From Deltaproteobacteria bacterium (GTDB lineage Bacteria; Desulfobacterota; Binatia; UBA9968), in NCBI GenBank assembly GCA_016210115.1, contig JACQUW010000180.1:1-64000 (forward strand): 64,000 nucleotides of DNA, in the 5' to 3' direction. The notes under the pieces were generated by a model, which searched no databases, was not told the origin of the DNA, and worked only from the letters and a program-made list of their open reading frames with translations. Position numbers and translations under genes: made by a program. This document shows, one piece after another, positions 1-64,000 of the stretch. How positions within the stretch are numbered: the stretch's first letter is position 1; each line of letters opens with the position of its first letter.

Positions 1-1
1 C

Positions 2-1630
<1,629 letters not shown>

Positions 1631-1639
1631 GCCTCAACC

Positions 1640-2287
1640 ATGAACCAAGCCATGCTCATCGCGCTGCGAACGACGATTGTCACTCTTGTTTTAACAGGGC
1701 TTTTCTACCCGTTCGCGATGACCGGACTCGCTCAACTCCTCTTTCCCTGGAGAGCGAACGGCAGCCTGGTCACTGATGAAAACGGACAAATCATAGGCTC
1801 CGAACTGATCGCGCAGGGGTTCGTTAACCCAGCGTACTTCCACTCCCGGCCTTCGGCCGCGGGAGAGAAGGGATACGACGCGGTGTCTTCATCCGGGTCC
1901 AACTTGGGACCAACCTCGAACAAGCTGCAAGATCGCGTGACGGAAGATCTGAAGCGGCTCAAAGAACAGAATCCAGAGGCGCCGGGACCCGTCCCCATCG
2001 AGCTTGTCACCGCTTCCGGCAGCGGTCTCGATCCGCATCTTTCGCCGGAAGCCATGCTGTGGCAAGTGCCGCGAGTTGCGAAAGCACGCGGCATCGCTGC
2101 GGAGCGTGTGAAGGCCATCGTAAATGGGAATGTGGAGGGGAGAACCTTCGGCATCTTGGGCGAACCGCGAGTCAACGTGCTGCGGGTTAACCTGGCGCTC
2201 GATCGGCAGTTGGGCGGCCCCACCGGGGTCGAAACACCAGGACAGAAGCAGGCCGGCAAAGAGAGCACCATGGAACTCAGCCGGTAA
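1640..2287 (+). CDS. kdpC: Potassium-transporting ATPase subunit C (KdpC)
   Basis: This is the small assembly and ATP-affinity subunit of the Kdp pump. The 215-residue product has one N-terminal membrane helix (about residues 8-30) followed by the family signature GSELIAQGF and the 'FHSRPSAA' segment, then a soluble domain ending in the LRVNLALD region. Length is close to the usual 190-200, with a short polar C-terminal extension rich in Gly, Gln and Lys. It starts 9 bases after the kdpB stop and is surely cotranscribed with it. Confidence 0.96.
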   Translation: MNQAMLIALRTTIVTLVLTGLFYPFAMTGLAQLLFPWRANGSLVTDENGQIIGSELIAQGFVNPAYFHSRPSAAGEKGYDAVSSSGSNLGPTSNKLQDRVTEDLKRLKEQNPEAPGPVPIELVTASGSGLDPHLSPEAMLWQVPRVAKARGIAAERVKAIVNGNVEGRTFGILGEPRVNVLRVNLALDRQLGGPTGVETPGQKQAGKESTMELSR

Positions 2288-2488
2288 CCCTACGGCGGCA
2301 ACCACAGCGGAACTCAGAGAGCAAGGCCCTGCGAGAAAAAATCGGAGTCATCATAAAATCGTTCAACTCGACGAGCCAACGTTGGAAGCAAGGGCAGAAT
2401 CATTCTTCAATTCACAATCGACAGAGATACTGATCCTAACGGTTCGAAGCTTCGCAAGCTGCTGGAAGCGCAGTTCACTTACGAACGC

Positions 2489-2698
2489 ATGAGGGCCGGC
2501 AGGTTTTTGTGTGTTCACCTATTGGCGGTCATCGGAGGGCTAATTTGGCTTGCGGCCATATGGCCCGCTTTGCTCCCTCCAGAGCTGCGACATTTTATTC
2601 TTTTCCTCTGGGGCGGCCTTCTCGTTCTTACTCTGTGGATTTCTGTTGAGGAATACATTTGGAACCACAGATTAAAACGTTATCGTGTACGGGGATAG
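2489..2698 (+). CDS. Small two-helix membrane protein between kdpC and kdpD
   Basis: A 69-residue ORF encodes two hydrophobic segments (about residues 6-28 and 36-54) followed by a basic tail (HRLKRYRVRG). I do not recognise a family. The same frame stays open upstream from a TAA near 2350 and reads a plausible soluble stretch (ILQFTIDRDTDPNGSKLRKL), but no ATG, GTG or TTG lies there. The gene may therefore be the 3' part of a larger degraded gene. Its position in the 600-base gap between kdpC and kdpD suggests cotranscription with kdp. It is not KdpF, which is shorter and precedes kdpA. Confidence 0.45.
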   Translation: MRAGRFLCVHLLAVIGGLIWLAAIWPALLPPELRHFILFLWGGLLVLTLWISVEEYIWNHRLKRYRVRG

Positions 2699-2906
2699 AG
2701 GGTTCGCACCCCCAGCGAGAAAGAGCTGGTTTGAAGCCTCTATTTCGCTGCAAGATTGCATTGCCAGCCCATGTTGTCCTCGCGACTATCAGGGACCGGC
2801 GTCGTGGAATGGACTTGGCACCGGAGCTTGGAATCGCTATCTTAGCCCAGCATCACAAAGCAGAGGGGAGATGCCTTAGGGCAGTTCCATAAGCTATAAT
2901 CATTCT

Positions 2907-5585
2907 ATGGCAGAACACATCCGGCCGGACCCTGATGCCATCCTGGCGGAACTGCGCCGGGAAGCGTTCTCTAATCGAGGACGTCTCACTGTATTTCTCG
3001 GTATGTGCCCGGGAGTGGGCAAGACCTACACCATGCTTCAGTACGGTCGCGCTCGTCTGCGCGAAGGTGTGAATGTGGTTGTCGGCGTCGTAGAAACTCA
3101 CGGAAGAAGCGAGACCGAAGCCCTCCTGGAAGATCTGCCCGTCCTCCCTCGCAAACCCGTCGAATATAGAGGCGTAGAGCTTCAAGAGATGGACCTGGAT
3201 GCTATCTTGGACGAGCGCCCTGAGCTCGTCCTGGTCGATGAGCTCGCCCATACGAACGCTCCCGGCAGTCGTCACCCGAAGCGCTATCAAGACGTGCTCG
3301 AGCTCCTCGACGCCGGCATCTCCGTCTACACAACCCTCAATGTCCAGCATCTCGACAGCCGGGCCGATGTCGTGCGTCAGATTACTGGTGTAACCGTTCG
3401 GGAGACGGTTCCGGATTCGATCCTAGATCGGGCCGATGAGATTCAACTGGTGGATCTGACGCCGGAGCAACTGCGGGAACGACTAGAGGAGGGAAAGGTT
3501 TATCTTGGGGAAATGGCGCAGGCGGCTGCGGCCCATTTCTTCAAGTTCGAAAACCTCGCCGCGCTACGCGAGATGGCCCTTCGCTTCACCGCCGAGAGAG
3601 CCGATGAAGATGTCCGGGGGGCGATGCGCGACCGTAAGATCAGCGGGCCATGGAAGGCGGGCGAGCGGCTGCTCGTTGCTGTCGGGACAGACGCTCATGG
3701 CGAAAGTCTTATTCGCTGGACCCGGAGGATCGCGGGAGAGCTGGACTGTCCGTGGCTGGCCGTTTATGTGGAACCGGACACCCCTCTGGACTCCCTGGCC
3801 AAGGAACGTATCACACGAAACCTTTCTCTGGCCCGCCAACTCGGTGGCGATGTCATCATCACATCCGGACATGACGTGACTGAAGCCCTGTTGCGTGTGG
3901 CCCGGGAGCAAAACGTCACTCAGATCATTGTCGGTAAGCCAACCCGCTCACGCTGGCTTCACTGGTTGAAGGGCCGATCGCCCGCCTATGACTTGATTCG
4001 CCGAAGTGGTTATATCGACGTCTACGTGGTTCAACCTGAAAAGGAAGCTTCAAAGGACCGTTCCACCCGCATACTCCCTCAGTCCGCCTTACCCGTAAAT
4101 GAATTTATCTCTGCTGGAGCTATCACCCTCTTGGTAACCGGAGTGGCCTGGTTACTTGAGCCAATCACGGGCTATGAATCTATTGCCCTTGTCTATCTCT
4201 TGCTTGTCGTCGCACTGGGTCTCAAGCTAAGCCGCGGTCCCGTTCTCGCGGTGGCTACGACCAGCGCCCTTTTATGGAATCTTTTATTTACCGAGCCACG
4301 TTTCACCTTTTACATCGAAAAGTTCGATGACGCGATGATGTTCGCGATGTTTTTCATAGTAGCTCTGGCGATGGGACACCTGACCAGCCGGCTGCGCCGC
4401 AGCGAGATGGCTGAGCGGCAGAGGGAGCGACGGACTGCTGCTCTTTATGAGCTCGCCCACCAGGCCGCATTTGCTACGGATCTGGATACCGGTCTTCGCG
4501 CCGCAGTAAATCTCATTGAATCCATCTTCGCGGCAAAGGCAGCGCTTCTACTGCGGCAAACAGACCACACGCTCTCGAATGTTCCTCATCCAGCTAGTTC
4601 TCTGGCTCTCGCAGAGAAGGAGAAGGGGGTGGCAGCCTGGGCTTTTAGCCGCCGCATGCCGGCAGGAAAATTTACTGACACTTTGCCTGATTCGGAGGCC
4701 CTGCACCTGCCTTTGCAGGGGCGCACGGCGGTGATGGGCGTGCTCTCCGTTCGTCCGCCGGCGGATGAGTCTTTTGACCTGACCGAAAGGGATCTGCTCG
4801 AAGCTTTTGCGGTACTGATCGGGCTGGTGCTTGAAAAAGACCACATCATAGAAGCCTTTAAGCATGCGGAGATCATTGAGGCTTCAGAGCATCTCAGGCG
4901 CGCGCTCCTGGAAAGCGTCTCGCACGAACTGAAGACCCCCTTGTCAGCCGTCCAAGCCGGCATCGATGCTCTGGCGAGGCAAGTCGGTGAAGAAGAGAAA
5001 AAACAGGCAACGCTTCGGGAAATCCAGGCCGCGGTGCGGCGCCTCCACCGGGTGATCGGCAATTTACTGGACATGACGCGCATCGAGGCCGGGGTCATCC
5101 AACCGAAACTCGAATGGTCTGACGTGGGAGAGATCATTCAGGCAGGCATAGAACTCGCGGGCGAGAGCGTTGGCGAGCATCAAATCGTGATTGAAGCGGT
5201 TAAGGACCTGCCTATGGTCAAAGTGGACCAGGCCCTTCTGGAGCAGTGCCTCTGCAACCTCCTGCTGAACTCCGCTTCGAACAGCGAGCCGGGGACAAAA
5301 ATTATCATTCGCGCGCAGACCAAAGAGAACCACCTGATCTTGTCAGTGCTCGATGAAGGGAAGGGGATTCCCGAGACAGACTTGCGACGCATCTTCGAGA
5401 TGTTTTACCGTGGAGCCCAGGCTCGTCCGGGCGGAACCGGGCTCGGCCTTGCGATCGTGGACGGCTTTGTCCAAGCGCATGGAGGGAGCGTCCATGCAGC
5501 CAATCGAGACAGCGGCGGAGCTGAATTCGTGATAACAATCCCCGTAGAGAGCCTGCGGCCAGAATGGATGGAGAGCTTCGCGTGA
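2907..5585 (+). CDS. kdpD: Sensor histidine kinase KdpD
   Basis: This membrane sensor kinase controls kdp expression in response to potassium limitation or osmotic stress. The 892-residue protein shows, in order: an N-terminal KdpD domain with Walker A GMCPGVGKT (about residues 32-40) and the DELAHTNAPGSRHPKR segment; a universal-stress-type domain (about 250-370); membrane helices (about 395-495); a GAF-like region (about 520-650); the H-box SHELKTPLSA with the phosphorylated His near residue 673; and the ATPase motifs DEGKGIP and GGTGLGLAI. Length equals the family norm. It overlaps kdpE, so translation is coupled. Confidence 0.97.
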   Translation: MAEHIRPDPDAILAELRREAFSNRGRLTVFLGMCPGVGKTYTMLQYGRARLREGVNVVVGVVETHGRSETEALLEDLPVLPRKPVEYRGVELQEMDLDAILDERPELVLVDELAHTNAPGSRHPKRYQDVLELLDAGISVYTTLNVQHLDSRADVVRQITGVTVRETVPDSILDRADEIQLVDLTPEQLRERLEEGKVYLGEMAQAAAAHFFKFENLAALREMALRFTAERADEDVRGAMRDRKISGPWKAGERLLVAVGTDAHGESLIRWTRRIAGELDCPWLAVYVEPDTPLDSLAKERITRNLSLARQLGGDVIITSGHDVTEALLRVAREQNVTQIIVGKPTRSRWLHWLKGRSPAYDLIRRSGYIDVYVVQPEKEASKDRSTRILPQSALPVNEFISAGAITLLVTGVAWLLEPITGYESIALVYLLLVVALGLKLSRGPVLAVATTSALLWNLLFTEPRFTFYIEKFDDAMMFAMFFIVALAMGHLTSRLRRSEMAERQRERRTAALYELAHQAAFATDLDTGLRAAVNLIESIFAAKAALLLRQTDHTLSNVPHPASSLALAEKEKGVAAWAFSRRMPAGKFTDTLPDSEALHLPLQGRTAVMGVLSVRPPADESFDLTERDLLEAFAVLIGLVLEKDHIIEAFKHAEIIEASEHLRRALLESVSHELKTPLSAVQAGIDALARQVGEEEKKQATLREIQAAVRRLHRVIGNLLDMTRIEAGVIQPKLEWSDVGEIIQAGIELAGESVGEHQIVIEAVKDLPMVKVDQALLEQCLCNLLLNSASNSEPGTKIIIRAQTKENHLILSVLDEGKGIPETDLRRIFEMFYRGAQARPGGTGLGLAIVDGFVQAHGGSVHAANRDSGGAEFVITIPVESLRPEWMESFA

Positions 5586-6295
5586 GCGAGAGGCCGACAG
5601 CTCTAGTCATTGACGATGAAAAGCAAATCCGGAAGCTCCTTCGCATCGTCCTGGAGGAAGAGGGCTACCGGGTGCTGGAATCGGAAAGCGGCCGGCAAGG
5701 TCTGTCGAACATAGCGCTTCGGAGACCCGATGTGGTCCTGCTCGACCTCGGCCTCCCGGATATCGATGGACTCGCCGTCCTGAAGCGCCTGCGAGAGTGG
5801 ACCCACGTGCCGGTGCTGATCCTTTCGGTAAGGGACAGCCCCGAGGATAAGGTCGCAGCTTTGGACGCTGGAGCCGACGATTACGTCACCAAGCCATTCG
5901 AATCGACTGAACTCTCGGCCCGGCTTCGCGCGATCCAGCGGCGCGCGCCTTACGGCACGGAGGATGCCTGCTTCGAGGCTGGTCAGCTCACAATCGATTT
6001 CAACAGCCATACCGTTAAAGTGAAGGGACAGGAGGTCAAACTCACCCCCACCGAATACGCGCTTCTCAAGGTGCTGGCGCTGCACTCGGGCAAGGTCGTC
6101 ACGCACAGGCAGTTGCTGCGGGAAGTCTGGGGGCCGAACGTGGAAGAGCAGTCCCAATATCTGCGGGTCTACATGACGCACTTGCGCAAAAAAATCGAGG
6201 TCCCTGAAGCGGCAGAGCGGCTATTACGCACGGAAAGCGGAATCGGCTATCGCCTGGTGCTCCCTGCGGACAGAAAAAAGAAATCTGAGCAATGA
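5582..6295 (+). CDS. kdpE: Response regulator KdpE
   Basis: This is an OmpR/PhoB-type response regulator, partner of KdpD and activator of kdp. The receiver domain has the acidic pair DD near its start and the phosphoacceptor Asp in VVLLDLGLPD, plus the Lys in VTKPF. A winged-helix DNA-binding domain fills the C-terminal half (LTPTEYALL ... GIGYRL). The ORF track starts at an ATG at 5564, inside kdpD. I prefer the GTG at 5582, because it overlaps the kdpD stop as GTGA and gives the usual N-terminus (SERPTALVIDDEKQIRK). The next feature is a tRNA on the other strand, so this is the end of the kdp operon. Confidence 0.95.
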   Translation: MSERPTALVIDDEKQIRKLLRIVLEEEGYRVLESESGRQGLSNIALRRPDVVLLDLGLPDIDGLAVLKRLREWTHVPVLILSVRDSPEDKVAALDAGADDYVTKPFESTELSARLRAIQRRAPYGTEDACFEAGQLTIDFNSHTVKVKGQEVKLTPTEYALLKVLALHSGKVVTHRQLLREVWGPNVEEQSQYLRVYMTHLRKKIEVPEAAERLLRTESGIGYRLVLPADRKKKSEQ

Positions 6296-6310
6296 TAAGT
6301 GATCGGGGAT

Positions 6311-6405
<95 letters not shown>

Positions 6406-6798
6406 CTTGGAAGTTCAAGCCTTTGCGCGTCCCGCCCTACGCTCCAATCCCGCAATGTCTCCATCGGGCTTTCTAGGGGGAGGGATACGCACATGTCGTT
6501 TACTCTACTAGAAAAACGCCAACGGTAGCAAGCAACCGGGCTCATGTCGCTCATGTCCGATGCCGATATGTCAGGAGCAAAAACGAATTGCCGGACCGAG
6601 AGGCAGGAATGTTTTTGTCGTTTCGGTTCGAGACCTTCGGAGCACAAACGAAGTAGGTAGGATTGACTGAACGCTTCAACTGCAAGCAAGGCCGCTTGAT
6701 TCGAAATCAAGAGGTCTGGTCTAAGTCCTTAGGTCTACTTCCCTTCTGCCTCGCTGTCCGTGAATTGTCCGGGGGTTTCAGCTGGTAAACTGGATGTG
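6406..6798. other. Intergenic stretch, no supported gene
   Basis: About 390 bases lie between the tRNA-Ser and the grdE-like stop. The only long frame (6396-6710, minus) overlaps the tRNA, has no Shine-Dalgarno site and matches nothing I know. I see no hairpin with a T-run and no repeat. Confidence 0.5.
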
Positions 6799-8103
6799 TT
6801 AGTGCTCGCGGCAGGTCCAAGACTGTGAACCCCAAATGTCTACCCCACCGATAATCATGTCCCGCGCATCCAGGCTTAGAGCGTCTCGAGCGGGAACCAC
6901 CGGTGCCCCAGGATAACTGAGAATTTGAATCTGCTCGTATGGACCGACCACCCTTCCTGCCTCTGGCAAATTAATCCAACGGTCGCGACTGCCGGTGGTT
7001 ACCACGGCGACCGCCTCCGGCAAATAATAGAGCAGAGGAGCATCCACGCCGTCTTTCCCTCCGTATTCGTAGGTAACTAAAACTGCTTTGATTCCCCTCT
7101 GCTCGCAAGCTCGAACTGTGAGCATCACGTCCACAAAGGCGTTGCCCGAAGGAAACCAAGTTACCAAGGCCCCAGCGGCCCCTAAAGTAGCGGCTAGTTG
7201 CGCTGTATTGTGGGCAATCACTTCTTTTCCCTGGTGCGTCTCGAATCGGATGCGTTCCAGGATGACTCCCACGAAGTTGAGGTTCCGTCCATGTTGTTCA
7301 TACAAAGCCATAACTAGAGGATGGTTCTGCCAGTCCCAGGTTGTTGGAAAATACGCTATCCCTTTTGTCGTGTTTACTCCCATGGCTCCGTCTAGCAGCT
7401 CATTGGGATGCACGACGGTCGCGAGGGACTCCCGAATACAAAGTCCGTAGTAAGTCGCACCGGAGTGGACAAGATGGCTAACGGTGCGGCAACCCTGGAT
7501 CAAAACGACTCGTGGGAGGTTCGATTCCTGTTGACCTAGATCATACGTCTTCACCCGTTCCGCTTTCAGCCCTACTGTCACTTCAGCCAACCTTTTGGCC
7601 ACTTCGCATTCCGCCCGCTGAATCGCGGCATGCGTCTCAAGCTCAGAGAGCCCCCGCGCCAAATGCAGAATCAACACTAGGTTTATCAGAGAGCTGAAAC
7701 GCGAACTCTCTGCTCCTGGACCCCACATGTCGAGAATGGCACTGCGCTGAGCGCCGCTGCCCGCGCGAACCAGCCCCTCGTATTCCGCAGTAGTTACGAC
7801 TGCCATGCCGGATAAGCGCTGCGTCTTCCCTCTGCCAACAGGCTCGACAGGCCCAAGGATTCCCGGAAAGACCTGCCCGTTTCCATTTACCTTAGTCCTA
7901 GGCTCCAACACGTCCCGAATACCGGTAATTCGAACCTTCTCCCCGGGAACGACGACCTCAAACGAGGCATTGTGTATGCGTTTGTCCTGAAGAATAAGGC
8001 TCCTAAGCTCTTCCTCATCCACCTTTAATGTCCCAGAGCTATAGCCGAATTCGTTTCCTACAATGATCCGGGTTACCGGAAACTCCGCCATCTCTAGATG
8101 CAT
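6799..8103 (-). CDS. grdE: GrdE-like protein (glycine/sarcosine/betaine reductase component B alpha/beta precursor family)
   Basis: The product belongs to the family of GrdE, the proprotein that supplies the pyruvoyl-bearing subunit of clostridial glycine reductase component B. Recognisable parts are the N-terminal region (NEFGYSSGTLKV), the central DGAMGVN segment, and the C-terminal VLVTYEYGGKDG and AVVTTGSRDRWINLP. In the classical protein an Asn-Cys bond is cleaved at the position of DGAMGVN-TT. Here Thr follows Asn and no Cys is nearby, so pyruvoyl formation is doubtful. I chose ATG 8103, preceded by AAAGGA and giving MHLEM; the ORF track's TTG at 8121 overlaps the grdB stop. The gene is last in an SBP-grdB-grdE operon. 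Classical GrdA and GrdC/D partners are absent from the window, so the substrate is unknown. Confidence 0.8.
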   Translation of the reverse strand: MHLEMAEFPVTRIIVGNEFGYSSGTLKVDEEELRSLILQDKRIHNASFEVVVPGEKVRITGIRDVLEPRTKVNGNGQVFPGILGPVEPVGRGKTQRLSGMAVVTTAEYEGLVRAGSGAQRSAILDMWGPGAESSRFSSLINLVLILHLARGLSELETHAAIQRAECEVAKRLAEVTVGLKAERVKTYDLGQQESNLPRVVLIQGCRTVSHLVHSGATYYGLCIRESLATVVHPNELLDGAMGVNTTKGIAYFPTTWDWQNHPLVMALYEQHGRNLNFVGVILERIRFETHQGKEVIAHNTAQLAATLGAAGALVTWFPSGNAFVDVMLTVRACEQRGIKAVLVTYEYGGKDGVDAPLLYYLPEAVAVVTTGSRDRWINLPEAGRVVGPYEQIQILSYPGAPVVPARDALSLDARDMIIGGVDIWGSQSWTCREH

Positions 8104-8117
8104 GACGCGCTTTCCTT

Positions 8118-9452
8118 TCAAGCAGCTACGGCCATGTTGGGCACAAAAAGAGCCGGTCCTTTGACCTCTGACTGCAAGGCCTTCAAAGCAGTCGTTACTA
8201 TTTCGCGCCGGAGTCGGGCATCGAGTTCAGGTGACAAGGCTGGTTCGCCACAAGGATGAGGTATGCGGACTGCTTTAACAATCCGACTGGCACCCACCTG
8301 TTCTGCAACAGGGTACATCGGTGTAACCACGGCAACGGGCAATCCCGCCCCGTCGATTTTTTTGCTGATCACAGCACCGCTGCGACTGCAGGTGCCTCAG
8401 GTGGCCACTAGCAGTACCCCGTCCACTCCCTCGCTTCGAAGATCTGCAGCAATCTCCTCACCGATCCGCCGCATAACTGACGGAGCGCCTTGATTCCCGG
8501 GCACGACGTAGTACGAAGGGTAGAGTCTTCCTATAACCCCCTCAACCTCGAGGCTCCGCAAGGCATCCAAAGGCACACCGTAATGAGGGTTCTGGTTCAT
8601 AAAGGAGACGTTGTAACCTCCATGAACCGCTTCCCAGCGACCTGGCTCCATACACTTCAATTCAGCAATGTTGTACTTGCGCCAATAGGTATTCCTGTAA
8701 GTTTTAAAACCGTCCGGATTGCCCCAAGGAACTACCCCGCTAGTGCTGACAATAGCGATGGTAGCTCTGGAGAGATCGGCGAGTGCGGCTGCAGGAGTTG
8801 CTTGGTCCCAAATCTCCATGGGCACCTCGGTCATAAAGGGCTCACCCCGTAGCCTTTTTAGAAGCAAGTCTATTGCCCGATCTGCCCCGGTACGGTCTGT
8901 TTTTTCCAGCCGGCGAACGCCTCGGGAAACATATCCCGCTTCCTGCGCACATTCTATTTCAGCCCCGCTTTCCAACCGGCACGTAAAGCGCGCCATTGCT
9001 GACAGCGCCTCGGTCATTCCCGTCGCGGTCTGCGCCGTCGGAAGAAGAAAAACTTTCAAATTATGGTACTCCCGATAGGCTGCGACCGCCGGGTTTTCCG
9101 GGTGCATAGCTGTCACACAAGGCGCTCCCAGCTCTTCGGAGATCATTTGGCATATTTTCACACACGCGAGACCGTATCTTCCGGCATTGAAGGCTGGACC
9201 TGCAACCACAATTTGCGGCCGCCGGAGGCGTAACTCCTGAAGGATAGCGTCCCTGGCCGCTTCAGGATGTTCATGGAAGTAGTTGTCGCCAAAGAAAACA
9301 GTCGATACCACCTTGGCCAAATCGCCGAACTGAACCTGGAGACCCCGAGCCACTCCCGCGGCTCCCTCGATGACGCCTACAGGCACATCCGCTTTTTCTT
9401 CTCCGCCTAGTCCAGCAAAAAACTGATTCACGATGTGGACGACACTTAACAC
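8118..9452 (-). CDS. grdB: GrdB-like selenoprotein (component B gamma family), in-frame UGA = selenocysteine
   Basis: ORF callers split this gene in two (8397-9542 and 8118-8372). Both pieces are in one frame, joined by a TGA at 8399-8397 in the context VAT-U-GTCSRSGA, which matches the selenocysteine site of GrdB (classically UGTCTRCGA). Read through, it is 444 residues with Sec at 352, the usual size and position. The N-terminus VVHIVNQFFAGLGGEEKA is typical, and that fixes the start at GTG 9452, preceded by GGAGG at 8 bases; the ORF-track ATG at 9542 is too far upstream. The last Cys of the UxxCxxC motif is Ser here. The protein would form a selenol active site for reductive cleavage of a small substrate, but the substrate is unknown. 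It lies between a solute-binding protein and grdE. Confidence 0.9.
8373..8399 (-). promoter_or_regulatory. UGA selenocysteine codon and candidate bacterial SECIS in grdB-like gene
   Basis: Directly after the UGA the mRNA can fold as GGCAC-CUGC-AGUC-GCAG-(CG bulge)-GUGCU, with one G-U pair. The small loop carries G and U. The loop starts only 9 nt after the UGA, closer than the roughly 16-37 nt usual for bacterial SECIS elements, so the hairpin is less certain than the selenocysteine codon itself. Confidence 0.5.
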
Positions 9453-9495
9453 AATGCTACCTCCGCTCGAAAATGATCGACTCACCTGCGCTGCT

Positions 9496-10488
9496 TTAAA
9501 AAAGCCCTTGCTGTTCCAATTTTTTGACAATTTTGTCTTCAATTACATCTTCCGCCTTGAGGCCGCGGATCTTTTCATTGGCGGCGCCTAGGAGCCGAAT
9601 TGAGTTCCGGATGCCTTGGACATCAGGATAGATTTTCCGTTCGTATAATCTTTTCATAAGATCATAGCCTTCAACCGCGTCGTCGACCTTCGGCAGATGA
9701 AGCCAACGGGCAAGACTCCTCACAACGGAAGCCTTATTGGCGGGGTCCTGTATGAAGGCAATGGCCTCCAGCAAGCCCGTGAGTACTTTCTCGACAATAT
9801 CGGGAGATTGGATAACAAAGCCACGCCGAGCCCAGAGCCCAGAGCCTTGGTACGGGATTCCCAAGGTGGCCAGATCGGCAAGAACCCGGTAGCCTTGGCG
9901 CTTTAAATCCGAAGCAAACGTGTAACTTAAGGTGGCTCCGTCGATCAGTCTTTTGGTAATGGACTGAGCTAGCACCGAGTTGTTTCCTATAGCTCGCAGA
10001 TTGATTCTGTCTCGCTTTAGATCAAGGCCCCAATGATCAAGCGCCAATACAGCAAACATCCAATTCCCTCCACCTATGCTGTTAACGCCCAAGGTTTTAC
10101 CTCTCAGATCAGAGGGAACTTTGATCTCAGGTACAACAACGAAAGCGCCCGTCGGTTTGTTGATCAAGCCAGCTACCAGCACCACATCCACCCCACCCGC
10201 AATGGCGCCAAGAGTGGCACCCGAAGCAGACCCGTGGAAGAAGTGAGATTCACCGGCAGTCAATGCGGACATGGCGACAGAACCGGTCCGGACATAGACT
10301 AACTGAACGTCCAATTCGCGCTTACGAAAGAACCCCTGATCCTGAGCGACGACGAGTATGCCTTCTCTTTCACTGAAGCTCGCAGGCATGATGACTACTT
10401 TGGTGGTCGAAGCGGCTTGCACGCAAGCAGGATCAATGGTCAAAAAAAGGACTAAGCCGACGATCGAAATAACGATTCGGTTATCCAT
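9496..10488 (-). CDS. NitT/TauT-type ABC transporter substrate-binding protein (NMT1/SsuA-like)
   Basis: This is a 330-residue periplasmic binding protein with an N-terminal signal peptide (hydrophobic residues about 5-18, cleavage likely after VQAAS). The fold signature includes EGILVVAQDQGFFRKRELDV, FHGSASGATLGAIAGGVDVV and KVPSDLRGKTLGVNS, typical of the nitrate/taurine/thiamine-precursor group. The ATG is preceded by GGAGG at 8 bases. It is the first gene of the SBP-grdB-grdE operon, with 43 bases to grdB. No permease or ATPase gene is nearby, so it is an orphan binding protein whose ligand may be the substrate or a precursor of the GrdB/E-like enzyme. Confidence 0.85.
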   Translation of the reverse strand: MDNRIVISIVGLVLFLTIDPACVQAASTTKVVIMPASFSEREGILVVAQDQGFFRKRELDVQLVYVRTGSVAMSALTAGESHFFHGSASGATLGAIAGGVDVVLVAGLINKPTGAFVVVPEIKVPSDLRGKTLGVNSIGGGNWMFAVLALDHWGLDLKRDRINLRAIGNNSVLAQSITKRLIDGATLSYTFASDLKRQGYRVLADLATLGIPYQGSGLWARRGFVIQSPDIVEKVLTGLLEAIAFIQDPANKASVVRSLARWLHLPKVDDAVEGYDLMKRLYERKIYPDVQGIRNSIRLLGAANEKIRGLKAEDVIEDKIVKKLEQQGLF

Positions 10489-11219
10489 TCGCTTGCCTCC
10501 GATACTGAAGAGCTGAACACGCTTGGCTCTCTCTTACGCACAGCTAGATTAAGTGAACCGTTTAAGGCGGCGACAAATGCTGGTCGGCCTATTTCCAAAG
10601 ACGGCCACTTGTCAAACGCGAGTCGGTTGCAATATCGTCCAGTCGCCCCGAACCTGTCAAGGCCTTTGACACGAAGAGTATCGGGGGTGCCAGATCAATT
10701 GGGATGTTACGCCAGTGCCGGGTCAAAACTCTTGGAAGGGACGATCCGTAGTCGTGGTACCGTCTGACCCCCCCGAGCGTGCATTTAATTGTCGGGCGGT
10801 AAAATTTTGCCAGCGAGGAAGAGGCTCGGGATCGTGTGATTCGAACCGACAAACAATTGGGTAGATAACCGGCTGGAAGGCTAGGCTAGCCGTTCATTGT
10901 TGATGCTTTATGGATCTGTGCGTCATGATCCCAGCGTCTCCGGTTCTCGGTGCCGCCGGCTAATCGTGTTATTGACACAAAATCCCTTATCGACTATTGT
11001 CCGATTCAAACCGGGTTCAGGTACTCACCGAGTTTTTTCAAGTTGTTCCAGCGTCTTGAACACGGGCCAGCACATCGTCTTCCGAGAATTCTGGGGGTTC
11101 GGTTCTGCGTGGCTCCGCATCTCAAAAAGAAAGACCATCACTTCGCAATCGGCGCCAGACGGCGGCTGCAAAAGCAACTTGTCAAATAGAATGAGCGCTC
11201 TCAAGCGGAGGCTGAAAAC
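10489..11219. other. Long divergent intergenic region
   Basis: This 731-base gap separates two divergent operons. Open frames here (for example 10950-11189, plus) have no Shine-Dalgarno site and no recognisable product. It contains one good sigma-70-type promoter on the plus strand (listed separately). I looked for a tRNA-Sec or other RNA and did not find one. Confidence 0.5.
10972..11000 (+). promoter_or_regulatory. Candidate sigma-70 promoter for the split-decarboxylase operon
   Basis: A perfect -35 TTGACA is followed after 17 bases by TATTGT (four of six matches to TATAAT). Transcription would start near 11007 and leave a leader of about 210 nt before the ATG at 11220. Confidence 0.4.
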
Positions 11220-11834
11220 ATGACCAAGAAGAAGAAGGTCGAGAGAGGCGAAATCCTGGTCCACCTAGGGAAGTCTTTGAGCGAAAACGACATTTTGGTA
11301 GCGGCTTTCGCTGGGACTACCTATGAATGCTACACCAACCTTCATCGTCCCGGGAACCTGTACGCTGTCGGGATGGGCATGGTCACGCCAGTTGCGTTTG
11401 GACTGGCGCAGGCGCTGCCGCGAAGGAGGATTATAGCCCTTGATACGGATGGTGGCACCTTGCTGTCGCCGAGTATTTTGGCAGTGGTTGGGCTCTACAG
11501 GCCCAAGAACCTTTCTATCCTGGTTTTCGACAATGAGCGTCTTTACGGGAGCCGCCAGGGGCCTCCAAGCCCAACCGCATTCCACACGGATCTTGCGGGA
11601 ATGGCCAGAGCTGCTGGAATCGAGAAAGCCGCCACGGTTGAGGATTTAAACGGATTCAACGCCAGGCTGTCGTGGTTTCTCTCGGAAGCCGGCCCGGCTC
11701 TCCTTGTCGCGAAGGTGGAGCCGACCTTCATCCGAGGCGACGGACCGAGTCTGAACGGCCAGGAAAACAAGTTCCGTTTAGTTCGGCTCATCGAGGAGAC
11801 TGAGAACGTAAAGATTTTGGAGGGTGCCAGGTAA
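11220..11834 (+). CDS. Thiamine-diphosphate-binding subunit (ComE / phosphonopyruvate decarboxylase beta-like)
   Basis: The 204-residue product is a stand-alone C-terminal ThDP domain of the sulfopyruvate/phosphonopyruvate decarboxylase group. It shows GMGMVTPVAFGLAQALP, then the cofactor motif DTDGG about 25 residues before FDNE, where the family usually has GDG-N(25-30)-NN, followed by LYGSRQGPPS. It would bind ThDP and Mg2+ and decarboxylate a 2-oxo acid together with the alpha half encoded by the third gene of the operon. The ATG has GGAGG 8 bases upstream. The substrate cannot be named; sulfopyruvate- or phosphonopyruvate-like acids are the nearest family precedents. Confidence 0.8.
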   Translation: MTKKKKVERGEILVHLGKSLSENDILVAAFAGTTYECYTNLHRPGNLYAVGMGMVTPVAFGLAQALPRRRIIALDTDGGTLLSPSILAVVGLYRPKNLSILVFDNERLYGSRQGPPSPTAFHTDLAGMARAAGIEKAATVEDLNGFNARLSWFLSEAGPALLVAKVEPTFIRGDGPSLNGQENKFRLVRLIEETENVKILEGAR

Positions 11835-11874
11835 GCCTCGACGGATTGGGCGGAAAAAAGGAAAGGAGAATAAC

Positions 11875-12819
11875 TTGCTTCGTTTTAAAAAGTTTCTCCT
11901 GGGCCTTTTGGTTACGGCTCTTGTTTGGGTGCCTTCCGGTGCCCGTGCGAAGGAAATCGTGGTCGCCACATCGGCCACCGTCCTGACTAATCTTCCGTAT
12001 TGGGTCGCGATCGAAAGGAAGTTTTTTGAGCAGGCGGGTCTCACGGTCCAATACGTTGTGATGCGCTCAGACCTGGCCGTAAAAGGCCTGATTACGGGCG
12101 ACGTCGATTACAACCAGAGCTCCTCGAGCGTTTTGCGAGCTGCCGCTGCCGGAGCCCCCGTAGTGACGGTCGCTGGCATCTTCAACAGGACGTTTTTCGA
12201 GCTGGTCGCTCGGTCTGACATCAAGTCCCTCTCCGATCTCAAAGGAAAACCGGTTGGGATCAGCCGTCATGGAGCCTCCACTGAGCACGCCCTGCGATTT
12301 GGTCTGAAGGCAAACGGAATTGACCCTGACAGAGATATAAAGATGCTTGCGGTGGGTGGAGAACCCGCGCGGATTGCTGGACTCCAGAGCGGGACGTTGG
12401 CTGCATCAGTCTTGCAGGTTCCCTCCAATCTCTTCGCGCACAAACTCGGCGGGCACACTCTCCTCAACCTGGGAGACTACATGGAGACTCTTCTGGCAGG
12501 AGCGGGAACTAGCTGGAGAAAAGTCGAGCAGAACCGGGAGGAGGTGAAAAACGTCATCCACTCTCTGATGCGAGCGGTTGAGTTCATGAGAGAACGGAGC
12601 TCTGAGGCTAAGGAGATCATTCAGAGAAAGCTCGGCGTCGATGGTAACGTGGCACAATCGATTCTCGCTCTGGTGGTGAAATATGCTAGTAGAGACGGCA
12701 TCCCCTCGAGAAAGGCTCTGGAGAACACCCTCATCGGCACGCCATTCGAAGGGAAGAGCGTGAGCTTTGATAAGTTCGCTGATTTTTCAATTGCGCGGGA
12801 ATTGGCGCAGGGAAAATAA
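11875..12819 (+). CDS. NitT/TauT-type ABC transporter substrate-binding protein
   Basis: This 314-residue secreted binding protein lies between the two halves of a ThDP decarboxylase. The ORF track starts at GTG 11824 inside the previous gene. I prefer TTG 11875, which has AAGGAG five bases or so upstream and gives a clean signal peptide (LRFKKFLLGLLVTALVWVPS, then GARAKE). Family features are TNLPYWVAIERKFFEQAGL, SVLRAAAAGAPVVTVAG and DLKGKPVGISRHG. It resembles the minus-strand SBP at 9496-10488 in fold and length but is clearly a different protein. No permease or ATPase is adjacent. Confidence 0.85.
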   Translation: MLRFKKFLLGLLVTALVWVPSGARAKEIVVATSATVLTNLPYWVAIERKFFEQAGLTVQYVVMRSDLAVKGLITGDVDYNQSSSSVLRAAAAGAPVVTVAGIFNRTFFELVARSDIKSLSDLKGKPVGISRHGASTEHALRFGLKANGIDPDRDIKMLAVGGEPARIAGLQSGTLAASVLQVPSNLFAHKLGGHTLLNLGDYMETLLAGAGTSWRKVEQNREEVKNVIHSLMRAVEFMRERSSEAKEIIQRKLGVDGNVAQSILALVVKYASRDGIPSRKALENTLIGTPFEGKSVSFDKFADFSIARELAQGK

Positions 12820-12833
12820 CCGGAAAGGACACG

Positions 12834-13334
12834 ATGAAGACCGAAGCAGCCAATGAAGCGGTAAAGGCTCTTTTTGATGCCGGAATTGACTTTGTTGCCT
12901 GTCTCCCAGACTCTGCGTTCAAAGAGCTTTACGAGCCTCTCAGCATGGATTCCAGGGTGAACTACATTCAGGTCTCGAATGAGGGCGATGGAGTAGGGAT
13001 CTGCATGGGAGCATGGCTGGGAGGAAAAAAACCGGCGCTTATCATGGAGAACACCGGCTTTGCTGTTACTCCCTATGCCTTGCTGCGCGGCCCTGTTGCT
13101 TTCGGGGTGCCAATGTTGCTTTTGGTCGCTCATCGGGGCAGCTTCCACGATCAGAGGTGGTTTGCGGTTCCTTTCGGCTGGGGAACAGAGCCGTTGTTCG
13201 AAGCAATGCGAATCAGCTATCGGTGTGTATCGAAAACCGAAGAGGTTCGCGATGCTATCGTCGGAGCAGTGCAATCCATGAATTCCATTCAGGCTCCTGT
13301 TGGAGTCATCCTCGGGGGCGCGACTTTATTCTAG
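12834..13334 (+). CDS. ThDP enzyme N-terminal subunit (ComD / sulfopyruvate decarboxylase alpha-like)
   Basis: The 166-residue product is the pyrimidine-binding half of a split ThDP decarboxylase, with the catalytic Glu in SNEGDGVGICMGAWLGGKKP and the segment MENTGFAVTPYALL. It completes the enzyme begun by the gene at 11220. The start has AAGGA upstream, 14 bases after the SBP stop. In ComDE-type enzymes alpha and beta genes are usually adjacent; here a binding protein is inserted between them, which argues that transport and decarboxylation act on related molecules. Confidence 0.82.
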   Translation: MKTEAANEAVKALFDAGIDFVACLPDSAFKELYEPLSMDSRVNYIQVSNEGDGVGICMGAWLGGKKPALIMENTGFAVTPYALLRGPVAFGVPMLLLVAHRGSFHDQRWFAVPFGWGTEPLFEAMRISYRCVSKTEEVRDAIVGAVQSMNSIQAPVGVILGGATLF

Positions 13335-13339
13335 GCTCC

Positions 13340-13492
13340 CTACACGCCTTGGCGGACAACGGGCCTCCTTTCCGCTTTTTCCAGCGCGATCAATCTTACT
13401 TTATTTAGATCGACCTTTCCGGAACCCAATATCGGAACTTTCTCCTGTGCGTTGTAGGCATCAATCGCATCCAGGAGAAGCCAGGGCAATGC
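13340..13492 (-). pseudogene. Remnant of an acyl/AMP-ligase C-terminus
   Basis: An open stretch of about 50 codons on the minus strand reads YNAQEKVPILGSGKVDLNKV and ends at a TAG. The segment P(I/V)LGSGK(V/I)D followed by a helix resembles the extreme C-terminus of adenylate-forming acyl ligases. A TAG lies just upstream and no start codon or remaining domains are present. I treat it as a gene relic that survived a deletion. Confidence 0.35.
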
Positions 13493-13662
13493 CTACGACG
13501 CCGCGGAGCCCAGGGTATAGTCAGCGGTGGATTGTGATGGCCGCTAGCGCGAAAAGAACGGAAGGCAGTGAAGAGTGTCAGTTGCCATAGGGTCTCTCCA
13601 ACTGGTTTTATCTTTCACAGCCTCAGGAATTGGGCCTGCCGGCGAGTTGGTTGATCTTCGCC

Positions 13663-13968
13663 TTATCTTGATTGTTGGATGATGTTGGTCTGATTGAAAA
13701 AAGGGACAGGATTGGTCAGCGGAGAAGCAGCGGGTTTTTGTATTTGCTGGACCGATGGCTGAGGCGATGTCAACATTTCTATCTGGCGAGCGTCTACGGC
13801 TGGAACGGCAGGTTCGGGTCCGGCAGGCTCTTTAACCGTATCCCCGGAAGCGCTGATAGCGTCCATCTTTTCATCGCTGAGCGCCTCCTTGCTTTTTTCA
13901 GTCATAGCACAGGAGCACAAAACCAAAACGGCCAAGAAGGATACGGTGATCAGTCCCTTTCTGTTCAT
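13663..13968 (-). CDS. Small lipoprotein, unknown function
   Basis: The 101-residue product begins with a lipoprotein signal (MNRKGLITVSFLAVLVLCSC, lipobox LVLC-S) and continues with a low-complexity, Pro-, Gln- and Val-rich segment with no recognised domain. It is probably anchored in the outer membrane as a short disordered tail. It follows the DUF1566 gene on the same strand after about 140 bases. Confidence 0.55.
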   Translation of the reverse strand: MNRKGLITVSFLAVLVLCSCAMTEKSKEALSDEKMDAISASGDTVKEPAGPEPAVPAVDARQIEMLTSPQPSVQQIQKPAASPLTNPVPFFNQTNIIQQSR

Positions 13969-14107
13969 GGCGGGCCGGATTATCCCACATGGGCCAGCAG
14001 GATTTCAAGAGGTGATCGGGCTACGTTCCGGCTTCAGGGCGGCGGCATCGGGCGTGATGAATCGCGCCCCTACAATCGGCCCCCCTGGTCGGAACGCTAC
14101 CAGTACA

Positions 14108-15043
14108 CTACTGACATTGATCGCTGATCACGGGACCCCGCACCGCCCTAACCGGTCTGTCGAAGCTCTTCCCAACCTCCTGAACTGCACCCGTGAGAAA
14201 AAACACCGCCCATGCCGAGGCCGGGCTTGTGATGGAGGTGGTTGACGACCAGGTCGCCAGGGTCCGCGTCGGACCGAGAAGTGGATCAATTGCCGGATTG
14301 GGCAATAACGTTATCGGATCAACAGCCACCGCCGGTTGCCCGAAATGAACGGTGCTATGGATCTCCCGTATGTTAGGTATACGCCAGTCGCTGAAACCTG
14401 CATAACCGGTTCCGCCTTCGCCATTAACCGCATCCAGCCAGTCCCAGATGGTCTGCTGAGACCCGTTGCCGGACCATCGATAAGTGTTATCGGCATCGTG
14501 CAGATTCGCCGAATCCGGCTTTAAGTCAACAGCGGTCTTCTTTTCCCATTCCAGACCCGTGCTGCAATCGATGACCGTCAACTCGGTATTGACGTATTGC
14601 AGGTTTGCCCCCAATTGAAGCGTTCCGTCATCGGGGACATCTTGAGGGCCCCCACCATTTAACTTGAAAGCTTGATAAGAAGTGGTCTGACCTGTGGCTG
14701 GCATTAAGCGTGGTTGCGCGGGCGGCGGAAGTGGCGGCGGCGGCAGTATGGTGCAGTTTTCAATCACAACCTGGATGGTTTCGGTGCCGTCGCTGAGATC
14801 CCCGACACAGTCCTGCGGCAAAGCGGTCGTTGAAAATCCAAAAGCGCCGCCTGGCTTGGAGTGGGTAACCGCAACGGGCTGTCCCTCCCAGGTAATAACC
14901 GCGTTTTTTGCAGCCTTTATTCCTTTAACCTGAACCACCCCTTCCTTGATAACCGCCTTCGTGATCTTGATGGCGTGGGCGGGTTGGGTCTGGAGGCTCA
15001 TGATCAAAAACAGTACGAATAAAACCGCGCTGCTCTGTTTCAT
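14108..15043 (-). CDS. Secreted DUF1566 (Lcl C-terminal domain) protein
   Basis: The 311-residue product has a signal peptide (residues 1-24, ending PAHA), a small beta-rich N-terminal domain with a proline hinge (PPPPLPPP), and a C-terminal DUF1566 domain marked by VIDCSTGLEWEKK, WDWLDAVNGEGGTGYAGFSDWRIPN and WSSTT. This domain is common in secreted and surface proteins of environmental bacteria and is related to formylglycine-enzyme/lectin-like folds. Function is unknown. Cys residues (DC near residue 78, NC, DC) could form disulfides. Confidence 0.75.
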   Translation of the reverse strand: MKQSSAVLFVLFLIMSLQTQPAHAIKITKAVIKEGVVQVKGIKAAKNAVITWEGQPVAVTHSKPGGAFGFSTTALPQDCVGDLSDGTETIQVVIENCTILPPPPLPPPAQPRLMPATGQTTSYQAFKLNGGGPQDVPDDGTLQLGANLQYVNTELTVIDCSTGLEWEKKTAVDLKPDSANLHDADNTYRWSGNGSQQTIWDWLDAVNGEGGTGYAGFSDWRIPNIREIHSTVHFGQPAVAVDPITLLPNPAIDPLLGPTRTLATWSSTTSITSPASAWAVFFLTGAVQEVGKSFDRPVRAVRGPVISDQCQ

Positions 15044-15267
15044 AGTTTGCTCCTCCTCGCGGTGTTTGGTTAGCCGAGGAGCAAATCGGATGCCAGCCCG
15101 TGCCGTGCGCGAGCAGGAGGAAATCCCCGGGCTTTCAGAAGCGCGCGCTCACTAATAACATTTCACGTCAATCGAAGTGGCTCGGAGATGCCCGAAAAAG
15201 CGCAATCGGGTAAGAGCGGATGGTGTCGCGGAAGAAAAAAGTTTCACGAGGGTTCGCCTGCGGAGAA

Positions 15268-15861
15268 TCACAGGTGCCATTCTTTTTCTTTCTCTGCTGT
15301 CTCATTTTTCGCTTCTTCTTTTTCTGTGGCTGAAGTGTCCTTTGTTGTCTCGCGTTTCTCTTCAGCAGCGCCTCCAGCGGCTTGTTCATCTATCAGTGAT
15401 AAAAGCAGATCACAGAATTGGCGCGCATCTTCGTAGTTCTTGGGCCTTCCTCCGACGGTAGTTGTCGGAGTCATGATTTGGATTTCAGCCGGCTTCCAAA
15501 ACCAAAAGCACAGCAGCAGGCCGATCCCTGCCAGCAAGAAAACGTAACGCAAGAAACGGACATAGGAAGCCGTCTGCGCGACCAATGAAAACTGAAAAGA
15601 CGACAAAAGAGATTCGACATCGACCGCTATGGCAAATATGCCCAACGCAAACAGGATCAGACCCAAGACAAACAGCCAAAAAACCCGTCGCCAACTTACC
15701 CGAACTCCTGAGATCGCCCGGTATGGGACAGCCGTGGTACTGTACCCAAAAATCCCATTGTCCTTATGCTGGTAGGCTCTTACATCCGTCAGAACCAACT
15801 CGCCCGAAATCCCGCTTTGATCCACGACGAAGAGCCGTTTAATTTCGATCTCTGGAGTCAT
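15268..15861 (-). CDS. Membrane protein with PH-like N-terminus, unknown function
   Basis: The 197-residue product has an N-terminal beta-rich region (TDVRAYQHKDNGIFGYSTTAVPYRAISGV) resembling the short PH-like domains of bacterial membrane proteins. Two transmembrane helices follow (about residues 60-80 and 105-122), then a cytoplasmic tail ending in a highly charged Lys/Glu-rich stretch (TEKEEAKNETAEKEKEW). I do not recognise a named family. Confidence 0.5.
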   Translation of the reverse strand: MTPEIEIKRLFVVDQSGISGELVLTDVRAYQHKDNGIFGYSTTAVPYRAISGVRVSWRRVFWLFVLGLILFALGIFAIAVDVESLLSSFQFSLVAQTASYVRFLRYVFLLAGIGLLLCFWFWKPAEIQIMTPTTTVGGRPKNYEDARQFCDLLLSLIDEQAAGGAAEEKRETTKDTSATEKEEAKNETAEKEKEWHL

Positions 15862-16061
15862 AGGTTTCTCCTCCGCGCCGCAAGCACGCGCACTACGTGA
15901 AAGAATGTGCTTCGTCTATGTCCCTTTTCACGCCCATTTCTTGATGTCAAGAAGTGAGGACTTTAATGGAAAAGGTTTTTGAAAAAATCTTGCTCCCCCC
16001 TGCAAAGAGATTTCTCTGCTTTTTTCTCGTGCGCCACATGTTGGAGCATTACCCCACTGCA

Positions 16062-16088
16062 TTGACAGCGAAAGAGAAGTTGTAATAT
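16062..16088 (+). promoter_or_regulatory. Weak candidate sigma-70 promoter for ABC transporter operon
   Basis: TTGACA is followed by TAATAT after 15 bases, a rather short spacer. It lies about 60 bases before the permease start at 16151. Confidence 0.3.
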
Positions 16089-16150
16089 CGATGAGCGAAT
16101 ACCTGTCCGAAATCGAGACAGGTAAACTTAGGTCCCGAGTTGAATAAGCT

Positions 16151-17890
16151 TTGATCCATTCACGATCCGCCAGCGACTCATCGGCATGGCCGCTTGGGTT
16201 TCAGTTCAGCCAACCCTTCCTGGTTCAACTCTTATTGACCGTGGCGGTGGGACTTCTGGTCATAAGCCCTCTTTTCGTTCTTGTAAAAACCAGCTTAACC
16301 CCGCCGGGAAAATTGCCTTTTGAGGCTTTTGTCCTGACGTTTCAAAACTACGCCGATGCCTTTACTCCGCGAGACACCCCTTTTCTCGTGCTGAACACGC
16401 TTGCTTATGCCCTGGGGAGCGTCACCATTGCCTTAGCTATAGCCACGGCTATCGCCTGGCTCACCGAAAGGACCGACCTGCCTCTAAAGTCCGCGGTTCG
16501 AGTGATGATGTTCGCGTGGATGGCTGTGCCCCCGTTGGTCATGGCGTTCGGCTGGATTCTACTGCTCAATCCGGGCAGTGGCCTGGTCAACCTGGTCTTG
16601 CGCGCATTGTTCAACCTGAGCGGAAGTCCGTTCAACGTGTACTCATTGGGATCGATGATTTTCATCAGTGGCCTGGGCCTGGTTCCCACCGCCTTTGTGA
16701 TGATCAGCGGCGCGCTCAGAAATATGGACCCTCAACTGGAGAATGCCGCTCTGGCCGCCGGAGCGGGTCGCTGGACAGCGCTCCGGCGCGTCACATTTCC
16801 GCTGATCCGCCCCAGCTTACTCTCCACAGCGCTTTACTTTCTCATGGTTATGATCCAGGCTTTCGACATCCCGCTGGCTATCGGCTTGACCGCGCGCGTG
16901 CCCGTGCTCAGCACGCGCATCTATCTGCTCAGCACGCCGGAAGCCGCTCTTCCTCGCTACGGTTTGTCCGCCGCGTTCGGGACTGTCCTGCTCGTTTTCG
17001 CGCTGGCGCTGATGTGGACCTATTTCGCAGCCGTAAGGCAAAGCGAAAGGTTCCGCGTTGTGACCGGCCGTGGTTTTCGCCCACGCCAGTGGCCTCTCGG
17101 GCGCTGGAAATGGCTTGCGCTTGCCTTCCTCGGCGCCTATTTCTCTCTCATGCTATTGCCTTTGCTCTTGCTGCTGTGGACCAGCTTGTTGCCGTTCTAT
17201 CAGCCGCCATCTGTCGAGGCGCTCCAGGCTGTATCCCTGAATCACTACCGTGATGTTTTGAGCCAATCGCTGGTCCGACGCGCTCTGGGAAACACCCTGC
17301 TTCTCGTATTCGGCAGCGCTACGCTCGTCATGTTCCTGGCCAGTTTGATTAGTTGGTACTCCGTGCGCAGCAAGGGCCGCGCCGCGAAATGGCTTGACGC
17401 TCTGGCCTTCACTCCTATGGCGGTTCCACATATTGTTATGGCGATGGCTCTTCTGTTGCTCTACATTCGCACTCCGCTTTACGGAACGCTGGGAATTCTG
17501 GTCCTGGGCCATGTCACGATTTACCTCGCGTTCGGAACCCGAACCATGAACGGCGCTCTTATCCAGATCCACCAGGAGTTGGAGGGAGCCGCAAGAGTAA
17601 GCGGCGCCACCTGGGGCACAACGTTGCGTCGCATCCTGCTCCCGCTTTTGTGGCCTCACGTCATGAACGGATGGCTTTGGGTCGTTGCGCACAGTCTGCG
17701 GGACCTCACAGTTCCACTCATGTTGATGACGACGGGCAACGTCGTGTTGAGCTCCGCCCTCTGGCTCATGTGGGAGTTTCCCAACATCCCTGGAGCAGCG
17801 GCGCTTGCGATGCTCATGGTCTTTGGGCTACTGGTTCTGGTGGTTCCTTTACAGATTCATTCTACCCGTGAAAGCTTGGTCCACAGATAA
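16151..17890 (+). CDS. Iron(III)-type ABC transporter permease, two fused membrane domains
   Basis: The 579-residue inner-membrane protein has two repeats of the binding-protein-dependent permease domain (about helices 1-6 and 7-12). Each carries the EAA loop region that contacts the ATPase (ENAALAAGAGRWTALRRVTFP and EGAARVSGATWGTTLRRILLP). This FbpB/SfuB-like layout is used for ferric iron and for organic acids such as 2-aminoethylphosphonate. The start is a TTG without a strong Shine-Dalgarno site, but no better codon lies nearby. The binding protein follows after 19 bases. No ATP-binding subunit is encoded in the operon. Confidence 0.9.
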   Translation: MIHSRSASDSSAWPLGFQFSQPFLVQLLLTVAVGLLVISPLFVLVKTSLTPPGKLPFEAFVLTFQNYADAFTPRDTPFLVLNTLAYALGSVTIALAIATAIAWLTERTDLPLKSAVRVMMFAWMAVPPLVMAFGWILLLNPGSGLVNLVLRALFNLSGSPFNVYSLGSMIFISGLGLVPTAFVMISGALRNMDPQLENAALAAGAGRWTALRRVTFPLIRPSLLSTALYFLMVMIQAFDIPLAIGLTARVPVLSTRIYLLSTPEAALPRYGLSAAFGTVLLVFALALMWTYFAAVRQSERFRVVTGRGFRPRQWPLGRWKWLALAFLGAYFSLMLLPLLLLLWTSLLPFYQPPSVEALQAVSLNHYRDVLSQSLVRRALGNTLLLVFGSATLVMFLASLISWYSVRSKGRAAKWLDALAFTPMAVPHIVMAMALLLLYIRTPLYGTLGILVLGHVTIYLAFGTRTMNGALIQIHQELEGAARVSGATWGTTLRRILLPLLWPHVMNGWLWVVAHSLRDLTVPLMLMTTGNVVLSSALWLMWEFPNIPGAAALAMLMVFGLLVLVVPLQIHSTRESLVHR

Positions 17891-17909
17891 TTCTAAAAAG
17901 GGAGGATTG

Positions 17910-19007
17910 ATGAAACTGTCGACGACGATCTTGGGAGCCGCGGCGTTTTTGGCGCTGGCGTTTCTGCAGTCGGTCGCGCCTCTTGGAAGCAACAGCCTGG
18001 CCGCCTCTGCGACGGACTTCAAAAAGGTTCTTGAGGGCGCCAGGAAAGAGGGAAAACTGATCGTCTGGGTCAGCACGCCCAATCGCGAAAAGACGCACCG
18101 GCTTTTACTCGATGCCTTCAACAAGCGCTTTGGTTTGCAGACCCGTTGGGAATGGGTCGCAATGCATCCCACGCAATCGGTCACGCGCGTGATAACGGAA
18201 GCCTCGGCCGGACGGGTGAACCCGGATGTACTGGGTGCGGGGGGGTTCGGTCAGGTGATGAAGCTGGTGGAGACGAATCTCGTCAAAGCCTATCCCTGGG
18301 TGGATGTTTTCGGCAAAGAGTTGCCGAACATTGGAGAGCCGGAAGGCCGCGTTGTGAAGGAACTTCGCGGCATGATGCTTTCCTGGTTCGACAATACTTA
18401 CGGGGTTGCCTGGAATACCAAAATGATCGGCGATGATAAGATCCCCGATCGGCTCGAGCAGTTCGCCGATCCTCAATGGCAAGGAAGGCTGATCGTGAAC
18501 GTCGCGGGCGGGTCGCCGTTCGATATCTTGAGTCTGGCGATGGGCACGGCGAAAGCGCTGGAGCTCGCGAGAAAAATAGAAGTCACGCGACCAATACTCA
18601 AGAAAGGTACTCCTGCTGTGAATGCCGCCCTTACGGCGGGAGAGGCGCCTGCCGGTTTGAGTTCTTTTTTTAACGCCGAAAGGGCGATCAAAAACGGTGA
18701 GCCCCAGAGATTCAAATTCTTTCAGAATTACATTCCCGTCTCGCCGCTGCACATCTACGTGCCGGAAGGTTCGCCAAACCCCAATATGGCGAGGCTTTTT
18801 GCGGCGTGGTTGGTGACAGAGGGAGCGCCCATCTTTGAGCGGGAAGAAATAGGAGGCCGGTATACGGACCCGCGCTCAAAGCTGGCTCAGTTTATCAAAC
18901 AGCGCGCCGGGAAAGCCGAGATGCTTGTTCCACGCAACCTCCAAGAGGTAAAACAGGTTGAGAGCCTGGCCGACGAGTTGAGCATGATGTTTACCGGGAA
19001 GCGCTGA
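17910..19007 (+). CDS. Fe-type ABC transporter substrate-binding protein
   Basis: The 365-residue periplasmic binding protein has a signal peptide (residues 1-30) and the signature ARKEGKLIVWVSTPNREKT, followed by DNTYGVAWNTKMI and YIPVSPLHIYVPEGSPNPN. This group contains ferric-iron binders and binders of small organic anions. The ligand here is unclear, as I cannot see a defined Tyr-pair iron site. The start ATG 17910 has GGGAGG 5 bases upstream; the ORF-track start at 17805 is inside the permease. Confidence 0.88.
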   Translation: MKLSTTILGAAAFLALAFLQSVAPLGSNSLAASATDFKKVLEGARKEGKLIVWVSTPNREKTHRLLLDAFNKRFGLQTRWEWVAMHPTQSVTRVITEASAGRVNPDVLGAGGFGQVMKLVETNLVKAYPWVDVFGKELPNIGEPEGRVVKELRGMMLSWFDNTYGVAWNTKMIGDDKIPDRLEQFADPQWQGRLIVNVAGGSPFDILSLAMGTAKALELARKIEVTRPILKKGTPAVNAALTAGEAPAGLSSFFNAERAIKNGEPQRFKFFQNYIPVSPLHIYVPEGSPNPNMARLFAAWLVTEGAPIFEREEIGGRYTDPRSKLAQFIKQRAGKAEMLVPRNLQEVKQVESLADELSMMFTGKR

Positions 19008-19067
19008 GCTCGGAGGCGGAGCTATCTTGTTAAGAGGCCGATTCGCCGGAGATGCAAAGGAGACAGA

Positions 19068-20111
19068 ATGAAGCTTGTCAGTTTCGAAATCAGCACCCCT
19101 ATTGGTAAGGTCCGACGCATTGGCGCGTTGATCGATGCCAACGAGAACGGCCGTATCGTCGATCTTAGCAGCGCTTACGGAGCTTATCTCAAAAGTGAGA
19201 CAGACGAGCCGACGCCGCAGGAACTCGCGGCCCTTCGTACCCCACCGGGCATGATCGGCTGGCTGCGCGGCGCGCATAAATCAAAAGAAGCGGCGCGGCA
19301 AGCTCTGGAATATACGAGCCAGATTCTTAAGGGAGAGGCTGACCCAAGAGGCCTGAAGGGCGAAAAAATCGTTTACTCCCGGTCAGAGGTCCGACTGCTC
19401 GCTCCGCTGCCGCGCCCGCGCTCGATCCGCGATTTTTCCATTTACGAAGAGCACATGAGCATAGCGCACAAAGCGCCGAAGAAACCGGCCTGGTATCGCT
19501 GGCCGCCGTACTACAAAGGCAACCCCGACTCCGTCGTCGGCCCTGAAGATCCGATTCCATATCCGTACTATACCCAAAGATTGGATCTGGAGATCGAAAT
19601 CGCCATTGTGATCGGTAAGGAAGGTCGCAATCTCTCATTTGAACAGGCCAAAAAGCACATCGCAGGCTACACGATATTGATTGACTGCAGCGCGAGAGAC
19701 GGCTACGAGCGCGAGCCTTACGGACCGACCAAGAGAAAAGATTTTTGCAACGTGCTGGGTCCCTGCCTGGTGACCGCTGACGAAATAGACGAAGCTAGTC
19801 TTGACGTCCGCGTCAGCGTCGACGGTGAAACGTGGTTCGAAGGCAACACCGGGCATCGACGCAGCTTTTTGGCTCACCACCTCGTTGCATACGCTTCCGA
19901 CAACGAGACGGTCTATCCCGGCGATATTCTCGGTACCGGCACAGTCGGCCTCGGTTGTTCCATGGACCTCGGCCGTTGGATCAACGTCGGCCAGAGAGTG
20001 ACGTTTGACGTTCAAGGTATCGGGCAGCTTAGCCACCGGATCGTAGAGGGAGAGCGCGTAGTGGACTATACCTTAAAAGGCATGGATGGCCTGCTCAAGC
20101 CGCCTGACTGA
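19068..20111 (+). CDS. Fumarylacetoacetate hydrolase family protein
   Basis: The 347-residue product carries the FAH-fold C-terminal domain with metal-ligand features: IRDFSIYEEHMS, the LDLEIEIAIVIGKEG segment (acidic ligands), and GTGTVGLG. Members hydrolyse or decarboxylate C-C bonds of 1,3-dioxo acids in aromatic-compound catabolism. The ATG has AAGGAG upstream, 60 bases after the SBP stop, so it is likely the third gene of the ABC operon. That suggests the transporter imports an aromatic or diketo acid rather than iron. Confidence 0.88.
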   Translation: MKLVSFEISTPIGKVRRIGALIDANENGRIVDLSSAYGAYLKSETDEPTPQELAALRTPPGMIGWLRGAHKSKEAARQALEYTSQILKGEADPRGLKGEKIVYSRSEVRLLAPLPRPRSIRDFSIYEEHMSIAHKAPKKPAWYRWPPYYKGNPDSVVGPEDPIPYPYYTQRLDLEIEIAIVIGKEGRNLSFEQAKKHIAGYTILIDCSARDGYEREPYGPTKRKDFCNVLGPCLVTADEIDEASLDVRVSVDGETWFEGNTGHRRSFLAHHLVAYASDNETVYPGDILGTGTVGLGCSMDLGRWINVGQRVTFDVQGIGQLSHRIVEGERVVDYTLKGMDGLLKPPD

Positions 20112-20167
20112 GAAGCGGTGTCATCTAAACTAAAGCAAGCTCGCCGCTAAATTCCCGGTACGCTCGC

Positions 20168-20410
20168 TCAACGTTGTCTTTTAGGCGCTCGGGCTCGCTC
20201 CAGGTCCTGTAAGGTCCGATATCGCCCTAAAACCTCCGTCGCCATTGGCGTCGTTGCCAAGGCATCTACCACAAACGCTTTATCCTGACCCACGATCAGC
20301 CCAGCATTGCTGATGCCTGCCTCCCCACCCGGCTGAATGTACGCGAACGCATTCGGCCCTACCTCCACCAGACCTGTGCGCCAATTTTCAGCCTGCTCGA
20401 CTTTATTCAT
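20168..20410 (-). pseudogene. Truncated metallo-beta-lactamase-fold hydrolase (N-terminal fragment)
   Basis: The 80-codon frame starts like a typical MBL-fold hydrolase (VGPNAFAYIQPGGEAGISNAG ... DKAFVVDALATTPM). It ends after about 65 homologous residues in an unrelated Arg-rich tail. The HxHxDH metal-binding motif is missing, so the protein cannot be an active hydrolase. It adjoins the ATPase fragment and is part of a decayed segment. Confidence 0.65.
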
Positions 20411-20418
20411 GGGCTATT

Positions 20419-21549
20419 TTAGCTCCTTTCTTCACCGGCCCCGGGCACCTTTCCTGCAAACAAGCCTCGACGCTCCAACCACTTCACGATCTCCAGCACC
20501 GGCGAGATTGTCAAGGCGGGCGCCACGATGATGGTCCAATCTAGGACAGATAGGGAGAAAGTTCCAAAGAGCATCTGGAAGAAAGGAATATAGACGATCG
20601 CCAGGAGCACCGCGAGCTCCCACAGAATAGCGAGATTTAGCCATCTATTGGGAAACGGCCGGGTGAGCAACGACCGCCGGTCAGAGCGAAAATTGTAGGC
20701 CTTTGAGAATTCGATCAGAACGAGCGCGACAAAGGTCATCGCCATCGCCTCGGAAAGGCCCCACCCCGCCTTTAATAGCCAGGTGAAAAGGGAGAGGTTT
20801 GCGAGTGCAGACCACAAACCACCTCCCAGCATGAGACGAATCACCGGGCGGGTGAAGATTCCCGTTCGAGGATTGCGCGGCGGCCGGCGCATGAGGTCCG
20901 CCTCGGGTGAATCCCCAGCCAGAGCCAAAGCGGGCAGACCGTCAGTGGCCAGATTCACGTAAAGAATCTGGACGGCAGTCATAGGAAGAGGAAGCCCTGC
21001 CAGGGCAGCGCCGGCCATGAGCCCGATCTCGCCGATATTCGCTGAGAGGAGATACATCAAATATTTTTTGATATTGTCGAAAATCGCTCTCCCCTCTTCC
21101 ACGGCCGCGACTATGGAGGCAAAGTTGTCATCGGTGAGCGTCATGACGGCGGCTTCCCGCGCAACGTCCGTTCCCGTTATTCCCATGGCAATCCCGATAT
21201 CGGCTTTCTTAAGAGCGGGCGCATCATTGACTCCGTCTCCAGTCATCGCGACAATATGGCCTTGTTTCTGGAGCGCGCTGACAACGCGAAGCTTGTGCGC
21301 GGGTGAGACCCGGGCGTAAATCGCAACATTTCCCACCTCGCGGTCAAATTCAGCATCGCTCATTGCGTCCAGCTCTCTGGCCGTGATAATACGCCCGCCT
21401 TTAAGGAGACCCAATTCCCTGCCTACCGCTCCGGCCGTGACGGGATGGTCGCCCGTGATCATGACCGGCATGATGCCGGCTTGCTCGCACTTATCAATCG
21501 CTGCTTTTACTTCGGGACGCGGCGGATCGATCATGCCGACTAAGGGGGA
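20419..21549 (-). pseudogene. 3' fragment of a cation-transporting P-type ATPase
   Basis: The fragment (371 codons from its first ATG) corresponds to the C-terminal 40 percent of the ATPase encoded at 24928-27627. It keeps TGDGVNDAPALKKADIG and the last six membrane helices, but lacks the actuator, the DKTGT phosphorylation site and the nucleotide-binding domain. Homology begins around LVGMIDPPRPE at about 21549, just downstream of an in-frame TAG. Many residues match the intact copy, so this is a decayed paralogue. It cannot pump ions as it stands. Confidence 0.8.
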
Positions 21550-21662
21550 GCCTCGTTCTCCTCCGCTCTCCGACTTCTACTTAGCTCCTCTAATTTTTAC
21601 CGTACACCGCCCGTCGCGGCTATAACCGTACCCGCCGGGTTCGGCTCCTCCACCGTAACTAT

Positions 21663-22103
21663 TCATAGGTATGGCGATACTATCGCATCATGTATAGAAC
21701 GGACAAAGCGAAAACATAGAACTGCCACAATGGTTAGAGAATCCCAAGCAAAGAAAAGCAGCTTCCTGCTCGCTCTGTAGGTCAATGCAATAGCCGCAAC
21801 GGCAGTCATCGCAATGGCAGCGGCGGAGCTGACGAGATGATTCCTGGAGACATGCGAGAGAATCGGTCCCTTGGTATAAAAGATATCATCAACGGCGAGT
21901 ATCACGATATTAAAGAGGTTGCTGCCGAAAATATTTCCAAACGCCATGTCCACGGACTCGATTTTCAACGCAGCCAGGGAAAGAACGATCTCAGGTAGGA
22001 CCAATTCAGGAACGTTGTTGGCTAACTGGAATAACTTCGTGCCAGGCTCTTCGAAATGCAACGTAGAGACTCCAATCGTACGCTTCCGCCAATTTACGCG
22101 CAA
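21663..22103 (-). pseudogene. 3' fragment of a Na+/Ca2+ exchanger family protein
   Basis: About 120 residues match the C-terminal third of the intact exchanger at 23725-24723 (fragment NNVPELVLPEIVLSLAAL ... AFGNIFGSNLFNIVILAVDD; intact STTLPELV ... VGNLFGSTVFNILVLAIDD). The first alpha-repeat and half of the second are missing. Upstream it abuts the truncated transposase. It is non-functional as an exchanger and sits next to the ATPase fragment, repeating the gene pair that is intact 3 kb away. Confidence 0.78.
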
Positions 22104-22129
22104 CTTCCGCTCTTACGAGGGTAGTAGAT

Positions 22130-23371
22130 TTGGGGCGCAAGCGGCGCGTGGTGCGTGGGCGCAAGCTTCGGATCGATACCACGGTAACGGAGACCGACAT
22201 TCACTATCCCACCGACAGTGGGTTATTGGGGGATGCGGTGAGGGTCTTGTCGCGCACGATGAAGAGAATCGAGCGGGAGGTGGGAGATGTCGGAACGCGC
22301 TTACGGGATCGGACCCGGAGCGTTAAGTATCGACTGATTGAGATTGGGCGCTCGGCGATGAGAAAGAGCGAGGGAGCTTTGGCGCGGCGGACTGAGGCGT
22401 ATCGGAAGCTGATGGCGACAACGAACAAAGTACTGGAGCAGGCGAAGTGTTTTTCCGAGGAAGTGGCTGCGGGGGTGAAGCGAGCTTCGACGCCGCTGGG
22501 GCAGGTGTTGATTGAGGGATTGGGGAAGTATCTCGATCAGATGCACGGGTTAACGGTGCGAGTGCTCAAGCAGACCCAAGCCCGCGTGCTTGAGGGAAAT
22601 CGTCATTACGCGGACAAGCTCTACAGTGTTTTTGAGGTGCACACCGAAGCGATCCGCAAGGGAAAGCTATCGAAGCCGACGGAGTTTGGGAAGCTCGTGA
22701 AGACCCAGGAGGCGGAGCATCAGATCATCACGGACTATGAGATTTTTCTACAACGGCCGGCGGATCAGGAGCTTTCGATTCCAGCGATTGAGAAGCACCG
22801 GGAGATTTTTGGTCGGGTGCCGCAGTTGGTGGCCAGCGATGCAGGGTTTTTCAGTTTAGAGAACAAGCGTCAGGCAAAAGAGCTGGGAGTGAAGCGGGTG
22901 GCGGTTCCCAATAAGAAGGGTCGGGATCAGGGCCGATCCAAGGAGCAGAAGCAACGTTGGTTTCGCCGAGCGCAGCGTTGGCGGGTCGGATGCGAAGGGA
23001 GGATCAGTGTTCTCAAGAGAAGACATGGGTTGCGGAGGTCTCGTTACAGAGGGATGGATGGGATGGAAAGATGGGTTGGATGGGGCGTGATCGCCGACAA
23101 TTTGATTCATATCGGCAAACTTTTGCGCGCCACCGGGACAGTGGGTGGTGCTGCTACGGGCGGTATACTGGGGGCCGCTGTTGGGCATCTCGGAGCGGGA
23201 GCGGCAGTCGGGGGTGCTCTCGGGCTTGGCGCCGGGGCGCTTATTGGGGATCGAATTCAAGCTTTGCAGCAACGACAAGCGGAGTTGGAGAAGCAGCTCA
23301 AGGCAGATGAAACCGAGCTAGAACGTCAACGGGAAGAGCTAGAACGAATCAAAAAGGAAAGCAAAGAGTAA
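22130..23371 (+). pseudogene. 5'-truncated ISNCY-type transposase fused in frame to a glycine-zipper tail
   Basis: A 413-codon frame encodes two unrelated parts. Residues 1 to about 325 are the core of an ISNCY-family transposase: RIDTTVTETDIHYPTDSGLL with the first catalytic Asp, VASDAGFFS with the second, CEGRISVLKRRHG with the Glu, and the usual end WGVIADNLIHI. The N-terminal DNA-binding part is missing. Residues about 335-413 are a glycine-zipper and coiled-coil tail (GAAVGHLGAGAAVGGALGLGAGALIGD, then Glu/Gln-rich) very like the lipoprotein at 37599-37931 but without its signal peptide. The start is a TTG without a clear ribosome site. It is probably a relic of transposition; whether the fusion is translated is unknown. 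Confidence 0.75.
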
Positions 23372-23724
23372 TAGCCAGAGCACATGACTAAGCTTCGTTT
23401 TGCATTTTACATAAAATAGCTGCTGTTATTTGTCTTAACAGTGAGTTCCGGGCCACTGAGAGGTGGAATGCGCCATGAATTGCTCAGCCAGTGAGACTCC
23501 TCCGTGGGTGTGATCACACCGCGAAAACTCTCACGGGGTTATTCTCTCGATGCGCAAGGATGCACGGTCTCGCAATGTCTTCAATGGAGAAATCGGGAGC
23601 CAAGAATAATAAAGCGCAGGAAATGAATCAGGAGCCAGGCGATCATGGCTGAACAGCAAGATTCACGCCCTCTCTTCTGCCTGCAAGACATGCGCGTTTT
23701 ATCAATCAAGTACGCTGCTGGGAT
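23372..23724. other. Intergenic stretch, nothing recognised
   Basis: This is the 353-base space between the transposase fusion and the exchanger stop. No credible ORF, RNA or strong hairpin was seen. It may hold the far end of the former insertion sequence. Confidence 0.4.
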
Positions 23725-24723
23725 TCATCTCATGTTGTATAGAGACAACAGGTTGAAAAAATAGACCGCCAAGATCGCCAGAGAATCCCAAGCAAACAAG
23801 GCCGGTTTCTCAGCCGCCCTGTAGGTCAGACCGATCACGGCGATGGAAAGAGCCACCATGGCGGACACGGCGCTCACAACGTGATTTCCGGATACGTGTG
23901 CGAGGAGCGGCCCAGCCGTATAAAAGAAGTCATCGATGGCCAGGACGAGGATATTGAACACGGTGCTGCCGAAAAGGTTTCCCACGGCCATATCCGCAGC
24001 CCCGATCGTGAGGGCGGAAACGGAAACCACGAGCTCGGGAAGGGTTGTCGACAGCGCTATAAAAACGCTCCCCACGAAAGTCTGGCCAAGACCGGTCCTT
24101 GCGGCGATCTCCGCGCCGAGATGGGGAAGGTACATCGCCGCCCCAATGATTAAAACGGCATTTACGCCGAACATGGTATAGGCCTTTGCCTTGGAAACAT
24201 GCCGGTATTGAACCTCTTCTGCCATCTCCTTGACGAATTCTGCTATGCGCCTCTTTTCATAGAAGAAGACCATCCTCATTGCCAAGAAATAGATGGCAAT
24301 CAAGATCAAACTGTTCACACCGATCCATCCAATCGAGGGAAGACTGGTACCAAGAAGAGTGCTAAGGCTCACGAGACCGAGAACTAGAATTCCAAACCCT
24401 GCAGTCAGGATATGTCCTTGATGAACTCTTGTCGAAATCGGCGCTGAGCCGCCGATCAAATCGAGCACGGGGATCATAAGGACGTTGAGCATGCACGCGC
24501 CTAGGATATTTCCCGCCGCAATATCCGGCAGATCAAAAAGGGCTACCGAGCTAATACCCGTGACCAACTCCGGCAGAGAAGTAACCGATGCCATGAGAAC
24601 CACTCCGATCCAGGTCCGCCCCAACCCCGTTTTTTCAGCGATGATGTCGCCGTATTTCGAGAGATGCGTGCCCGCGACAAGGATGGCCACCGTGCAGGCG
24701 ATAAACTGAAGCCAGAGAATCAT
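23725..24723 (-). CDS. Sodium/calcium exchanger family antiporter
   Basis: The 332-residue inner-membrane protein has about ten helices in two inverted repeats, each with an alpha-motif: VTSLPELVTGISSVALFDLPDIAAGNILGA and STTLPELVVSVSALTIGAADMAVGNLFGS. These acidic residues bind cations in CaX/NCX-type antiporters, which expel Ca2+ in exchange for Na+ or H+. Length matches the family. It is downstream of the P-type ATPase on the same strand (204-base gap), so the pair may act together in cation homeostasis. Confidence 0.93.
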   Translation of the reverse strand: MILWLQFIACTVAILVAGTHLSKYGDIIAEKTGLGRTWIGVVLMASVTSLPELVTGISSVALFDLPDIAAGNILGACMLNVLMIPVLDLIGGSAPISTRVHQGHILTAGFGILVLGLVSLSTLLGTSLPSIGWIGVNSLILIAIYFLAMRMVFFYEKRRIAEFVKEMAEEVQYRHVSKAKAYTMFGVNAVLIIGAAMYLPHLGAEIAARTGLGQTFVGSVFIALSTTLPELVVSVSALTIGAADMAVGNLFGSTVFNILVLAIDDFFYTAGPLLAHVSGNHVVSAVSAMVALSIAVIGLTYRAAEKPALFAWDSLAILAVYFFNLLSLYNMR

Positions 24724-24927
24724 GGGATGCCCCCCGCCGGCCTCGGTAAGCGAGCGCCTTCAAATTTGGCGGCCTTCACATCTATCACTGCGGCTCGCCC
24801 GATCCAACCCATTCCTGGATTGGCCCATCTTATCGCCCGCAAGCAACACTCGTTCTCCAGTTTACATGATATGGCGCTGCGGCCTCGGCCGACGCAAGTG
24901 AGGCAACATGGTTTTCTCTTCCCCGGC

Positions 24928-27627
<2,700 letters not shown>

Positions 27628-27796
27628 TTTCACTACCGCTCGCCGGACAACCGGCATTTCCGGGCCGGGCCCAAGGAAAAGAGAATTGAAGATCAGCTTC
27701 GGGCGCTTGCAAAAACAGCGGGAAAAAGGCCGCACACGGTGGACGCCGCGCATAGAGAGCTCTGCCTTGTGGGGCGGTGACCCTATGTCTAAACCT

Positions 27797-30499
27797 CTAT
27801 TCCGTCTCTGACCGATTTCTCTCGATCCGCACCGCGCAGGCCTTGAATTCCGGCGTTTCGGTAATCGGGTCGTAGGCGTCCACGGTAAGGACGTTCGTGA
27901 GAGTCTGCTCCGGAAAATGAAAACTCATAAACACCACGCCCACGGGTGACGTGTCGGTGACTTTGACAGGGACTTCGACCCGTCCACGCCGCGAAACAAC
28001 CGCCACCATTTCGCCATTGACGAGTTTCAGGTCCGCCGCATCCTGAGGATTCATTTCAACCCACTCATGCGGCACGAGGCGGTTAAATCCGATCGCCCGG
28101 CCTGTCTGCGTCCCCGTGTGATAAGTGGACCTCCTTCGTCCAGTAGTCAGAATCAATGGGTACTCTTCATCCGGAGGCTCAGCCACCGGCACATGAGGCA
28201 CGGTTTGAAAAGAGCCCTTGCCGGAGGAAAATTCGTCTCTATGCAGGTAAGGAGTGCCCGGATGATCCGGCGTCGGGCAAGGCCATTGAATCCCCTGGAG
28301 CTCAATCCGATCGTAGTTTATCCCCGCCAGGATGGGCGTGTTGCGGGCCAGCTCATCCCAAATGTGCGATGGGTGATCATAATGCATGGGATAGCCAAGC
28401 CGGGTCGCCAGTTCCGAAACAATGACCCAATCTGCTCTGGCTTGTCCCGGTGGCTCCACGGCCTTACGGATCCTCTGAACGCGCCGCTCCGTATTTGTGA
28501 AAGTGCCATCGGTCTCGGCAAAGCTTGCGGCTGGAAGAACCACGTGCGCCAGCCGGGCGGTGTCCGTCAGGAACAGATCCTGAACCACGAGGAATTCCAC
28601 CGCCTCCAATGCACGACGTGTCTTGCTCGCGTGCGCGTCGGAGACTACTGTATTTTCACCCATGATGTAGACTGCTCTCACTTTACCTTTGAGGATCTCA
28701 TCGATGGCGGCGATTTTGGTGATGCCGGGGTTGGGGTCGAGTTTCACTCCCCATGCCGTCTCCCAGCGCGCTCTCGCCTCGTCCACGCCTGTCCGCTGGT
28801 ACCCGGGAAGATAATCGGGCATACAGCCGACATCCCCCGCTCCCTGGACATTGTTTTGTCCGCGCAGAGGATTTACGCCGGCGTTGGGCACCCCGAAGTT
28901 TCCGCAAAGAAGCGCGAGGTTTGCCAGAGACTGGACGTTGTGCACGCCGCAGGAGTGCTCCGTGATTCCCAGGGTGTAAATAATGGCAGCCCTTTCAGCG
29001 CGCGCGTACTCTCGCGCCGCCGCCGTGATCTCCTCCCGGGGAACTCCCGTAATCTGCTCGGCGTAAGCGGGGGTGTAGCTCTTCAGAAATTCACGCAGAT
29101 CATCGAATCCTTTTGTGCGCGCGGCGACGTATTCCCGATCGTAAAGCTCTTCCTCGATAATGAGGCGCGCCATGGCGTTGAAAAGCGCGATGTCGCTGCC
29201 GACCTTGAGGCGAAGCCAACGATGAGCAAAGCTCACGAGCTCTATCCTGCGCGGATCGACCACAAGAAGCTTCGACCCTTTGGCGACAGCCTTCTTTACG
29301 CGCAAACCAATCACCGGATGGGCTTCGGTCGTGTTCGTGCCCACGGCCAGAATGAGAGGCGCTTCCTCGAGTTCCGCGATCGAGTTGCTCATCGCGCCCC
29401 TTCCTATCATGACCGCCAGACCGGCGACCGTGGGGGCGTGTCAGGTGCGCGCGCAATTGTCGATGTTGTTGCTCCCGATCACTGCGCGAGCAAACTTCTG
29501 CATCAGGTAATTGCTCTCGCTCGTGCCGCGCGAGGAACTCCAGAACGCAAAGGCCCCGCCTCCCGATTCTCTTTTTATCTGAGAGAATTTCGCGGCGATC
29601 AGCTCATAGGCCTCATCCCACGAAGCCTCTGACAACCGCCCGTTCTTGCGTATCAGCGGCGTAGTCAGCCTGTCCGGGCTGTGAATAAAGTCGACCCCAA
29701 ATTGCCCCTTGACGCAGAGCGAGCCCTGGTTGGCCGGAGCCGTCCAATCCGGTGTAACCCCGATAACCTTCTCCTTGGCCACATGCACGTTGATGCCGCA
29801 GCCGGTGCCGCAAAAGGGGCAGATCGTGCGTACCCGAGTCACCTCCTCGGCTCGCGCCTTCCCGAGCATCTTTTTGTCCATCAGCGCGCTGGTCGGGCAC
29901 GTTTGAACACACTGGCCGCAGAAAGTACACGGGCTCTCAAGAAGGCCCGTATCGAACGGCGTGGCGATCCGGCTCCGGAATCCGCGCCCCGCCGGAATGA
30001 TCGCATGGGCCTGTTCCACTTCTCCGCAAACCCTGGTGCAGCGATAACAATAAATGCAGCGGGAATAATCGCGGACAATAAACGGGTTGGCATCATCCAG
30101 GCGGCGCCCGCTGGTTGTCCCGTGGTATGAGCCGGTGTCCACCTCGTATTCCCGGGTAAGACGATGAAGCTCGCACGGCCCGATTTCAATGCATTTAGCG
30201 CAATCGCCGGCAGGATTTTCGGAGGCGACGAGCTTCAGAATTGTCCTGCGCCAATCGCGCAGCGCCGGATCTTCGGTAATGACTTCCATACCGTCCTGAA
30301 TCGCCTGAGCGCACGACGCCACGGGACGCCCCCGGCCTTTGATCTTAACGATGCAAAGACGGCAAGTCCCCGATGGCTGGACGCGGCGGTCATAGCAGAG
30401 CGTGGGAATGCGAATTCCGGCCTTCCTAGCCGCCTCCAGAATCGCGTCGCCGGATTCCACTCGCACAAGCTTGCCGTCAATGACAGCCGAGCCGCTCAT
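27797..30499 (-). CDS. fdhA: NAD-linked formate dehydrogenase catalytic subunit, selenocysteine enzyme
   Basis: ORF callers split this 900-residue gene at a TGA (29443-29441) that encodes selenocysteine in NNIDNCART-U-HAPTVAGL, the active-site signature of molybdenum/tungsten formate dehydrogenases. From the N-terminus it has: a plant-type [2Fe-2S] domain (CYDRRVQPSGTCRLC), a CAKCIEIGPCELH cluster, two ferredoxin-type [4Fe-4S] motifs (CIYCYRCTRVC, CTFCGQCVQTCP), the catalytic-domain cluster CPFCGTGC, Sec at residue 353, and the bis-MGD domain with C-terminal cofactor-binding region (TGRRRSTYHTGTQT). It oxidises formate to CO2 in the cytoplasm and passes electrons to the diaphorase encoded upstream. 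The ATG overlaps the focA stop as ATGA. FdhD-type chaperones are not in the window. Confidence 0.96.
29408..29443 (-). promoter_or_regulatory. UGA selenocysteine codon with bacterial SECIS hairpin in fdhA
   Basis: After the UGA and an 8-nt gap the mRNA folds into CACGGUCGCC-GGUCU-GGCGGUCAUG: seven continuous pairs including two G-U, one C-A mismatch, then two more pairs. The loop starts 18 nt after the UGA. Its sequence GGUCU is the same as the apical loop of the E. coli fdhF SECIS, which SelB recognises. Confidence 0.85.
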
Positions 30500-31383
30500 G
30501 ATTTTTCCTCATGACTCTCTTGATTGCGGAGATAAATGAACCAATAGACCAGCCCTACCAAAACACCGCCTCCTATGACATTCCCCACCGTAGCGGCAGC
30601 CAGATTCCGCCAGAAGCCGCTCCAGGTCAGCCCGGCCAGTTGATGGGAAGAGATGCCGGCAGCCTGAGAGACCGCCGGCTCCTGTGAGAGGAGCAAACCC
30701 AAAGGGATGAAGTACATATTGGCGACGCTGTGCTCGAATCCGCCGGCCACAAACGCGGCGATCGGAAAGACGATCCCGAAAACCTTGTCGACAACGCTCC
30801 GGCCTCCCGCAGCCAGCCAGACAGCGAGACAGACCAGAGCATTGGCCAGGATTCCTCGCACCAGAGCCACGAAGAAAGGGAGATGCACTTTCGCCGTTGC
30901 GATGGCGACCGCGGTTCCCCCGACCGCGGCGCGGTCCTGGTCCCACCAACGACCATAGTAGACCATGAGAACAATACTCAAAGCGCCGATGAAGTTGCCG
31001 ATGTAAACAAGTCCCCAATTGCGCAACAGATCTCTCGCCGAGATGCGCCCGCCAATCCAGCTCATGACGATGAGATTGTTACCCGTGAAAAGCTCTGCTC
31101 CTGCCACGATGACCAATATGAGCCCCAGTGAGAAAACCAATCCTGATAACACGCGCGTCGGCCCGAATCCCAAATTTGATCCTGTGCTTGCAAGCGTGGA
31201 GAATACGCCTCCCAGAGCAATGAAGCAGCCTGCCAGAACTCCCAGGGCCAGGGTAGTCAACGCCGGGGCCTTCGCTTTGGTCACGCCCCTTGAGTCAATG
31301 AGACTGGCGATCTCGGCAGGGGTATAATGGTCGATCCCGGTCATGGGGTGTCGAGGACCAGGGTTCCGATTTCGCTCGCTCAT
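30496..31383 (-). CDS. focA: Formate/nitrite transporter family channel (FocA-like)
   Basis: This is an inner-membrane pentameric anion channel of the FocA/NirC family, 295 residues with six helices. Recognisable segments are GVLAGCFIALGGVFSTLA, AGAELFTGNNL (the TGN loop), WGLVYIGNFIGAL and FEHSVANMYFIPLG (the FEHS/AN motif). I chose ATG 31383, which overlaps the upstream stop as ATGA; the ORF-track ATG is three codons earlier. The downstream end overlaps fdhA by 4 bases. Being placed between the two formate dehydrogenase genes, it most likely supplies or releases formate. Confidence 0.95.
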   Translation of the reverse strand: MSERNRNPGPRHPMTGIDHYTPAEIASLIDSRGVTKAKAPALTTLALGVLAGCFIALGGVFSTLASTGSNLGFGPTRVLSGLVFSLGLILVIVAGAELFTGNNLIVMSWIGGRISARDLLRNWGLVYIGNFIGALSIVLMVYYGRWWDQDRAAVGGTAVAIATAKVHLPFFVALVRGILANALVCLAVWLAAGGRSVVDKVFGIVFPIAAFVAGGFEHSVANMYFIPLGLLLSQEPAVSQAAGISSHQLAGLTWSGFWRNLAAATVGNVIGGGVLVGLVYWFIYLRNQESHEEKS

Positions 31384-33038
31384 AGAAAACAAATTCCAGC
31401 CGGGCAGCGTCGCTCTTCCAGGTGCTGCTTCACCTCATCCGAGAAGAATTTAAATGCTCCCTTCACCACGAGCGGAGCGCTCTGGCCGAGACCACAGGCA
31501 GAAGCGCTCATCATGACAGACCCGATCTCCTCCATCTTTTCCAAGACGTTCCGCGGAAGAAGCGCCCGTCCCGTCAACCCGTCCAGCAACTCACGGAGTC
31601 GAACAGTGCCGATCCGGCAGGGATAACATTTGCCGCAGCTTTCCGATTCGTAAAACAGCATGCACGCGCGGGCGAAGTCGACGACGCAGCAGCTATCGTC
31701 AAGGACGACGACTCCGCCGGAACCCAAAAAGACGCCCTGTTTTTGAGGCGCGTGATAATCCAGAGAAAGCTCCAGGGAAGCGGCGCTCAGCATGCCGCCG
31801 GATATACCTCCCAGCGTGAAGCCTTTGACCGTGTGATCCGGCGCAGGGCCACCGGCATAGCTGAAGATCAGCTCTCTCGCCGTTATCCCGAGTGGGAGCT
31901 CGTAATTTCCCGGTCTCTTCACTTTGCCCGAAACAGAATAGATCTTGGTTCCGGCGTTCTCTCCTTTGCCCAGCGAGCGATACCAGCCGGCTCCTCTCGC
32001 CAAAATCGCAGGCACCGAACAGAGGGTCTCCACGTTGTTGATGACCGTTGGCTTTCCCCACAGGCCTTCGGTCGTGGGAAAGGGCGGCCTTTCTCTGGGC
32101 CAGGGCCGGTGTCCTTCAAGGGAGTTCAATAGCGCCGTCTCTTCACCACAGACATAAGAGCCCGCGCCCCGAGCGATGTGAAATTCAAAGGCAAAACCAG
32201 AGCCTCCCGCATCGGCTCCGAGCAGTCCTGCTCCTTCCGCCTCTTCAATCGCGCTGCGCAGCACCTCCAGCGCCTCCGGGTATTCATACCGGAGATAAAT
32301 GATGCCGGTGCCGGCTCCAACCAGGTAACCGCAAATCGCCATCGCTTCCAATAGGAGATGGGGCTGTAAATGAATTAGCGGCCGATCCTTAAATGTCCCT
32401 GGCTCTCCTTCATCGGCGTTACAGATAACATACTTCGGACTCGCGCCGGCGCTGCGAGCCGCCTGCCATTTCTGCGCTAAAGGAAATCCCGCGCCGCCGC
32501 GGCCGACCAGCCCGCTGGCCTTCAACTCGTCGAGCGCATTGCCCGCATCAGCCTCATTGAGTAACCTGAGCAAAACGTCAAAGCCGCCGTTTTCTCGATA
32601 ATGCTTCAGCGATTGGGGCTTGTTGGAATTGATTCCGCGAAACAGGACCTGCTCGGTATCTACCGACTCAGGGAGACGAAAAACACCGTGATGCTCCTTG
32701 TCGGCAAAAAATCGTCCCAGGCTATATTCGGCCACGGGTTGGTCGCAGAGACCAGGGCAGGCGATGGCGCGCATCTCCTGCGGATCGCTCTTTGCCATTC
32801 CAGGCAAAGAGCAAACCGGACCGCCACACCTGCCCTTCACCTTCGATCTTTGCTCATCAAAGGAGAAGTAATGATAGAAGGTCGCCGCGCTGTAAATATC
32901 TGCAATCGGCACCTTCAACTGAGCAGCAAGCTTCTCCAGCGTCTCTCTTCTAAGAAATCCGTCTCGCGCTTGAGCTTCGTGGAGAGCAGTTAGCAAACCG
33001 GCGGCTCGATCGCCTTTTGTGATCGGGGATTGGCTCAT
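31380..33038 (-). CDS. Fused NuoE-NuoF-type diaphorase subunit of formate dehydrogenase
   Basis: The 552-residue cytoplasmic protein combines a thioredoxin-like [2Fe-2S] domain (residues about 1-130, ligands RCGGPVC and CPGLC) with a NuoF-like flavoprotein. The NuoF part has the NADH/FMN site GRGGAGFPLAQKW, NADEGEPGTFKDR, GAGTGIIYLRYEYP and AGSYVCGEETALLNSLEG, plus a C-terminal [4Fe-4S] site CGKCYPCRIG with a distal Cys. It corresponds to FdsG and FdsB in one chain and couples formate oxidation to NAD+ reduction. It is the first gene of a three-gene operon with 4-base overlaps. A universal stress gene ends 80 bases upstream and may be cotranscribed. Confidence 0.93.
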   Translation of the reverse strand: MSQSPITKGDRAAGLLTALHEAQARDGFLRRETLEKLAAQLKVPIADIYSAATFYHYFSFDEQRSKVKGRCGGPVCSLPGMAKSDPQEMRAIACPGLCDQPVAEYSLGRFFADKEHHGVFRLPESVDTEQVLFRGINSNKPQSLKHYRENGGFDVLLRLLNEADAGNALDELKASGLVGRGGAGFPLAQKWQAARSAGASPKYVICNADEGEPGTFKDRPLIHLQPHLLLEAMAICGYLVGAGTGIIYLRYEYPEALEVLRSAIEEAEGAGLLGADAGGSGFAFEFHIARGAGSYVCGEETALLNSLEGHRPWPRERPPFPTTEGLWGKPTVINNVETLCSVPAILARGAGWYRSLGKGENAGTKIYSVSGKVKRPGNYELPLGITARELIFSYAGGPAPDHTVKGFTLGGISGGMLSAASLELSLDYHAPQKQGVFLGSGGVVVLDDSCCVVDFARACMLFYESESCGKCYPCRIGTVRLRELLDGLTGRALLPRNVLEKMEEIGSVMMSASACGLGQSAPLVVKGAFKFFSDEVKQHLEERRCPAGICFL

Positions 33039-33118
33039 CCGTTCCTTCTTGAAACGCGACCCGCGCTTAGGGAAGTTTTCTCATTCATACATTCATTGTC
33101 CGTTAATGAATCCAACGG

Positions 33119-33970
33119 TCAAGTCCCTGGTTGTGCGCGAATGACTAACACAGGATCTCCCGAGTACCGGACTACCCGATCGGTCACGCTGCCCAAAACC
33201 CAGCGCCCGATCCCCGTCCGGCCATGGGTGGAGATCGCTACCAGGCTTTCGGGGGTATCTTGCGCAATTTCGACGATTTCCTCCGCGGCTTTACCGCGAG
33301 GCACCAGATAGGAGACAGCTCGCACGCCCTCGGCTTTAAGCTGCCTTGCCTTTTCCCTGAGATAGCTTGTGGCCTCTTCTCTGAATTCTTCTACAACCCA
33401 CTCCAACTGGGACAACGTCTCATAAGAGGGCAAATCATAGACGCGCACAAGAACCATCTCGAGCAACAGTCTGGCTGCTACTTCCATCGCATAAGGCAGG
33501 ACCAGCTCAGCCAGGTGGGAACCATCCAAGGGCACAATGAGCTTTTTCAAGGCTGCTTCGCCGGCAGTGGTCTCTCTGTCTCTGCCTCGCACCAGCAGCA
33601 GCGGGTTAGTGGCTCCCTGAAGAACCTTTTCCGCGACGCTGCCGAGAAGCCAGCGCCTAACCCCTGAGCGACCGTGGGTGCCCATGACAATTAACGTGCC
33701 CGCCTGCTCTGCCCTGTCCAGGATAGCCTCCGCGGGCTTCCCCAGCCGCAACGTGCAAATTGTGCTTGCATTGTTCGAAAACGTGTGCGCAATCGTTTCA
33801 AGATATTCCAAACCTCGCGACGGGGGCGAAGACGCAGCGGGTAGGTCGGAATCATTGACCCGCAAGAGCTCAACGGATAGCTTCAGCGAATTGGCCAGCA
33901 AGCGAGCGTATGGTAGGACTGTTTCTGATACGGAAGATCCGTCCAGTGGAACCAAGATTTTGCTGTACAT
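33119..33970 (-). CDS. Tandem-domain universal stress protein (UspA family)
   Basis: This 283-residue cytoplasmic protein has two Usp domains (residues about 1-140 and 145-283). Each has the ATP-binding pattern G-2x-G-9x-G-S: GTHGRSGVRRWLLGSVAEKV and STHGRTGIGRWVLGSVTDRV. Such proteins bind ATP and accumulate during starvation or anoxia. I chose ATG 33970, preceded by AGGAGA; the ORF-track start is 64 codons upstream in a region that carries a promoter-like element. The fdh operon lies downstream on the same strand. Confidence 0.93.
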   Translation of the reverse strand: MYSKILVPLDGSSVSETVLPYARLLANSLKLSVELLRVNDSDLPAASSPPSRGLEYLETIAHTFSNNASTICTLRLGKPAEAILDRAEQAGTLIVMGTHGRSGVRRWLLGSVAEKVLQGATNPLLLVRGRDRETTAGEAALKKLIVPLDGSHLAELVLPYAMEVAARLLLEMVLVRVYDLPSYETLSQLEWVVEEFREEATSYLREKARQLKAEGVRAVSYLVPRGKAAEEIVEIAQDTPESLVAISTHGRTGIGRWVLGSVTDRVVRYSGDPVLVIRAQPGT

Positions 33971-33997
33971 CTTATCTCTCCTGCTCGCGTGCAGATC

Positions 33998-34012
33998 GCA
34001 AAAATCATGCCT
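33998..34012 (-). promoter_or_regulatory. Candidate sigma-54 promoter (Usp gene at 33119)
   Basis: AGGCATGATTTTTGC has GG and GC separated by exactly 10 bases and a full TTGC at -12. It differs from TGGCACG-N4-TTGC at the first T and the C/T position, and ends about 28 bases before the ATG. Confidence 0.55.
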
Positions 34013-34116
34013 TGCTTTTTCGGCGGGAAGGGCCAATATTTTCTTGGATAAAAAAGCTCGATTGTCTGTATCTCTTTTCTCATTCATGAGAAGCGCAAGC
34101 AGAACGGAGGCCGATT

Positions 34117-36930
34117 GTGCAGGAACAGCATGTTGAAGAAAGTCTCGATCGCACACGAGCAAGCCAGAGCTCCGCGCTCTACTTACCGGCGCCGTACCAG
34201 GACTCCGCCGAATCCGGACGTATCATCCTCCGCGACGGCACCACAGCCACGATTCGAGTAGCTCGCCCCGAAGATCGGGAAGCTCTAGCACAGTTTTTCG
34301 GGCAGCTTTCTCCAGAGTCCAAGCGGCGACGCTTTTTCTCCATCTCAGATCCTGGAGCGAAGCTAATCGACTCATTGTGCGATTCTTCCGATCCTCGCTC
34401 GAGGATCACCTTGATTGTCCTTCGGACAATCGAAGGAGCGCCGACCATTATTGCCACGGGCTCCTATGTGATCCATGATTCAAAGTCGGCTGAAATCGCT
34501 CTTACCGTCGACGATGAATTCCAAGGCAAGGGGCTCGGCACACTCCTTCTGGAAAGGCTCGCGCTATTGGCGGTGCGAAGTGGCGTTGTTCGCTTCTGGG
34601 CGGTTACTAGCGTCGAAAACCGGCAGATGTTGGAGGTCTTTCGTAACTCGGGTTTTAAGCTGGAAGAGAAAACCGCGGACGGATATGTGGAGGTCGCCCT
34701 TTCCGTTGAGCCCACCGAAGTGAGTGTCACGCGCTCAGAGATGAGAGACCGGCTCCTTACGACGGCTTCGTTGCGCCCGTTTTTTCAGCCGCAGTCCGTT
34801 GCGGTCGTCGGCGCCTCGCGCAAACCGGGCAGCATTGGTTACCAGCTCATGGAAGCGCTCATCATGAACCGCTTTCAGGGACCGGTTTACCCGGTAAACC
34901 CGAATGCGAGCGTGATCTGCTCGATCCGCGCTTATCCCTCAGTCCGAGATCTGCCGGAAACCGTGGACCTGGCGATCATCGCCGTGCCCCGCGACGCCGT
35001 TCTCAAAGTGGTAGACGAATGCGCCGATCGCGGCGTCAAGGCCCTGGTGGTCATCACGTCCGGATTCGCCGAAGTTGACGCAACGGGACGGGAACTGCAG
35101 CAACGATTGGCTGAAAAGGTTAGAGGTTATGGCATGCGCATGGTCGGGCCCAACTGCTTCGGCCTGCTCAATACCGACCCGCAAATAAGCCTAAACGCAA
35201 GCTTCTCGCCGGTTTTTCCTCCGCCGGGCCGCGTCGCTATGTCGTCCCAAAGCGGCGCGCTCGGCCTGGCGATATTGGCGCTGGCTCAGGAGCGGCAACT
35301 CGGACTCTCAACTTTCGTAAGCGTCGGGAACAAAGCCGATGTGTCCAGCAATGATCTTCTTCAATATTGGGAAGAAGATCCGAACACGAATGTTATTCTT
35401 CTCTATCTCGAGTCATTCGGCAACCCGAGGCGCTTTGCGCGAATCGCGCGGCGTGTCAGTCGCAGCAAGCCGATTATCGCCATGAAGGCCGGAAAGACCC
35501 TGGCTGGAACACGCGCCGCAGGATCTCACACGGCAGCGCTGGCCGCAAGTGAAGTCGCGGTCGAAGCCCTGTTTCACCAGACGGGCATCATCCGCGCGGA
35601 GACGCTCGATGAGATGTTCGATCTGGCGGCAACGCTCGGGAGCCAGCCCTTGCCTCGCGGAAGGCGTGTCGCAATTTTGACGAACGCAGGAGGTCCGGGC
35701 ATTCTCTGCGCGGATAGCTGCGAGGCCGGAGGCCTGGTCGTTCAGGAGCTTTCCAGCGAGACTAAAGCCCGCCTGCGGGGATTCCTGCCGCCCAATGCGA
35801 GCGTGGCTAATCCAGTAGATATGATCGCTTCAGCAACGCCCGATGATTTTCGCCGTTCTATCGAAACAATCCTGGCAGCCGAAGAGATAGACGGACTCAT
35901 CGTCATCTACATTTCAGTGGGACTGGCGAGCACGGAAGCAGTGGACCGGGCAATTCGAGAGGGGGTGGCGGCGGCGCGCGGCTCGGGTGGAAACGAAAAA
36001 CCGGTCCTCGCATGCGTTATGGGTGGGAGAGCTGCGCGGACGCCGCTGCGTCTCTCAGGAGAGCAGATTCCCACCTATCTCTTTCCGGAATCAGCAGGAC
36101 GCGCTCTCAGCAAAGTGGCCGCCTACGCGGAGTGGCGAGCACAACCTGTCGGATTCATTCCGGCATTCGACGATATTCATCCAGATGTTGCCCGACAGCT
36201 GTGTGGGCGAGCCGTCGATGAGCGGGGCGCCGGTTGGCTTTCCACAGAGGAGACGCGTTCGGTTCTTCTTGCGATGGGGCTCCCTTTGCCTTCAGGGGGA
36301 GTGGCCAAAACCGCTGAGGCAGCCGCCATTCTGGCCCGTGATATCGGTTTTCCCGTCGCCGTGAAGCTCGCGTCTCACGAAATCATCCACAAGACCGAGA
36401 TGGGAGGCGTTCGGCTCAATCTAACTGACGAGCAAGCGGTAAAGGATGCGTTTGATGAAATTTGCCGACGCCTTTCCAAAGAAGGCCGGCTTGATGCGAT
36501 GGAAGGCGTTCTGGTTCAACCGATGATTCAAGGGGAAGTGGAGGTCATGGTAGGGGTGGCTGAAGACCCTCTTTTCGGGCCGCTGATCGCCTTCGGCCTT
36601 GGCGGGATTCACGTCGAGATCCTGGGTGACGTGCGTTTCCGAGTCACTCCCCTGACTGAGCGCGATGCTTTCGAAATGATCCAGGAGATCCGCGGATATC
36701 GATTGCTGGAAGGATATCGCGGCCATTCCGCAGCCGATCTTCTGGCGATCCAGGATGTGCTGTTGCGAATCTCGCGGCTCGTGGAAGAGGTCCCGGAAAT
36801 CAGCGAGTTGGATCTCAACCCCATCTTTGCTTTGCCGCCGGGAGAAGGATGTCGGATCGTTGACGCGCGCATCCGTGTCGAGCCTGCAGGCAGACTGCAG
36901 ACGCCGAGGTACACGACCGCGGCTTTTTGA
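34117..36930 (+). CDS. GNAT-fused ADP-forming acyl-CoA synthetase / protein acyltransferase
   Basis: This is a 937-residue cytoplasmic multidomain enzyme. Residues about 40-190 form a GNAT acetyltransferase domain (EIALTVDDEFQGKGLGTLLL, acetyl-CoA loop). Residues about 225-350 are a CoA-binding domain (VAVVGASRKPGSIGYQL). The succinyl-CoA-synthetase-like part follows, with SSQSGALGLAIL and GSHTAALAAS, the latter holding the expected phospho-His. ATP-grasp residues are at about 690-910 (FPVAVKLASHEIIHKTEMGG). The layout is that of Pat/PatZ-type lysine acetyltransferases. The start is GTG 34117 with CGGAGG 7 bases upstream. Such fusions are regular members of Usp/CBS stress clusters. Confidence 0.92.
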   Translation: MQEQHVEESLDRTRASQSSALYLPAPYQDSAESGRIILRDGTTATIRVARPEDREALAQFFGQLSPESKRRRFFSISDPGAKLIDSLCDSSDPRSRITLIVLRTIEGAPTIIATGSYVIHDSKSAEIALTVDDEFQGKGLGTLLLERLALLAVRSGVVRFWAVTSVENRQMLEVFRNSGFKLEEKTADGYVEVALSVEPTEVSVTRSEMRDRLLTTASLRPFFQPQSVAVVGASRKPGSIGYQLMEALIMNRFQGPVYPVNPNASVICSIRAYPSVRDLPETVDLAIIAVPRDAVLKVVDECADRGVKALVVITSGFAEVDATGRELQQRLAEKVRGYGMRMVGPNCFGLLNTDPQISLNASFSPVFPPPGRVAMSSQSGALGLAILALAQERQLGLSTFVSVGNKADVSSNDLLQYWEEDPNTNVILLYLESFGNPRRFARIARRVSRSKPIIAMKAGKTLAGTRAAGSHTAALAASEVAVEALFHQTGIIRAETLDEMFDLAATLGSQPLPRGRRVAILTNAGGPGILCADSCEAGGLVVQELSSETKARLRGFLPPNASVANPVDMIASATPDDFRRSIETILAAEEIDGLIVIYISVGLASTEAVDRAIREGVAAARGSGGNEKPVLACVMGGRAARTPLRLSGEQIPTYLFPESAGRALSKVAAYAEWRAQPVGFIPAFDDIHPDVARQLCGRAVDERGAGWLSTEETRSVLLAMGLPLPSGGVAKTAEAAAILARDIGFPVAVKLASHEIIHKTEMGGVRLNLTDEQAVKDAFDEICRRLSKEGRLDAMEGVLVQPMIQGEVEVMVGVAEDPLFGPLIAFGLGGIHVEILGDVRFRVTPLTERDAFEMIQEIRGYRLLEGYRGHSAADLLAIQDVLLRISRLVEEVPEISELDLNPIFALPPGEGCRIVDARIRVEPAGRLQTPRYTTAAF

Positions 36931-36951
36931 TTAACCGTCAGGCCGGGCGAA

Positions 36952-37356
36952 TCATCGCTGGAGCGTGGCAAGATACTCGGCGATAACCTTGACTCTTAAA
37001 AGCGATTTCAGTGTCTGGTATTTTTCCGACTCGGCCTCTTTTTCAAAAACTTCGCCCCAGACAGGCATCTGAGCGTCTCCGTGCGCGCGGATCGTTCGGC
37101 TGCCATCGATCGAACTCATGACTCTCTGCAAAGGGTAGACTCCTCTATTCTTTTTCTTGAGCAGGGTTAGATCCGGAGGCTTTATTTTCAAATACCGGCT
37201 GACCGAGCCATTTCCCCTGCCATCCTCCCCATGACATGACGCGCAATATTTGCGATAGAGCGCCCCACTCGAGTCGCCCTCCGCGCCCCAAGTCACAGAG
37301 CCAACATATGTAAACCCTATTGCGAGAACCACACCCAGGAGCTTTGTCTTTTCCAT
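36952..37356 (-). CDS. Monohaem cytochrome c
   Basis: The 134-residue periplasmic protein has a signal peptide (MEKTKLLGVVLAIGFTYVGS...) and one haem site CASCH near residue 39, in the context GALYRKYCASCHGEDGRGNG. The likely axial Met is in AQMPVWGEVF. The fold is small class I cytochrome c, an electron carrier to oxidases or reductases. ATG 37356 has GGAGGAG upstream; the ORF-track start is 42 codons too early. Confidence 0.88.
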   Translation of the reverse strand: MEKTKLLGVVLAIGFTYVGSVTWGAEGDSSGALYRKYCASCHGEDGRGNGSVSRYLKIKPPDLTLLKKKNRGVYPLQRVMSSIDGSRTIRAHGDAQMPVWGEVFEKEAESEKYQTLKSLLRVKVIAEYLATLQR

Positions 37357-37471
37357 CGCTTCTCCTCCACTAATTTCCTTAAGGCAAATCCGGCTCCTCT
37401 GCAACGTGTCGCCATCCATACTACGCAGTTCGCACATGTGACAAGCGAGACAGTAAAAATATGTAGTGTTT

Positions 37472-37486
37472 GCAAAAAACAATCCA
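37472..37486 (-). promoter_or_regulatory. Weak candidate sigma-54 promoter (cytochrome c gene)
   Basis: TGGATTGTTTTTTGC keeps TGG, the 10-base spacing and TTGC but not CAC. It lies 116 bases before the ATG. Confidence 0.35.
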
Positions 37487-37544
37487 GGGGACCGCCAAAA
37501 ACAACAGATTAAAGATCAGGATCCCAGGCATGTTTCTTGCTCGT

Positions 37545-37559
37545 TGGCACTTCTAGTGC
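37545..37559 (+). promoter_or_regulatory. Candidate sigma-54 promoter (glycine-zipper lipoprotein)
   Basis: TGGCACTTCTAGTGC has a full -24 TGGCAC, correct 10-base spacing and GTGC in place of TTGC. It is 40 bases before the ATG. Confidence 0.55.
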
Positions 37560-37598
37560 GAGAACTGACCTCAAGATCATGAAAACCGGAGGTGGATA

Positions 37599-37931
37599 AT
37601 GAAAAGTATGAAGATTTTCATTGTGACCTCTTTGGCGCTGGTGATGTCCGCTTGTGCTACTCCATTGACCACCAGAGAGAAGGCGGCCGGCATCGGAGCC
37701 TTGGGAGGAGCCGCTGCCGGGGGAATCGTGGGCAGCACCGTTGGCCACGCTGGAGCCGGAGCCGCAATCGGCGGCGCGCTTGGACTCGGCGCGGGCGCGC
37801 TTGTAGGCGATCAGCTCCAGTCTCAGGAGGAAAAGCAAAAAGAGCAGGAGCGCCAGCTCGAACAAACCGAGGCCGAGCTTGAACGGCAGCGCAGAGAAAT
37901 TGAGCGGCTCAAAATAGAAAGGGAGTATTAG
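37599..37931 (+). CDS. Glycine-zipper lipoprotein with coiled-coil tail
   Basis: The 110-residue product has a lipoprotein signal (lipobox VMSAC) and a glycine-zipper segment (about residues 30-70, repeated Gly-x3-Gly and Ala), followed by a Glu/Gln/Arg-rich coiled coil (EEKQKEQERQLEQTEAELER). Proteins of this YMGG/SlyB-like kind insert hairpins in the outer membrane. The zipper and tail are closely repeated at the end of the transposase fusion at 22130-23371, so one copy was probably captured by the insertion sequence. Confidence 0.85.
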   Translation: MKSMKIFIVTSLALVMSACATPLTTREKAAGIGALGGAAAGGIVGSTVGHAGAGAAIGGALGLGAGALVGDQLQSQEEKQKEQERQLEQTEAELERQRREIERLKIEREY

Positions 37932-38112
37932 CTTGGTGGAAGCGATGAGCATGAAGCAGCGAGAGACGGAATATCTTTCTCCAGACAGTAAATGCTCAAG
38001 AGCGCTGCAGATTATCGCAGTGGCAGGTAGTCATGACAACCTCTGGCTTTTGCTCGGAGCAGGGTTAAAATGAGTAGGTGATCCTGTTATTAGCTGCTCT
38101 ATAGGGTGCTGG

Positions 38113-38132
38113 GTTCCCGCCTGCGCGGGAAC
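38113..38132. repeat. Dispersed palindromic repeat (GTTCCCGC-CTGC-GCGGGAAC)
   Basis: An 8-bp perfect stem with a 4-base loop. On the minus strand it reads 'SRAGGNP', the typical translation of the widely dispersed REP-like palindrome GTTCCCGC...GCGGGAAC. A single copy was seen. It lies upstream of the next gene and could also stop transcription from the lipoprotein gene. Confidence 0.55.
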
Positions 38133-38169
38133 GACGGGTAAGATACATTTCTGGAGAGAGGAACAAGCC

Positions 38170-38589
38170 ATGAGAAAAAAATTTATCGGCTTTATTCTGG
38201 CAGCGACATTCTGCGCGATCACCGACGCCAACCCGCCCACGCTCAGCGCGGCAGCGACAACGATTGCGCCTTCGTCTGAGGCTCTCGTTTTGCGCAACGT
38301 CGTGATCAGAGATGGGGAGGTCACCGGAGAACTGATGAATAATTCGAAACACACGCTCCGCGAGGCTCAAGTGCTCATTCGCTATACCTGGCATTGGAAA
38401 GATGAGCGCCATCCCAAAGACAACCCGCCAGGGGACGCCATATTTTATACCGTTCCCGGAGAAATACCTCCTGGGGGAACTCTTCGGTTTACGTATAAGC
38501 CATCGGCCCCTTTACGGGCGACTCCGGACGGGAGCTTTGAGACGAGGGTCTCCGTTGCCGGGTTTACGGAAGTCATTCCAGTAAGATAG
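38170..38589 (+). CDS. Secreted protein of unknown function (FxLYD-like beta domain)
   Basis: The 139-residue product has a signal peptide (about residues 1-25) and a beta-sandwich-like domain with LRNVVIRDGEVTGELMNNSKHTL and VPGEIPPGGTLRFTYKP. This pattern is like FxLYD-type domains that sit on exported proteins and compare 'bound' and 'free' additive terms. No enzyme motif is seen. The ATG follows GAGAGGAACAAGCC. Confidence 0.6.
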   Translation: MRKKFIGFILAATFCAITDANPPTLSAAATTIAPSSEALVLRNVVIRDGEVTGELMNNSKHTLREAQVLIRYTWHWKDERHPKDNPPGDAIFYTVPGEIPPGGTLRFTYKPSAPLRATPDGSFETRVSVAGFTEVIPVR

Positions 38590-38668
38590 CGCTCCGTCCG
38601 CTAAGAATCTCGGAAATTTCGCTAACCTTTCGGGATTCACATCGCGGGATGAGAGTTGGGAGGAACAC

Positions 38669-39271
38669 ATGTTAGTCGGTAGGCGCATGAGCCGTGACGT
38701 AGTGACAGCAACTCCCGATGATTACCTTTCCACTGCACAGGCCAGGATGTGGCTTGGTGGCTTCCGTCGCATTCCCGTCGTTGAGGACGGTCAGCTCGTC
38801 GGAATCGTTACGGACCGAGACATAAAGGAGCACTGGGGGCGGCTCGAGCGGACCAAAATCAGCGAAGTCATGACGGACAATCCGCTCACAGTCAGTCCCG
38901 AGAGCACCCTGGAAAAGGCAGCTCAGATAATGCTCGAGAAGAAGATCAGCGGCCTTCCTGTCCTCGAACAGGGGAGGCTCGTCGGAATAATCACAACCAG
39001 CGACGTTGTTCAGGCGTTTCTTGATGTGTTGGGCGCTTCGGTGTCCGGCGCGCCGCGCATCGACCTGCTTTTGGAAGGAAAGGGGCAGGACCTCAGCAGC
39101 GCCTCAAAAACTGTCGCCGAGGAGGGGGCGGAGATTCTAGGGTTGGGCACTTACCGGGATCGCTGGGGGAAGAGCGCGGTATGCTATCTGCGCCTGCGAA
39201 CTGAAGACCCGGATCGCGTCGCTGACCTACTCAGACGCAAGGGGTTTAACGTTCTAGGAGTGCATCCCTGA
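38669..39271 (+). CDS. CBS-domain pair with C-terminal ACT-like domain (AcuB-like)
   Basis: The 200-residue cytoplasmic protein has two CBS motifs (residues about 5-60 with RRIPVVEDGQLVGIVTDRDI, and 70-130 with ISGLPVLEQGRLVGIITTSD) and a C-terminal ACT-like fold ending in RRKGFNVLGV. CBS pairs bind adenine nucleotides and sense energy state. The ATG is preceded by GGGAGG. The Lon-like gene converges on it from the other strand. Confidence 0.88.
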   Translation: MLVGRRMSRDVVTATPDDYLSTAQARMWLGGFRRIPVVEDGQLVGIVTDRDIKEHWGRLERTKISEVMTDNPLTVSPESTLEKAAQIMLEKKISGLPVLEQGRLVGIITTSDVVQAFLDVLGASVSGAPRIDLLLEGKGQDLSSASKTVAEEGAEILGLGTYRDRWGKSAVCYLRLRTEDPDRVADLLRRKGFNVLGVHP

Positions 39272-39309
39272 GCGAGCGCTGCTCGGCTGAAACCGCCGCT
39301 CTCGTTCAG
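39268..39309. terminator. Possible bidirectional terminator hairpin
   Basis: CTGAGCGAG and CTCGTTCAG can pair (9 bp with one G-U) around a 24-base loop, between the convergent CBS and Lon-like genes. There is no clear T-run. Confidence 0.3.
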
Positions 39310-39313
39310 AGGC

Positions 39314-41797
39314 TTACGATCTTTCCTGAAAATGGCCATTGCCTTCTCCGCGCTCTCCGCTGACCGCAAAAGCTTTGAGGCCTAGCGCCAACTCTCTCAG
39401 CCTGCGGGTCACCGCCTCGTTCACGGTTCCCTCCTCCCCTATTTCGCCGGCGCGAATTCCGGTGAGGATCTCCACACCCTCATCGATATGGCGCACCGGG
39501 TAAACGTTGAATTTCCCCTCACTCACCGCCTGTAGGACTTCAGGCTTCAGGATCAGGTTGCGGATATTGGCCGCCGGAATTATTACTCCTTGATCTCCCG
39601 TTAACCCCTTGACGCGGCACACATCGAAAAAACCCTCGATTTTTTCGTTCACTCCGCCGACAGCCTGGACTTCTCCCCACTGATTGACTGAGCCGGTCAC
39701 CCCGATGTCCTGACGCAGCGGAATGTTCGATATACGGGACAGCAGCGCGTAAAGCTCAGCCGACGAGGCGCTGTCTCCCTCAATTCCCGAGTAGGACTGC
39801 TCGAAACAGAGACTTGCGGAGAGCGCCAGCGGTTTGTCTTGACCGTAGCGGTTGCGAAGATAACCGGAAAGGATCAGTACTCCCTTGTCGTGAATGTTCC
39901 CGCTCAGGTGCGATTCACGTTCGATGTTGATAATTCCGGCCTGTCCCATGGCTACGCTGGCTGTAACGCGTGCCGGCCGGCCAAAGGTATAGCCTCCGAT
40001 CTCAAGCACGGAGAGTCCATTCGCCTGGCCAACCCTCTTGCCTTCAATATCGACCAGAATCGTGCCGTTGGTGATCAACTCCCTGACCTCTTCCTCGATG
40101 CGATTCGAGCGAAACACGCGGTTCTGGAGCGCCTGCTCCACATGACGGGCTGAGACCCTCTGCCCGTCCTCTTTGCGTGCCCAGTAGGCAGCCTCCCTTG
40201 CGAGATCAGAAACCTCCGCGCAGGAGGCCAGAAGCTTTTCCCGGTCGCCCGCCTGCCGGGCACCGAATTCAAGCAATCGCTCCACCGCGACGCGTTCGAA
40301 GTGGGGCAGCCCTTCTTCCTGGCACAGCTTCGCCACCCATCGGCCATAGGCCAGCAGATGACTCTCCTCGATTTCCATCAAGGGACGAAAATCTGCCCTG
40401 ACCTTGAAAATCTCCCGGAACTCTTCATCCCACACATAGAGGAGGTGGTAAAGCAAAGGACTTCCCACCACAATGACTTTCGTGCTTATGTCCACCGGCT
40501 CAGGCTTCAACCCGGAAGCGGAAAAAAGGGCGAAAGGCTCATAGGTCTCCATTTCGATCCGCCGGCTTCTCAGGGTGCGTCTCAACGTCTTCCAGACTGC
40601 CGGTTCCGTCAAAGCATCCTCCAGGCTGAGCACCAGATAGCCGCCGTGAGCCCGGAGCACCGATCCCGATTTGATCCGGGTAAAATTGGTCACCACCCGG
40701 CCGAAGCGATCGACAACCCGTTCAATGGTGCCGAACAGGTTCAGATAACTGGGCGACATTTCAACCAGCACGGGTGCGCCGCCGGTATTGGAATTGTCCA
40801 CAATCACGTTGACTTCGTATTCAAGAAACGGGTCCTGCTCCCGGACCATTGGAAACATAGCAAAGGGTGAAGGCGCGGCGGGCGCCTCCTTAAAGTCGTC
40901 CAGGTTATCCAGAATGTGCTCGCGCACCTCGCCCAGGTAAGCGGTGACTTCCGCATTATCAATCTCGCGTTCGATAGCGCCGATGAGCGGCGTCAAAAGG
41001 TTATCGCAGAATCGGCGCTCCACCAGGCGGATATCCTCTTCCATTTGACGGATCAGATCCCGCTGTTTGTTTGTCAGCTGGCTCATCTCCGCCATCAACT
41101 CGTGTTGCCGTCTATCGATATCTTTCCGCTCCTGCTCGCTTAGCCGGGAAAACTCCTCCGGGCTCTGGAGGACCTTGCCGTCGATCAGAGGAACTATGAT
41201 AACATTGCCTCCCGGCCCGCCTTGAACCAGGAAACCCTTTTCCCGCGCAAGCCGATCCAACTGCGCGTTGAGTTCCTGAGCCCGATTCCCGTACCTCTCC
41301 CTCAGTTGCGCCTTCTCTTTATCGAAAGCCTCCTGGCGAAAAGCCTTGGGGAGATCCTCCTTCAGTGTCTTGATCAGGTTGCGCAAGAGCTGTTTCAGCT
41401 GAACTCCCTGCCGCGCCCTGAGATAAACAGCTCGAGGAGCATCAGGGTACTGGAAGTTATGCACATAAACCCAATCCCCGGGGGTTGGAGCGCTGGCTAC
41501 TCGCGATGCCACCCATCGCTGCAGAGCATGCAGTCTCTCAGAGCCTGCGAGGCCCGAAACGAAGATGTTGAACCGACCTCCGGCGACTCCAAGGCCCAGC
41601 TCCAGAGCAGCCAGCGCCCGCTCCTGGCCCACGAATTCGTCCTCAGGCAACAGTTCTTCCGTCGTCGCAAATCCGCTGTCATACTTCACCGCAAAACGAA
41701 GCTCTTCCGGGCCCAGTGTACGCGGGCGTGAAGCCGTTTTGAGTTTTTCCATTGTGTCCTGTTCTGATCGAGTTTCGCTTGCTGCCGGCAGACTCAT
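39314..41797 (-). CDS. Lon-like ATP-dependent protease with degenerate Walker A (copy 1)
   Basis: The 827-residue cytoplasmic protein belongs to the Lon-related AAA family with a large middle insertion (YcbZ/LonB-like). The C-terminal Lon protease domain has Ser 676 in GDSASSAELYALLS and Lys 719 in GGVNEKIEGFF, the 43-residue spacing of classical Lon. The N-terminal ATPase region reads SGLAGSERLHAL where the paralogue at 52081 has CGPIGMGKWSMV, so the Walker A Gly-Lys is replaced by Glu-Arg. ATP hydrolysis may therefore be impaired. The start overlaps the Hsp20 stop as ATGA, forming a chaperone-protease operon. Confidence 0.9.
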   Translation of the reverse strand: MSLPAASETRSEQDTMEKLKTASRPRTLGPEELRFAVKYDSGFATTEELLPEDEFVGQERALAALELGLGVAGGRFNIFVSGLAGSERLHALQRWVASRVASAPTPGDWVYVHNFQYPDAPRAVYLRARQGVQLKQLLRNLIKTLKEDLPKAFRQEAFDKEKAQLRERYGNRAQELNAQLDRLAREKGFLVQGGPGGNVIIVPLIDGKVLQSPEEFSRLSEQERKDIDRRQHELMAEMSQLTNKQRDLIRQMEEDIRLVERRFCDNLLTPLIGAIEREIDNAEVTAYLGEVREHILDNLDDFKEAPAAPSPFAMFPMVREQDPFLEYEVNVIVDNSNTGGAPVLVEMSPSYLNLFGTIERVVDRFGRVVTNFTRIKSGSVLRAHGGYLVLSLEDALTEPAVWKTLRRTLRSRRIEMETYEPFALFSASGLKPEPVDISTKVIVVGSPLLYHLLYVWDEEFREIFKVRADFRPLMEIEESHLLAYGRWVAKLCQEEGLPHFERVAVERLLEFGARQAGDREKLLASCAEVSDLAREAAYWARKEDGQRVSARHVEQALQNRVFRSNRIEEEVRELITNGTILVDIEGKRVGQANGLSVLEIGGYTFGRPARVTASVAMGQAGIINIERESHLSGNIHDKGVLILSGYLRNRYGQDKPLALSASLCFEQSYSGIEGDSASSAELYALLSRISNIPLRQDIGVTGSVNQWGEVQAVGGVNEKIEGFFDVCRVKGLTGDQGVIIPAANIRNLILKPEVLQAVSEGKFNVYPVRHIDEGVEILTGIRAGEIGEEGTVNEAVTRRLRELALGLKAFAVSGERGEGNGHFQERS

Positions 41798-42216
41798 GGC
41801 TGCTTACCTTTCTTCGCGGTCTTGGGCAAGATAACCCTCAGGACTCCATCCTTGAAGTCTGCGTGGATCTTATCCTTGTCCACGCTCTCCGGAAGAGCCA
41901 TACGGCGCATAAAGGCGCCGGCCTGCCGCTCCTGATAGTGAACTCGACCGACGGTCTGCTTCCGCTCTGAAGAGCGTCTTCCTTGCAGAATGATTTCATT
42001 GCCTTCTACCTCTACCTTCACATCTTCCCCTTTGACGCCGGGAAGGTCCGCTTCAAGCACGAACTCATCGGGCGTCTCGTAGAGGTCAATTGACGGGTTC
42101 CATCCTTGAAGCTCGCCGCTGAACCCCCAAGGTTTGTGGATGAGCTGGTCAAAGAGGCGATCCAGCTCCTGCGGCAGACGCAACGGAAAGGATAGAAACT
42201 TGTCCTGCTTACTCAC
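41794..42216 (-). CDS. Small heat-shock protein (Hsp20/alpha-crystallin)
   Basis: This is a 140-residue cytoplasmic holdase. The alpha-crystallin domain spans about residues 40-130, from WNPSIDLYETPDEFVLEADLPGVK to FKDGVLRVILPK, ending in the usual basic tail. It is the second gene of an operon nucleotidyltransferase-hsp20-lon, 27 bases after the first and overlapping the third by 4. The pairing suggests that aggregated clients are handed to the Lon-like protease. Confidence 0.95.
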   Translation of the reverse strand: MSKQDKFLSFPLRLPQELDRLFDQLIHKPWGFSGELQGWNPSIDLYETPDEFVLEADLPGVKGEDVKVEVEGNEIILQGRRSSERKQTVGRVHYQERQAGAFMRRMALPESVDKDKIHADFKDGVLRVILPKTAKKGKQP

Positions 42217-42243
42217 GAAGTCACCTCAGACTTCTCTTTTCTG

Positions 42244-43248
42244 TTAAGAGATAATTGTTGACTTTTTCACGTCCAGCCAAGCGCAAGCTGTTGTCGCCGC
42301 GCTGCGATTTCTCGAGAGGGTCCGAAATCGATCGCTTCCGTGACGCTGTTTAAGGAAATCCAAAACCCGCCTCTTCGATCCCCAGTCGCTCCACACCACG
42401 CCTCTGACAGGCAGAACCAGCACACGTTCGACCGGAAACGCTTCGAAAAGGTCCGAGGAGAAGTTCACCGGCTCCATCTGGCGATAGCTCCGCTCCACGA
42501 CATCCTTCTCGCGGCTCGTCCCAATAGACCGGCCGATCGTCTCAAAGCACCGGTAAAGGCCAGGCGCGCTATCTCGGACAAGATCCAGCAATGTTCTGAC
42601 TTTGGAAACAATGACCATGGTATTCCACAATCCGCCCTTTCGGATCAGCTCTTCTGCGATATACGAACGCGGCTTCTCGACAAACCGCGCTAAACCAAGC
42701 ACAGGCAGAGGAGCGAGAAAGTCAACCTTTGGACCCGGCACGATATAGCCATATTCCGCTTCCGGAGCCGTGGGCTGTATCCCCAAGAGAATCAAATAGG
42801 AAGGGTGCCGCTCGACGATCCGGAACGCCAGATCCACATACGACATGAAAAGCCCTTCCTCTGCAACGAAATGGTCGGACGGGAGAACCGCCACTGTGGA
42901 GTCTGGATAGCGCTTTTCCACGTGCATGAGAGGAAGAAGAATGCCGGGTCCGGTTTCCTTGTTCTCCGGCTGAACGACAAGCCTGTCCTGCGGGCGCTGT
43001 GAAAGTTGCTGTCGGACTTCGGGATGGCTCAGGTGCTTTCGGCTTATGACCGTGAAGAGCCGCTCCGGGGGAATCAATTTTTCCGCGCGTGAGAAGGTAT
43101 GTTCGAGCATCGAGCGAGTTCCTACGAACCTGACATACTGTTTGGGAAGGAAGTCTCCACGCAACTGCTGAACGAAAGGCCGAAGCCTTCTGCCTTCTCC
43201 CGCCGCGAGGACCACGCCGCACCGGATCGCTTTATCAGGACTGTTCAT
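42244..43248 (-). CDS. Sugar nucleotidyltransferase (mannose-1-phosphate guanylyltransferase-like)
   Basis: This 334-residue cytoplasmic enzyme has an NTP-transferase fold. The nucleotide-binding signature is VVLAAGEGRRLRPF, then PKQYVRFVGTRSMLEHT, the metal/sugar segment AVLPSDHFV, and the sugar-phosphate region EYGYIVPG and FVEKP. The arrangement fits the ManC catalytic domain, without the C-terminal isomerase cupin. I chose ATG 43248 (GGAGG 8 bases upstream) over the ORF-track start 19 codons earlier. It leads the operon with hsp20 and the Lon-like gene, an unusual partnership. Confidence 0.85.
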   Translation of the reverse strand: MNSPDKAIRCGVVLAAGEGRRLRPFVQQLRGDFLPKQYVRFVGTRSMLEHTFSRAEKLIPPERLFTVISRKHLSHPEVRQQLSQRPQDRLVVQPENKETGPGILLPLMHVEKRYPDSTVAVLPSDHFVAEEGLFMSYVDLAFRIVERHPSYLILLGIQPTAPEAEYGYIVPGPKVDFLAPLPVLGLARFVEKPRSYIAEELIRKGGLWNTMVIVSKVRTLLDLVRDSAPGLYRCFETIGRSIGTSREKDVVERSYRQMEPVNFSSDLFEAFPVERVLVLPVRGVVWSDWGSKRRVLDFLKQRHGSDRFRTLSRNRSAATTACAWLDVKKSTIIS

Positions 43249-43294
43249 TGCCGAGCCTCCAGGAAGTGGGTCTTTGATATTTTTTGGTAAAACA

Positions 43295-43309
43295 GCAACA
43301 TTCATGCCA
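43295..43309 (-). promoter_or_regulatory. Candidate sigma-54 promoter (nucleotidyltransferase-hsp20-lon operon)
   Basis: TGGCATGAATGTTGC, followed by T, matches TGGCACG-N4-TTGCT except for one C-to-T change. It lies 47 bases before ATG 43248. Confidence 0.72.
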
Positions 43310-43413
43310 CGAATCTTGCGGTTCTACTTGAGTCTCTAACAGAAAGTTTCTAGAAAGTTTCGCACGAGAGGAAAAAAAGACGCAGAGATCATCGCAACAG
43401 TGCGACGAGACAC

Positions 43414-44169
43414 TCAGTTTTCACCCTTCTTGAGAAAGGAGGCCAGCAGGTCTATGGGGACCGGAAAGACAATGGTCGAGTTTTTCTCCGCGGATACCTC
43501 AATTAGACTTTGCAAGAATCTAAGATGTAAGGCCATCGGTTGTTTCCCGATGACCTCGGCTGCCTCCGCCAGTTTCTGCGAAGCCTGAAATTCTCCCTCC
43601 GCGTGGATAATCTTAGCACGCCGTTCTCTCTCCGCCTCCGCCTGCTTTGCCATCGCTCGCTGCATCTCCTGCGGTAAATCTATGTGCTTGATTTCCACCA
43701 ACACCACCTTGATCCCCCATGGTTCGGTCTGAGCATCCAGAATCTCCTGGATACGACTGTTGATCTTCTCCCGCTCGGACAAGAGCTCGTCCAGTTGAGC
43801 CTGTCCACAGACGCTCCGTAATGTCACCTGGGCAAGCTGGGACGTGGCAAAGAGATAGTTCTCCACTTCCCGAATCGCCCGATTGGGCTCCAATACCCTA
43901 AAGTACAAGACCGCGCTAACCTTGACGGACACGTTATCTCTCGTGATCACGTCCTGGGGAGGGATCTCCATCGTGACTGTACGAAGCTCCACCCGGATCA
44001 TCCTCTCGATGAAAGGGATAACGTAGGTAATCCCGGGACCGCGCGGATCCACCATGCGCCCAAGCCTGAAAATGACCGCTCGCTCGTATTCCCTTAAGAT
44101 CTTGATTCCGCTGATAAGCAATAGGCCCACAATAATCAGAAACGTGGCAACGGGCCCAAGACCAAACAT
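43414..44169 (-). CDS. Stomatin/slipin (SPFH, band 7 protein)
   Basis: The 251-residue protein has one N-terminal membrane helix (about residues 5-25) and an SPFH domain ([27 protein letters not shown] ... [18 protein letters not shown]), then a helical oligomerisation part ([20 protein letters not shown]). Slipins form membrane microdomains and often partner with NfeD proteases, but no NfeD gene is adjacent. A perfect sigma-54 site lies upstream. Confidence 0.94.
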
Positions 44170-44240
44170 AACGCTCTCCTCTCCCCGTCTCTTCGTCGGG
44201 CGTGTTTAGTTCGGCTTCAGTTATTTTTCTAGCAGAACGA

Positions 44241-44255
44241 GCAACGCCCGTGCCA
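44241..44255 (-). promoter_or_regulatory. Sigma-54 promoter, full consensus (stomatin gene)
   Basis: TGGCACGGGCGTTGC, followed by T, is an exact match to TGGCACG-N4-TTGCT. It ends 72 bases before the ATG at 44169. Confidence 0.85.
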
Positions 44256-44461
44256 AAAAATTCTCTTATGTTTGTTTCGAGATCTGGCGTTCGATTTCAG
44301 GATTGCGAACAGAGGCAGGATACAGATGGCAAGAACGCGACAAGTGATTCCTCTTTACAAGGTTCAGGTGACTCGTTGCCTTCCTGTCAGACCGAGGGTT
44401 TGCTACAGGCTTGAGGAATGCAAACCAAACCACAGAGCAGGCCAGTGGCGCCTTCCTCTTT

Positions 44462-44476
44462 TGGCACATCTCTTGC
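44462..44476 (+). promoter_or_regulatory. Sigma-54 promoter, full consensus (CBS gene 44650)
   Basis: TGGCACATCTCTTGC matches TGGCACR-N4-TTGC at every defined position. The leader to the ATG at 44650 is about 160 nt. Confidence 0.82.
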
Positions 44477-44649
44477 GGAATCCAGACGCAAGAAGGAACT
44501 GGCGGTCTGCTCCGATGCCCAAGTCGCGGAAAACAGGGGTCTCAATGAGTCCGCACTTTTACAGAGCTCTTGTGTGCTCCTAATCGCTGCCGCACACATT
44601 TCACGATTTCGTCGGAGCGGGCAACAAATCCAAAGACTCAGGAGGAACC

Positions 44650-45117
44650 ATGAAACTCGAAGAGATTATGGTAAAAGATGTTATTCGGATTAGCCCTGAT
44701 GACAATACTGCCGGCGCCGCTAAACGCATGAGGGAGAAAAGGGTGGGATGCCTCGTCGTGACGATAGGCCAGACAATCAAGGGCATTCTCACGGACCGGG
44801 ATCTTTTGAATTGCCTCAGCGAGGCTCACAATCCCTACCAGTGTAGGGTTTCGAACCACATGACCACACCTGTCATTGTCGAAAAGCCCGGGGAAGAACT
44901 TTTGAGAGCTGTCGAGGTGATGGCCCAAAGGAGAATAAAGCGACTACCGGTGGTTATTGATGGCAAGATCGTGGGCATCGTATCTTTCTCGGATATTTCA
45001 AGGGTCATGCATGAGCAAGCACAAAGCTTTTGGTCCACCTGGGTGTCAATAACCAGCCTGGCTAGGGCCCAGGCTCTCCATTGTCGATCACCTGAAAACC
45101 CCGCAAGCTATCACTAA
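44650..45117 (+). CDS. CBS-domain pair protein
   Basis: The 155-residue cytoplasmic protein has two CBS motifs (KRVGCLVVTIGQTIKGILTDRDL and IKRLPVVIDGKIVGIVSFSDIS) and a short C-terminal tail. It is presumably an adenylate-binding energy sensor. ATG 44650 has AGGAGG 4 bases upstream. The gene runs towards the truncated EF-P gene, whose 3' end is 35 bases away. Confidence 0.9.
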   Translation: MKLEEIMVKDVIRISPDDNTAGAAKRMREKRVGCLVVTIGQTIKGILTDRDLLNCLSEAHNPYQCRVSNHMTTPVIVEKPGEELLRAVEVMAQRRIKRLPVVIDGKIVGIVSFSDISRVMHEQAQSFWSTWVSITSLARAQALHCRSPENPASYH

Positions 45118-45151
45118 CAGTCTTTGTGAACACATCAGCCGCCAAACCCGT

Positions 45152-45601
45152 TTACGCCCACGCAACACGGCGCCTCAAAGAGACAGTAGGCTCCGTCCCT
45201 GTCACCTCGAGTTCCACGCTCGACGGCGGGCTGATTCCGATAGGCCTGGCGTCAAAAAACTCGATCTCGACGATCTGATTGGGCAGAAGATAAGGCAGGA
45301 CATCGCCAAGTTCCTCTGAGCTCAATGAAATCTGCTCATAGTTCTCCGTATCCATAAAGATACGGAGATCCCCATCCGCATAGAGATACTGCATCGTGCG
45401 AGTTTCGAGCGTGGCTTGCTCAACGCGGTCTTCTGAACGAAACTTGTGCTCTGTGCCTATTCCTGTTCGCAAATTTTTCAGCTTCGTTTGTATAAAGCCG
45501 CGTTTGTTACCCGGCGTCAAATGCTTCTTCGAAGTAACACGGTAGAGATCCCCTTCATGAACGATCAACATCCCTGCCCTAAGCTGAGTTGCATTGATCA
45601 T
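45152..45601 (-). CDS. efp: Elongation factor P family protein lacking domain III
   Basis: The 149-residue product matches EF-P domains I and II: HLTPGNKRGFIQTKLKNLRTG, with the loop whose tip residue is modified in EF-P, then the RTMQYLYADGD and ELEVTGTEP segments. Normal EF-P is 185-190 residues. Here homology stops right after ELEVTGTEP and eight odd codons precede the stop, so domain III, which contacts the 30S subunit and E-site tRNA, is absent. It lies 29 bases after nusG on the same strand. Either the gene is decaying or the short form has a specialised use. Confidence 0.85.
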   Translation of the reverse strand: MINATQLRAGMLIVHEGDLYRVTSKKHLTPGNKRGFIQTKLKNLRTGIGTEHKFRSEDRVEQATLETRTMQYLYADGDLRIFMDTENYEQISLSSEELGDVLPYLLPNQIVEIEFFDARPIGISPPSSVELEVTGTEPTVSLRRRVAWA

Positions 45602-45630
45602 GTTATATTCCTCTATCTCAGTCCCTGTCG

Positions 45631-46161
45631 TTAGGCGGCTTCGACTTGAATGAAGTCGAGGTCCACAGGAGTTGGTCGCCCAAAGACGCTGAGCGCCACA
45701 CGGACCCGTGAGCGGTTGGGATTAACTGCTTCTACCGTGCCAGTAAACTCACGGAACGGCCCATCAACAACTTTCACCCTGTCCCCGATGACAAACAGCG
45801 CTTTAGGACGGGGAGCAATATTCCCCTCTTCAACTCGTTGAATTATCTTCGCTACCTCTTCTTCAGAAATTACAGCAGGGGTCCTGGTTTGTCCGAGAAA
45901 GCCTGTCACCTTGGGAACGGAGCGAACCAGGTTCCAGGCCTCATCATTGAAAATCATTTGCACAAGGAGGTAACCGGGGAAGAGTCGGCGCTCTACCGTC
46001 TGCCTCTTTCCCCGTACGCGGTCGATTATCTTTTCTGTGGGCACAAGAATGTCTCCAAAGCCGTCCCTGTTGCCTGTCTCCCGAATCTTCCGCTCCAGGA
46101 GGGCTTTCACGCGATCCTCGAAGCCGACATAAGTCTTAATTACGTACCATTGCTTTTCCAT
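45631..46161 (-). CDS. nusG: Transcription factor NusG (stand-alone copy)
   Basis: The 176-residue protein has an NGN domain (WYVIKTYVGFEDRVKALLE ... RRLFPGYLLVQM) and a C-terminal KOW domain (IGDRVKVVDGPFREFTGTVEAV). It binds RNA polymerase and links it to Rho or ribosomes. Housekeeping nusG normally lies in secE-nusG-rplKAJL; here it is with a truncated efp in a stress region, so it may be a second, specialised copy. No sigma-54 site was found upstream. Confidence 0.93.
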   Translation of the reverse strand: MEKQWYVIKTYVGFEDRVKALLERKIRETGNRDGFGDILVPTEKIIDRVRGKRQTVERRLFPGYLLVQMIFNDEAWNLVRSVPKVTGFLGQTRTPAVISEEEVAKIIQRVEEGNIAPRPKALFVIGDRVKVVDGPFREFTGTVEAVNPNRSRVRVALSVFGRPTPVDLDFIQVEAA

Positions 46162-46732
46162 ATATCTTTTACTCCCGATGAATTTTTCCCTTTCCTTAGA
46201 ACTTGATTATTAGCGCGCTCCTGTTTACCCAGGTTGAATGCAAAGCCAGGAAGCCCGAGCTGAGAATGAGCCGGGGGATCAACTCGAAATGGTCAGTTCA
46301 GGTGCTGATACCGGACGTAATCGCCCGCGGAAATCGATGGAGGCTCTGTCGGAAGCCGGCAGCTAGAGGTGTTCTTTAGATCCGGCAAGGAAGCTCACTA
46401 ACTATTTGAAGTTTAAGGGTTTTATGACCTATTGTCAAGAGGGAGGGGGAAGCCGGCTGTTTTGGGCTTCAACCGGCATTTTAGGCTCTGGGCTTTTGAC
46501 CTGGTCTTGAATTCCTGCGTACGGCACATAGCTCTCATGATCGACAGCTTTTCGCATGGTTGACTATGACGGGGTCCGTTTCATCGCGTCTTTGGAAATG
46601 ATGGCTTTGAGCTTAGAATTTGCACGCTTCGGCTGTAAACTTTCTTTCGTTCATTGACCGGTACACGGCTTGACCTCCTGTGGCATATCCTTTGCCCCAG
46701 CTCACAGGAAGAAACCGCCTCAAGAAGGCCGC
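46162..46732. other. Divergent intergenic region nusG / glycosyltransferase
   Basis: About 570 bases without a credible ORF. It holds a sigma-54-type promoter near its right end and one inverted segment (GCCGG...CCGGC around 46450) with no T-run. Confidence 0.45.
46681..46695 (+). promoter_or_regulatory. Candidate sigma-54 promoter (glycosyltransferase operon)
   Basis: TGGCATATCCTTTGC matches TGGCAYR-N4-TTGC with one C-to-T change. It is 38 bases before ATG 46733, which supports that start over the ORF-track GTG at 46670. Confidence 0.65.
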
Positions 46733-48016
46733 ATGAATGTCTTGATGCTTACCAACACGTATTCCCCTCACGTAGGCGGCGTGGCGCGGAGCGTGGATGG
46801 GTTCGCCTCTGAGCTCCGCAAACTTGACCATCGCGTCCTTATCGCCGCCCCCGTCTTTCAGGGCTCGCCAAAGCTGGAAACAGACGTCATTCGGTTTCCG
46901 GCCGTGCAGCGTTTCAACGGCAGTGATTTTTCCCTCCCGTTACCCACTCCCGGCAAGCTGGCCAGAGCCCTCAGAAAATTCCGGCCCGATGTCGTTCATT
47001 CTCACCATCCCTTTTTGCTCGGTGACACCGCGCTCAGGGTGGCCGCAACGCGGAAAATCCCAATCGTGTTCACGCATCACACGATTTACGATAAATACAC
47101 CCATTATGTCCCAGGTGACTCACCAAAGATGAAGCGCTTTATCATTGAGCTGGTTACAGGGTACTGCAATCTGTGTGCCGCAGTCATTGCTCCGAGCCAG
47201 TCGGTTGCGCAACTGCTTCGCCTTCGCGGGGTTACAACGCGCATGGCCGTGATTCCTACCGGGGTTGACTTCGACGCCTTTGCCAAAGGAGACGGTCAGG
47301 CAACGCGGCGCAGGCTGCGGATCCCACAAGACGCTTTTGTCGTCGGGCATGTAGGCAGGCTGGCGCAGGAAAAAAACTTACATTTTCTCTCTCAAGCCGT
47401 GGCGAGCTTCCTCTTGTCTCAGGAAAACGTTCATTTTCTCGTCGTCGGGGACGGACCTTCGCGCAAAGAAATCCAAGAGATTTTTTCCGCCTTCGGTCTA
47501 AGGAATCGTTTGCGCATGATCGGCGTTGTTGATCCCAGAACGTTGCCTGCGATTTATCATGCTTTTGACGTGTTTGCTTTTTCTTCTCACAGCGAGACCC
47601 AGGGAATGGTATTGACAGAGGCTATGGCCGCCGGCGTGCCTGTCGTTGCGCTTGATGCATCGGGGGTTCGTGAGGTGGTTCGCGACCGTATTAACGGTCG
47701 CCTTCTGCCCACCGAAAATTCGCGTGAATTTGTGGGAGCACTATCCTGGATCGCGGCGCTTGAGGGTGAGGAAAAGGAGCGCTTGCGCGAAGAGGCTCGA
47801 AAGACCGCGCACGAACTTTCCATGTCTCGAACCGCTCTGATGACTCTCATGCTCTACAAATCCCTTGTGAGGAGCGAACTGAGTGATAAGGAGGCCGGAG
47901 CTGGCCCATTACGGTTAGCTCGAAGGCGCATCGCAAGGGAACGGGAAATTTTGCGCAATGTTGCCCGCGCTGTTGGCGATGCCGTGCTCTCCCTGCCGGG
48001 AAAGATGGAAGGCTAA
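46733..48016 (+). CDS. Glycosyltransferase family 4 (GT-B fold)
   Basis: This 427-residue enzyme probably works at the cytoplasmic face of the membrane. The N-terminus MNVLMLTNTYSPHVGGVARS and VVHSHHPFLLGDTAL are typical acceptor-domain features. The donor domain has VGHVGRLAQEKNLHFL, FAFSSHSETQGMVLTEAMAAGVPVVALDASGVREV with the E-x7-E motif. It resembles mannosyl/glucosyl transferases that act on lipid carriers. The start is ATG 46733; the ORF-track start overlaps the promoter. An acyltransferase gene follows after 32 bases. Confidence 0.9.
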   Translation: MNVLMLTNTYSPHVGGVARSVDGFASELRKLDHRVLIAAPVFQGSPKLETDVIRFPAVQRFNGSDFSLPLPTPGKLARALRKFRPDVVHSHHPFLLGDTALRVAATRKIPIVFTHHTIYDKYTHYVPGDSPKMKRFIIELVTGYCNLCAAVIAPSQSVAQLLRLRGVTTRMAVIPTGVDFDAFAKGDGQATRRRLRIPQDAFVVGHVGRLAQEKNLHFLSQAVASFLLSQENVHFLVVGDGPSRKEIQEIFSAFGLRNRLRMIGVVDPRTLPAIYHAFDVFAFSSHSETQGMVLTEAMAAGVPVVALDASGVREVVRDRINGRLLPTENSREFVGALSWIAALEGEEKERLREEARKTAHELSMSRTALMTLMLYKSLVRSELSDKEAGAGPLRLARRRIAREREILRNVARAVGDAVLSLPGKMEG

Positions 48017-48048
48017 GAGTCAATTCGCGTTTGTATGTCACCCGTGGC

Positions 48049-48774
48049 ATGGAGCAAAAAGGCGTGGAGAGTCTTCGGAAAAAGAGCCTGTGGGTAAGTC
48101 TTCTGGGCTACATGGGGTCCCTACTGCTTCACCTCAACGGCCTCACCTGGCGCAAGGAGCTTGTCGGAGTCAAAGAGCTCGACAGCAGGCTCACCCGTGG
48201 GGAGCGGGTCCTTCTCTGTTTCTGGCACGGCAAGTATCTATCACTGCTTTTTCTTCTTCGAGGCCGCAACGGATGTGTCTTCACCAGCCGATCCTTTCGC
48301 GGGGAGGTCATCTTCAACATCTGCCATCGTTTCGGGTATGACTGTGTGGAGATCCCTGAGTTCGAAAGCGCCCAGGCACTGAAATGCCTGCGCGATGCCA
48401 TGGGAAAGTACCAGGCCTGTGGGATCGCCATTGATGGGCCACGGGGTCCTTATCACGTGGTGAAACGAACACCCGTCCAACTGGCGTCGTCCTTTGGATT
48501 CGTAATCTTGCCTGTTTCCGTAGCTTCAAGACATAGCTTTGTTTTCCGATCTCGATGGGACCGGATGGAGCTTCCACGCCCCTTCACGAAGGTTTGCCTT
48601 GTCATAGGAGAGGCTATCAGACTCCCGGCTGCCTTGTCTTCCCGCGATACGCGCGCAAAGACACGCGAGATCCGGGAGAAGTTAGATGAAATTGAATTAC
48701 GCGCCAAAAGACAGGTGTCACGGAGTAACCTTCTAGAGGCGGGGAAAAAATTCTTGCCTCCGGGAGTCTTCTGA
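48049..48774 (+). CDS. DUF374 lysophospholipid acyltransferase family protein
   Basis: The 241-residue product has the DUF374 layout: LLCFWHGKYLSLLFLLRGRNG (HxxxD-like acceptor motif replaced by WHGK, as usual here), TSRSFRGEVI, and GIAIDGPRGPYHVVKRTPVQLA, the DGPRGP signature. Family members acylate lipid A-like or glycolipid precursors at the inner membrane. An upstream TTG at 48031 is possible. Coupled with the GT4 gene, it suggests synthesis or acylation of an envelope glycolipid. Confidence 0.85.
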   Translation: MEQKGVESLRKKSLWVSLLGYMGSLLLHLNGLTWRKELVGVKELDSRLTRGERVLLCFWHGKYLSLLFLLRGRNGCVFTSRSFRGEVIFNICHRFGYDCVEIPEFESAQALKCLRDAMGKYQACGIAIDGPRGPYHVVKRTPVQLASSFGFVILPVSVASRHSFVFRSRWDRMELPRPFTKVCLVIGEAIRLPAALSSRDTRAKTREIREKLDEIELRAKRQVSRSNLLEAGKKFLPPGVF

Positions 48775-48779
48775 TTCTG

Positions 48780-48794
48780 TGGCATGGAACGTGC
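48780..48794 (+). promoter_or_regulatory. Candidate sigma-54 promoter (Sm-like gene)
   Basis: TGGCATGGAACGTGC has TGGCA and correct 10-base spacing, with GTGC for TTGC. It starts 6 bases after the previous stop and lies 63 bases before ATG 48857. Confidence 0.5.
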
Positions 48795-48856
48795 TAAGTT
48801 CCGTGTTCAGGTGATCTACGGAAATTCCGTGTAGTCGAAAAAAAGGAGGGAAAAGT

Positions 48857-49051
48857 ATGCAAAAGGCTCTTCAAAAATTCAAAGGCAAGATGATCCGTCT
48901 TTACACTATCTCTGGGGTGGAATCGTATCTCGGCTTGCTTGAAGATGTGGATAAGGAGTGTGTCGCGCTGAAGGACGCAGTTCACGGCGAACTCATGTAC
49001 ATAGCGCTCCAGCACGTTGAGTCTTTCCATGAAACCAAGATAGGTCAATAA
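48857..49051 (+). CDS. 64-residue Sm/Hfq-like small protein
   Basis: The product is one compact beta-rich domain: KGKMIRLYTISGVESYLGLL, then LKDAVHGELMYIALQHVESFHE. The pattern (GxxVRLxTxxGxxxxGxL...hydrophobic strand...hVESh) resembles the Sm fold of Hfq and LSm proteins, with a very short helix, but the match to Hfq is not close enough to name it. It has an excellent ribosome site (AAGGAGG). It may bind RNA or serve as a protein-protein module. Glutamate dehydrogenase follows 148 bases later. Confidence 0.75.
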   Translation: MQKALQKFKGKMIRLYTISGVESYLGLLEDVDKECVALKDAVHGELMYIALQHVESFHETKIGQ

Positions 49052-49199
49052 TCTTTCAGCGGCGCGTTTCCAAAGATTTGTTCACCGACCGGTGCCGAGT
49101 CTAACAACGCGCAGCGCCGGGCGCGCCTGTGGCGCCAATGCAGAAACTCGCCGAAGGCGGAACAATGCGCAGTTCTTACTTTGTGGAGGAGCGTTTCCG

Positions 49200-50459
49200 A
49201 TGGAAAGTCTTAGTCCCAACAGCTCTGTCAACGAGATGGCACTGAGGCAACTGGATTTGGCGGCTGATAGCATCGATTTGGATCCTAATCTGCGGGCCAG
49301 GCTGAGAAAGCCGGACCACGCTTTGATCGTGAGTGTCCCTGTTCGAATGGATGACGAAAGCGTTCATGTTTTCACGGGTTACCGGGTGCAGCATAACGAC
49401 GTCTTGGGTCCGTTCAAGGGAGGCATTCGCTATTATCCCGATTTGAATCTCGGAGAAGTCTCTGCTCTCGCGATGTGGATGACCTGGAAGTGCTCTCTTG
49501 CGGGGCTCCCGTTCGGCGGCGCAAAAGGGGGCATCGCCTGCGATCCGAAGCAATTGTCAAGGAAGGAAATACAGGGGATGACCCGCCGTTACACGGCGGA
49601 ATTATTGAATTTTATCGGACCGCAAATCGATATCCCCGCGCCCGACATGGGAACTAATGAACAGGTTATGGCGTGGATTATGGACACCTATAGCCAACAC
49701 AAGGGTTATGCGGTTCCAGGAATCGTCACGGGAAAACCCGTGGCTATTGGCGGAACCTTGGGCCGCAAGGAAGCGACGGGGCGAGGGGTGGTGTATGCGC
49801 TCGAACAGGCAGTAGATAGCCTGGGCTTGGATCTGCAAAAGTGCAGCGTTTTGATTCAGGGTTTTGGTAATGTGGGATCGGTCACAGGAAGAGAGCTCGC
49901 CCGATTGGGAGTCAGCGTGGTGGGTGTGAGCGACCGGTCAGGCGGGATCTACAACCCGAGGGGTCTTCCGGTCGAGGCTGTGGCCAGGTTCAAAGAACAG
50001 AATAATAAACTCCTCGAATTTCCGGAGGGAGAAAAGATCGGCGGAAAAGAGTTTCTGGAGCTGCCCTGCGACATACTCATCCCGAGCGCATCGGAGATGC
50101 AGATCACACAAGAGAACGCAGGTAAGTTGAAATGCCGCATTATTGCCGAGGGAGCCAATGGCCCGACAACGCCGGAGGCCGACAAGATTCTGGCCGACAT
50201 GGGAGTCTTGGTGATTCCCGATATCCTGGCTAATGCTGGCGGAGTCATCGTTTCCTATTTCGAGTGGGTTCAGGACCTGCAAAATTTCTTTTGGACGGAA
50301 GACGAGATCAACAAGCAACTTAAGGAAATGATGACGCGCAGCTTCCGGAGCGTCCTTGAAGCGAGTCGAAAAGAGCGCGCGAGTCTAAGACTTGCGGCGC
50401 TTATGATCGCTATCCAACGAGTGGGCCGGGCAATGCTTCTAAGAGGACTTTACGCCTAG
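49200..50459 (+). CDS. gdhA: Glutamate dehydrogenase (Glu/Leu/Phe/Val dehydrogenase family)
   Basis: This 419-residue cytoplasmic enzyme interconverts glutamate and 2-oxoglutarate with NAD(P). It has FKGGIRYYPDL, the catalytic Lys region LPFGGAKGGIACDP, the second Lys/Asp region PAPDMGTNEQVMAW and the dinucleotide motif QGFGNVG. Length fits the hexameric small-subunit class. ATG 49200 has GGAGGAG 9 bases upstream; the ORF-track start is 36 codons earlier. No sigma-54 site was seen directly upstream. Confidence 0.95.
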   Translation: MESLSPNSSVNEMALRQLDLAADSIDLDPNLRARLRKPDHALIVSVPVRMDDESVHVFTGYRVQHNDVLGPFKGGIRYYPDLNLGEVSALAMWMTWKCSLAGLPFGGAKGGIACDPKQLSRKEIQGMTRRYTAELLNFIGPQIDIPAPDMGTNEQVMAWIMDTYSQHKGYAVPGIVTGKPVAIGGTLGRKEATGRGVVYALEQAVDSLGLDLQKCSVLIQGFGNVGSVTGRELARLGVSVVGVSDRSGGIYNPRGLPVEAVARFKEQNNKLLEFPEGEKIGGKEFLELPCDILIPSASEMQITQENAGKLKCRIIAEGANGPTTPEADKILADMGVLVIPDILANAGGVIVSYFEWVQDLQNFFWTEDEINKQLKEMMTRSFRSVLEASRKERASLRLAALMIAIQRVGRAMLLRGLYA

Positions 50460-50495
50460 ACTCATGAGAGGCAGTGGCAGATAAAACTCCCCGAA

Positions 50496-50523
50496 GGGCG
50501 GGGCCGGCATATAGGCCCCGCCC
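50496..50523. terminator. Bidirectional terminator hairpin
   Basis: GGGCGGGGCC-GGCATATA-GGCCCCGCCC is a perfect 10-bp stem between the convergent gdhA and CBS genes. On the minus strand a TTTT follows after a few bases. Confidence 0.7.
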
Positions 50524-50548
50524 CACTGCTTCTTCGACGACCCAAGCC

Positions 50549-50977
50549 CTACGCGTTCCCTTGAGGGAAGCCTTCGGAAACGGCCTTTCCGATCTCCGAC
50601 ATCTCGTCTCCGAGCAGCGCTATAAGATCATCGAGGGTCACGATTCCGAGTGTTTTGTCAATGCCGTTTACAATCGGGACCCGCCGCACATGATGACTAT
50701 GCATCAGTGCCGTGAGATCACGCAGGTCTTTCTCGACCGATATTCGCACCGGATTGCGGGTCATCACATCGCGGACGCTGGTCATTTGGGGATCTCTTTT
50801 CTCTCCCGCCACCTTCAACGCGATATCCCGGTCCGTTAGGATTCCGCACAATTTCCCATCATCTTCGGCAACAATGCACCCTACATTGTTGTCTTTCATC
50901 ATCCGGCAGCCCTCCATAACGCTTGCGTCGGGGGAAATCGTTACGACACGCTTCCGACAAAAATCTTGCAATGACAT
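50549..50977 (-). CDS. CBS-domain pair protein
   Basis: The 142-residue cytoplasmic protein has two CBS motifs (NNVGCIVAEDDGKLCGILTDRDIA and VRRVPIVNGIDKTLGIVTLDDL) and no additional domain. It has AGGAGG upstream. It follows the BON gene on the same strand after about 130 bases and is probably cotranscribed. Role: binding of adenine nucleotides in the stress response. Confidence 0.92.
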   Translation of the reverse strand: MSLQDFCRKRVVTISPDASVMEGCRMMKDNNVGCIVAEDDGKLCGILTDRDIALKVAGEKRDPQMTSVRDVMTRNPVRISVEKDLRDLTALMHSHHVRRVPIVNGIDKTLGIVTLDDLIALLGDEMSEIGKAVSEGFPQGNA

Positions 50978-51104
50978 AGGTCACCTCCTGTTTTGCTGGG
51001 CCAATTTTTTTCAGTAACGTCAGCTCACATCAGTCATACGCCTCAACAACCTTTGGGTTCTGCAGCAAACTTGATCCGGGAAAATACCTGTCCCACGGCA
51101 ACTC

Positions 51105-51830
51105 CTACCGCTGAACTTGAATCCGGTTGATTACCCGATCCACGCCGAAAACGTACCACGTATCTCTTTCAGCCATCTGCCGCATCGTCTCATGCGTGGT
51201 AAAGCCTTCGAGGGTCACGACAAAATCTTTCGAGCTCACGCGGATCTTATCGGCGTTGACAAACGGGTCTTTTTCCAACACGAGACGCACCGCATCCGTC
51301 AAATCTTCGTCGCATTCCTGCTCAGTGGGGACCTCCTCGAGACCATTCACCACATCGCGGGTTCCGGGCACCCACCATGCTAAGACGCCCGCCAGCCGTT
51401 TGTGAGCCAGACTCGGCACCTGGCCGTTGAGCATCACCACACCGTCGGATACCTCCACCACAATCATTCCAGCAACTTCCGGCGGAGCCTCGGTGATTGT
51501 CTGCGCACGACCGTCAGCTGCGTCCTGTATAAAACAATTTTCGAACGCAGGTTCCTCGAGCAGCACCCTGCATACGTGATCCCCGATTTCCGCGTCTCCC
51601 ATAGGCTCCGCGGGAACTACCCTCAGCCGATCGATAATGCGCCCGATACCTCGAGCACTCCCGGCGAGCTCCAGCGCGACTTTTTTCACAGAGATGTCCT
51701 CGACTTCCCCTTCCATAACCAGGTCGCCGTCCTGGAAAAAAAGATGAATGGGATAACGATGAAGATTGATTCGAATATCTCTTTCCAGGAGCGCGCGAAG
51801 GTGTTTCAAGACTTCCTTTTCGGGATTCAT
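51105..51830 (-). CDS. BON-domain protein
   Basis: The 241-residue product contains three BON-like repeats (an alpha-beta fold of about 60 residues), for example DGVVMLNGQVPSLAHKRLAGVLAWWVPGTRDVVNGLEEV and SSKDFVVTLEGFTTHETMRQMAERDTWYVFGVDRVINRI. No signal peptide is seen, so it is cytoplasmic. BON domains bind phospholipid or polysaccharide in exported proteins and are of unclear use in cytoplasmic ones. ATG 51830 is used, not the TTG at 51857. Confidence 0.82.
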   Translation of the reverse strand: MNPEKEVLKHLRALLERDIRINLHRYPIHLFFQDGDLVMEGEVEDISVKKVALELAGSARGIGRIIDRLRVVPAEPMGDAEIGDHVCRVLLEEPAFENCFIQDAADGRAQTITEAPPEVAGMIVVEVSDGVVMLNGQVPSLAHKRLAGVLAWWVPGTRDVVNGLEEVPTEQECDEDLTDAVRLVLEKDPFVNADKIRVSSKDFVVTLEGFTTHETMRQMAERDTWYVFGVDRVINRIQVQR

Positions 51831-51868
51831 CTTGTTGCCTTGCTTCAGGGGGACCAATTATTGGGAGT

Positions 51869-51883
51869 GCAGAACTTATGCCA
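51869..51883 (-). promoter_or_regulatory. Candidate sigma-54 promoter (BON-CBS operon)
   Basis: TGGCATAAGTTCTGC keeps TGGCA and the spacing, with CTGC for TTGC. It is 39 bases before ATG 51830. Confidence 0.5.
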
Positions 51884-52080
51884 AACTGGGCAAATACGGA
51901 AAGTGGCCCTACAGCAATCCTCCGACGCCGACCTTTTGTCACAGATGAAAAAAGAGCGCGCCCTTTTCTTTGCGAGATTGGGAAATGTATGGAGATGATC
52001 AGCGTATGGGATCTGGCCGGTCAGCTTTGCCGGCTGATCTCACTTGAAGAAACGTGAGTCACGAATGCGTGAGGACTTTT

Positions 52081-54522
52081 TCATTTTGGTAAATTCCCTT
52101 GCCAACCTTTTTCTTTCCTCTTGGCCCAGGTGGTTACAATCCGCGCCATCTCCTCCAGGCGCCGCGCAACCCGACCATACAAGGTGTTCTCAGGATACTG
52201 TCCGTCAGCTTCGCGCTTCCCCACCGGCATCCCTGTGAGTAGTTCCAGTGCCTCCTCTACCGTATGAACGGCGTACACAGTGAAATTGCCCGCTTCGACT
52301 GCCTCAACCACTTCCCGGCGTAAGGCCAGATGTTTGATATTGCGGGCTGGGATGATGACACCTTGATCTCCCTTGAGCCCGTGTTTCTTGCAGGACTCAA
52401 AGAACCCTTCGATCTTTTCATTGACTCCACCGATAGGCTGCACCTCGCCCAATTGGTTCACGGAACCTGTAACCGCCAGGTACTGGCGGAGCGGAGCATT
52501 CGCCAGGCTAGAGAGCACTGCAGCGAGTTCCGCGACGGCGGCACTATCTCCTTCCACCTCGGAGTAAGTCTGCTCAAACGTCAGCGTGGCACTGAGGGCA
52601 AACGGATGGGCACCCGCGAACTTTCCTGCCAGGAACCCGGCCAATATCATGACACCCTTACTGTGAATATTTCCGGCAAGTTCGGCCTCGCGCTGGATAT
52701 CAATGACGCCCTTGGTTCCGATGAATGTTCTCGCCGTGATCCGGCAGGGACGGCCGAACCCATATTCTCCAAGCAAATGGAGCGAGAGGCCGTTGACTTG
52801 GCCGACCGCTTCACCCTCAAGATCCACCATTAGAGTCCCTTCCTTGATCTCATCCTGGATCCACTGCTCAGGGAGATTGGAACGGTATCTTTTGTTGGCG
52901 ATCGCGGTTTCAACATCACTCCCCGAGACCAGAGTGCAACCTCCTGATTGCGCCAAGAAACTTGCTTCACGGACCACGTCTCCCAACAAACCCAACCGCA
53001 GCGACAGCCGATCCTGACGCTCGGCCAGGCGGCAACCATACCGGATCAATTCGGCGACCGCATCCGATCCGAAGTGCGGCAGGCCTTCATCCCGGCAGAG
53101 GCTGGCTACAAACCGAGCGTAGAGCCTTTCTTGGCGCTCATCCCGAGTAACATCCAGATCGAATTCCGCTTTGACCTTGAAGATCTTTTGAAAGTCCTCT
53201 TCGTAGGCCTGGAGAAGATGAAAAAGGACCGGGGGACCAATCAGGATCACCTTGACATCGACGGGTACCGGCTGTGGCCTGAGGCCGATCGTCGAGAAAC
53301 CGTAGAATTCGGCAGGATCTTCGATTTTGACCTCTCGTGTTCTAATCACGCGCTTGAGGGCATCCCAGGCAAAAGGTTGGCGCAGCAAGTCCAGGGCATT
53401 CAAAATGAGGTAGCCGCCGCTCGCTTGCAGGAAAGCCCCGGCTCTTATTTCGGTAAAATCGGTATAGACGACGCCCATGTGGGCCTTGCGCTCGATTTTG
53501 CCGACCAGGTTGGCGTAAGTCGGATGTGATTCATCCACTACCGGGGCCCCGCCATCGGCCTGGTGCTCCAGGATTAGATTGACCTGGTAACGCGTCAGAT
53601 CAAGGTGGCGTCCCATCAATTCCAGGCCCGGAAGTTCCGGAGCAGGAGCTTCTCGACGCAGGAAGTCCTTATAGTTCGCAAGAATGTCTTCACGGACCTT
53701 CTCCAGATAGTCGAGCACCTGAGGCATGGCTTCGTAAGATTTTCGTAGGTTTTCGAATGGCCGCTCCAGTACAAGTTGCACGACCTCGCGGTCCATCTCC
53801 CGTACACGCTGCCCTGCTTCATGGTCCAGGGCGTGCAAACGAACCTGGAACTCACGGATCTCGCCGTCCAGAGCTTTCCTCTTTTCGTTCATTTCGTCTC
53901 GTTCTGCCCTGGACAGTGCGGCCAGTTCTTTCTCTGTCACAGGACGGCCGGCTTTTAGAGGAACCAACGCCAGCCCCAGGTGTGTCTCTTTGAAGCCGAA
54001 TCCGTGCCCCCGTCCGAGCTCCGTCAGTTCTTCAAAAAGCGCCTGCTTCCTGGCTACCGTCTCTTCCTCTATCTTCGCCTTGGCCTCGAGATACTTGGTG
54101 CTCTCAAAAACCCTTTGAATGTCTCGCCGCAGGTTTTGAATTAACGCGGCCATCGCCTCCCTAAAGGAACGGCCCTGGCCGGCGGGGAACGCGAGGCAGT
54201 ACGGCCTGGAAGGGTCCTGAAAGTTGTTAACATAACACCAATCCGGAGGCGTGGGGGCTCCATGGGCCGCACGCTTGGCCATTTCTTTAACCATCGACCA
54301 CTTTCCCATGCCGATAGGCCCGCATACGTAAATATTGAACCCGGCGCTTTTCACGTGGAGGCCGAACTCCAGCGCCTTTACCGCCCGCTCTTGCCCGATG
54401 GCCTCCTCCAGCGGGGTCAAATCACTCGTGACTGAGTAGCCGAGTTGGGCTGCCTCGATCATCGGCGACAATACCGCAGCCGGCAGTTTAAAGTTATCTG
54501 ACATCTTCGGTTGAACTTCCAT
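52081..54522 (-). CDS. Lon-like ATP-dependent protease (copy 2)
   Basis: The 813-residue protein is a paralogue of the product of 39314-41797. Its Lon protease domain has Ser 660 in EGDSAAVAEL and Lys 703 in NEKIEGFF. The ATPase region keeps GPIGMGKW, a P-loop with Lys but without the usual Thr/Ser. The middle region is a long helical insertion (residues about 100-290, Glu/Arg-rich). Substrates are probably damaged proteins. The start overlaps the stop of the DUF4136 lipoprotein gene as TAATG, so translation is coupled. Confidence 0.92.
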   Translation of the reverse strand: MEVQPKMSDNFKLPAAVLSPMIEAAQLGYSVTSDLTPLEEAIGQERAVKALEFGLHVKSAGFNIYVCGPIGMGKWSMVKEMAKRAAHGAPTPPDWCYVNNFQDPSRPYCLAFPAGQGRSFREAMAALIQNLRRDIQRVFESTKYLEAKAKIEEETVARKQALFEELTELGRGHGFGFKETHLGLALVPLKAGRPVTEKELAALSRAERDEMNEKRKALDGEIREFQVRLHALDHEAGQRVREMDREVVQLVLERPFENLRKSYEAMPQVLDYLEKVREDILANYKDFLRREAPAPELPGLELMGRHLDLTRYQVNLILEHQADGGAPVVDESHPTYANLVGKIERKAHMGVVYTDFTEIRAGAFLQASGGYLILNALDLLRQPFAWDALKRVIRTREVKIEDPAEFYGFSTIGLRPQPVPVDVKVILIGPPVLFHLLQAYEEDFQKIFKVKAEFDLDVTRDERQERLYARFVASLCRDEGLPHFGSDAVAELIRYGCRLAERQDRLSLRLGLLGDVVREASFLAQSGGCTLVSGSDVETAIANKRYRSNLPEQWIQDEIKEGTLMVDLEGEAVGQVNGLSLHLLGEYGFGRPCRITARTFIGTKGVIDIQREAELAGNIHSKGVMILAGFLAGKFAGAHPFALSATLTFEQTYSEVEGDSAAVAELAAVLSSLANAPLRQYLAVTGSVNQLGEVQPIGGVNEKIEGFFESCKKHGLKGDQGVIIPARNIKHLALRREVVEAVEAGNFTVYAVHTVEEALELLTGMPVGKREADGQYPENTLYGRVARRLEEMARIVTTWAKRKEKGWQGNLPK

Positions 54523-55019
54523 TATTGTTTCGGAGGAAATCTTTCTAGCATCTGCTTGATCGCCGCCGGAATTTGCCGTTGCGCCCGCTCGCGGTCGCCC
54601 ACCACATCAGAGGCGCAGCCACGCCATACCGCCTGATTTGATCTCGAGTCAACAAATTCTATGAGCAAAGTTCCTTCCAGGTAAGTAAAACGACGCACAC
54701 ATTCGCCTGGCATCAAGGTTCCGGGACCGAGCAGTTGCCAGACGGCTTTCTCTTCAACGGCCGCATGATAAGCAACGGAAAAATCTGGCTCTCGTCCGTT
54801 CGCCTTCTGATATCCCTTTTTCAGGAGCTCCTGTTCGAGTGCCGTCCGCACCAGTTTGTCGACCCATTCGGGTGGAGGCTTCGGTTGGTCGTGGGCTCCG
54901 ATCCAACCAAATGTTCGATAGCGTCCGAAATCGATATTTCTGTCATAATTGGTTTGCACGGACACCGTAGCGCACCCGAAGAGCATTAGGGCTAAAGCAA
55001 GCGACATCACGCCTTTCAT
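54522..55019 (-). CDS. DUF4136 lipoprotein
   Basis: The 165-residue product has a lipoprotein signal (MKGVMSLALALMLFGCATV) and a DUF4136 domain: NYDRNIDFGRYRTFGW, ALEQELLKKGYQKA and the C-terminal region EFVDSRSNQAVWRGCA. These outer-membrane lipoproteins have no known activity. The ATG at 55019 (M9 of the track ORF) is chosen because it starts the signal peptide. It precedes the Lon-like gene with a 1-base overlap, an odd pairing of an envelope lipoprotein with a cytoplasmic protease. Confidence 0.85.
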   Translation of the reverse strand: MKGVMSLALALMLFGCATVSVQTNYDRNIDFGRYRTFGWIGAHDQPKPPPEWVDKLVRTALEQELLKKGYQKANGREPDFSVAYHAAVEEKAVWQLLGPGTLMPGECVRRFTYLEGTLLIEFVDSRSNQAVWRGCASDVVGDRERAQRQIPAAIKQMLERFPPKQ

Positions 55020-55102
55020 TCGCCCTACCGAATCGTAAACCATCCCGGTTCCCCCGAATTAAGCCTGTATCCTGTTTGAGGCTCGCCTGATATGTCAGGC
55101 TC

Positions 55103-55117
55103 GCAACACTCATACCA
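55103..55117 (-). promoter_or_regulatory. Candidate sigma-54 promoter (DUF4136-lon operon)
   Basis: TGGTATGAGTGTTGC has TGG, correct spacing and a full TTGC, with two mismatches in the CAC part. It is 84 bases before ATG 55019. Confidence 0.55.
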
Positions 55118-55334
55118 AAGAGCTTACCCCCAGCTAACCGAAGGTTTTCAGCGAAGCTTACGAGGGAATAGTCATCATCTGGAACGATCACCCTTGACCA
55201 TGAAAACCGCTGCCCGCTCTCCGAGCCCGCGCAATGGGCGGCGTTTTTCACATTTGCGATTCTCCGCAATCTAATTTCGCGAGTCTCGAAAAATATGGCT
55301 GGCACAATCATGAAATAAACTGGACAATCCCTGC

Positions 55335-55349
55335 TGGCATGCGCATTGC
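55335..55349 (+). promoter_or_regulatory. Candidate sigma-54 promoter (radical SAM operon)
   Basis: TGGCATGCGCATTGC, followed by T, has one mismatch from TGGCACG-N4-TTGCT. The -12 ends 28 bases before ATG 55377. Confidence 0.72.
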
Positions 55350-55376
55350 TCATAACTCTTTAGGATTAAACCAAGA

Positions 55377-56456
55377 ATGAAGGAAGCTCTATTATATGAA
55401 AAGGCCGATGGTCGGGCAGTGATCTGTAACTTGTGTGCCCACCGATGCTTTATCCCCCCCGGAAGGGTCGGCATCTGCCACGTCAGGGAAAACCGAGCGG
55501 GAGTTTTGTACACGCTGGTTTATGATCGCGTTATCTCACTCAACATTGATCCAATAGAAAAGAAACCTTTTTTTCACTTTCTGCCCGGCACTCGCTCATA
55601 TTCTATCGCCACAGTGGGCTGTAACTTCCATTGCCGATTCTGCCAAAACTGGGAGATCTCGCAGATGGCTGGAGACCGTAACGGCCTGATCCTCGGCGAG
55701 AAAACTTCGCCTGAAGAAATTGTCCGCGGGGCGTTGCAGACGGGCTGCAAAACGATCGCCTACACCTATACGGAGCCGACGATTTTCTTCGAGCTCGCGT
55801 ACGATGCGGCGAGACTTGCGGTAAACGAGGGCTTAAGAAACCTGTTCGTGACCAATGGCTACATAACGCCGGAAGCGCTCAGAATGATCCAACCGTACCT
55901 GCACGGGGCCAATCTCGACCTGAAAGGATTCGATGACAGGCGCTACCGCCGCGTTTGTGGCGCTAAACTGCAGCCGGTTCTCGACACCATACGTCTCATG
56001 AAAGAGTTGGGAATCTGGGTGGAAGTAACCACGCTCGTAGTGCCGGGCCATAACGACTCGGACCAGGAGCTGCGACAGATCGCTATTTTCCTGAGAGAGG
56101 TTGGAGCGGAGATTCCCTGGCATCTCAGCGCCTTCTTTCCAGCATACAAGATGTTAGATGTGGAGCCGACAGACCGGCAAACGCTCATGCGCGCCTGGGC
56201 AATTGGCAAGGAAGCGGGTCTCCGCCACGTTTATATTGGGAACCTCGCGGACAACGTGCATGAAGATACGACCTGCTATCAATGTGGAAACAGGTTGGTA
56301 CAGCGTTTCGGCTTTACAGTAAGGCGTAACCTGCTTGACGATGGGCGGTGCCCCTTCTGCCACGCATCAGTTGAAGGGGTGTGGAAAAATGAATTCTTGA
56401 AGGCCGAAGCTGGAGTTACACACTTCAGCCCAAATCTTAAGGAGGTAATCCCATGA
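55377..56456 (+). CDS. AmmeMemoRadiSam-system radical SAM enzyme
   Basis: This 359-residue radical SAM protein has the [4Fe-4S] motif CNFHCRFC near residue 83-90, an N-terminal Cys-rich region (CNLCAHRCFIPPGRVGICHV) and a C-terminal zinc-finger-like CxxC pair (CYQCGNRL ... CPFCHA). This layout is that of the PflA-like member of the AmmeMemoRadiSam system. The usual partners (AMMECR1 and MEMO homologues) are not in the window. A DUF2267 gene overlaps its stop by 4 bases. Confidence 0.88.
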   Translation: MKEALLYEKADGRAVICNLCAHRCFIPPGRVGICHVRENRAGVLYTLVYDRVISLNIDPIEKKPFFHFLPGTRSYSIATVGCNFHCRFCQNWEISQMAGDRNGLILGEKTSPEEIVRGALQTGCKTIAYTYTEPTIFFELAYDAARLAVNEGLRNLFVTNGYITPEALRMIQPYLHGANLDLKGFDDRRYRRVCGAKLQPVLDTIRLMKELGIWVEVTTLVVPGHNDSDQELRQIAIFLREVGAEIPWHLSAFFPAYKMLDVEPTDRQTLMRAWAIGKEAGLRHVYIGNLADNVHEDTTCYQCGNRLVQRFGFTVRRNLLDDGRCPFCHASVEGVWKNEFLKAEAGVTHFSPNLKEVIP

Positions 56457-56881
56457 ACGAAGCTGGGTTAGAGGTGATCGACACCACAATCCATAAGACT
56501 CGAGCGTGGCTTAATGATTTGATGAACGAGCTTGAGTGGGAGGGCGATCCGCACAAGGCCTATCTGGGGCTACGCGCGGTTCTTCATGCGCTCCGGGACC
56601 GGCTAACGATTGAAGAGGCTGTGCAGCTCGGCGCCCAGCTCCCCATGCTCATCCGTGGCTTCTATTACGAGGGATGGAAACTCACGGGGAAGCCGGTCAA
56701 AGAGCGTCATAAAGAGCAATTTTTGGATCACATCAGAAAGGCCTACAAAGATGACGTGACGGTCGACCCGGAACGAGTCGCGCGCGCCGTATTTAAGGTG
56801 TTGGCCAGGCGCACCAGCAAAGGGGAGATCGAGGACGTCAAATATTTGCTGCCCGCATCGGTTCGCAAGCTCTGGCCTTGA
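56453..56881 (+). CDS. DUF2267 protein
   Basis: The 142-residue helical protein matches the DUF2267 pattern: TRAWLNDLMNELEWEGDPHKAYLGLRAVLHALRDRLTIEEAVQLGAQLPMLIRGFYYEGW (first helical repeat), followed by a second half with VARAVFKVLARR and LPASVRKLWP. Function is unknown; such genes are often in stress clusters. It overlaps the radical SAM gene as ATGA, so they are coupled. Confidence 0.9.
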   Translation: MNEAGLEVIDTTIHKTRAWLNDLMNELEWEGDPHKAYLGLRAVLHALRDRLTIEEAVQLGAQLPMLIRGFYYEGWKLTGKPVKERHKEQFLDHIRKAYKDDVTVDPERVARAVFKVLARRTSKGEIEDVKYLLPASVRKLWP

Positions 56882-57129
56882 GGCGAGAGCTGTTATCGCG
56901 GAACGTTAGGCAAACGGTCCGTTGAACCAGCATACCCGCCATCTGCGCCAGCTCAAAGAATTGTTGTGCATCGACGGAAACAAAATTCGTGCGAATGATT
57001 CTGCCGAGGATTGTTTGAGTCCGCGCCTCAGGTTTGTCAGTCGTGCGCCACGGCGAAAATTGTTCCAAAGGATGCGCAGTTCGACCGGACGATACTCGTC
57101 TCACGCCATTTCCTTTATTGGTACAGATC

Positions 57130-58095
57130 ATGCTCAAAGATCAAACCGGGAAGGCATGGATTCTGGCAGCAGGGAGGCGCGGAAAAGTGAGAAGTTTTTT
57201 GCTGGGTCTCTGGCGGCTTGCAGACCCGAAAATCTCCCTCGCATCGTTTTCTGGAATGTTTCTTGGCGCATGTATTGCCGCGCGAGACGGAGCGCTCGCA
57301 GTAGACTGGCTGGTGCTCACGGTCATCGGCATCTTTTGCATAGAAGTTGCCAAGAATGCTTCGGGCGAGATCTTCGACTTCGATTCCGGGACCGATTTGG
57401 CCGTCGCTGCCGAGGACCGAAGCCCGTTCTCAGGCGGGAAACGGGTTCTTGTCGATAATCTGCTCACCCGTCATCAGACGATTGCGATTGCGGCTGTAAG
57501 TTACCTGCTTGGCATTGGCGCAGGGCTGGTGATTTTTGGTTACCGGGAGCCGCTCGTTTTCTGGCTGGGAGTGGGAGGAGTCGGTTGCGCCTTTTTCTAC
57601 CAGGCTCCTCCGTTTCGGCTTTCTTATAGGGGCTTGGGCGAGCTGGCCGTCGCGCTTTGTTACGGGCCGCTCATAACCGCCGGCACCTATCTCGTGCAGC
57701 GGGGAACAGTAACTCCGGAGGTTGGTCTTCGGTCAGGCGTGCTGGGGCTTCTCATCGCAGCTTTCCTATTGATCAACGAGTTCCCCGATTACCGCGCAGA
57801 TCTGGCATCGGGAAGGCTCAATCTGGTAGTAAGGCTCGGGCCGCGTAAAGCCGCACGAGTCTTTGTCGCCATCCTGTGCTTTTCCGGAGCAGCCCTGGCT
57901 ATCGCGCCATTCGCAGGAGTGCCAATCGGAGTATGGCTTGGCGCGTTGTTTTTGATTCCCGCCTCATTCGCCGCCAGGACCTTGCTGCGCCATCCTGAAG
58001 TCACGCCGCGCGTGATCCCTGCCCAGGCGCTTACGCTTTTAGCGTTCGTTCTCTACGCGCTTGGCTCAGGCATCGGACTCATTCTCTGGGAATAG
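57130..58095 (+). CDS. UbiA-family prenyltransferase
   Basis: This 321-residue inner-membrane protein has eight or nine helices. The two Asp-rich motifs that bind Mg2+ and the prenyl diphosphate are NASGEIFDFDSGTD and NEFPDYRADLASGR. The sequence is closest in style to MenA-like 1,4-dihydroxynaphthoate prenyltransferases, but the aromatic acceptor cannot be told. The ORF-track start (57034) precedes the likely ATG 57130; neither has a clear ribosome site. Confidence 0.85.
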   Translation: MLKDQTGKAWILAAGRRGKVRSFLLGLWRLADPKISLASFSGMFLGACIAARDGALAVDWLVLTVIGIFCIEVAKNASGEIFDFDSGTDLAVAAEDRSPFSGGKRVLVDNLLTRHQTIAIAAVSYLLGIGAGLVIFGYREPLVFWLGVGGVGCAFFYQAPPFRLSYRGLGELAVALCYGPLITAGTYLVQRGTVTPEVGLRSGVLGLLIAAFLLINEFPDYRADLASGRLNLVVRLGPRKAARVFVAILCFSGAALAIAPFAGVPIGVWLGALFLIPASFAARTLLRHPEVTPRVIPAQALTLLAFVLYALGSGIGLILWE

Positions 58096-58242
58096 AGCTT
58101 TACGACCCTGTTATATCCTGTTGCCTCGCGGCCTGCGCTAAATTCTCTAAATAGCGACAAAGAAGCCGGAAGATGTTGCAAGAATGCAAAGTCCTCCGCA
58201 GAGGCATGCCTCCAATCTCGTTACTATTCGGCTCTTGGAAAT

Positions 58243-58257
58243 TGGCACGTTTTATGC
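58243..58257 (+). promoter_or_regulatory. Candidate sigma-54 promoter (Usp gene 58309)
   Basis: TGGCACGTTTTATGC matches TGGCACG fully and has ATGC for TTGC, with the 10-base spacing. It is 52 bases before ATG 58309. Confidence 0.7.
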
Positions 58258-58308
58258 GGAAAAACCCTACGCGCTTTCACTTCGCAATTCATGATGCGGA
58301 GAAATTCA

Positions 58309-58815
58309 ATGGAGAGGATCAGAACAATTCTCGCTCCCACAGATCTCTCGGAAAGGTCAGTAGAGGGAGTGCGATATGCCCTCAATCTGGCAAAGGCTTT
58401 GGGAGCGGAAGTTACGGCTTATTATGTCGTGCCCTACCATGGGTTTCAGAACCGGCAAAGAGGAGAAGACGAAACCAGGCCGTTCGAGCATGCATCTCCT
58501 TACGCTGAAAGCCTTCTCAGGCGCCATCAGTTCGCTCTCGCGCATTTCTTGAGCACCCACTTCGCTGATTTGACGCCGCGGGTCACGATCCGGGAAAAAG
58601 TCGAGCCTGGGGTCCCTGACAAAAAGATCGTCGACTGGGCGAAAAAAGAGGCTTCGGATTTAATTGTCATCTCCTCGCATAGAATCGCCTCTGTCGCAGA
58701 AAAGGCCGGTCAAAGCGTGGCTGAAAAAGTGATCCGTAATGCCCCCTGCCCCGTCCTCTTCATTCGTCGCGTTCCTGACAAAGAGGTAGTTAATGAGATC
58801 GGCGTAAACCCTTAA
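58309..58815 (+). CDS. Universal stress protein, single domain, altered nucleotide loop
   Basis: The 168-residue cytoplasmic Usp-fold protein starts MERIRTILAPTDLSERSVEGVRYALNLA. In place of the ATP-binding G-2x-G-9x-G(S/T) loop it has SSHRIASVAEKAGQSVAEKVI, which lacks the first two glycines. It may bind another nucleotide or none. ATG 58309 has GGAGA at 6 bases; the ORF-track start is 6 codons earlier. A conserved-looking helical protein gene follows after 13 bases. Confidence 0.85.
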   Translation: MERIRTILAPTDLSERSVEGVRYALNLAKALGAEVTAYYVVPYHGFQNRQRGEDETRPFEHASPYAESLLRRHQFALAHFLSTHFADLTPRVTIREKVEPGVPDKKIVDWAKKEASDLIVISSHRIASVAEKAGQSVAEKVIRNAPCPVLFIRRVPDKEVVNEIGVNP

Positions 58816-58828
58816 CCGGAATTCATTT

Positions 58829-59221
58829 ATGTACTACACCACGATAAATCATACAGACGAGCGCTCCGATTTTGGAATGGATAAAGATCTTCTCGAGATC
58901 CTGGGCAGGAGAACCGCCCGGGAGGGGGAGGAAGAGCTTATGCTGGCGATCCTGGAAGACGCCGTAGCTTGCTTCCAAAAGTATGTGCGCGAACAAGGCG
59001 GCAAAGGAAAGGCTCTGTTCCGAGACGCGGAGAACTGGATTTTGAGCAAAAACAGCGACTGGCTTTTTTCATTTGAGAATATCTGCGAGGTCTTAGGCTT
59101 TGACCCGAAATACCTCCGTCAAGGGCTCATGCGCTGGAAAGAAAAGGCGCGCCGGAAAGGATTCGCGGCACACAAACAGAGCCCGAAACCTGAACAGTTT
59201 AAAGGGCTCCACAAAAACTAA
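58829..59221 (+). CDS. Helical protein of unknown function
   Basis: The 130-residue product is mainly helical: EEELMLAILEDAVACFQKYV, then LFRDAENWILSKNSDWLFSFENICEVLGFDPKYLRQGLMRWKEKA. The Phe/Trp-rich middle with FSFENICEVLGFDPKYLR looks like a family-specific signature of environmental proteobacteria, but I cannot assign a function. It is probably cotranscribed with the Usp gene. Confidence 0.7.
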   Translation: MYYTTINHTDERSDFGMDKDLLEILGRRTAREGEEELMLAILEDAVACFQKYVREQGGKGKALFRDAENWILSKNSDWLFSFENICEVLGFDPKYLRQGLMRWKEKARRKGFAAHKQSPKPEQFKGLHKN

Positions 59222-59284
59222 ACACCGCTGACAGCTTGAAAGTCTCTTCGGCCGGACTCATCGCGCTCGACGGGAAAGCTTCGG

Positions 59285-60112
59285 CTAAGCAGACGGCCAG
59301 TAAACCATCATCAGCACGCCGGCCCGGCGGACGCATTCTCCGGCGACGCTGCCGAAGATTGCCCGTTCCAATCCGCCACGGGCATGAGAAGTCATGGCCA
59401 GCAGAAGATCCTGGCGCCCCTCGACGTAGCTGCACAGGCTTTCTGCGGGCGCGCCGTGAAGAACCTCCCAATCAACCTCAATGCCGTACTTTTTCCTGCT
59501 CTCCTCAGCCACATTGCGAAGATAGGAAGATTCCAGAATGTCGCGCTTCAATTCCCGTGGAATCTGGGGTTGGCTCCCTTCTTCCGGCAGAACCTGCACG
59601 AGTTGAAGTCTCGTCTTCAAAAGCTTCGCAATCTCTCCAGCAAAAGGCAGAATCTTCGCAGAGTAATCGGACCCGTCCAGCGGCGCAACCACAGTGGAGA
59701 TAGTGAGAGTCTTATCGGCGACTCCCGCGGAAGCGGGCGCTCGTGGTCGATAAAGGAAGACGGGTCTGTCTGCGCCACGGATCACGCTCAGCGCCACGCT
59801 CCCAATTGCCGCCTGTAATAACCCGCCTCGCCCATGCGTTGTGATCGCCGGTAGCGCCGCAGGCCGCTCCCGCAATTCCTCCAGTACGGCTGCGGGCACA
59901 TTTTCAAAACCTCTCTTTAACTTGCCTTCGACGCCCAGGTGCCTGGCGAGCCCCTGCACATATCTCTCAGCCGCCGCAAACTGCCGCTCAACTTCCAAGA
60001 CGCGAAGCAGCGTGAGGGCCGCCCCCGTAGCGCCTACGATTCCTCGCGCGTATGGGAGGATCTGCTCCGCAAATAATGATCCGTCAAGACAGACAATAAT
60101 CCGATCAATCAT
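59285..60112 (-). CDS. Tandem-domain universal stress protein
   Basis: The 275-residue protein has two Usp folds. The first carries TTHGRGGLLQAAIGSVAL (near G-2x-G-9x-G-S), the second TSHARGGLERAIFGSVAG. Both keep most ATP-loop residues. It lies 33 bases after the hibernation-factor gene on the same strand and so shares its promoter. It is a likely cytoplasmic ATP-binding stress protein. Confidence 0.9.
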   Translation of the reverse strand: MIDRIIVCLDGSLFAEQILPYARGIVGATGAALTLLRVLEVERQFAAAERYVQGLARHLGVEGKLKRGFENVPAAVLEELRERPAALPAITTHGRGGLLQAAIGSVALSVIRGADRPVFLYRPRAPASAGVADKTLTISTVVAPLDGSDYSAKILPFAGEIAKLLKTRLQLVQVLPEEGSQPQIPRELKRDILESSYLRNVAEESRKKYGIEVDWEVLHGAPAESLCSYVEGRQDLLLAMTSHARGGLERAIFGSVAGECVRRAGVLMMVYWPSA

Positions 60113-60145
60113 ATGTGGCCGCTGAGAATCGCAGCTTCTTCGGAT

Positions 60146-60778
60146 TCAGCCGTGGTGTTTGCCAATAACCCTCACGCTGCTCGCCTGAGGTCCCTTTTCG
60201 CCCTGCTCTTCGGTAAATTGCACCTCCATATTTTCCTTCATTCTGTCAAAATCCTCGTTGAGTACGCTGTTCTCGTGAAAATAGATCTCCCGCCCGTCAG
60301 CCGTCTCTAAAAAACCAAAGCCTTCATTTGACAAGAGTTTGCTCACTCGAGCGTGGGCCATAGGCTCATGGATTTTCAGCTGGCCTCTTTGTCGCCGCGC
60401 ATAATCCTGCAATTTTCGCCGGGCGGCGTCAAAGGCGTCTCGAATGGCCACGTAAATATCTTCGTGCGCATCGGGCTTGCTCGGCTGGCGATCAACCGCT
60501 AAATCAGCATCGGGCTCCTTGAGTCGATGCAGCGGCGTCCCTATGATGCGCTTCGGCGCACGATTCACGACCAGTTCCCCACCGGGCACAGTCATGTCGA
60601 TGCGCACACGAAACACCTTCCCTTTTCGATGGTAGCGGTGTGGCGCCTCGAGCATGACCCTGCAGCTCATGATTTTCTCATAGAAGGTGTCCAGCTTGAC
60701 CGCCTTGTCTCGGATGCTGCTCTCAATAGCTTCGGAAGGCGGCATGTTACGAAAGGTTATCTTGATTGGAATATTAAT
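60146..60778 (-). CDS. HPF/RaiA-type ribosome hibernation factor with cold-shock domain, AUU start
   Basis: The 210-residue protein joins an N-terminal S30AE/HPF domain (NIPIKITFRNMPPSEAIES ... EDIYVAIRDAFDAARRKLQDY) to a C-terminal cold-shock domain (GFGFLETADGREIYFHENSV). It would park ribosomes in an inactive state. The ORF track starts at ATG 60745, in the middle of the conserved N-terminus. The reading frame stays open upstream to a TAG at 60797-60799 and contains no ATG, GTG, TTG or CTG. An AGGAGG lies 8 bases before an ATT at 60778, and that codon aligns with the family's initiator Met (family MxIPLQITFR). I therefore assign ATT (AUU) as start. Confidence 0.88.
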   Translation of the reverse strand: MNIPIKITFRNMPPSEAIESSIRDKAVKLDTFYEKIMSCRVMLEAPHRYHRKGKVFRVRIDMTVPGGELVVNRAPKRIIGTPLHRLKEPDADLAVDRQPSKPDAHEDIYVAIRDAFDAARRKLQDYARRQRGQLKIHEPMAHARVSKLLSNEGFGFLETADGREIYFHENSVLNEDFDRMKENMEVQFTEEQGEKGPQASSVRVIGKHHG

Positions 60779-60898
60779 GGCTGTTCCCTCCTCTTCCTAT
60801 AATTTTCTTCCTTGGTCAGTAGAGCGGCGGTGATTTTATGGCAGCAATTCAACTTCACAATTGAGACGACTGCGGCTTCGATCCGTCAGGAAGTCGGA

Positions 60899-60913
60899 GC
60901 ACATTCCATGCCA
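60899..60913 (-). promoter_or_regulatory. Candidate sigma-54 promoter (hibernation factor operon)
   Basis: TGGCATGGAATGTGC, followed by T, has TGGCA, the 10-base spacing and GTGC for TTGC. It lies about 120 bases before the AUU start. Confidence 0.55.
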
Positions 60914-61078
60914 TGCCAGCAAGAATTGCGTGTTGTCGAGATCCTTCTTATGGTGTCTTGGACCTGTCGACCGCACCTGTTCGCAGTACTGATAATAAGT
61001 GATAGACTATTGTATCATGTCTAGGAAGAAGTCATCTGGTTTTATTCGGAGATTTGACGTCGACTGAATAGCACGGCA

Positions 61079-61093
61079 GGGCACAGTTCTTGC
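61079..61093 (+). promoter_or_regulatory. Candidate sigma-54 promoter (YbaK gene)
   Basis: GGGCACAGTTCTTGC matches TGGCACR-N4-TTGC except for the first T. It is 60 bases before ATG 61154. Confidence 0.65.
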
Positions 61094-61153
61094 GATTAGA
61101 TCGGTTCTGAGAGAAAAGGGAACAAAGGCTCTTTTGTTAGCAAGGAGGCTATT

Positions 61154-61639
61154 ATGCCGATACTCAGAAGATTAAAGGAAGTTTTGGATCGGGAAAAGAT
61201 CTCCTATGAGCTCTACAACCACCCACAGGCCTTCACGGCTCAAGAGATCGCCGCAAGCCAGCATATTCCGGGTAAAGAAATGGCCAAAGTGGTGATTCTC
61301 AAGCTGGATGGCGCTTTCGCGATGGCCGTCGTGCCGGCAAGCAAGATGATCAACTTTGACAGGGTCAGGGCGTCGCTTGGAACCAAGGAAGTATCGCTGG
61401 CGACGGAGGATGAGTTCGTGCGCCTTTTTCCCGATTGTGAAATTGGCGCCATGCCGCCATTCGGAGAGCTTTTCGGCCTGCCCGTCTATGTGGACCCTGC
61501 TCTGGAAAAGGACGAAACCATCTTCTTCAATGCGGGTAACCATCAGCAGACGGTGAGACTAAAATACGCGGATTTTAAAGAGATCGTAAAGCCTCAGGTG
61601 GTTCCGCTAACGCGTGAGGACAGGAAGAGAGCCGCTTAG
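61154..61639 (+). CDS. ybaK: YbaK/EbsC-family aminoacyl-tRNA deacylase
   Basis: The 161-residue cytoplasmic protein has the YbaK/ProX editing-domain fold: YELYNHPQAFTAQEIAASQHIPGKEMAKVVILKLDG, with the conserved Lys of the active site, then GAMPPFGELFGLPVYVD and FFNAGNHQQTVRL. It hydrolyses mischarged tRNAs such as Cys- or Ala-tRNAPro. ATG has AAGGAGG at 6 bases. Confidence 0.92.
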   Translation: MPILRRLKEVLDREKISYELYNHPQAFTAQEIAASQHIPGKEMAKVVILKLDGAFAMAVVPASKMINFDRVRASLGTKEVSLATEDEFVRLFPDCEIGAMPPFGELFGLPVYVDPALEKDETIFFNAGNHQQTVRLKYADFKEIVKPQVVPLTREDRKRAA

Positions 61640-61680
61640 TTGTAGCTAAGCGCGGTGCGCCGAATTCTCGATCCGCAAAT

Positions 61681-61723
61681 AGGGCGTAGAGTGCTCTCCA
61701 CAAAAAGGGCACTCTTATGCCCT
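61681..61723. terminator. Probable bidirectional terminator hairpin
   Basis: AGGGC-GTA-GAGTGC pairs with GCACTC-TTAT-GCCCT (6 + 5 bp with an internal loop) between the convergent ybaK and nrdJ genes. There is no long T-run. Confidence 0.45.
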
Positions 61724-61836
61724 ACTGATAGGGGATCGGCCTGACAAATCCGCGTTAAGAAATAATAAGCCGCGCCTCTTTTTTTCGCCAAACCTCATCA
61801 ATTAGATCTCCTTATTGCGCTTCTGAGCGAAACAAC

Positions 61837-63543
61837 CTAAACCGCGCATTCCCTGCAGTCGTGCCGTACCCCTTCGTCCACGAGAGAGAGTGTCTGTCCC
61901 CGTCGGGAACCGTAGCGATAAACGGTGATGCCTTTCAGCCTGAGCTTGCGGGCAAGCAGGAAGACGTCTCGGACAGCGGAAGCAGGCGCATGATTGGGAA
62001 AGTTGACTGTCTTTGAAACTGCGGCGTCGACACTTGCTTGAAACGCCGCCTGCATGTGCAGGTGCAACTCCGGCTCAATTTCGAGCGCAATCGGGAAGCG
62101 GCGTCGTAACTCTTCGGGAAGGTGCTCAATCTGTCGAATCGAACCATGTGTGTGCAGTTCCTGGAGCGCGGCTTCTCCTTCTTGGCCCAGCCGGGAAAGC
62201 TCTGCCCGGACCATCGGATTAATCTCAAGAAGGAGACGACCGTCGAGCACGCGCCGGGTAAAGGCGAGCGCAAAAAATGGCTCGATGCCGCTCGAGCAGC
62301 CCGCAACGAGGCTGATCGTCCCCGTCGGCGCCACACAGGTCACCGTCGCATTGCGCAAGGCCGAAAATCCGCGCCGCGGCCACACGCTATCGTAGAAGGC
62401 CGGAAACGAACCCCGCTTCTCGCCCAGGAGAGCAGAGGCCGCCCTGGCCTCGGACGTCAGGAATTTGGCGATGCGGCTCCCCAGCGCCAAACCCTCCGCC
62501 GAATCGTACGCGATACCGATAGCAGCGAACAGCTCGCTCAGCCCCATGACGCCGAGGCCGATTTTTCGCGTGCGGCGAGTCGCCGCTTCGATCTCCCTGA
62601 AGGGATAACAGTTGGTCTCAATGACGTTGTCGAGGAACACGACGGCATCGCGCACCACGCTGCCGAAACGATTCCAGTCCAGATCCCTCCCGGAGGCAAA
62701 TTTCGCGAGATTAATAGAGCCGAGAGTGCAGGATTCGTACGGCAGCAGCGGCTGCTCGCCGCATGGGTTGGTGGCCTCAATCCGTCCCAGACAGGGGGTA
62801 GAATTATGGCGGTTGATCTCATCCAAGAATAGAAGCCCCGGATCTCCGGTTGTCCATGCCGCCTGGACGATCGAATCGAATAGCGCCTCAGACTCCACAG
62901 CTTGCGCCACTCGTCCGGTCCGCGGGTTGCGCAAAGAGAAAGGCCCGTGGCCTGCCAGGGCTTCGAAGAACGCATCGTTCACCCCGACGGAAAGGTTGAA
63001 ATTTTCGAGACGTCCGGGCGTTCTCTTGGCGTTGATGAACGCTTCGATGTCCGGATGATCGATCTGAAGCACCGCCATGTTCGCCCCGCGTCGTCTTCCT
63101 CCTTGCCGGATCACGGCGGTGGCATGATCAAAAAGATCCATGAAGGAGAGGGGACCGGAAGTGATGCCGCCGGTGGAGCGCACCCGGTCCTCCTCCGGGC
63201 GAAGCGCGCCGAAAGAGAATCCGGTTCCTCCGCCGGACTGGTGAATGCGCGCCGTGCGACTAAGCGCGGCAAAGATGGAATCCAGGTCATCCTCGATGGG
63301 GAGCACAAAACAGGCGGCGAGTTGTCCTCCTGAGAGACCCGCGTTCATGAGAGTCGGAGAATTGGGGAGAAATTCGAGCTTCTCGAGCCGATCGAGAAAG
63401 CGCGCCTCCCAGTAGGAAGCATCGTCGCCGAACTGCCGGGCGGGCGCCGCAATGGCGGAAGCGACCCGTTCCAGCATTCCACGCGGATCTTCAATCAGCC
63501 GGCCTGCCTCATCACGTCTTAGATAGCGCTCCCGGAGCACCAT
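61837..63543 (-). CDS. nrdJ: Adenosylcobalamin-dependent (class II) ribonucleotide reductase
   Basis: The roughly 570-residue cytoplasmic enzyme reduces ribonucleotides using a B12 radical and needs no oxygen. Motifs: NSPTLMNAG, the first active-site Cys in LAACFVLPIEDD, the NPCGEQPLLPYESC catalytic loop, APTGTISL, and the C-terminal redox pair CRECAV. The ORF-track start overlaps the Usp gene. ATG 63543 gives MVLRERYLRRDEAG and drops the conserved-looking IFSEHAL just before it. A perfect AGGAGG at the Usp stop codon lies 5 bases before an in-frame ATC (63564), a possible rare start. Confidence 0.93.
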   Translation of the reverse strand: MVLRERYLRRDEAGRLIEDPRGMLERVASAIAAPARQFGDDASYWEARFLDRLEKLEFLPNSPTLMNAGLSGGQLAACFVLPIEDDLDSIFAALSRTARIHQSGGGTGFSFGALRPEEDRVRSTGGITSGPLSFMDLFDHATAVIRQGGRRRGANMAVLQIDHPDIEAFINAKRTPGRLENFNLSVGVNDAFFEALAGHGPFSLRNPRTGRVAQAVESEALFDSIVQAAWTTGDPGLLFLDEINRHNSTPCLGRIEATNPCGEQPLLPYESCTLGSINLAKFASGRDLDWNRFGSVVRDAVVFLDNVIETNCYPFREIEAATRRTRKIGLGVMGLSELFAAIGIAYDSAEGLALGSRIAKFLTSEARAASALLGEKRGSFPAFYDSVWPRRGFSALRNATVTCVAPTGTISLVAGCSSGIEPFFALAFTRRVLDGRLLLEINPMVRAELSRLGQEGEAALQELHTHGSIRQIEHLPEELRRRFPIALEIEPELHLHMQAAFQASVDAAVSKTVNFPNHAPASAVRDVFLLARKLRLKGITVYRYGSRRGQTLSLVDEGVRHDCRECAV

Positions 63544-63566
63544 TAGAGCGTGTTCGGAAAAGATTC

Positions 63567-64000
63567 TTACCTCCTCTGCTGGGCCGGCCGAACAACCAGC
63601 ACTGGATTCTCCCCGTGTCGGACGACGCGCTCCGTGACACTTCCGAGCAGCCATCGGCCCACCCCGCTTCTGCCGTGCGTACACATCGTAATTAGAGTAC
63701 CGGCTGACTTTCTTGCGAGTTCGATGATTTCGGCTGCGGCATTTCCCTCAACGGCGAGCGAAAAAACTTTTTTGAGGCCAGCGGCGTCCAGCTCCTGCAC
63801 CTTTTTCTCGAGGTAAGCTCTCGCTTCATCTCGGCTCTGTTCCACGAGCTGCACGTAATTCCAGGCGCGTTCTTCGCTGGCGAGATAAGCCGAGACCGGC
63901 AGCGCATAAACTCGCAAGAGGGTCACCTCTAAATCCATTTTTTTTGCCAAGGCAACCGCGCAAGGCAGAGCCGATTCCGCCAAACGCGACCCATCCAGAG
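63567..64000 (-). CDS. Universal stress protein, 5' end outside window
   Basis: The visible 144 codons are the C-terminal part of a Usp domain, from LDGSRLAESALPCAVALAKKM to the ATP loop CTHGRSGVGRWLLGSVTERVV, very similar to the second domain of the Usp at 33119. The reading frame runs off the window end at 64000. Its last codons AGG AGG TAA double as the ribosome site of nrdJ, which implies cotranscription. Confidence 0.92.
   Translation of the reverse strand, partial: LDGSRLAESALPCAVALAKKMDLEVTLLRVYALPVSAYLASEERAWNYVQLVEQSRDEARAYLEKKVQELDAAGLKKVFSLAVEGNAAAEIIELARKSAGTLITMCTHGRSGVGRWLLGSVTERVVRHGENPVLVVRPAQQRR

Follow-up and report, generated by a model that had tools for sequence, protein, structure and literature searches.

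A transposase fragment joined in frame to part of a glycine-zipper lipoprotein gene, probable debris of rearrangement around an insertion sequence

A single open frame over two gene fragments

The DNA analyzed here (the window) is a 64,000-nucleotide stretch of one contig of a Binatia genome assembly. An open frame on its forward strand, called at 22130 to 23371 with a TTG start, encodes 413 amino acids. There is no stop from position 22067 on, which makes 434 open codons, and the fusion of more than 400 codons reported in a preliminary description of this DNA is therefore confirmed. The bases GAGGG, read by eye, lie about 8 bases upstream of the TTG, so translation of the frame is possible. 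A simple sigma-70 scan found no promoter-like site for it. AlphaFold gave a poor model of the fusion, with a mean pLDDT of 45.6, which we set aside.

Positions 22115 to 23125 (forward strand) derive from the interior of an insertion sequence (IS) of ISNCY/IS5-like type and cover approximately positions 116 to 443 of the 444 in the NCBIfam model NF033593 (ISNCY_1). Residues 2 to 329 of the fused frame correspond to model positions 122 to 443, and the match reaches back to model position 116-117 if reading is begun at 22115. The transposase part scored 323.6 to 327.9 bits against a cut-off of 325, with weaker matches to IS5_1, IS1182, and Pfam DDE_Tnp_1. Profile matching places this predicted protein in an IS5/IS1182-like group. 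The preliminary description had recognized three catalytic residues of an ISNCY-like transposase, and all three are conserved in our alignment: D16 in RIDTTV (22175 to 22177), D237 in ASDAGFF (22838 to 22840), and E289 in GCEGRIS (22994 to 22996). None of the 28 columns that are invariant across the other transposases compared is altered in the window copy.

The remainder of the frame, at 23126 to 23371 (forward strand), comes from the 3' part of a lipoprotein gene with a glycine zipper and a coiled coil, and it is read in the native frame of that gene. The glycine zipper begins at about residue 333 and is followed by a coiled coil. Residues 334 to 412, approximately, match glycine-zipper models (PF13488 at 21.6 bits, under its cut-off of 25), which bears out the earlier reading that the transposase runs in frame into such a domain. 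That reading also called the tail nearly the same as the intact glycine-zipper lipoprotein at 37599 to 37931 (forward strand). This was overstated. The two are 62% identical in amino acids, whereas over residues 333 to 412 the tail shares 76% identity with an intact lipoprotein that the same genome encodes on a different contig, C91 (locus L033), and it is 73% identical to a lipoprotein of the relative G004. We therefore rejected the idea that the tail is a second, nearly identical copy of the gene at 37599, which is a more distant paralogue. The lipoprotein signal is lost, as had been described: intact relatives have a signal peptide with a lipobox cysteine, and transposase sequence stands in its place in the fusion. 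Because the export signal is absent, the predicted product is not a lipoprotein. In five loci of relatives (L007, L008, L009, L011, and L035), short glycine-zipper lipoprotein genes adjoin a longer paralogue whose C-terminal part is OmpA-like.

We also examined constraint on the tail. With G004 as the outgroup, a crude polarization site by site with synonymous sites near saturation, the tail lineage had 16 nonsynonymous and 16 synonymous substitutions (P = 0.004 against a neutral expectation of 73% nonsynonymous) and the C91 lineage had 12 and 17 (P = 0.0003), both falling below that expectation. Constraint did not differ between the two lineages (Fisher P = 0.61). Given the saturated synonymous sites and the crude polarization, this result says only that the tail was apparently constrained for most of its history, as a lipoprotein gene would be, and has not yet relaxed.

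Missing ends and truncated neighbors

A scan of genome contigs found a single close relative of the transposase part, L039 in an Acidobacteria assembly, with 64% amino acid identity over residues 1 to 332 of the fused frame. The L039 element spans positions 71 to 2101 and has perfect 25-bp inverted repeats (71 to 95 and 2077 to 2101). It encodes a 476-residue transposase (579 to 2009), with the DUF772 N-terminal domain at residues 63 to 132, and a 119-residue DUF6788-like accessory protein. The accessory ORF overlaps the transposase start (ATGA), and the arrangement suggests that translation of the two may be coupled.

Homology to the L039 element breaks off inside the element at both ends of the window copy, which begins within the transposase gene and stops about eight codons short of its stop. 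The window copy has therefore lost about 0.95 kb on the left (the accessory gene, the DUF772 domain, and an inverted repeat) and about 0.1 kb on the right (the stop codon and an inverted repeat). Terminal repeats had been proposed for a search near 22.1 and 23.1 kb, but the 25-bp repeat of L039 had no copy anywhere in the window at up to 3 mismatches, a threshold that more diverged repeats would escape. Direct repeats of at least 12 nt were also absent from 21400 to 23760 (real target site duplications are shorter, and here they would have no IS ends left to flank). With both the N-terminal domain and the inverted repeats tested for and absent, the window copy is, as judged from its sequence, a fragment of an ISNCY_1/IS5-like element and not a functional member. 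Any product of the fusion would lack both the DUF772 domain and an export signal and would work neither as a transposase nor as a lipoprotein.

The right junction lies at 23119 to 23141 (forward strand). Identity to L039 falls at about 23119, from 8 to 10 of 12 bases down to 3 to 4 of 12, and matching to the glycine-zipper gene on C91 climbs to 8 to 9 of 12 by about 23141. Of the two remaining forward frames, one is likewise open over this junction, for 131 codons, and when two native frames share a strand, chance puts them in register about 1 time in 3. Therefore, the openness of the fused frame is weak evidence of selection. The 3' flank of the tail (23369 to 23730) did not notably resemble the sequences that flank the C91 and G004 lipoprotein genes.

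On the left of the fusion, the reverse strand carries two truncated genes. The C-terminal 360 or so residues of a P-type ATPase lie at 20419 to 21549 (the 21549 edge was placed by eye). This copy lacks about 570 N-terminal residues and shares 78% identity with the full-length ATPase at 24928 to 27753. At 21684 to 21999 is a Na/Ca exchanger pseudogene fragment, the C-terminal third (about 105 residues), which has a frameshift near its C terminus and is nearest to a gene of the relative G006 (77% nucleotide identity). The fusion is thus one of a cluster of truncated genes. Between the exchanger and IS fragments, 115 bp (22000 to 22114) have no secure assignment; their similarity to the G006 exchanger DNA was marginal and was equalled by 2 of 300 shuffles. 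The right neighbor of the fusion is a complete Na/Ca exchanger (23725 to 24723, reverse strand). ATPase and exchanger genes are adjacent in the relatives G004 and G013, so the truncated pieces beside the fusion are copies of genes that neighbor one another.

Some further observations concern these genes. The truncated ATPase stands beside the truncated exchanger in an order that differs from that of the intact pair (20419 to 21549 compared with 24928 to 27753), which points to more than one rearrangement, indeed several, at this location. Elsewhere in the same genome, a second C-terminal exchanger fragment (L065, G000:C11, 9930 to 10301) is open for 127 codons without an N-terminal part. On contig C46 of G004, the ATPase and exchanger occupy 5.1 to 8.8 kb, and a lipoprotein resembling that of C91 lies near 34 kb. 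We considered this contig as the ancestral state of the junction and rejected it, because the two groups of genes are 25 kb apart.

Occurrence and likely origin of the fusion

The preliminary description suggested looking for the same junction in other genomes, and it was not found. Among 145 genomes searched, which included no other species of the window's genus, the junction DNA occurred only in the window's own and was absent from the 144 others. The protein search covered 58 genomes, and none of the 57 others had a second fused protein. Conservation of the fusion in several species under purifying selection was accordingly not seen in these genomes. A search of 395 genomes from the phylum yielded just one further transposase at E <= 1e-40, with 34% identity. 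Viral contigs and phage records had no match to the fusion, and plasmid records had only distant ISNCY transposases (<60% identity, none covering 80% of the query). Literature searches on IS remnants and glycine-zipper proteins turned up nothing relevant to the fusion.

We consider it highly likely that the fusion is genomic debris, a recent chimera without function that arose when sequence around an IS copy was rearranged or deleted. An ISNCY/IS5-like copy would once have stood close to a second lipoprotein gene of the glycine-zipper kind. One deletion or rearrangement would then have removed the 5' part of that gene along with the right end of the IS, which held the stop codon and an inverted repeat. 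Another event would have taken the left end (the accessory gene and the transposase N terminus) beside an already truncated Na/Ca exchanger. The two native frames would then have met in register by chance, which is about a 1-in-3 outcome, to give a single long open frame. The fragments themselves, their missing ends, the open frame, and the lack of the junction in the other genomes searched are observed; the order of these events, the recency of the join, and the lack of function are what we infer. The join is probably recent because both parts appear undecayed, with no invariant transposase column altered and no relaxation in the tail. This undecayed state fits a recent join and fits selection on the fusion equally well. 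The earlier statement that the fusion is either recent or kept by selection is therefore upheld as an alternative. However, we found no evidence of selection, because the tail is constrained like its intact paralogue, the junction was in no other genome searched, and an open frame is expected when the parts are in register.

A role for the fusion would require that a captured transposase catalytic core and a zipper/coiled-coil tail have been kept together by the host, for example as a membrane-associated or oligomerizing DNA-binding protein. The 413 open codons, the intact D-D-E residues with all 28 invariant columns unchanged, and a stop-free tail with past constraint are consistent with this. 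However, the fusion was seen in only one genome among those searched, it lacks the DUF772 domain and a signal peptide, its neighbors are truncated, and the constraint on its tail is explained by a past as a lipoprotein gene, being the same as in the intact C91 gene. We regard a kept fusion as very improbable. Slightly more doubtful still is the specific form in which an expressed and retained protein would combine a transposase catalytic core, stripped of the N-terminal domain, with a zipper/coiled-coil oligomerization tail and would have a new role in this lineage. The junction might instead be an artifact, if the contig carrying it (C103) was misjoined at about 22.1 kb, about 23.13 kb, or both. 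In favor of this, the assembly comprises 431 contigs totaling 8.35 Mb, whereas others of the family are mostly 2 to 7 Mb, and its estimated contamination is 8.94%. In addition, several truncated genes stand in a row, and the junction was confirmed by no other genome searched. On the other hand, there is no run of N bases from 20001 to 24800, which includes the site near 23.13 kb where an assembly break had been named as a concern. The IS fragment is also single copy in the assembly, so a repeat, the usual cause of misjoins, is not seen. Misassembly is therefore unlikely, although we give it more weight than a retained function.

The preliminary description had proposed insertion of an IS into, or its capture of, a second copy of the lipoprotein gene. 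One element of that proposal stands, in that a transposase is joined to part of a second zipper lipoprotein gene, with IS sequence and the 3' part of the lipoprotein gene side by side on one strand. A simple insertion does not stand. Both IS ends and their repeats are gone, a search for direct repeats at the edges gave none (at least 12 nt, 21400 to 23760), and the left side holds a fragment of an unrelated gene, the exchanger, rather than the lipoprotein 5' part; nor did we find evidence of capture. We reject simple insertion as the least probable explanation of the locus. At most, insertion may have been an initial step that other deletions followed.

If the fusion is the debris of rearrangement, little follows from it beyond a clear example of how IS and gene fragments can yield a long frame with annotated domains. 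An annotation pipeline could name such a frame a transposase or a multidomain protein. The fusion would matter only if it were conserved and expressed.

Comparison with known systems

Compared with an ISNCY_1-type transposase (NF033593; related models are IS5_1, NF033578, and IS1182, NF033551), the window copy keeps D, D, and E and a nearly complete C-terminal end, but it is without the first 115 or so residues, the stop codon, the accessory ORF, and both inverted repeats. The label ISNCY stands for "not characterized yet" and is a holding category. The IS1202 group, formerly filed under it, is a separate family with a TnsB-like transposase (PMC10132070). The window transposase matches DDE_Tnp_1 and IS5-type models instead, which is a different type.

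The tail resembles glycine-zipper lipoproteins (Gly-zipper_Omp, PF13488; YiaD-like, NF053611), such as the C91 protein, in having the zipper and coiled coil in the same frame. However, it lacks their signal peptide and lipobox cysteine and has a transposase ahead of it.

Partial insertion sequences and IS-associated pseudogenes occur in bacterial genomes, and the window likewise has a truncated IS beside truncated genes. Here, however, the two frames are in register and form one long ORF.

Follow-up and report, generated by a model that had tools for sequence, protein, structure and literature searches.

The window, the whole 64,000-nucleotide stretch of DNA that was analysed, carries near its end a minus-strand gene for a ribosome hibernation factor of 210 amino acids, initiated at ATT (60146..60778). 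The protein consists of an N-terminal HPF/S30AE domain (PF02482, Ribosomal_S30AE; 60569..60766, minus strand; Pfam, E 4e-14) and a C-terminal cold-shock domain (PF00313; 60167..60349, minus strand; Pfam, E 2e-12), a combination that defines the HPFcold architecture. The closest known member is HPFcold of Coxiella burnetii (CBU_0020, PDB 9T0Z), which has the same PF02482-PF00313 arrangement, although the linker is longer in the protein described here; a profile built from 25 relatives aligns with the Coxiella protein over its full length (E 1e-60). In Coxiella, this factor occupies the mRNA path of the 30S subunit while its cold-shock domain wraps the anti-Shine-Dalgarno (anti-SD) sequence (PMC13392368), and no mention of its start codon was found in that report. 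The predicted fold (mean pLDDT 76, with an unreliable linker at residues 75-102) contains strand beta-1 (residues 5-10) followed by a helix (residues 16-29), and its best structural matches are HPF/RaiA and cold-shock-protein structures. The score against the NCBIfam yfiA equivalog lies below the cut-off, so the protein is not filed as a classical YfiA. On these sequence comparisons, the gene encodes an HPF plus cold-shock-domain (HPF-CSD, HPFcold-type) ribosome hibernation factor. The source genome also contains a second HPF-CSD gene (L002/L003, G000:C236), which starts with ATG and belongs to a separate clade common to G009-G011, as well as an HPF-like gene near rpoN (L006).

Upstream of the gene lies a sigma-54-type -24/-12 element, TGGCATGGAATGTGCT (60898..60913, minus strand), which is conserved in orthologues. 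Of 15 family orthologues, 12 carry a TGGCAC/T element with GG-N10-GC spacing 35-120 nt 5' of the start. They are of both ATT and ATG types and include all four ATT genes, and the genome background would give about 0.01 elements per 150-nt region (about 1%); as the orthologues share descent, a binomial estimate exaggerates the significance. The sigma-54 gene rpoN is present in all 25 family genomes, and the upstream GG-N10-GC element together with a genomic rpoN marks this as a predicted sigma-54-dependent promoter. Just 3' on the same strand is a tandem universal stress protein (Usp) gene (59285..60112, minus strand), homologues of which stand on the same strand near orthologues L007-L011 and L013. 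Neither this gene, nor the promoter element, nor the cold-shock-domain type of the protein had figured in the sequence-only reading of the locus.

Similar elements are frequent in the surroundings. Between positions 43294 and 60913 of the window, about 12 sigma-54-type -24/-12 elements occur in 18 kb, compared with about 2.5 expected, and some lie just 5' of genes for a Usp (58291), a radical SAM protein (55377), a Band-7 protein (44169) and a nucleotidyltransferase (43305). Two LonB/LonC-like AAA proteases are encoded on the minus strand of the same region (39314-41797 and 52081-54522), and Lon-like genes also adjoin sigma-54-type elements in these 18 kb. The stretch from 43294 to 60913 is likely a sigma-54 stress or survival island.

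Start codon and initiation signals

The reading frame is closed upstream by an in-frame TAG (60797..60799, minus strand), 3' of which the open frame (60796-60146, minus strand) translates as EEEGTA-INIPIKITFRNM... The minus-strand start region reads TAG GAA GAG GAG GGA ACA GCC (ATT) AAT ATT CCA ATC AAG ATA ACC TTT CGT AAC ATG, with the proposed initiation codon in brackets (60776..60778). Between the TAG and this ATT no ATG, GTG, TTG or CTG occurs in frame, and no ATG, GTG or TTG occurs in any frame from -20 to +33 around it. A perfect Shine-Dalgarno (SD) sequence, AGGAGG (60787..60792, minus strand), is located 8 nt 5' of the ATT, with an anti-SD duplex of -13.0 kcal/mol. The conserved N-terminus of the family, M-x-I-P-L-x-I-T-F-R-N-M, aligns exactly to the ATT, which takes the place of the ATG of most orthologues, and, counted from the ATT, the HPF profile match opens at residue 5, ahead of the first in-frame ATG at codon 12 (60743..60745, minus strand). 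The start is thus placed at 60778 and the coding sequence at 60778-60146. Each of these observations (the extended N-terminus, the missing canonical start, the AGGAGG at 8 bases and the ATT at the family's initiator position) had been put forward from the sequence alone, and each was borne out.

Calculated with a generic anti-SD sequence, the SD:anti-SD duplexes of the four known ATT genes range from -11.3 to -13.1 kcal/mol before the ATT and from -1.0 to -2.1 kcal/mol before the internal ATG, the latter limit belonging to the gene in the window. In ATG orthologues the range is -8.5 to -18.1 kcal/mol; because the two ranges overlap, the SDs of ATT genes are not exceptionally strong. Local folding gave no consistent structure that would sequester the SD, and the leader contained no match to a known RNA element near the Rfam threshold.

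The genomic background was taken from about 585 kb with 498 ORF frames, a sample of about 7% of the source assembly (8.35 Mb, 431 contigs, 99.2% complete, 8.9% contamination). Within it, the hibernation gene is the sole gene-like frame that combines a strong SD and a correctly spaced ATT, ATC, ATA or CTG with the lack of any canonical start between the stop and +11 codons; one further frame with these properties (L207) proved spurious. Clear enrichment behind strong SDs was seen for ATG only, and a genome-wide habit of ATT starts was rejected, as these 585 kb give no sign of it. The internal isoleucine codons of the four ATT genes favour ATC over ATT by two to one (30 vs 15).

The ATT start among relatives

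An ATT at the aligned initiator is found in four assemblies: the source genome (genus g1), G014 and G007 (both g8) and G017 (g11). The four cases therefore represent three genera, and in each gene an SD is positioned 7-8 nt upstream. In two of the other ATT genes, L007 and L008, no canonical in-frame start precedes the ATT within the codons examined. In the third, L014, a TTG and a CTG directly follow the upstream stop; they lie 5' of the sigma-54-type element, are presumably not in the mRNA, and were rejected as starts. Other orthologues of the same family carry ATG at the aligned initiator (L009-L013, L015, L017, L018 and L188), and in other class members and wider relatives the start is ATG, GTG or TTG wherever it can be assigned. 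In L021, the ATG is located 12 codons further upstream.

In a maximum-likelihood tree of HPF sequences from which the initiator residue had been excluded, the ATT genes and L016 form one clade with moderate support (85/72), and a single change from ATG to ATT accounts for the distribution when L016 and L021 are left out of the count. As the sister clade carries ATG, ATT is a derived, clade-specific state. Protein identity among the ATT genes is 60-79%, whereas identity at fourfold third positions is only 0.30-0.49, near saturation, which means that ATT has outlived near-saturating neutral change and that there was ample time for single-base reversion to ATG. The tree and codon comparisons thus describe one replacement of AUG by AUU in a common ancestor of three or more genera, followed by retention. 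Whether orthologues keep the ATT, or whether sister genomes would show ATG and the source a sequencing error, had been posed as a decisive check: ATT is kept in three other assemblies of the family, which excludes the error, and ATG is indeed present in the sister clade.

In one member of the clade, L016 (G019:C215, genus g8), the region reaching from the promoter to codon 5 is gone, including the promoter element, the SD and the ATT. The deletion fuses codon 6 to sequence that lies upstream, near TTGGCAC, and may reflect decay or perhaps misassembly, so that either the gene is dispensable there or the G019 assembly is faulty.

No canonical start fits the conserved N-terminus, the SD is correctly spaced and the arrangement is kept in relatives, as is expected of non-AUG-start genes. 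By every available sequence test, AUU is almost certainly the real start of the HPF-CSD gene.

infC and the case for IF3 control

The initiation factor IF3 represses its own gene through a non-AUG start, which is ATT in E. coli and ATC in Streptomyces (PMC5472188), and AUA or AUU starts reduce initiation in Staphylococcus aureus (PMC13009471). In the family of uncultured bacteria studied here, infC was located in 24 of 25 genomes (L128-L151) and begins with ATA in 13 and ATC in 11 of them, 21 starts being assigned automatically and three (L133, L148 and L150) read by eye. No canonical start lies close to the conserved infC N-terminus in any of the 24, and the codon follows an SD of the form GGAGGTG or a close variant; in the source genome (L133, G000:C423), AGAAGGGGGTGGAGT precedes ATA. 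In all 24 genomes, a standard gene caller would place the infC start wrongly or miss it. With ATA or ATC throughout the family, IF3 autocontrol through the infC start is probable in these bacteria, as in E. coli and Streptomyces. IF3 destabilises initiation complexes on such codons, and the AUU of the hibernation gene should therefore be IF3-sensitive too.

The reading we favour, with a probability of roughly two in three, is IF3-responsive control of the hibernation factor through its AUU start. In growing cells, IF3 would reject the AUU and little protein would be made from the mRNA; once less IF3 is free or ribosome-bound, for example as growth stops, the AUU would be accepted and the factor made. 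The sigma-54-type promoter would act as a second, transcriptional gate. Work in E. coli reports that HPF is freed from ribosomes by IF3, and that less IF3 is bound to ribosomes as cells enter stationary phase (PMC8778775). The AUU would give this existing antagonism a further layer, at the level of synthesis, and would make the change between initiating and hibernating ribosomes sharper; this suggests that IF3 and HPF are opposed in action and, as we infer, also in synthesis. The original proposal of IF3 control is thus plausible and is strengthened by the infC starts, the repression of non-AUG starts by IF3 and the reported release of HPF by IF3. Its companion claim, that the factor rises when ribosomes stall, found no specific support. 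A more elaborate version, to which we give somewhat less than an even chance, holds that IF3 directly gates its ribosome-binding antagonist via AUU, so that the two exclude one another from the 30S subunit in the manner of a switch, and that the factor may also limit itself through its cold-shock domain. This domain would cover the anti-SD, which the factor's own mRNA, with its weak start and dependence on the SD, needs for translation; synthesis of the factor may be restricted in this way. Against the favoured reading, orthologues of the same family with ATG manage without AUU control, the ATT cases number only four, two of them from one genus, and the clade that unites them has moderate support. 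The loss of SD and ATT in L016 and the presence of the second HPF-CSD gene and the HPF-like gene in the source genome also count against it.

The strongest competitor accepts AUU as the true start and lets it set a low, fixed level of expression with no meaningful response to IF3. The AUU starts of pcnB (PMC1780047) and cvfC1 (PMC13009471) can simply limit yield, and the ATG sister genes do without AUU; however, the same genomes keep a non-AUG infC, so translation from AUU should track IF3 activity by the same chemistry, and a fixed level appears unlikely. Decay of the gene, with ATT as a defective start that precedes loss, would fit the missing promoter-to-start region of L016 and the second HPF-CSD copy of the source genome, but it is very improbable given an intact frame, a protein conserved where silent sites are near saturation, and the SD, spacing and promoter element retained in all four ATT genes. 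Hardly any weight, slightly less again, falls to initiation at codon 12, the first canonical start in the frame, or at another downstream Met, with the upstream homology as a vestige: none of the four genomes has an SD before the internal ATG, which lies past beta-1 and as a start would delete that strand from the HPF fold, and codons 1-11 are conserved as protein despite near-saturated silent sites. A misread ATG in a metagenome-type assembly with its many contigs and estimated contamination can practically be dismissed, since identical ATT and SD recur in three other independent assemblies.

Relation to known non-AUG starts

The closest parallel is infC itself, which occurs in the same genomes and shares with the hibernation gene an AUN non-AUG start behind a strong SD and a role tied to ribosome state. 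The two differ in that the repressor controls its own gene in infC, whereas IF3 would control a functional antagonist here. The sigR gene of Streptomyces, which has an IF3-repressed GTC start (PMC5472188), is likewise a stress gene with a strong SD and a clade-conserved rare start that is ATG in outer relatives; unlike the hibernation gene, it encodes a sigma factor, uses a different codon and has an IF3 effect shown by experiment, while the effect proposed here is deduced from sequence. In Staphylococcus, cvfC1 (AUU) and ccpN (AUA) also combine conserved AUU or AUA starts with strong SDs (PMC13009471), but they encode unrelated proteins, their starts were mapped by Ribo-Ret and their SD motifs are extended.

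The mechanism is of a known kind, represented by the IF3-gated starts of infC and sigR, and the hibernation factor is apparently unreported as a target: in a search of the open-access literature, no hibernation factor described as having an IF3-gated or AUU-type start came up. Since gene callers assume ATG, GTG or TTG, they put such starts in the wrong place, and most IF3-gated genes have probably gone unrecognised. If the favoured reading is true, the choice to initiate or to hibernate would be tied to IF3 availability in one step.
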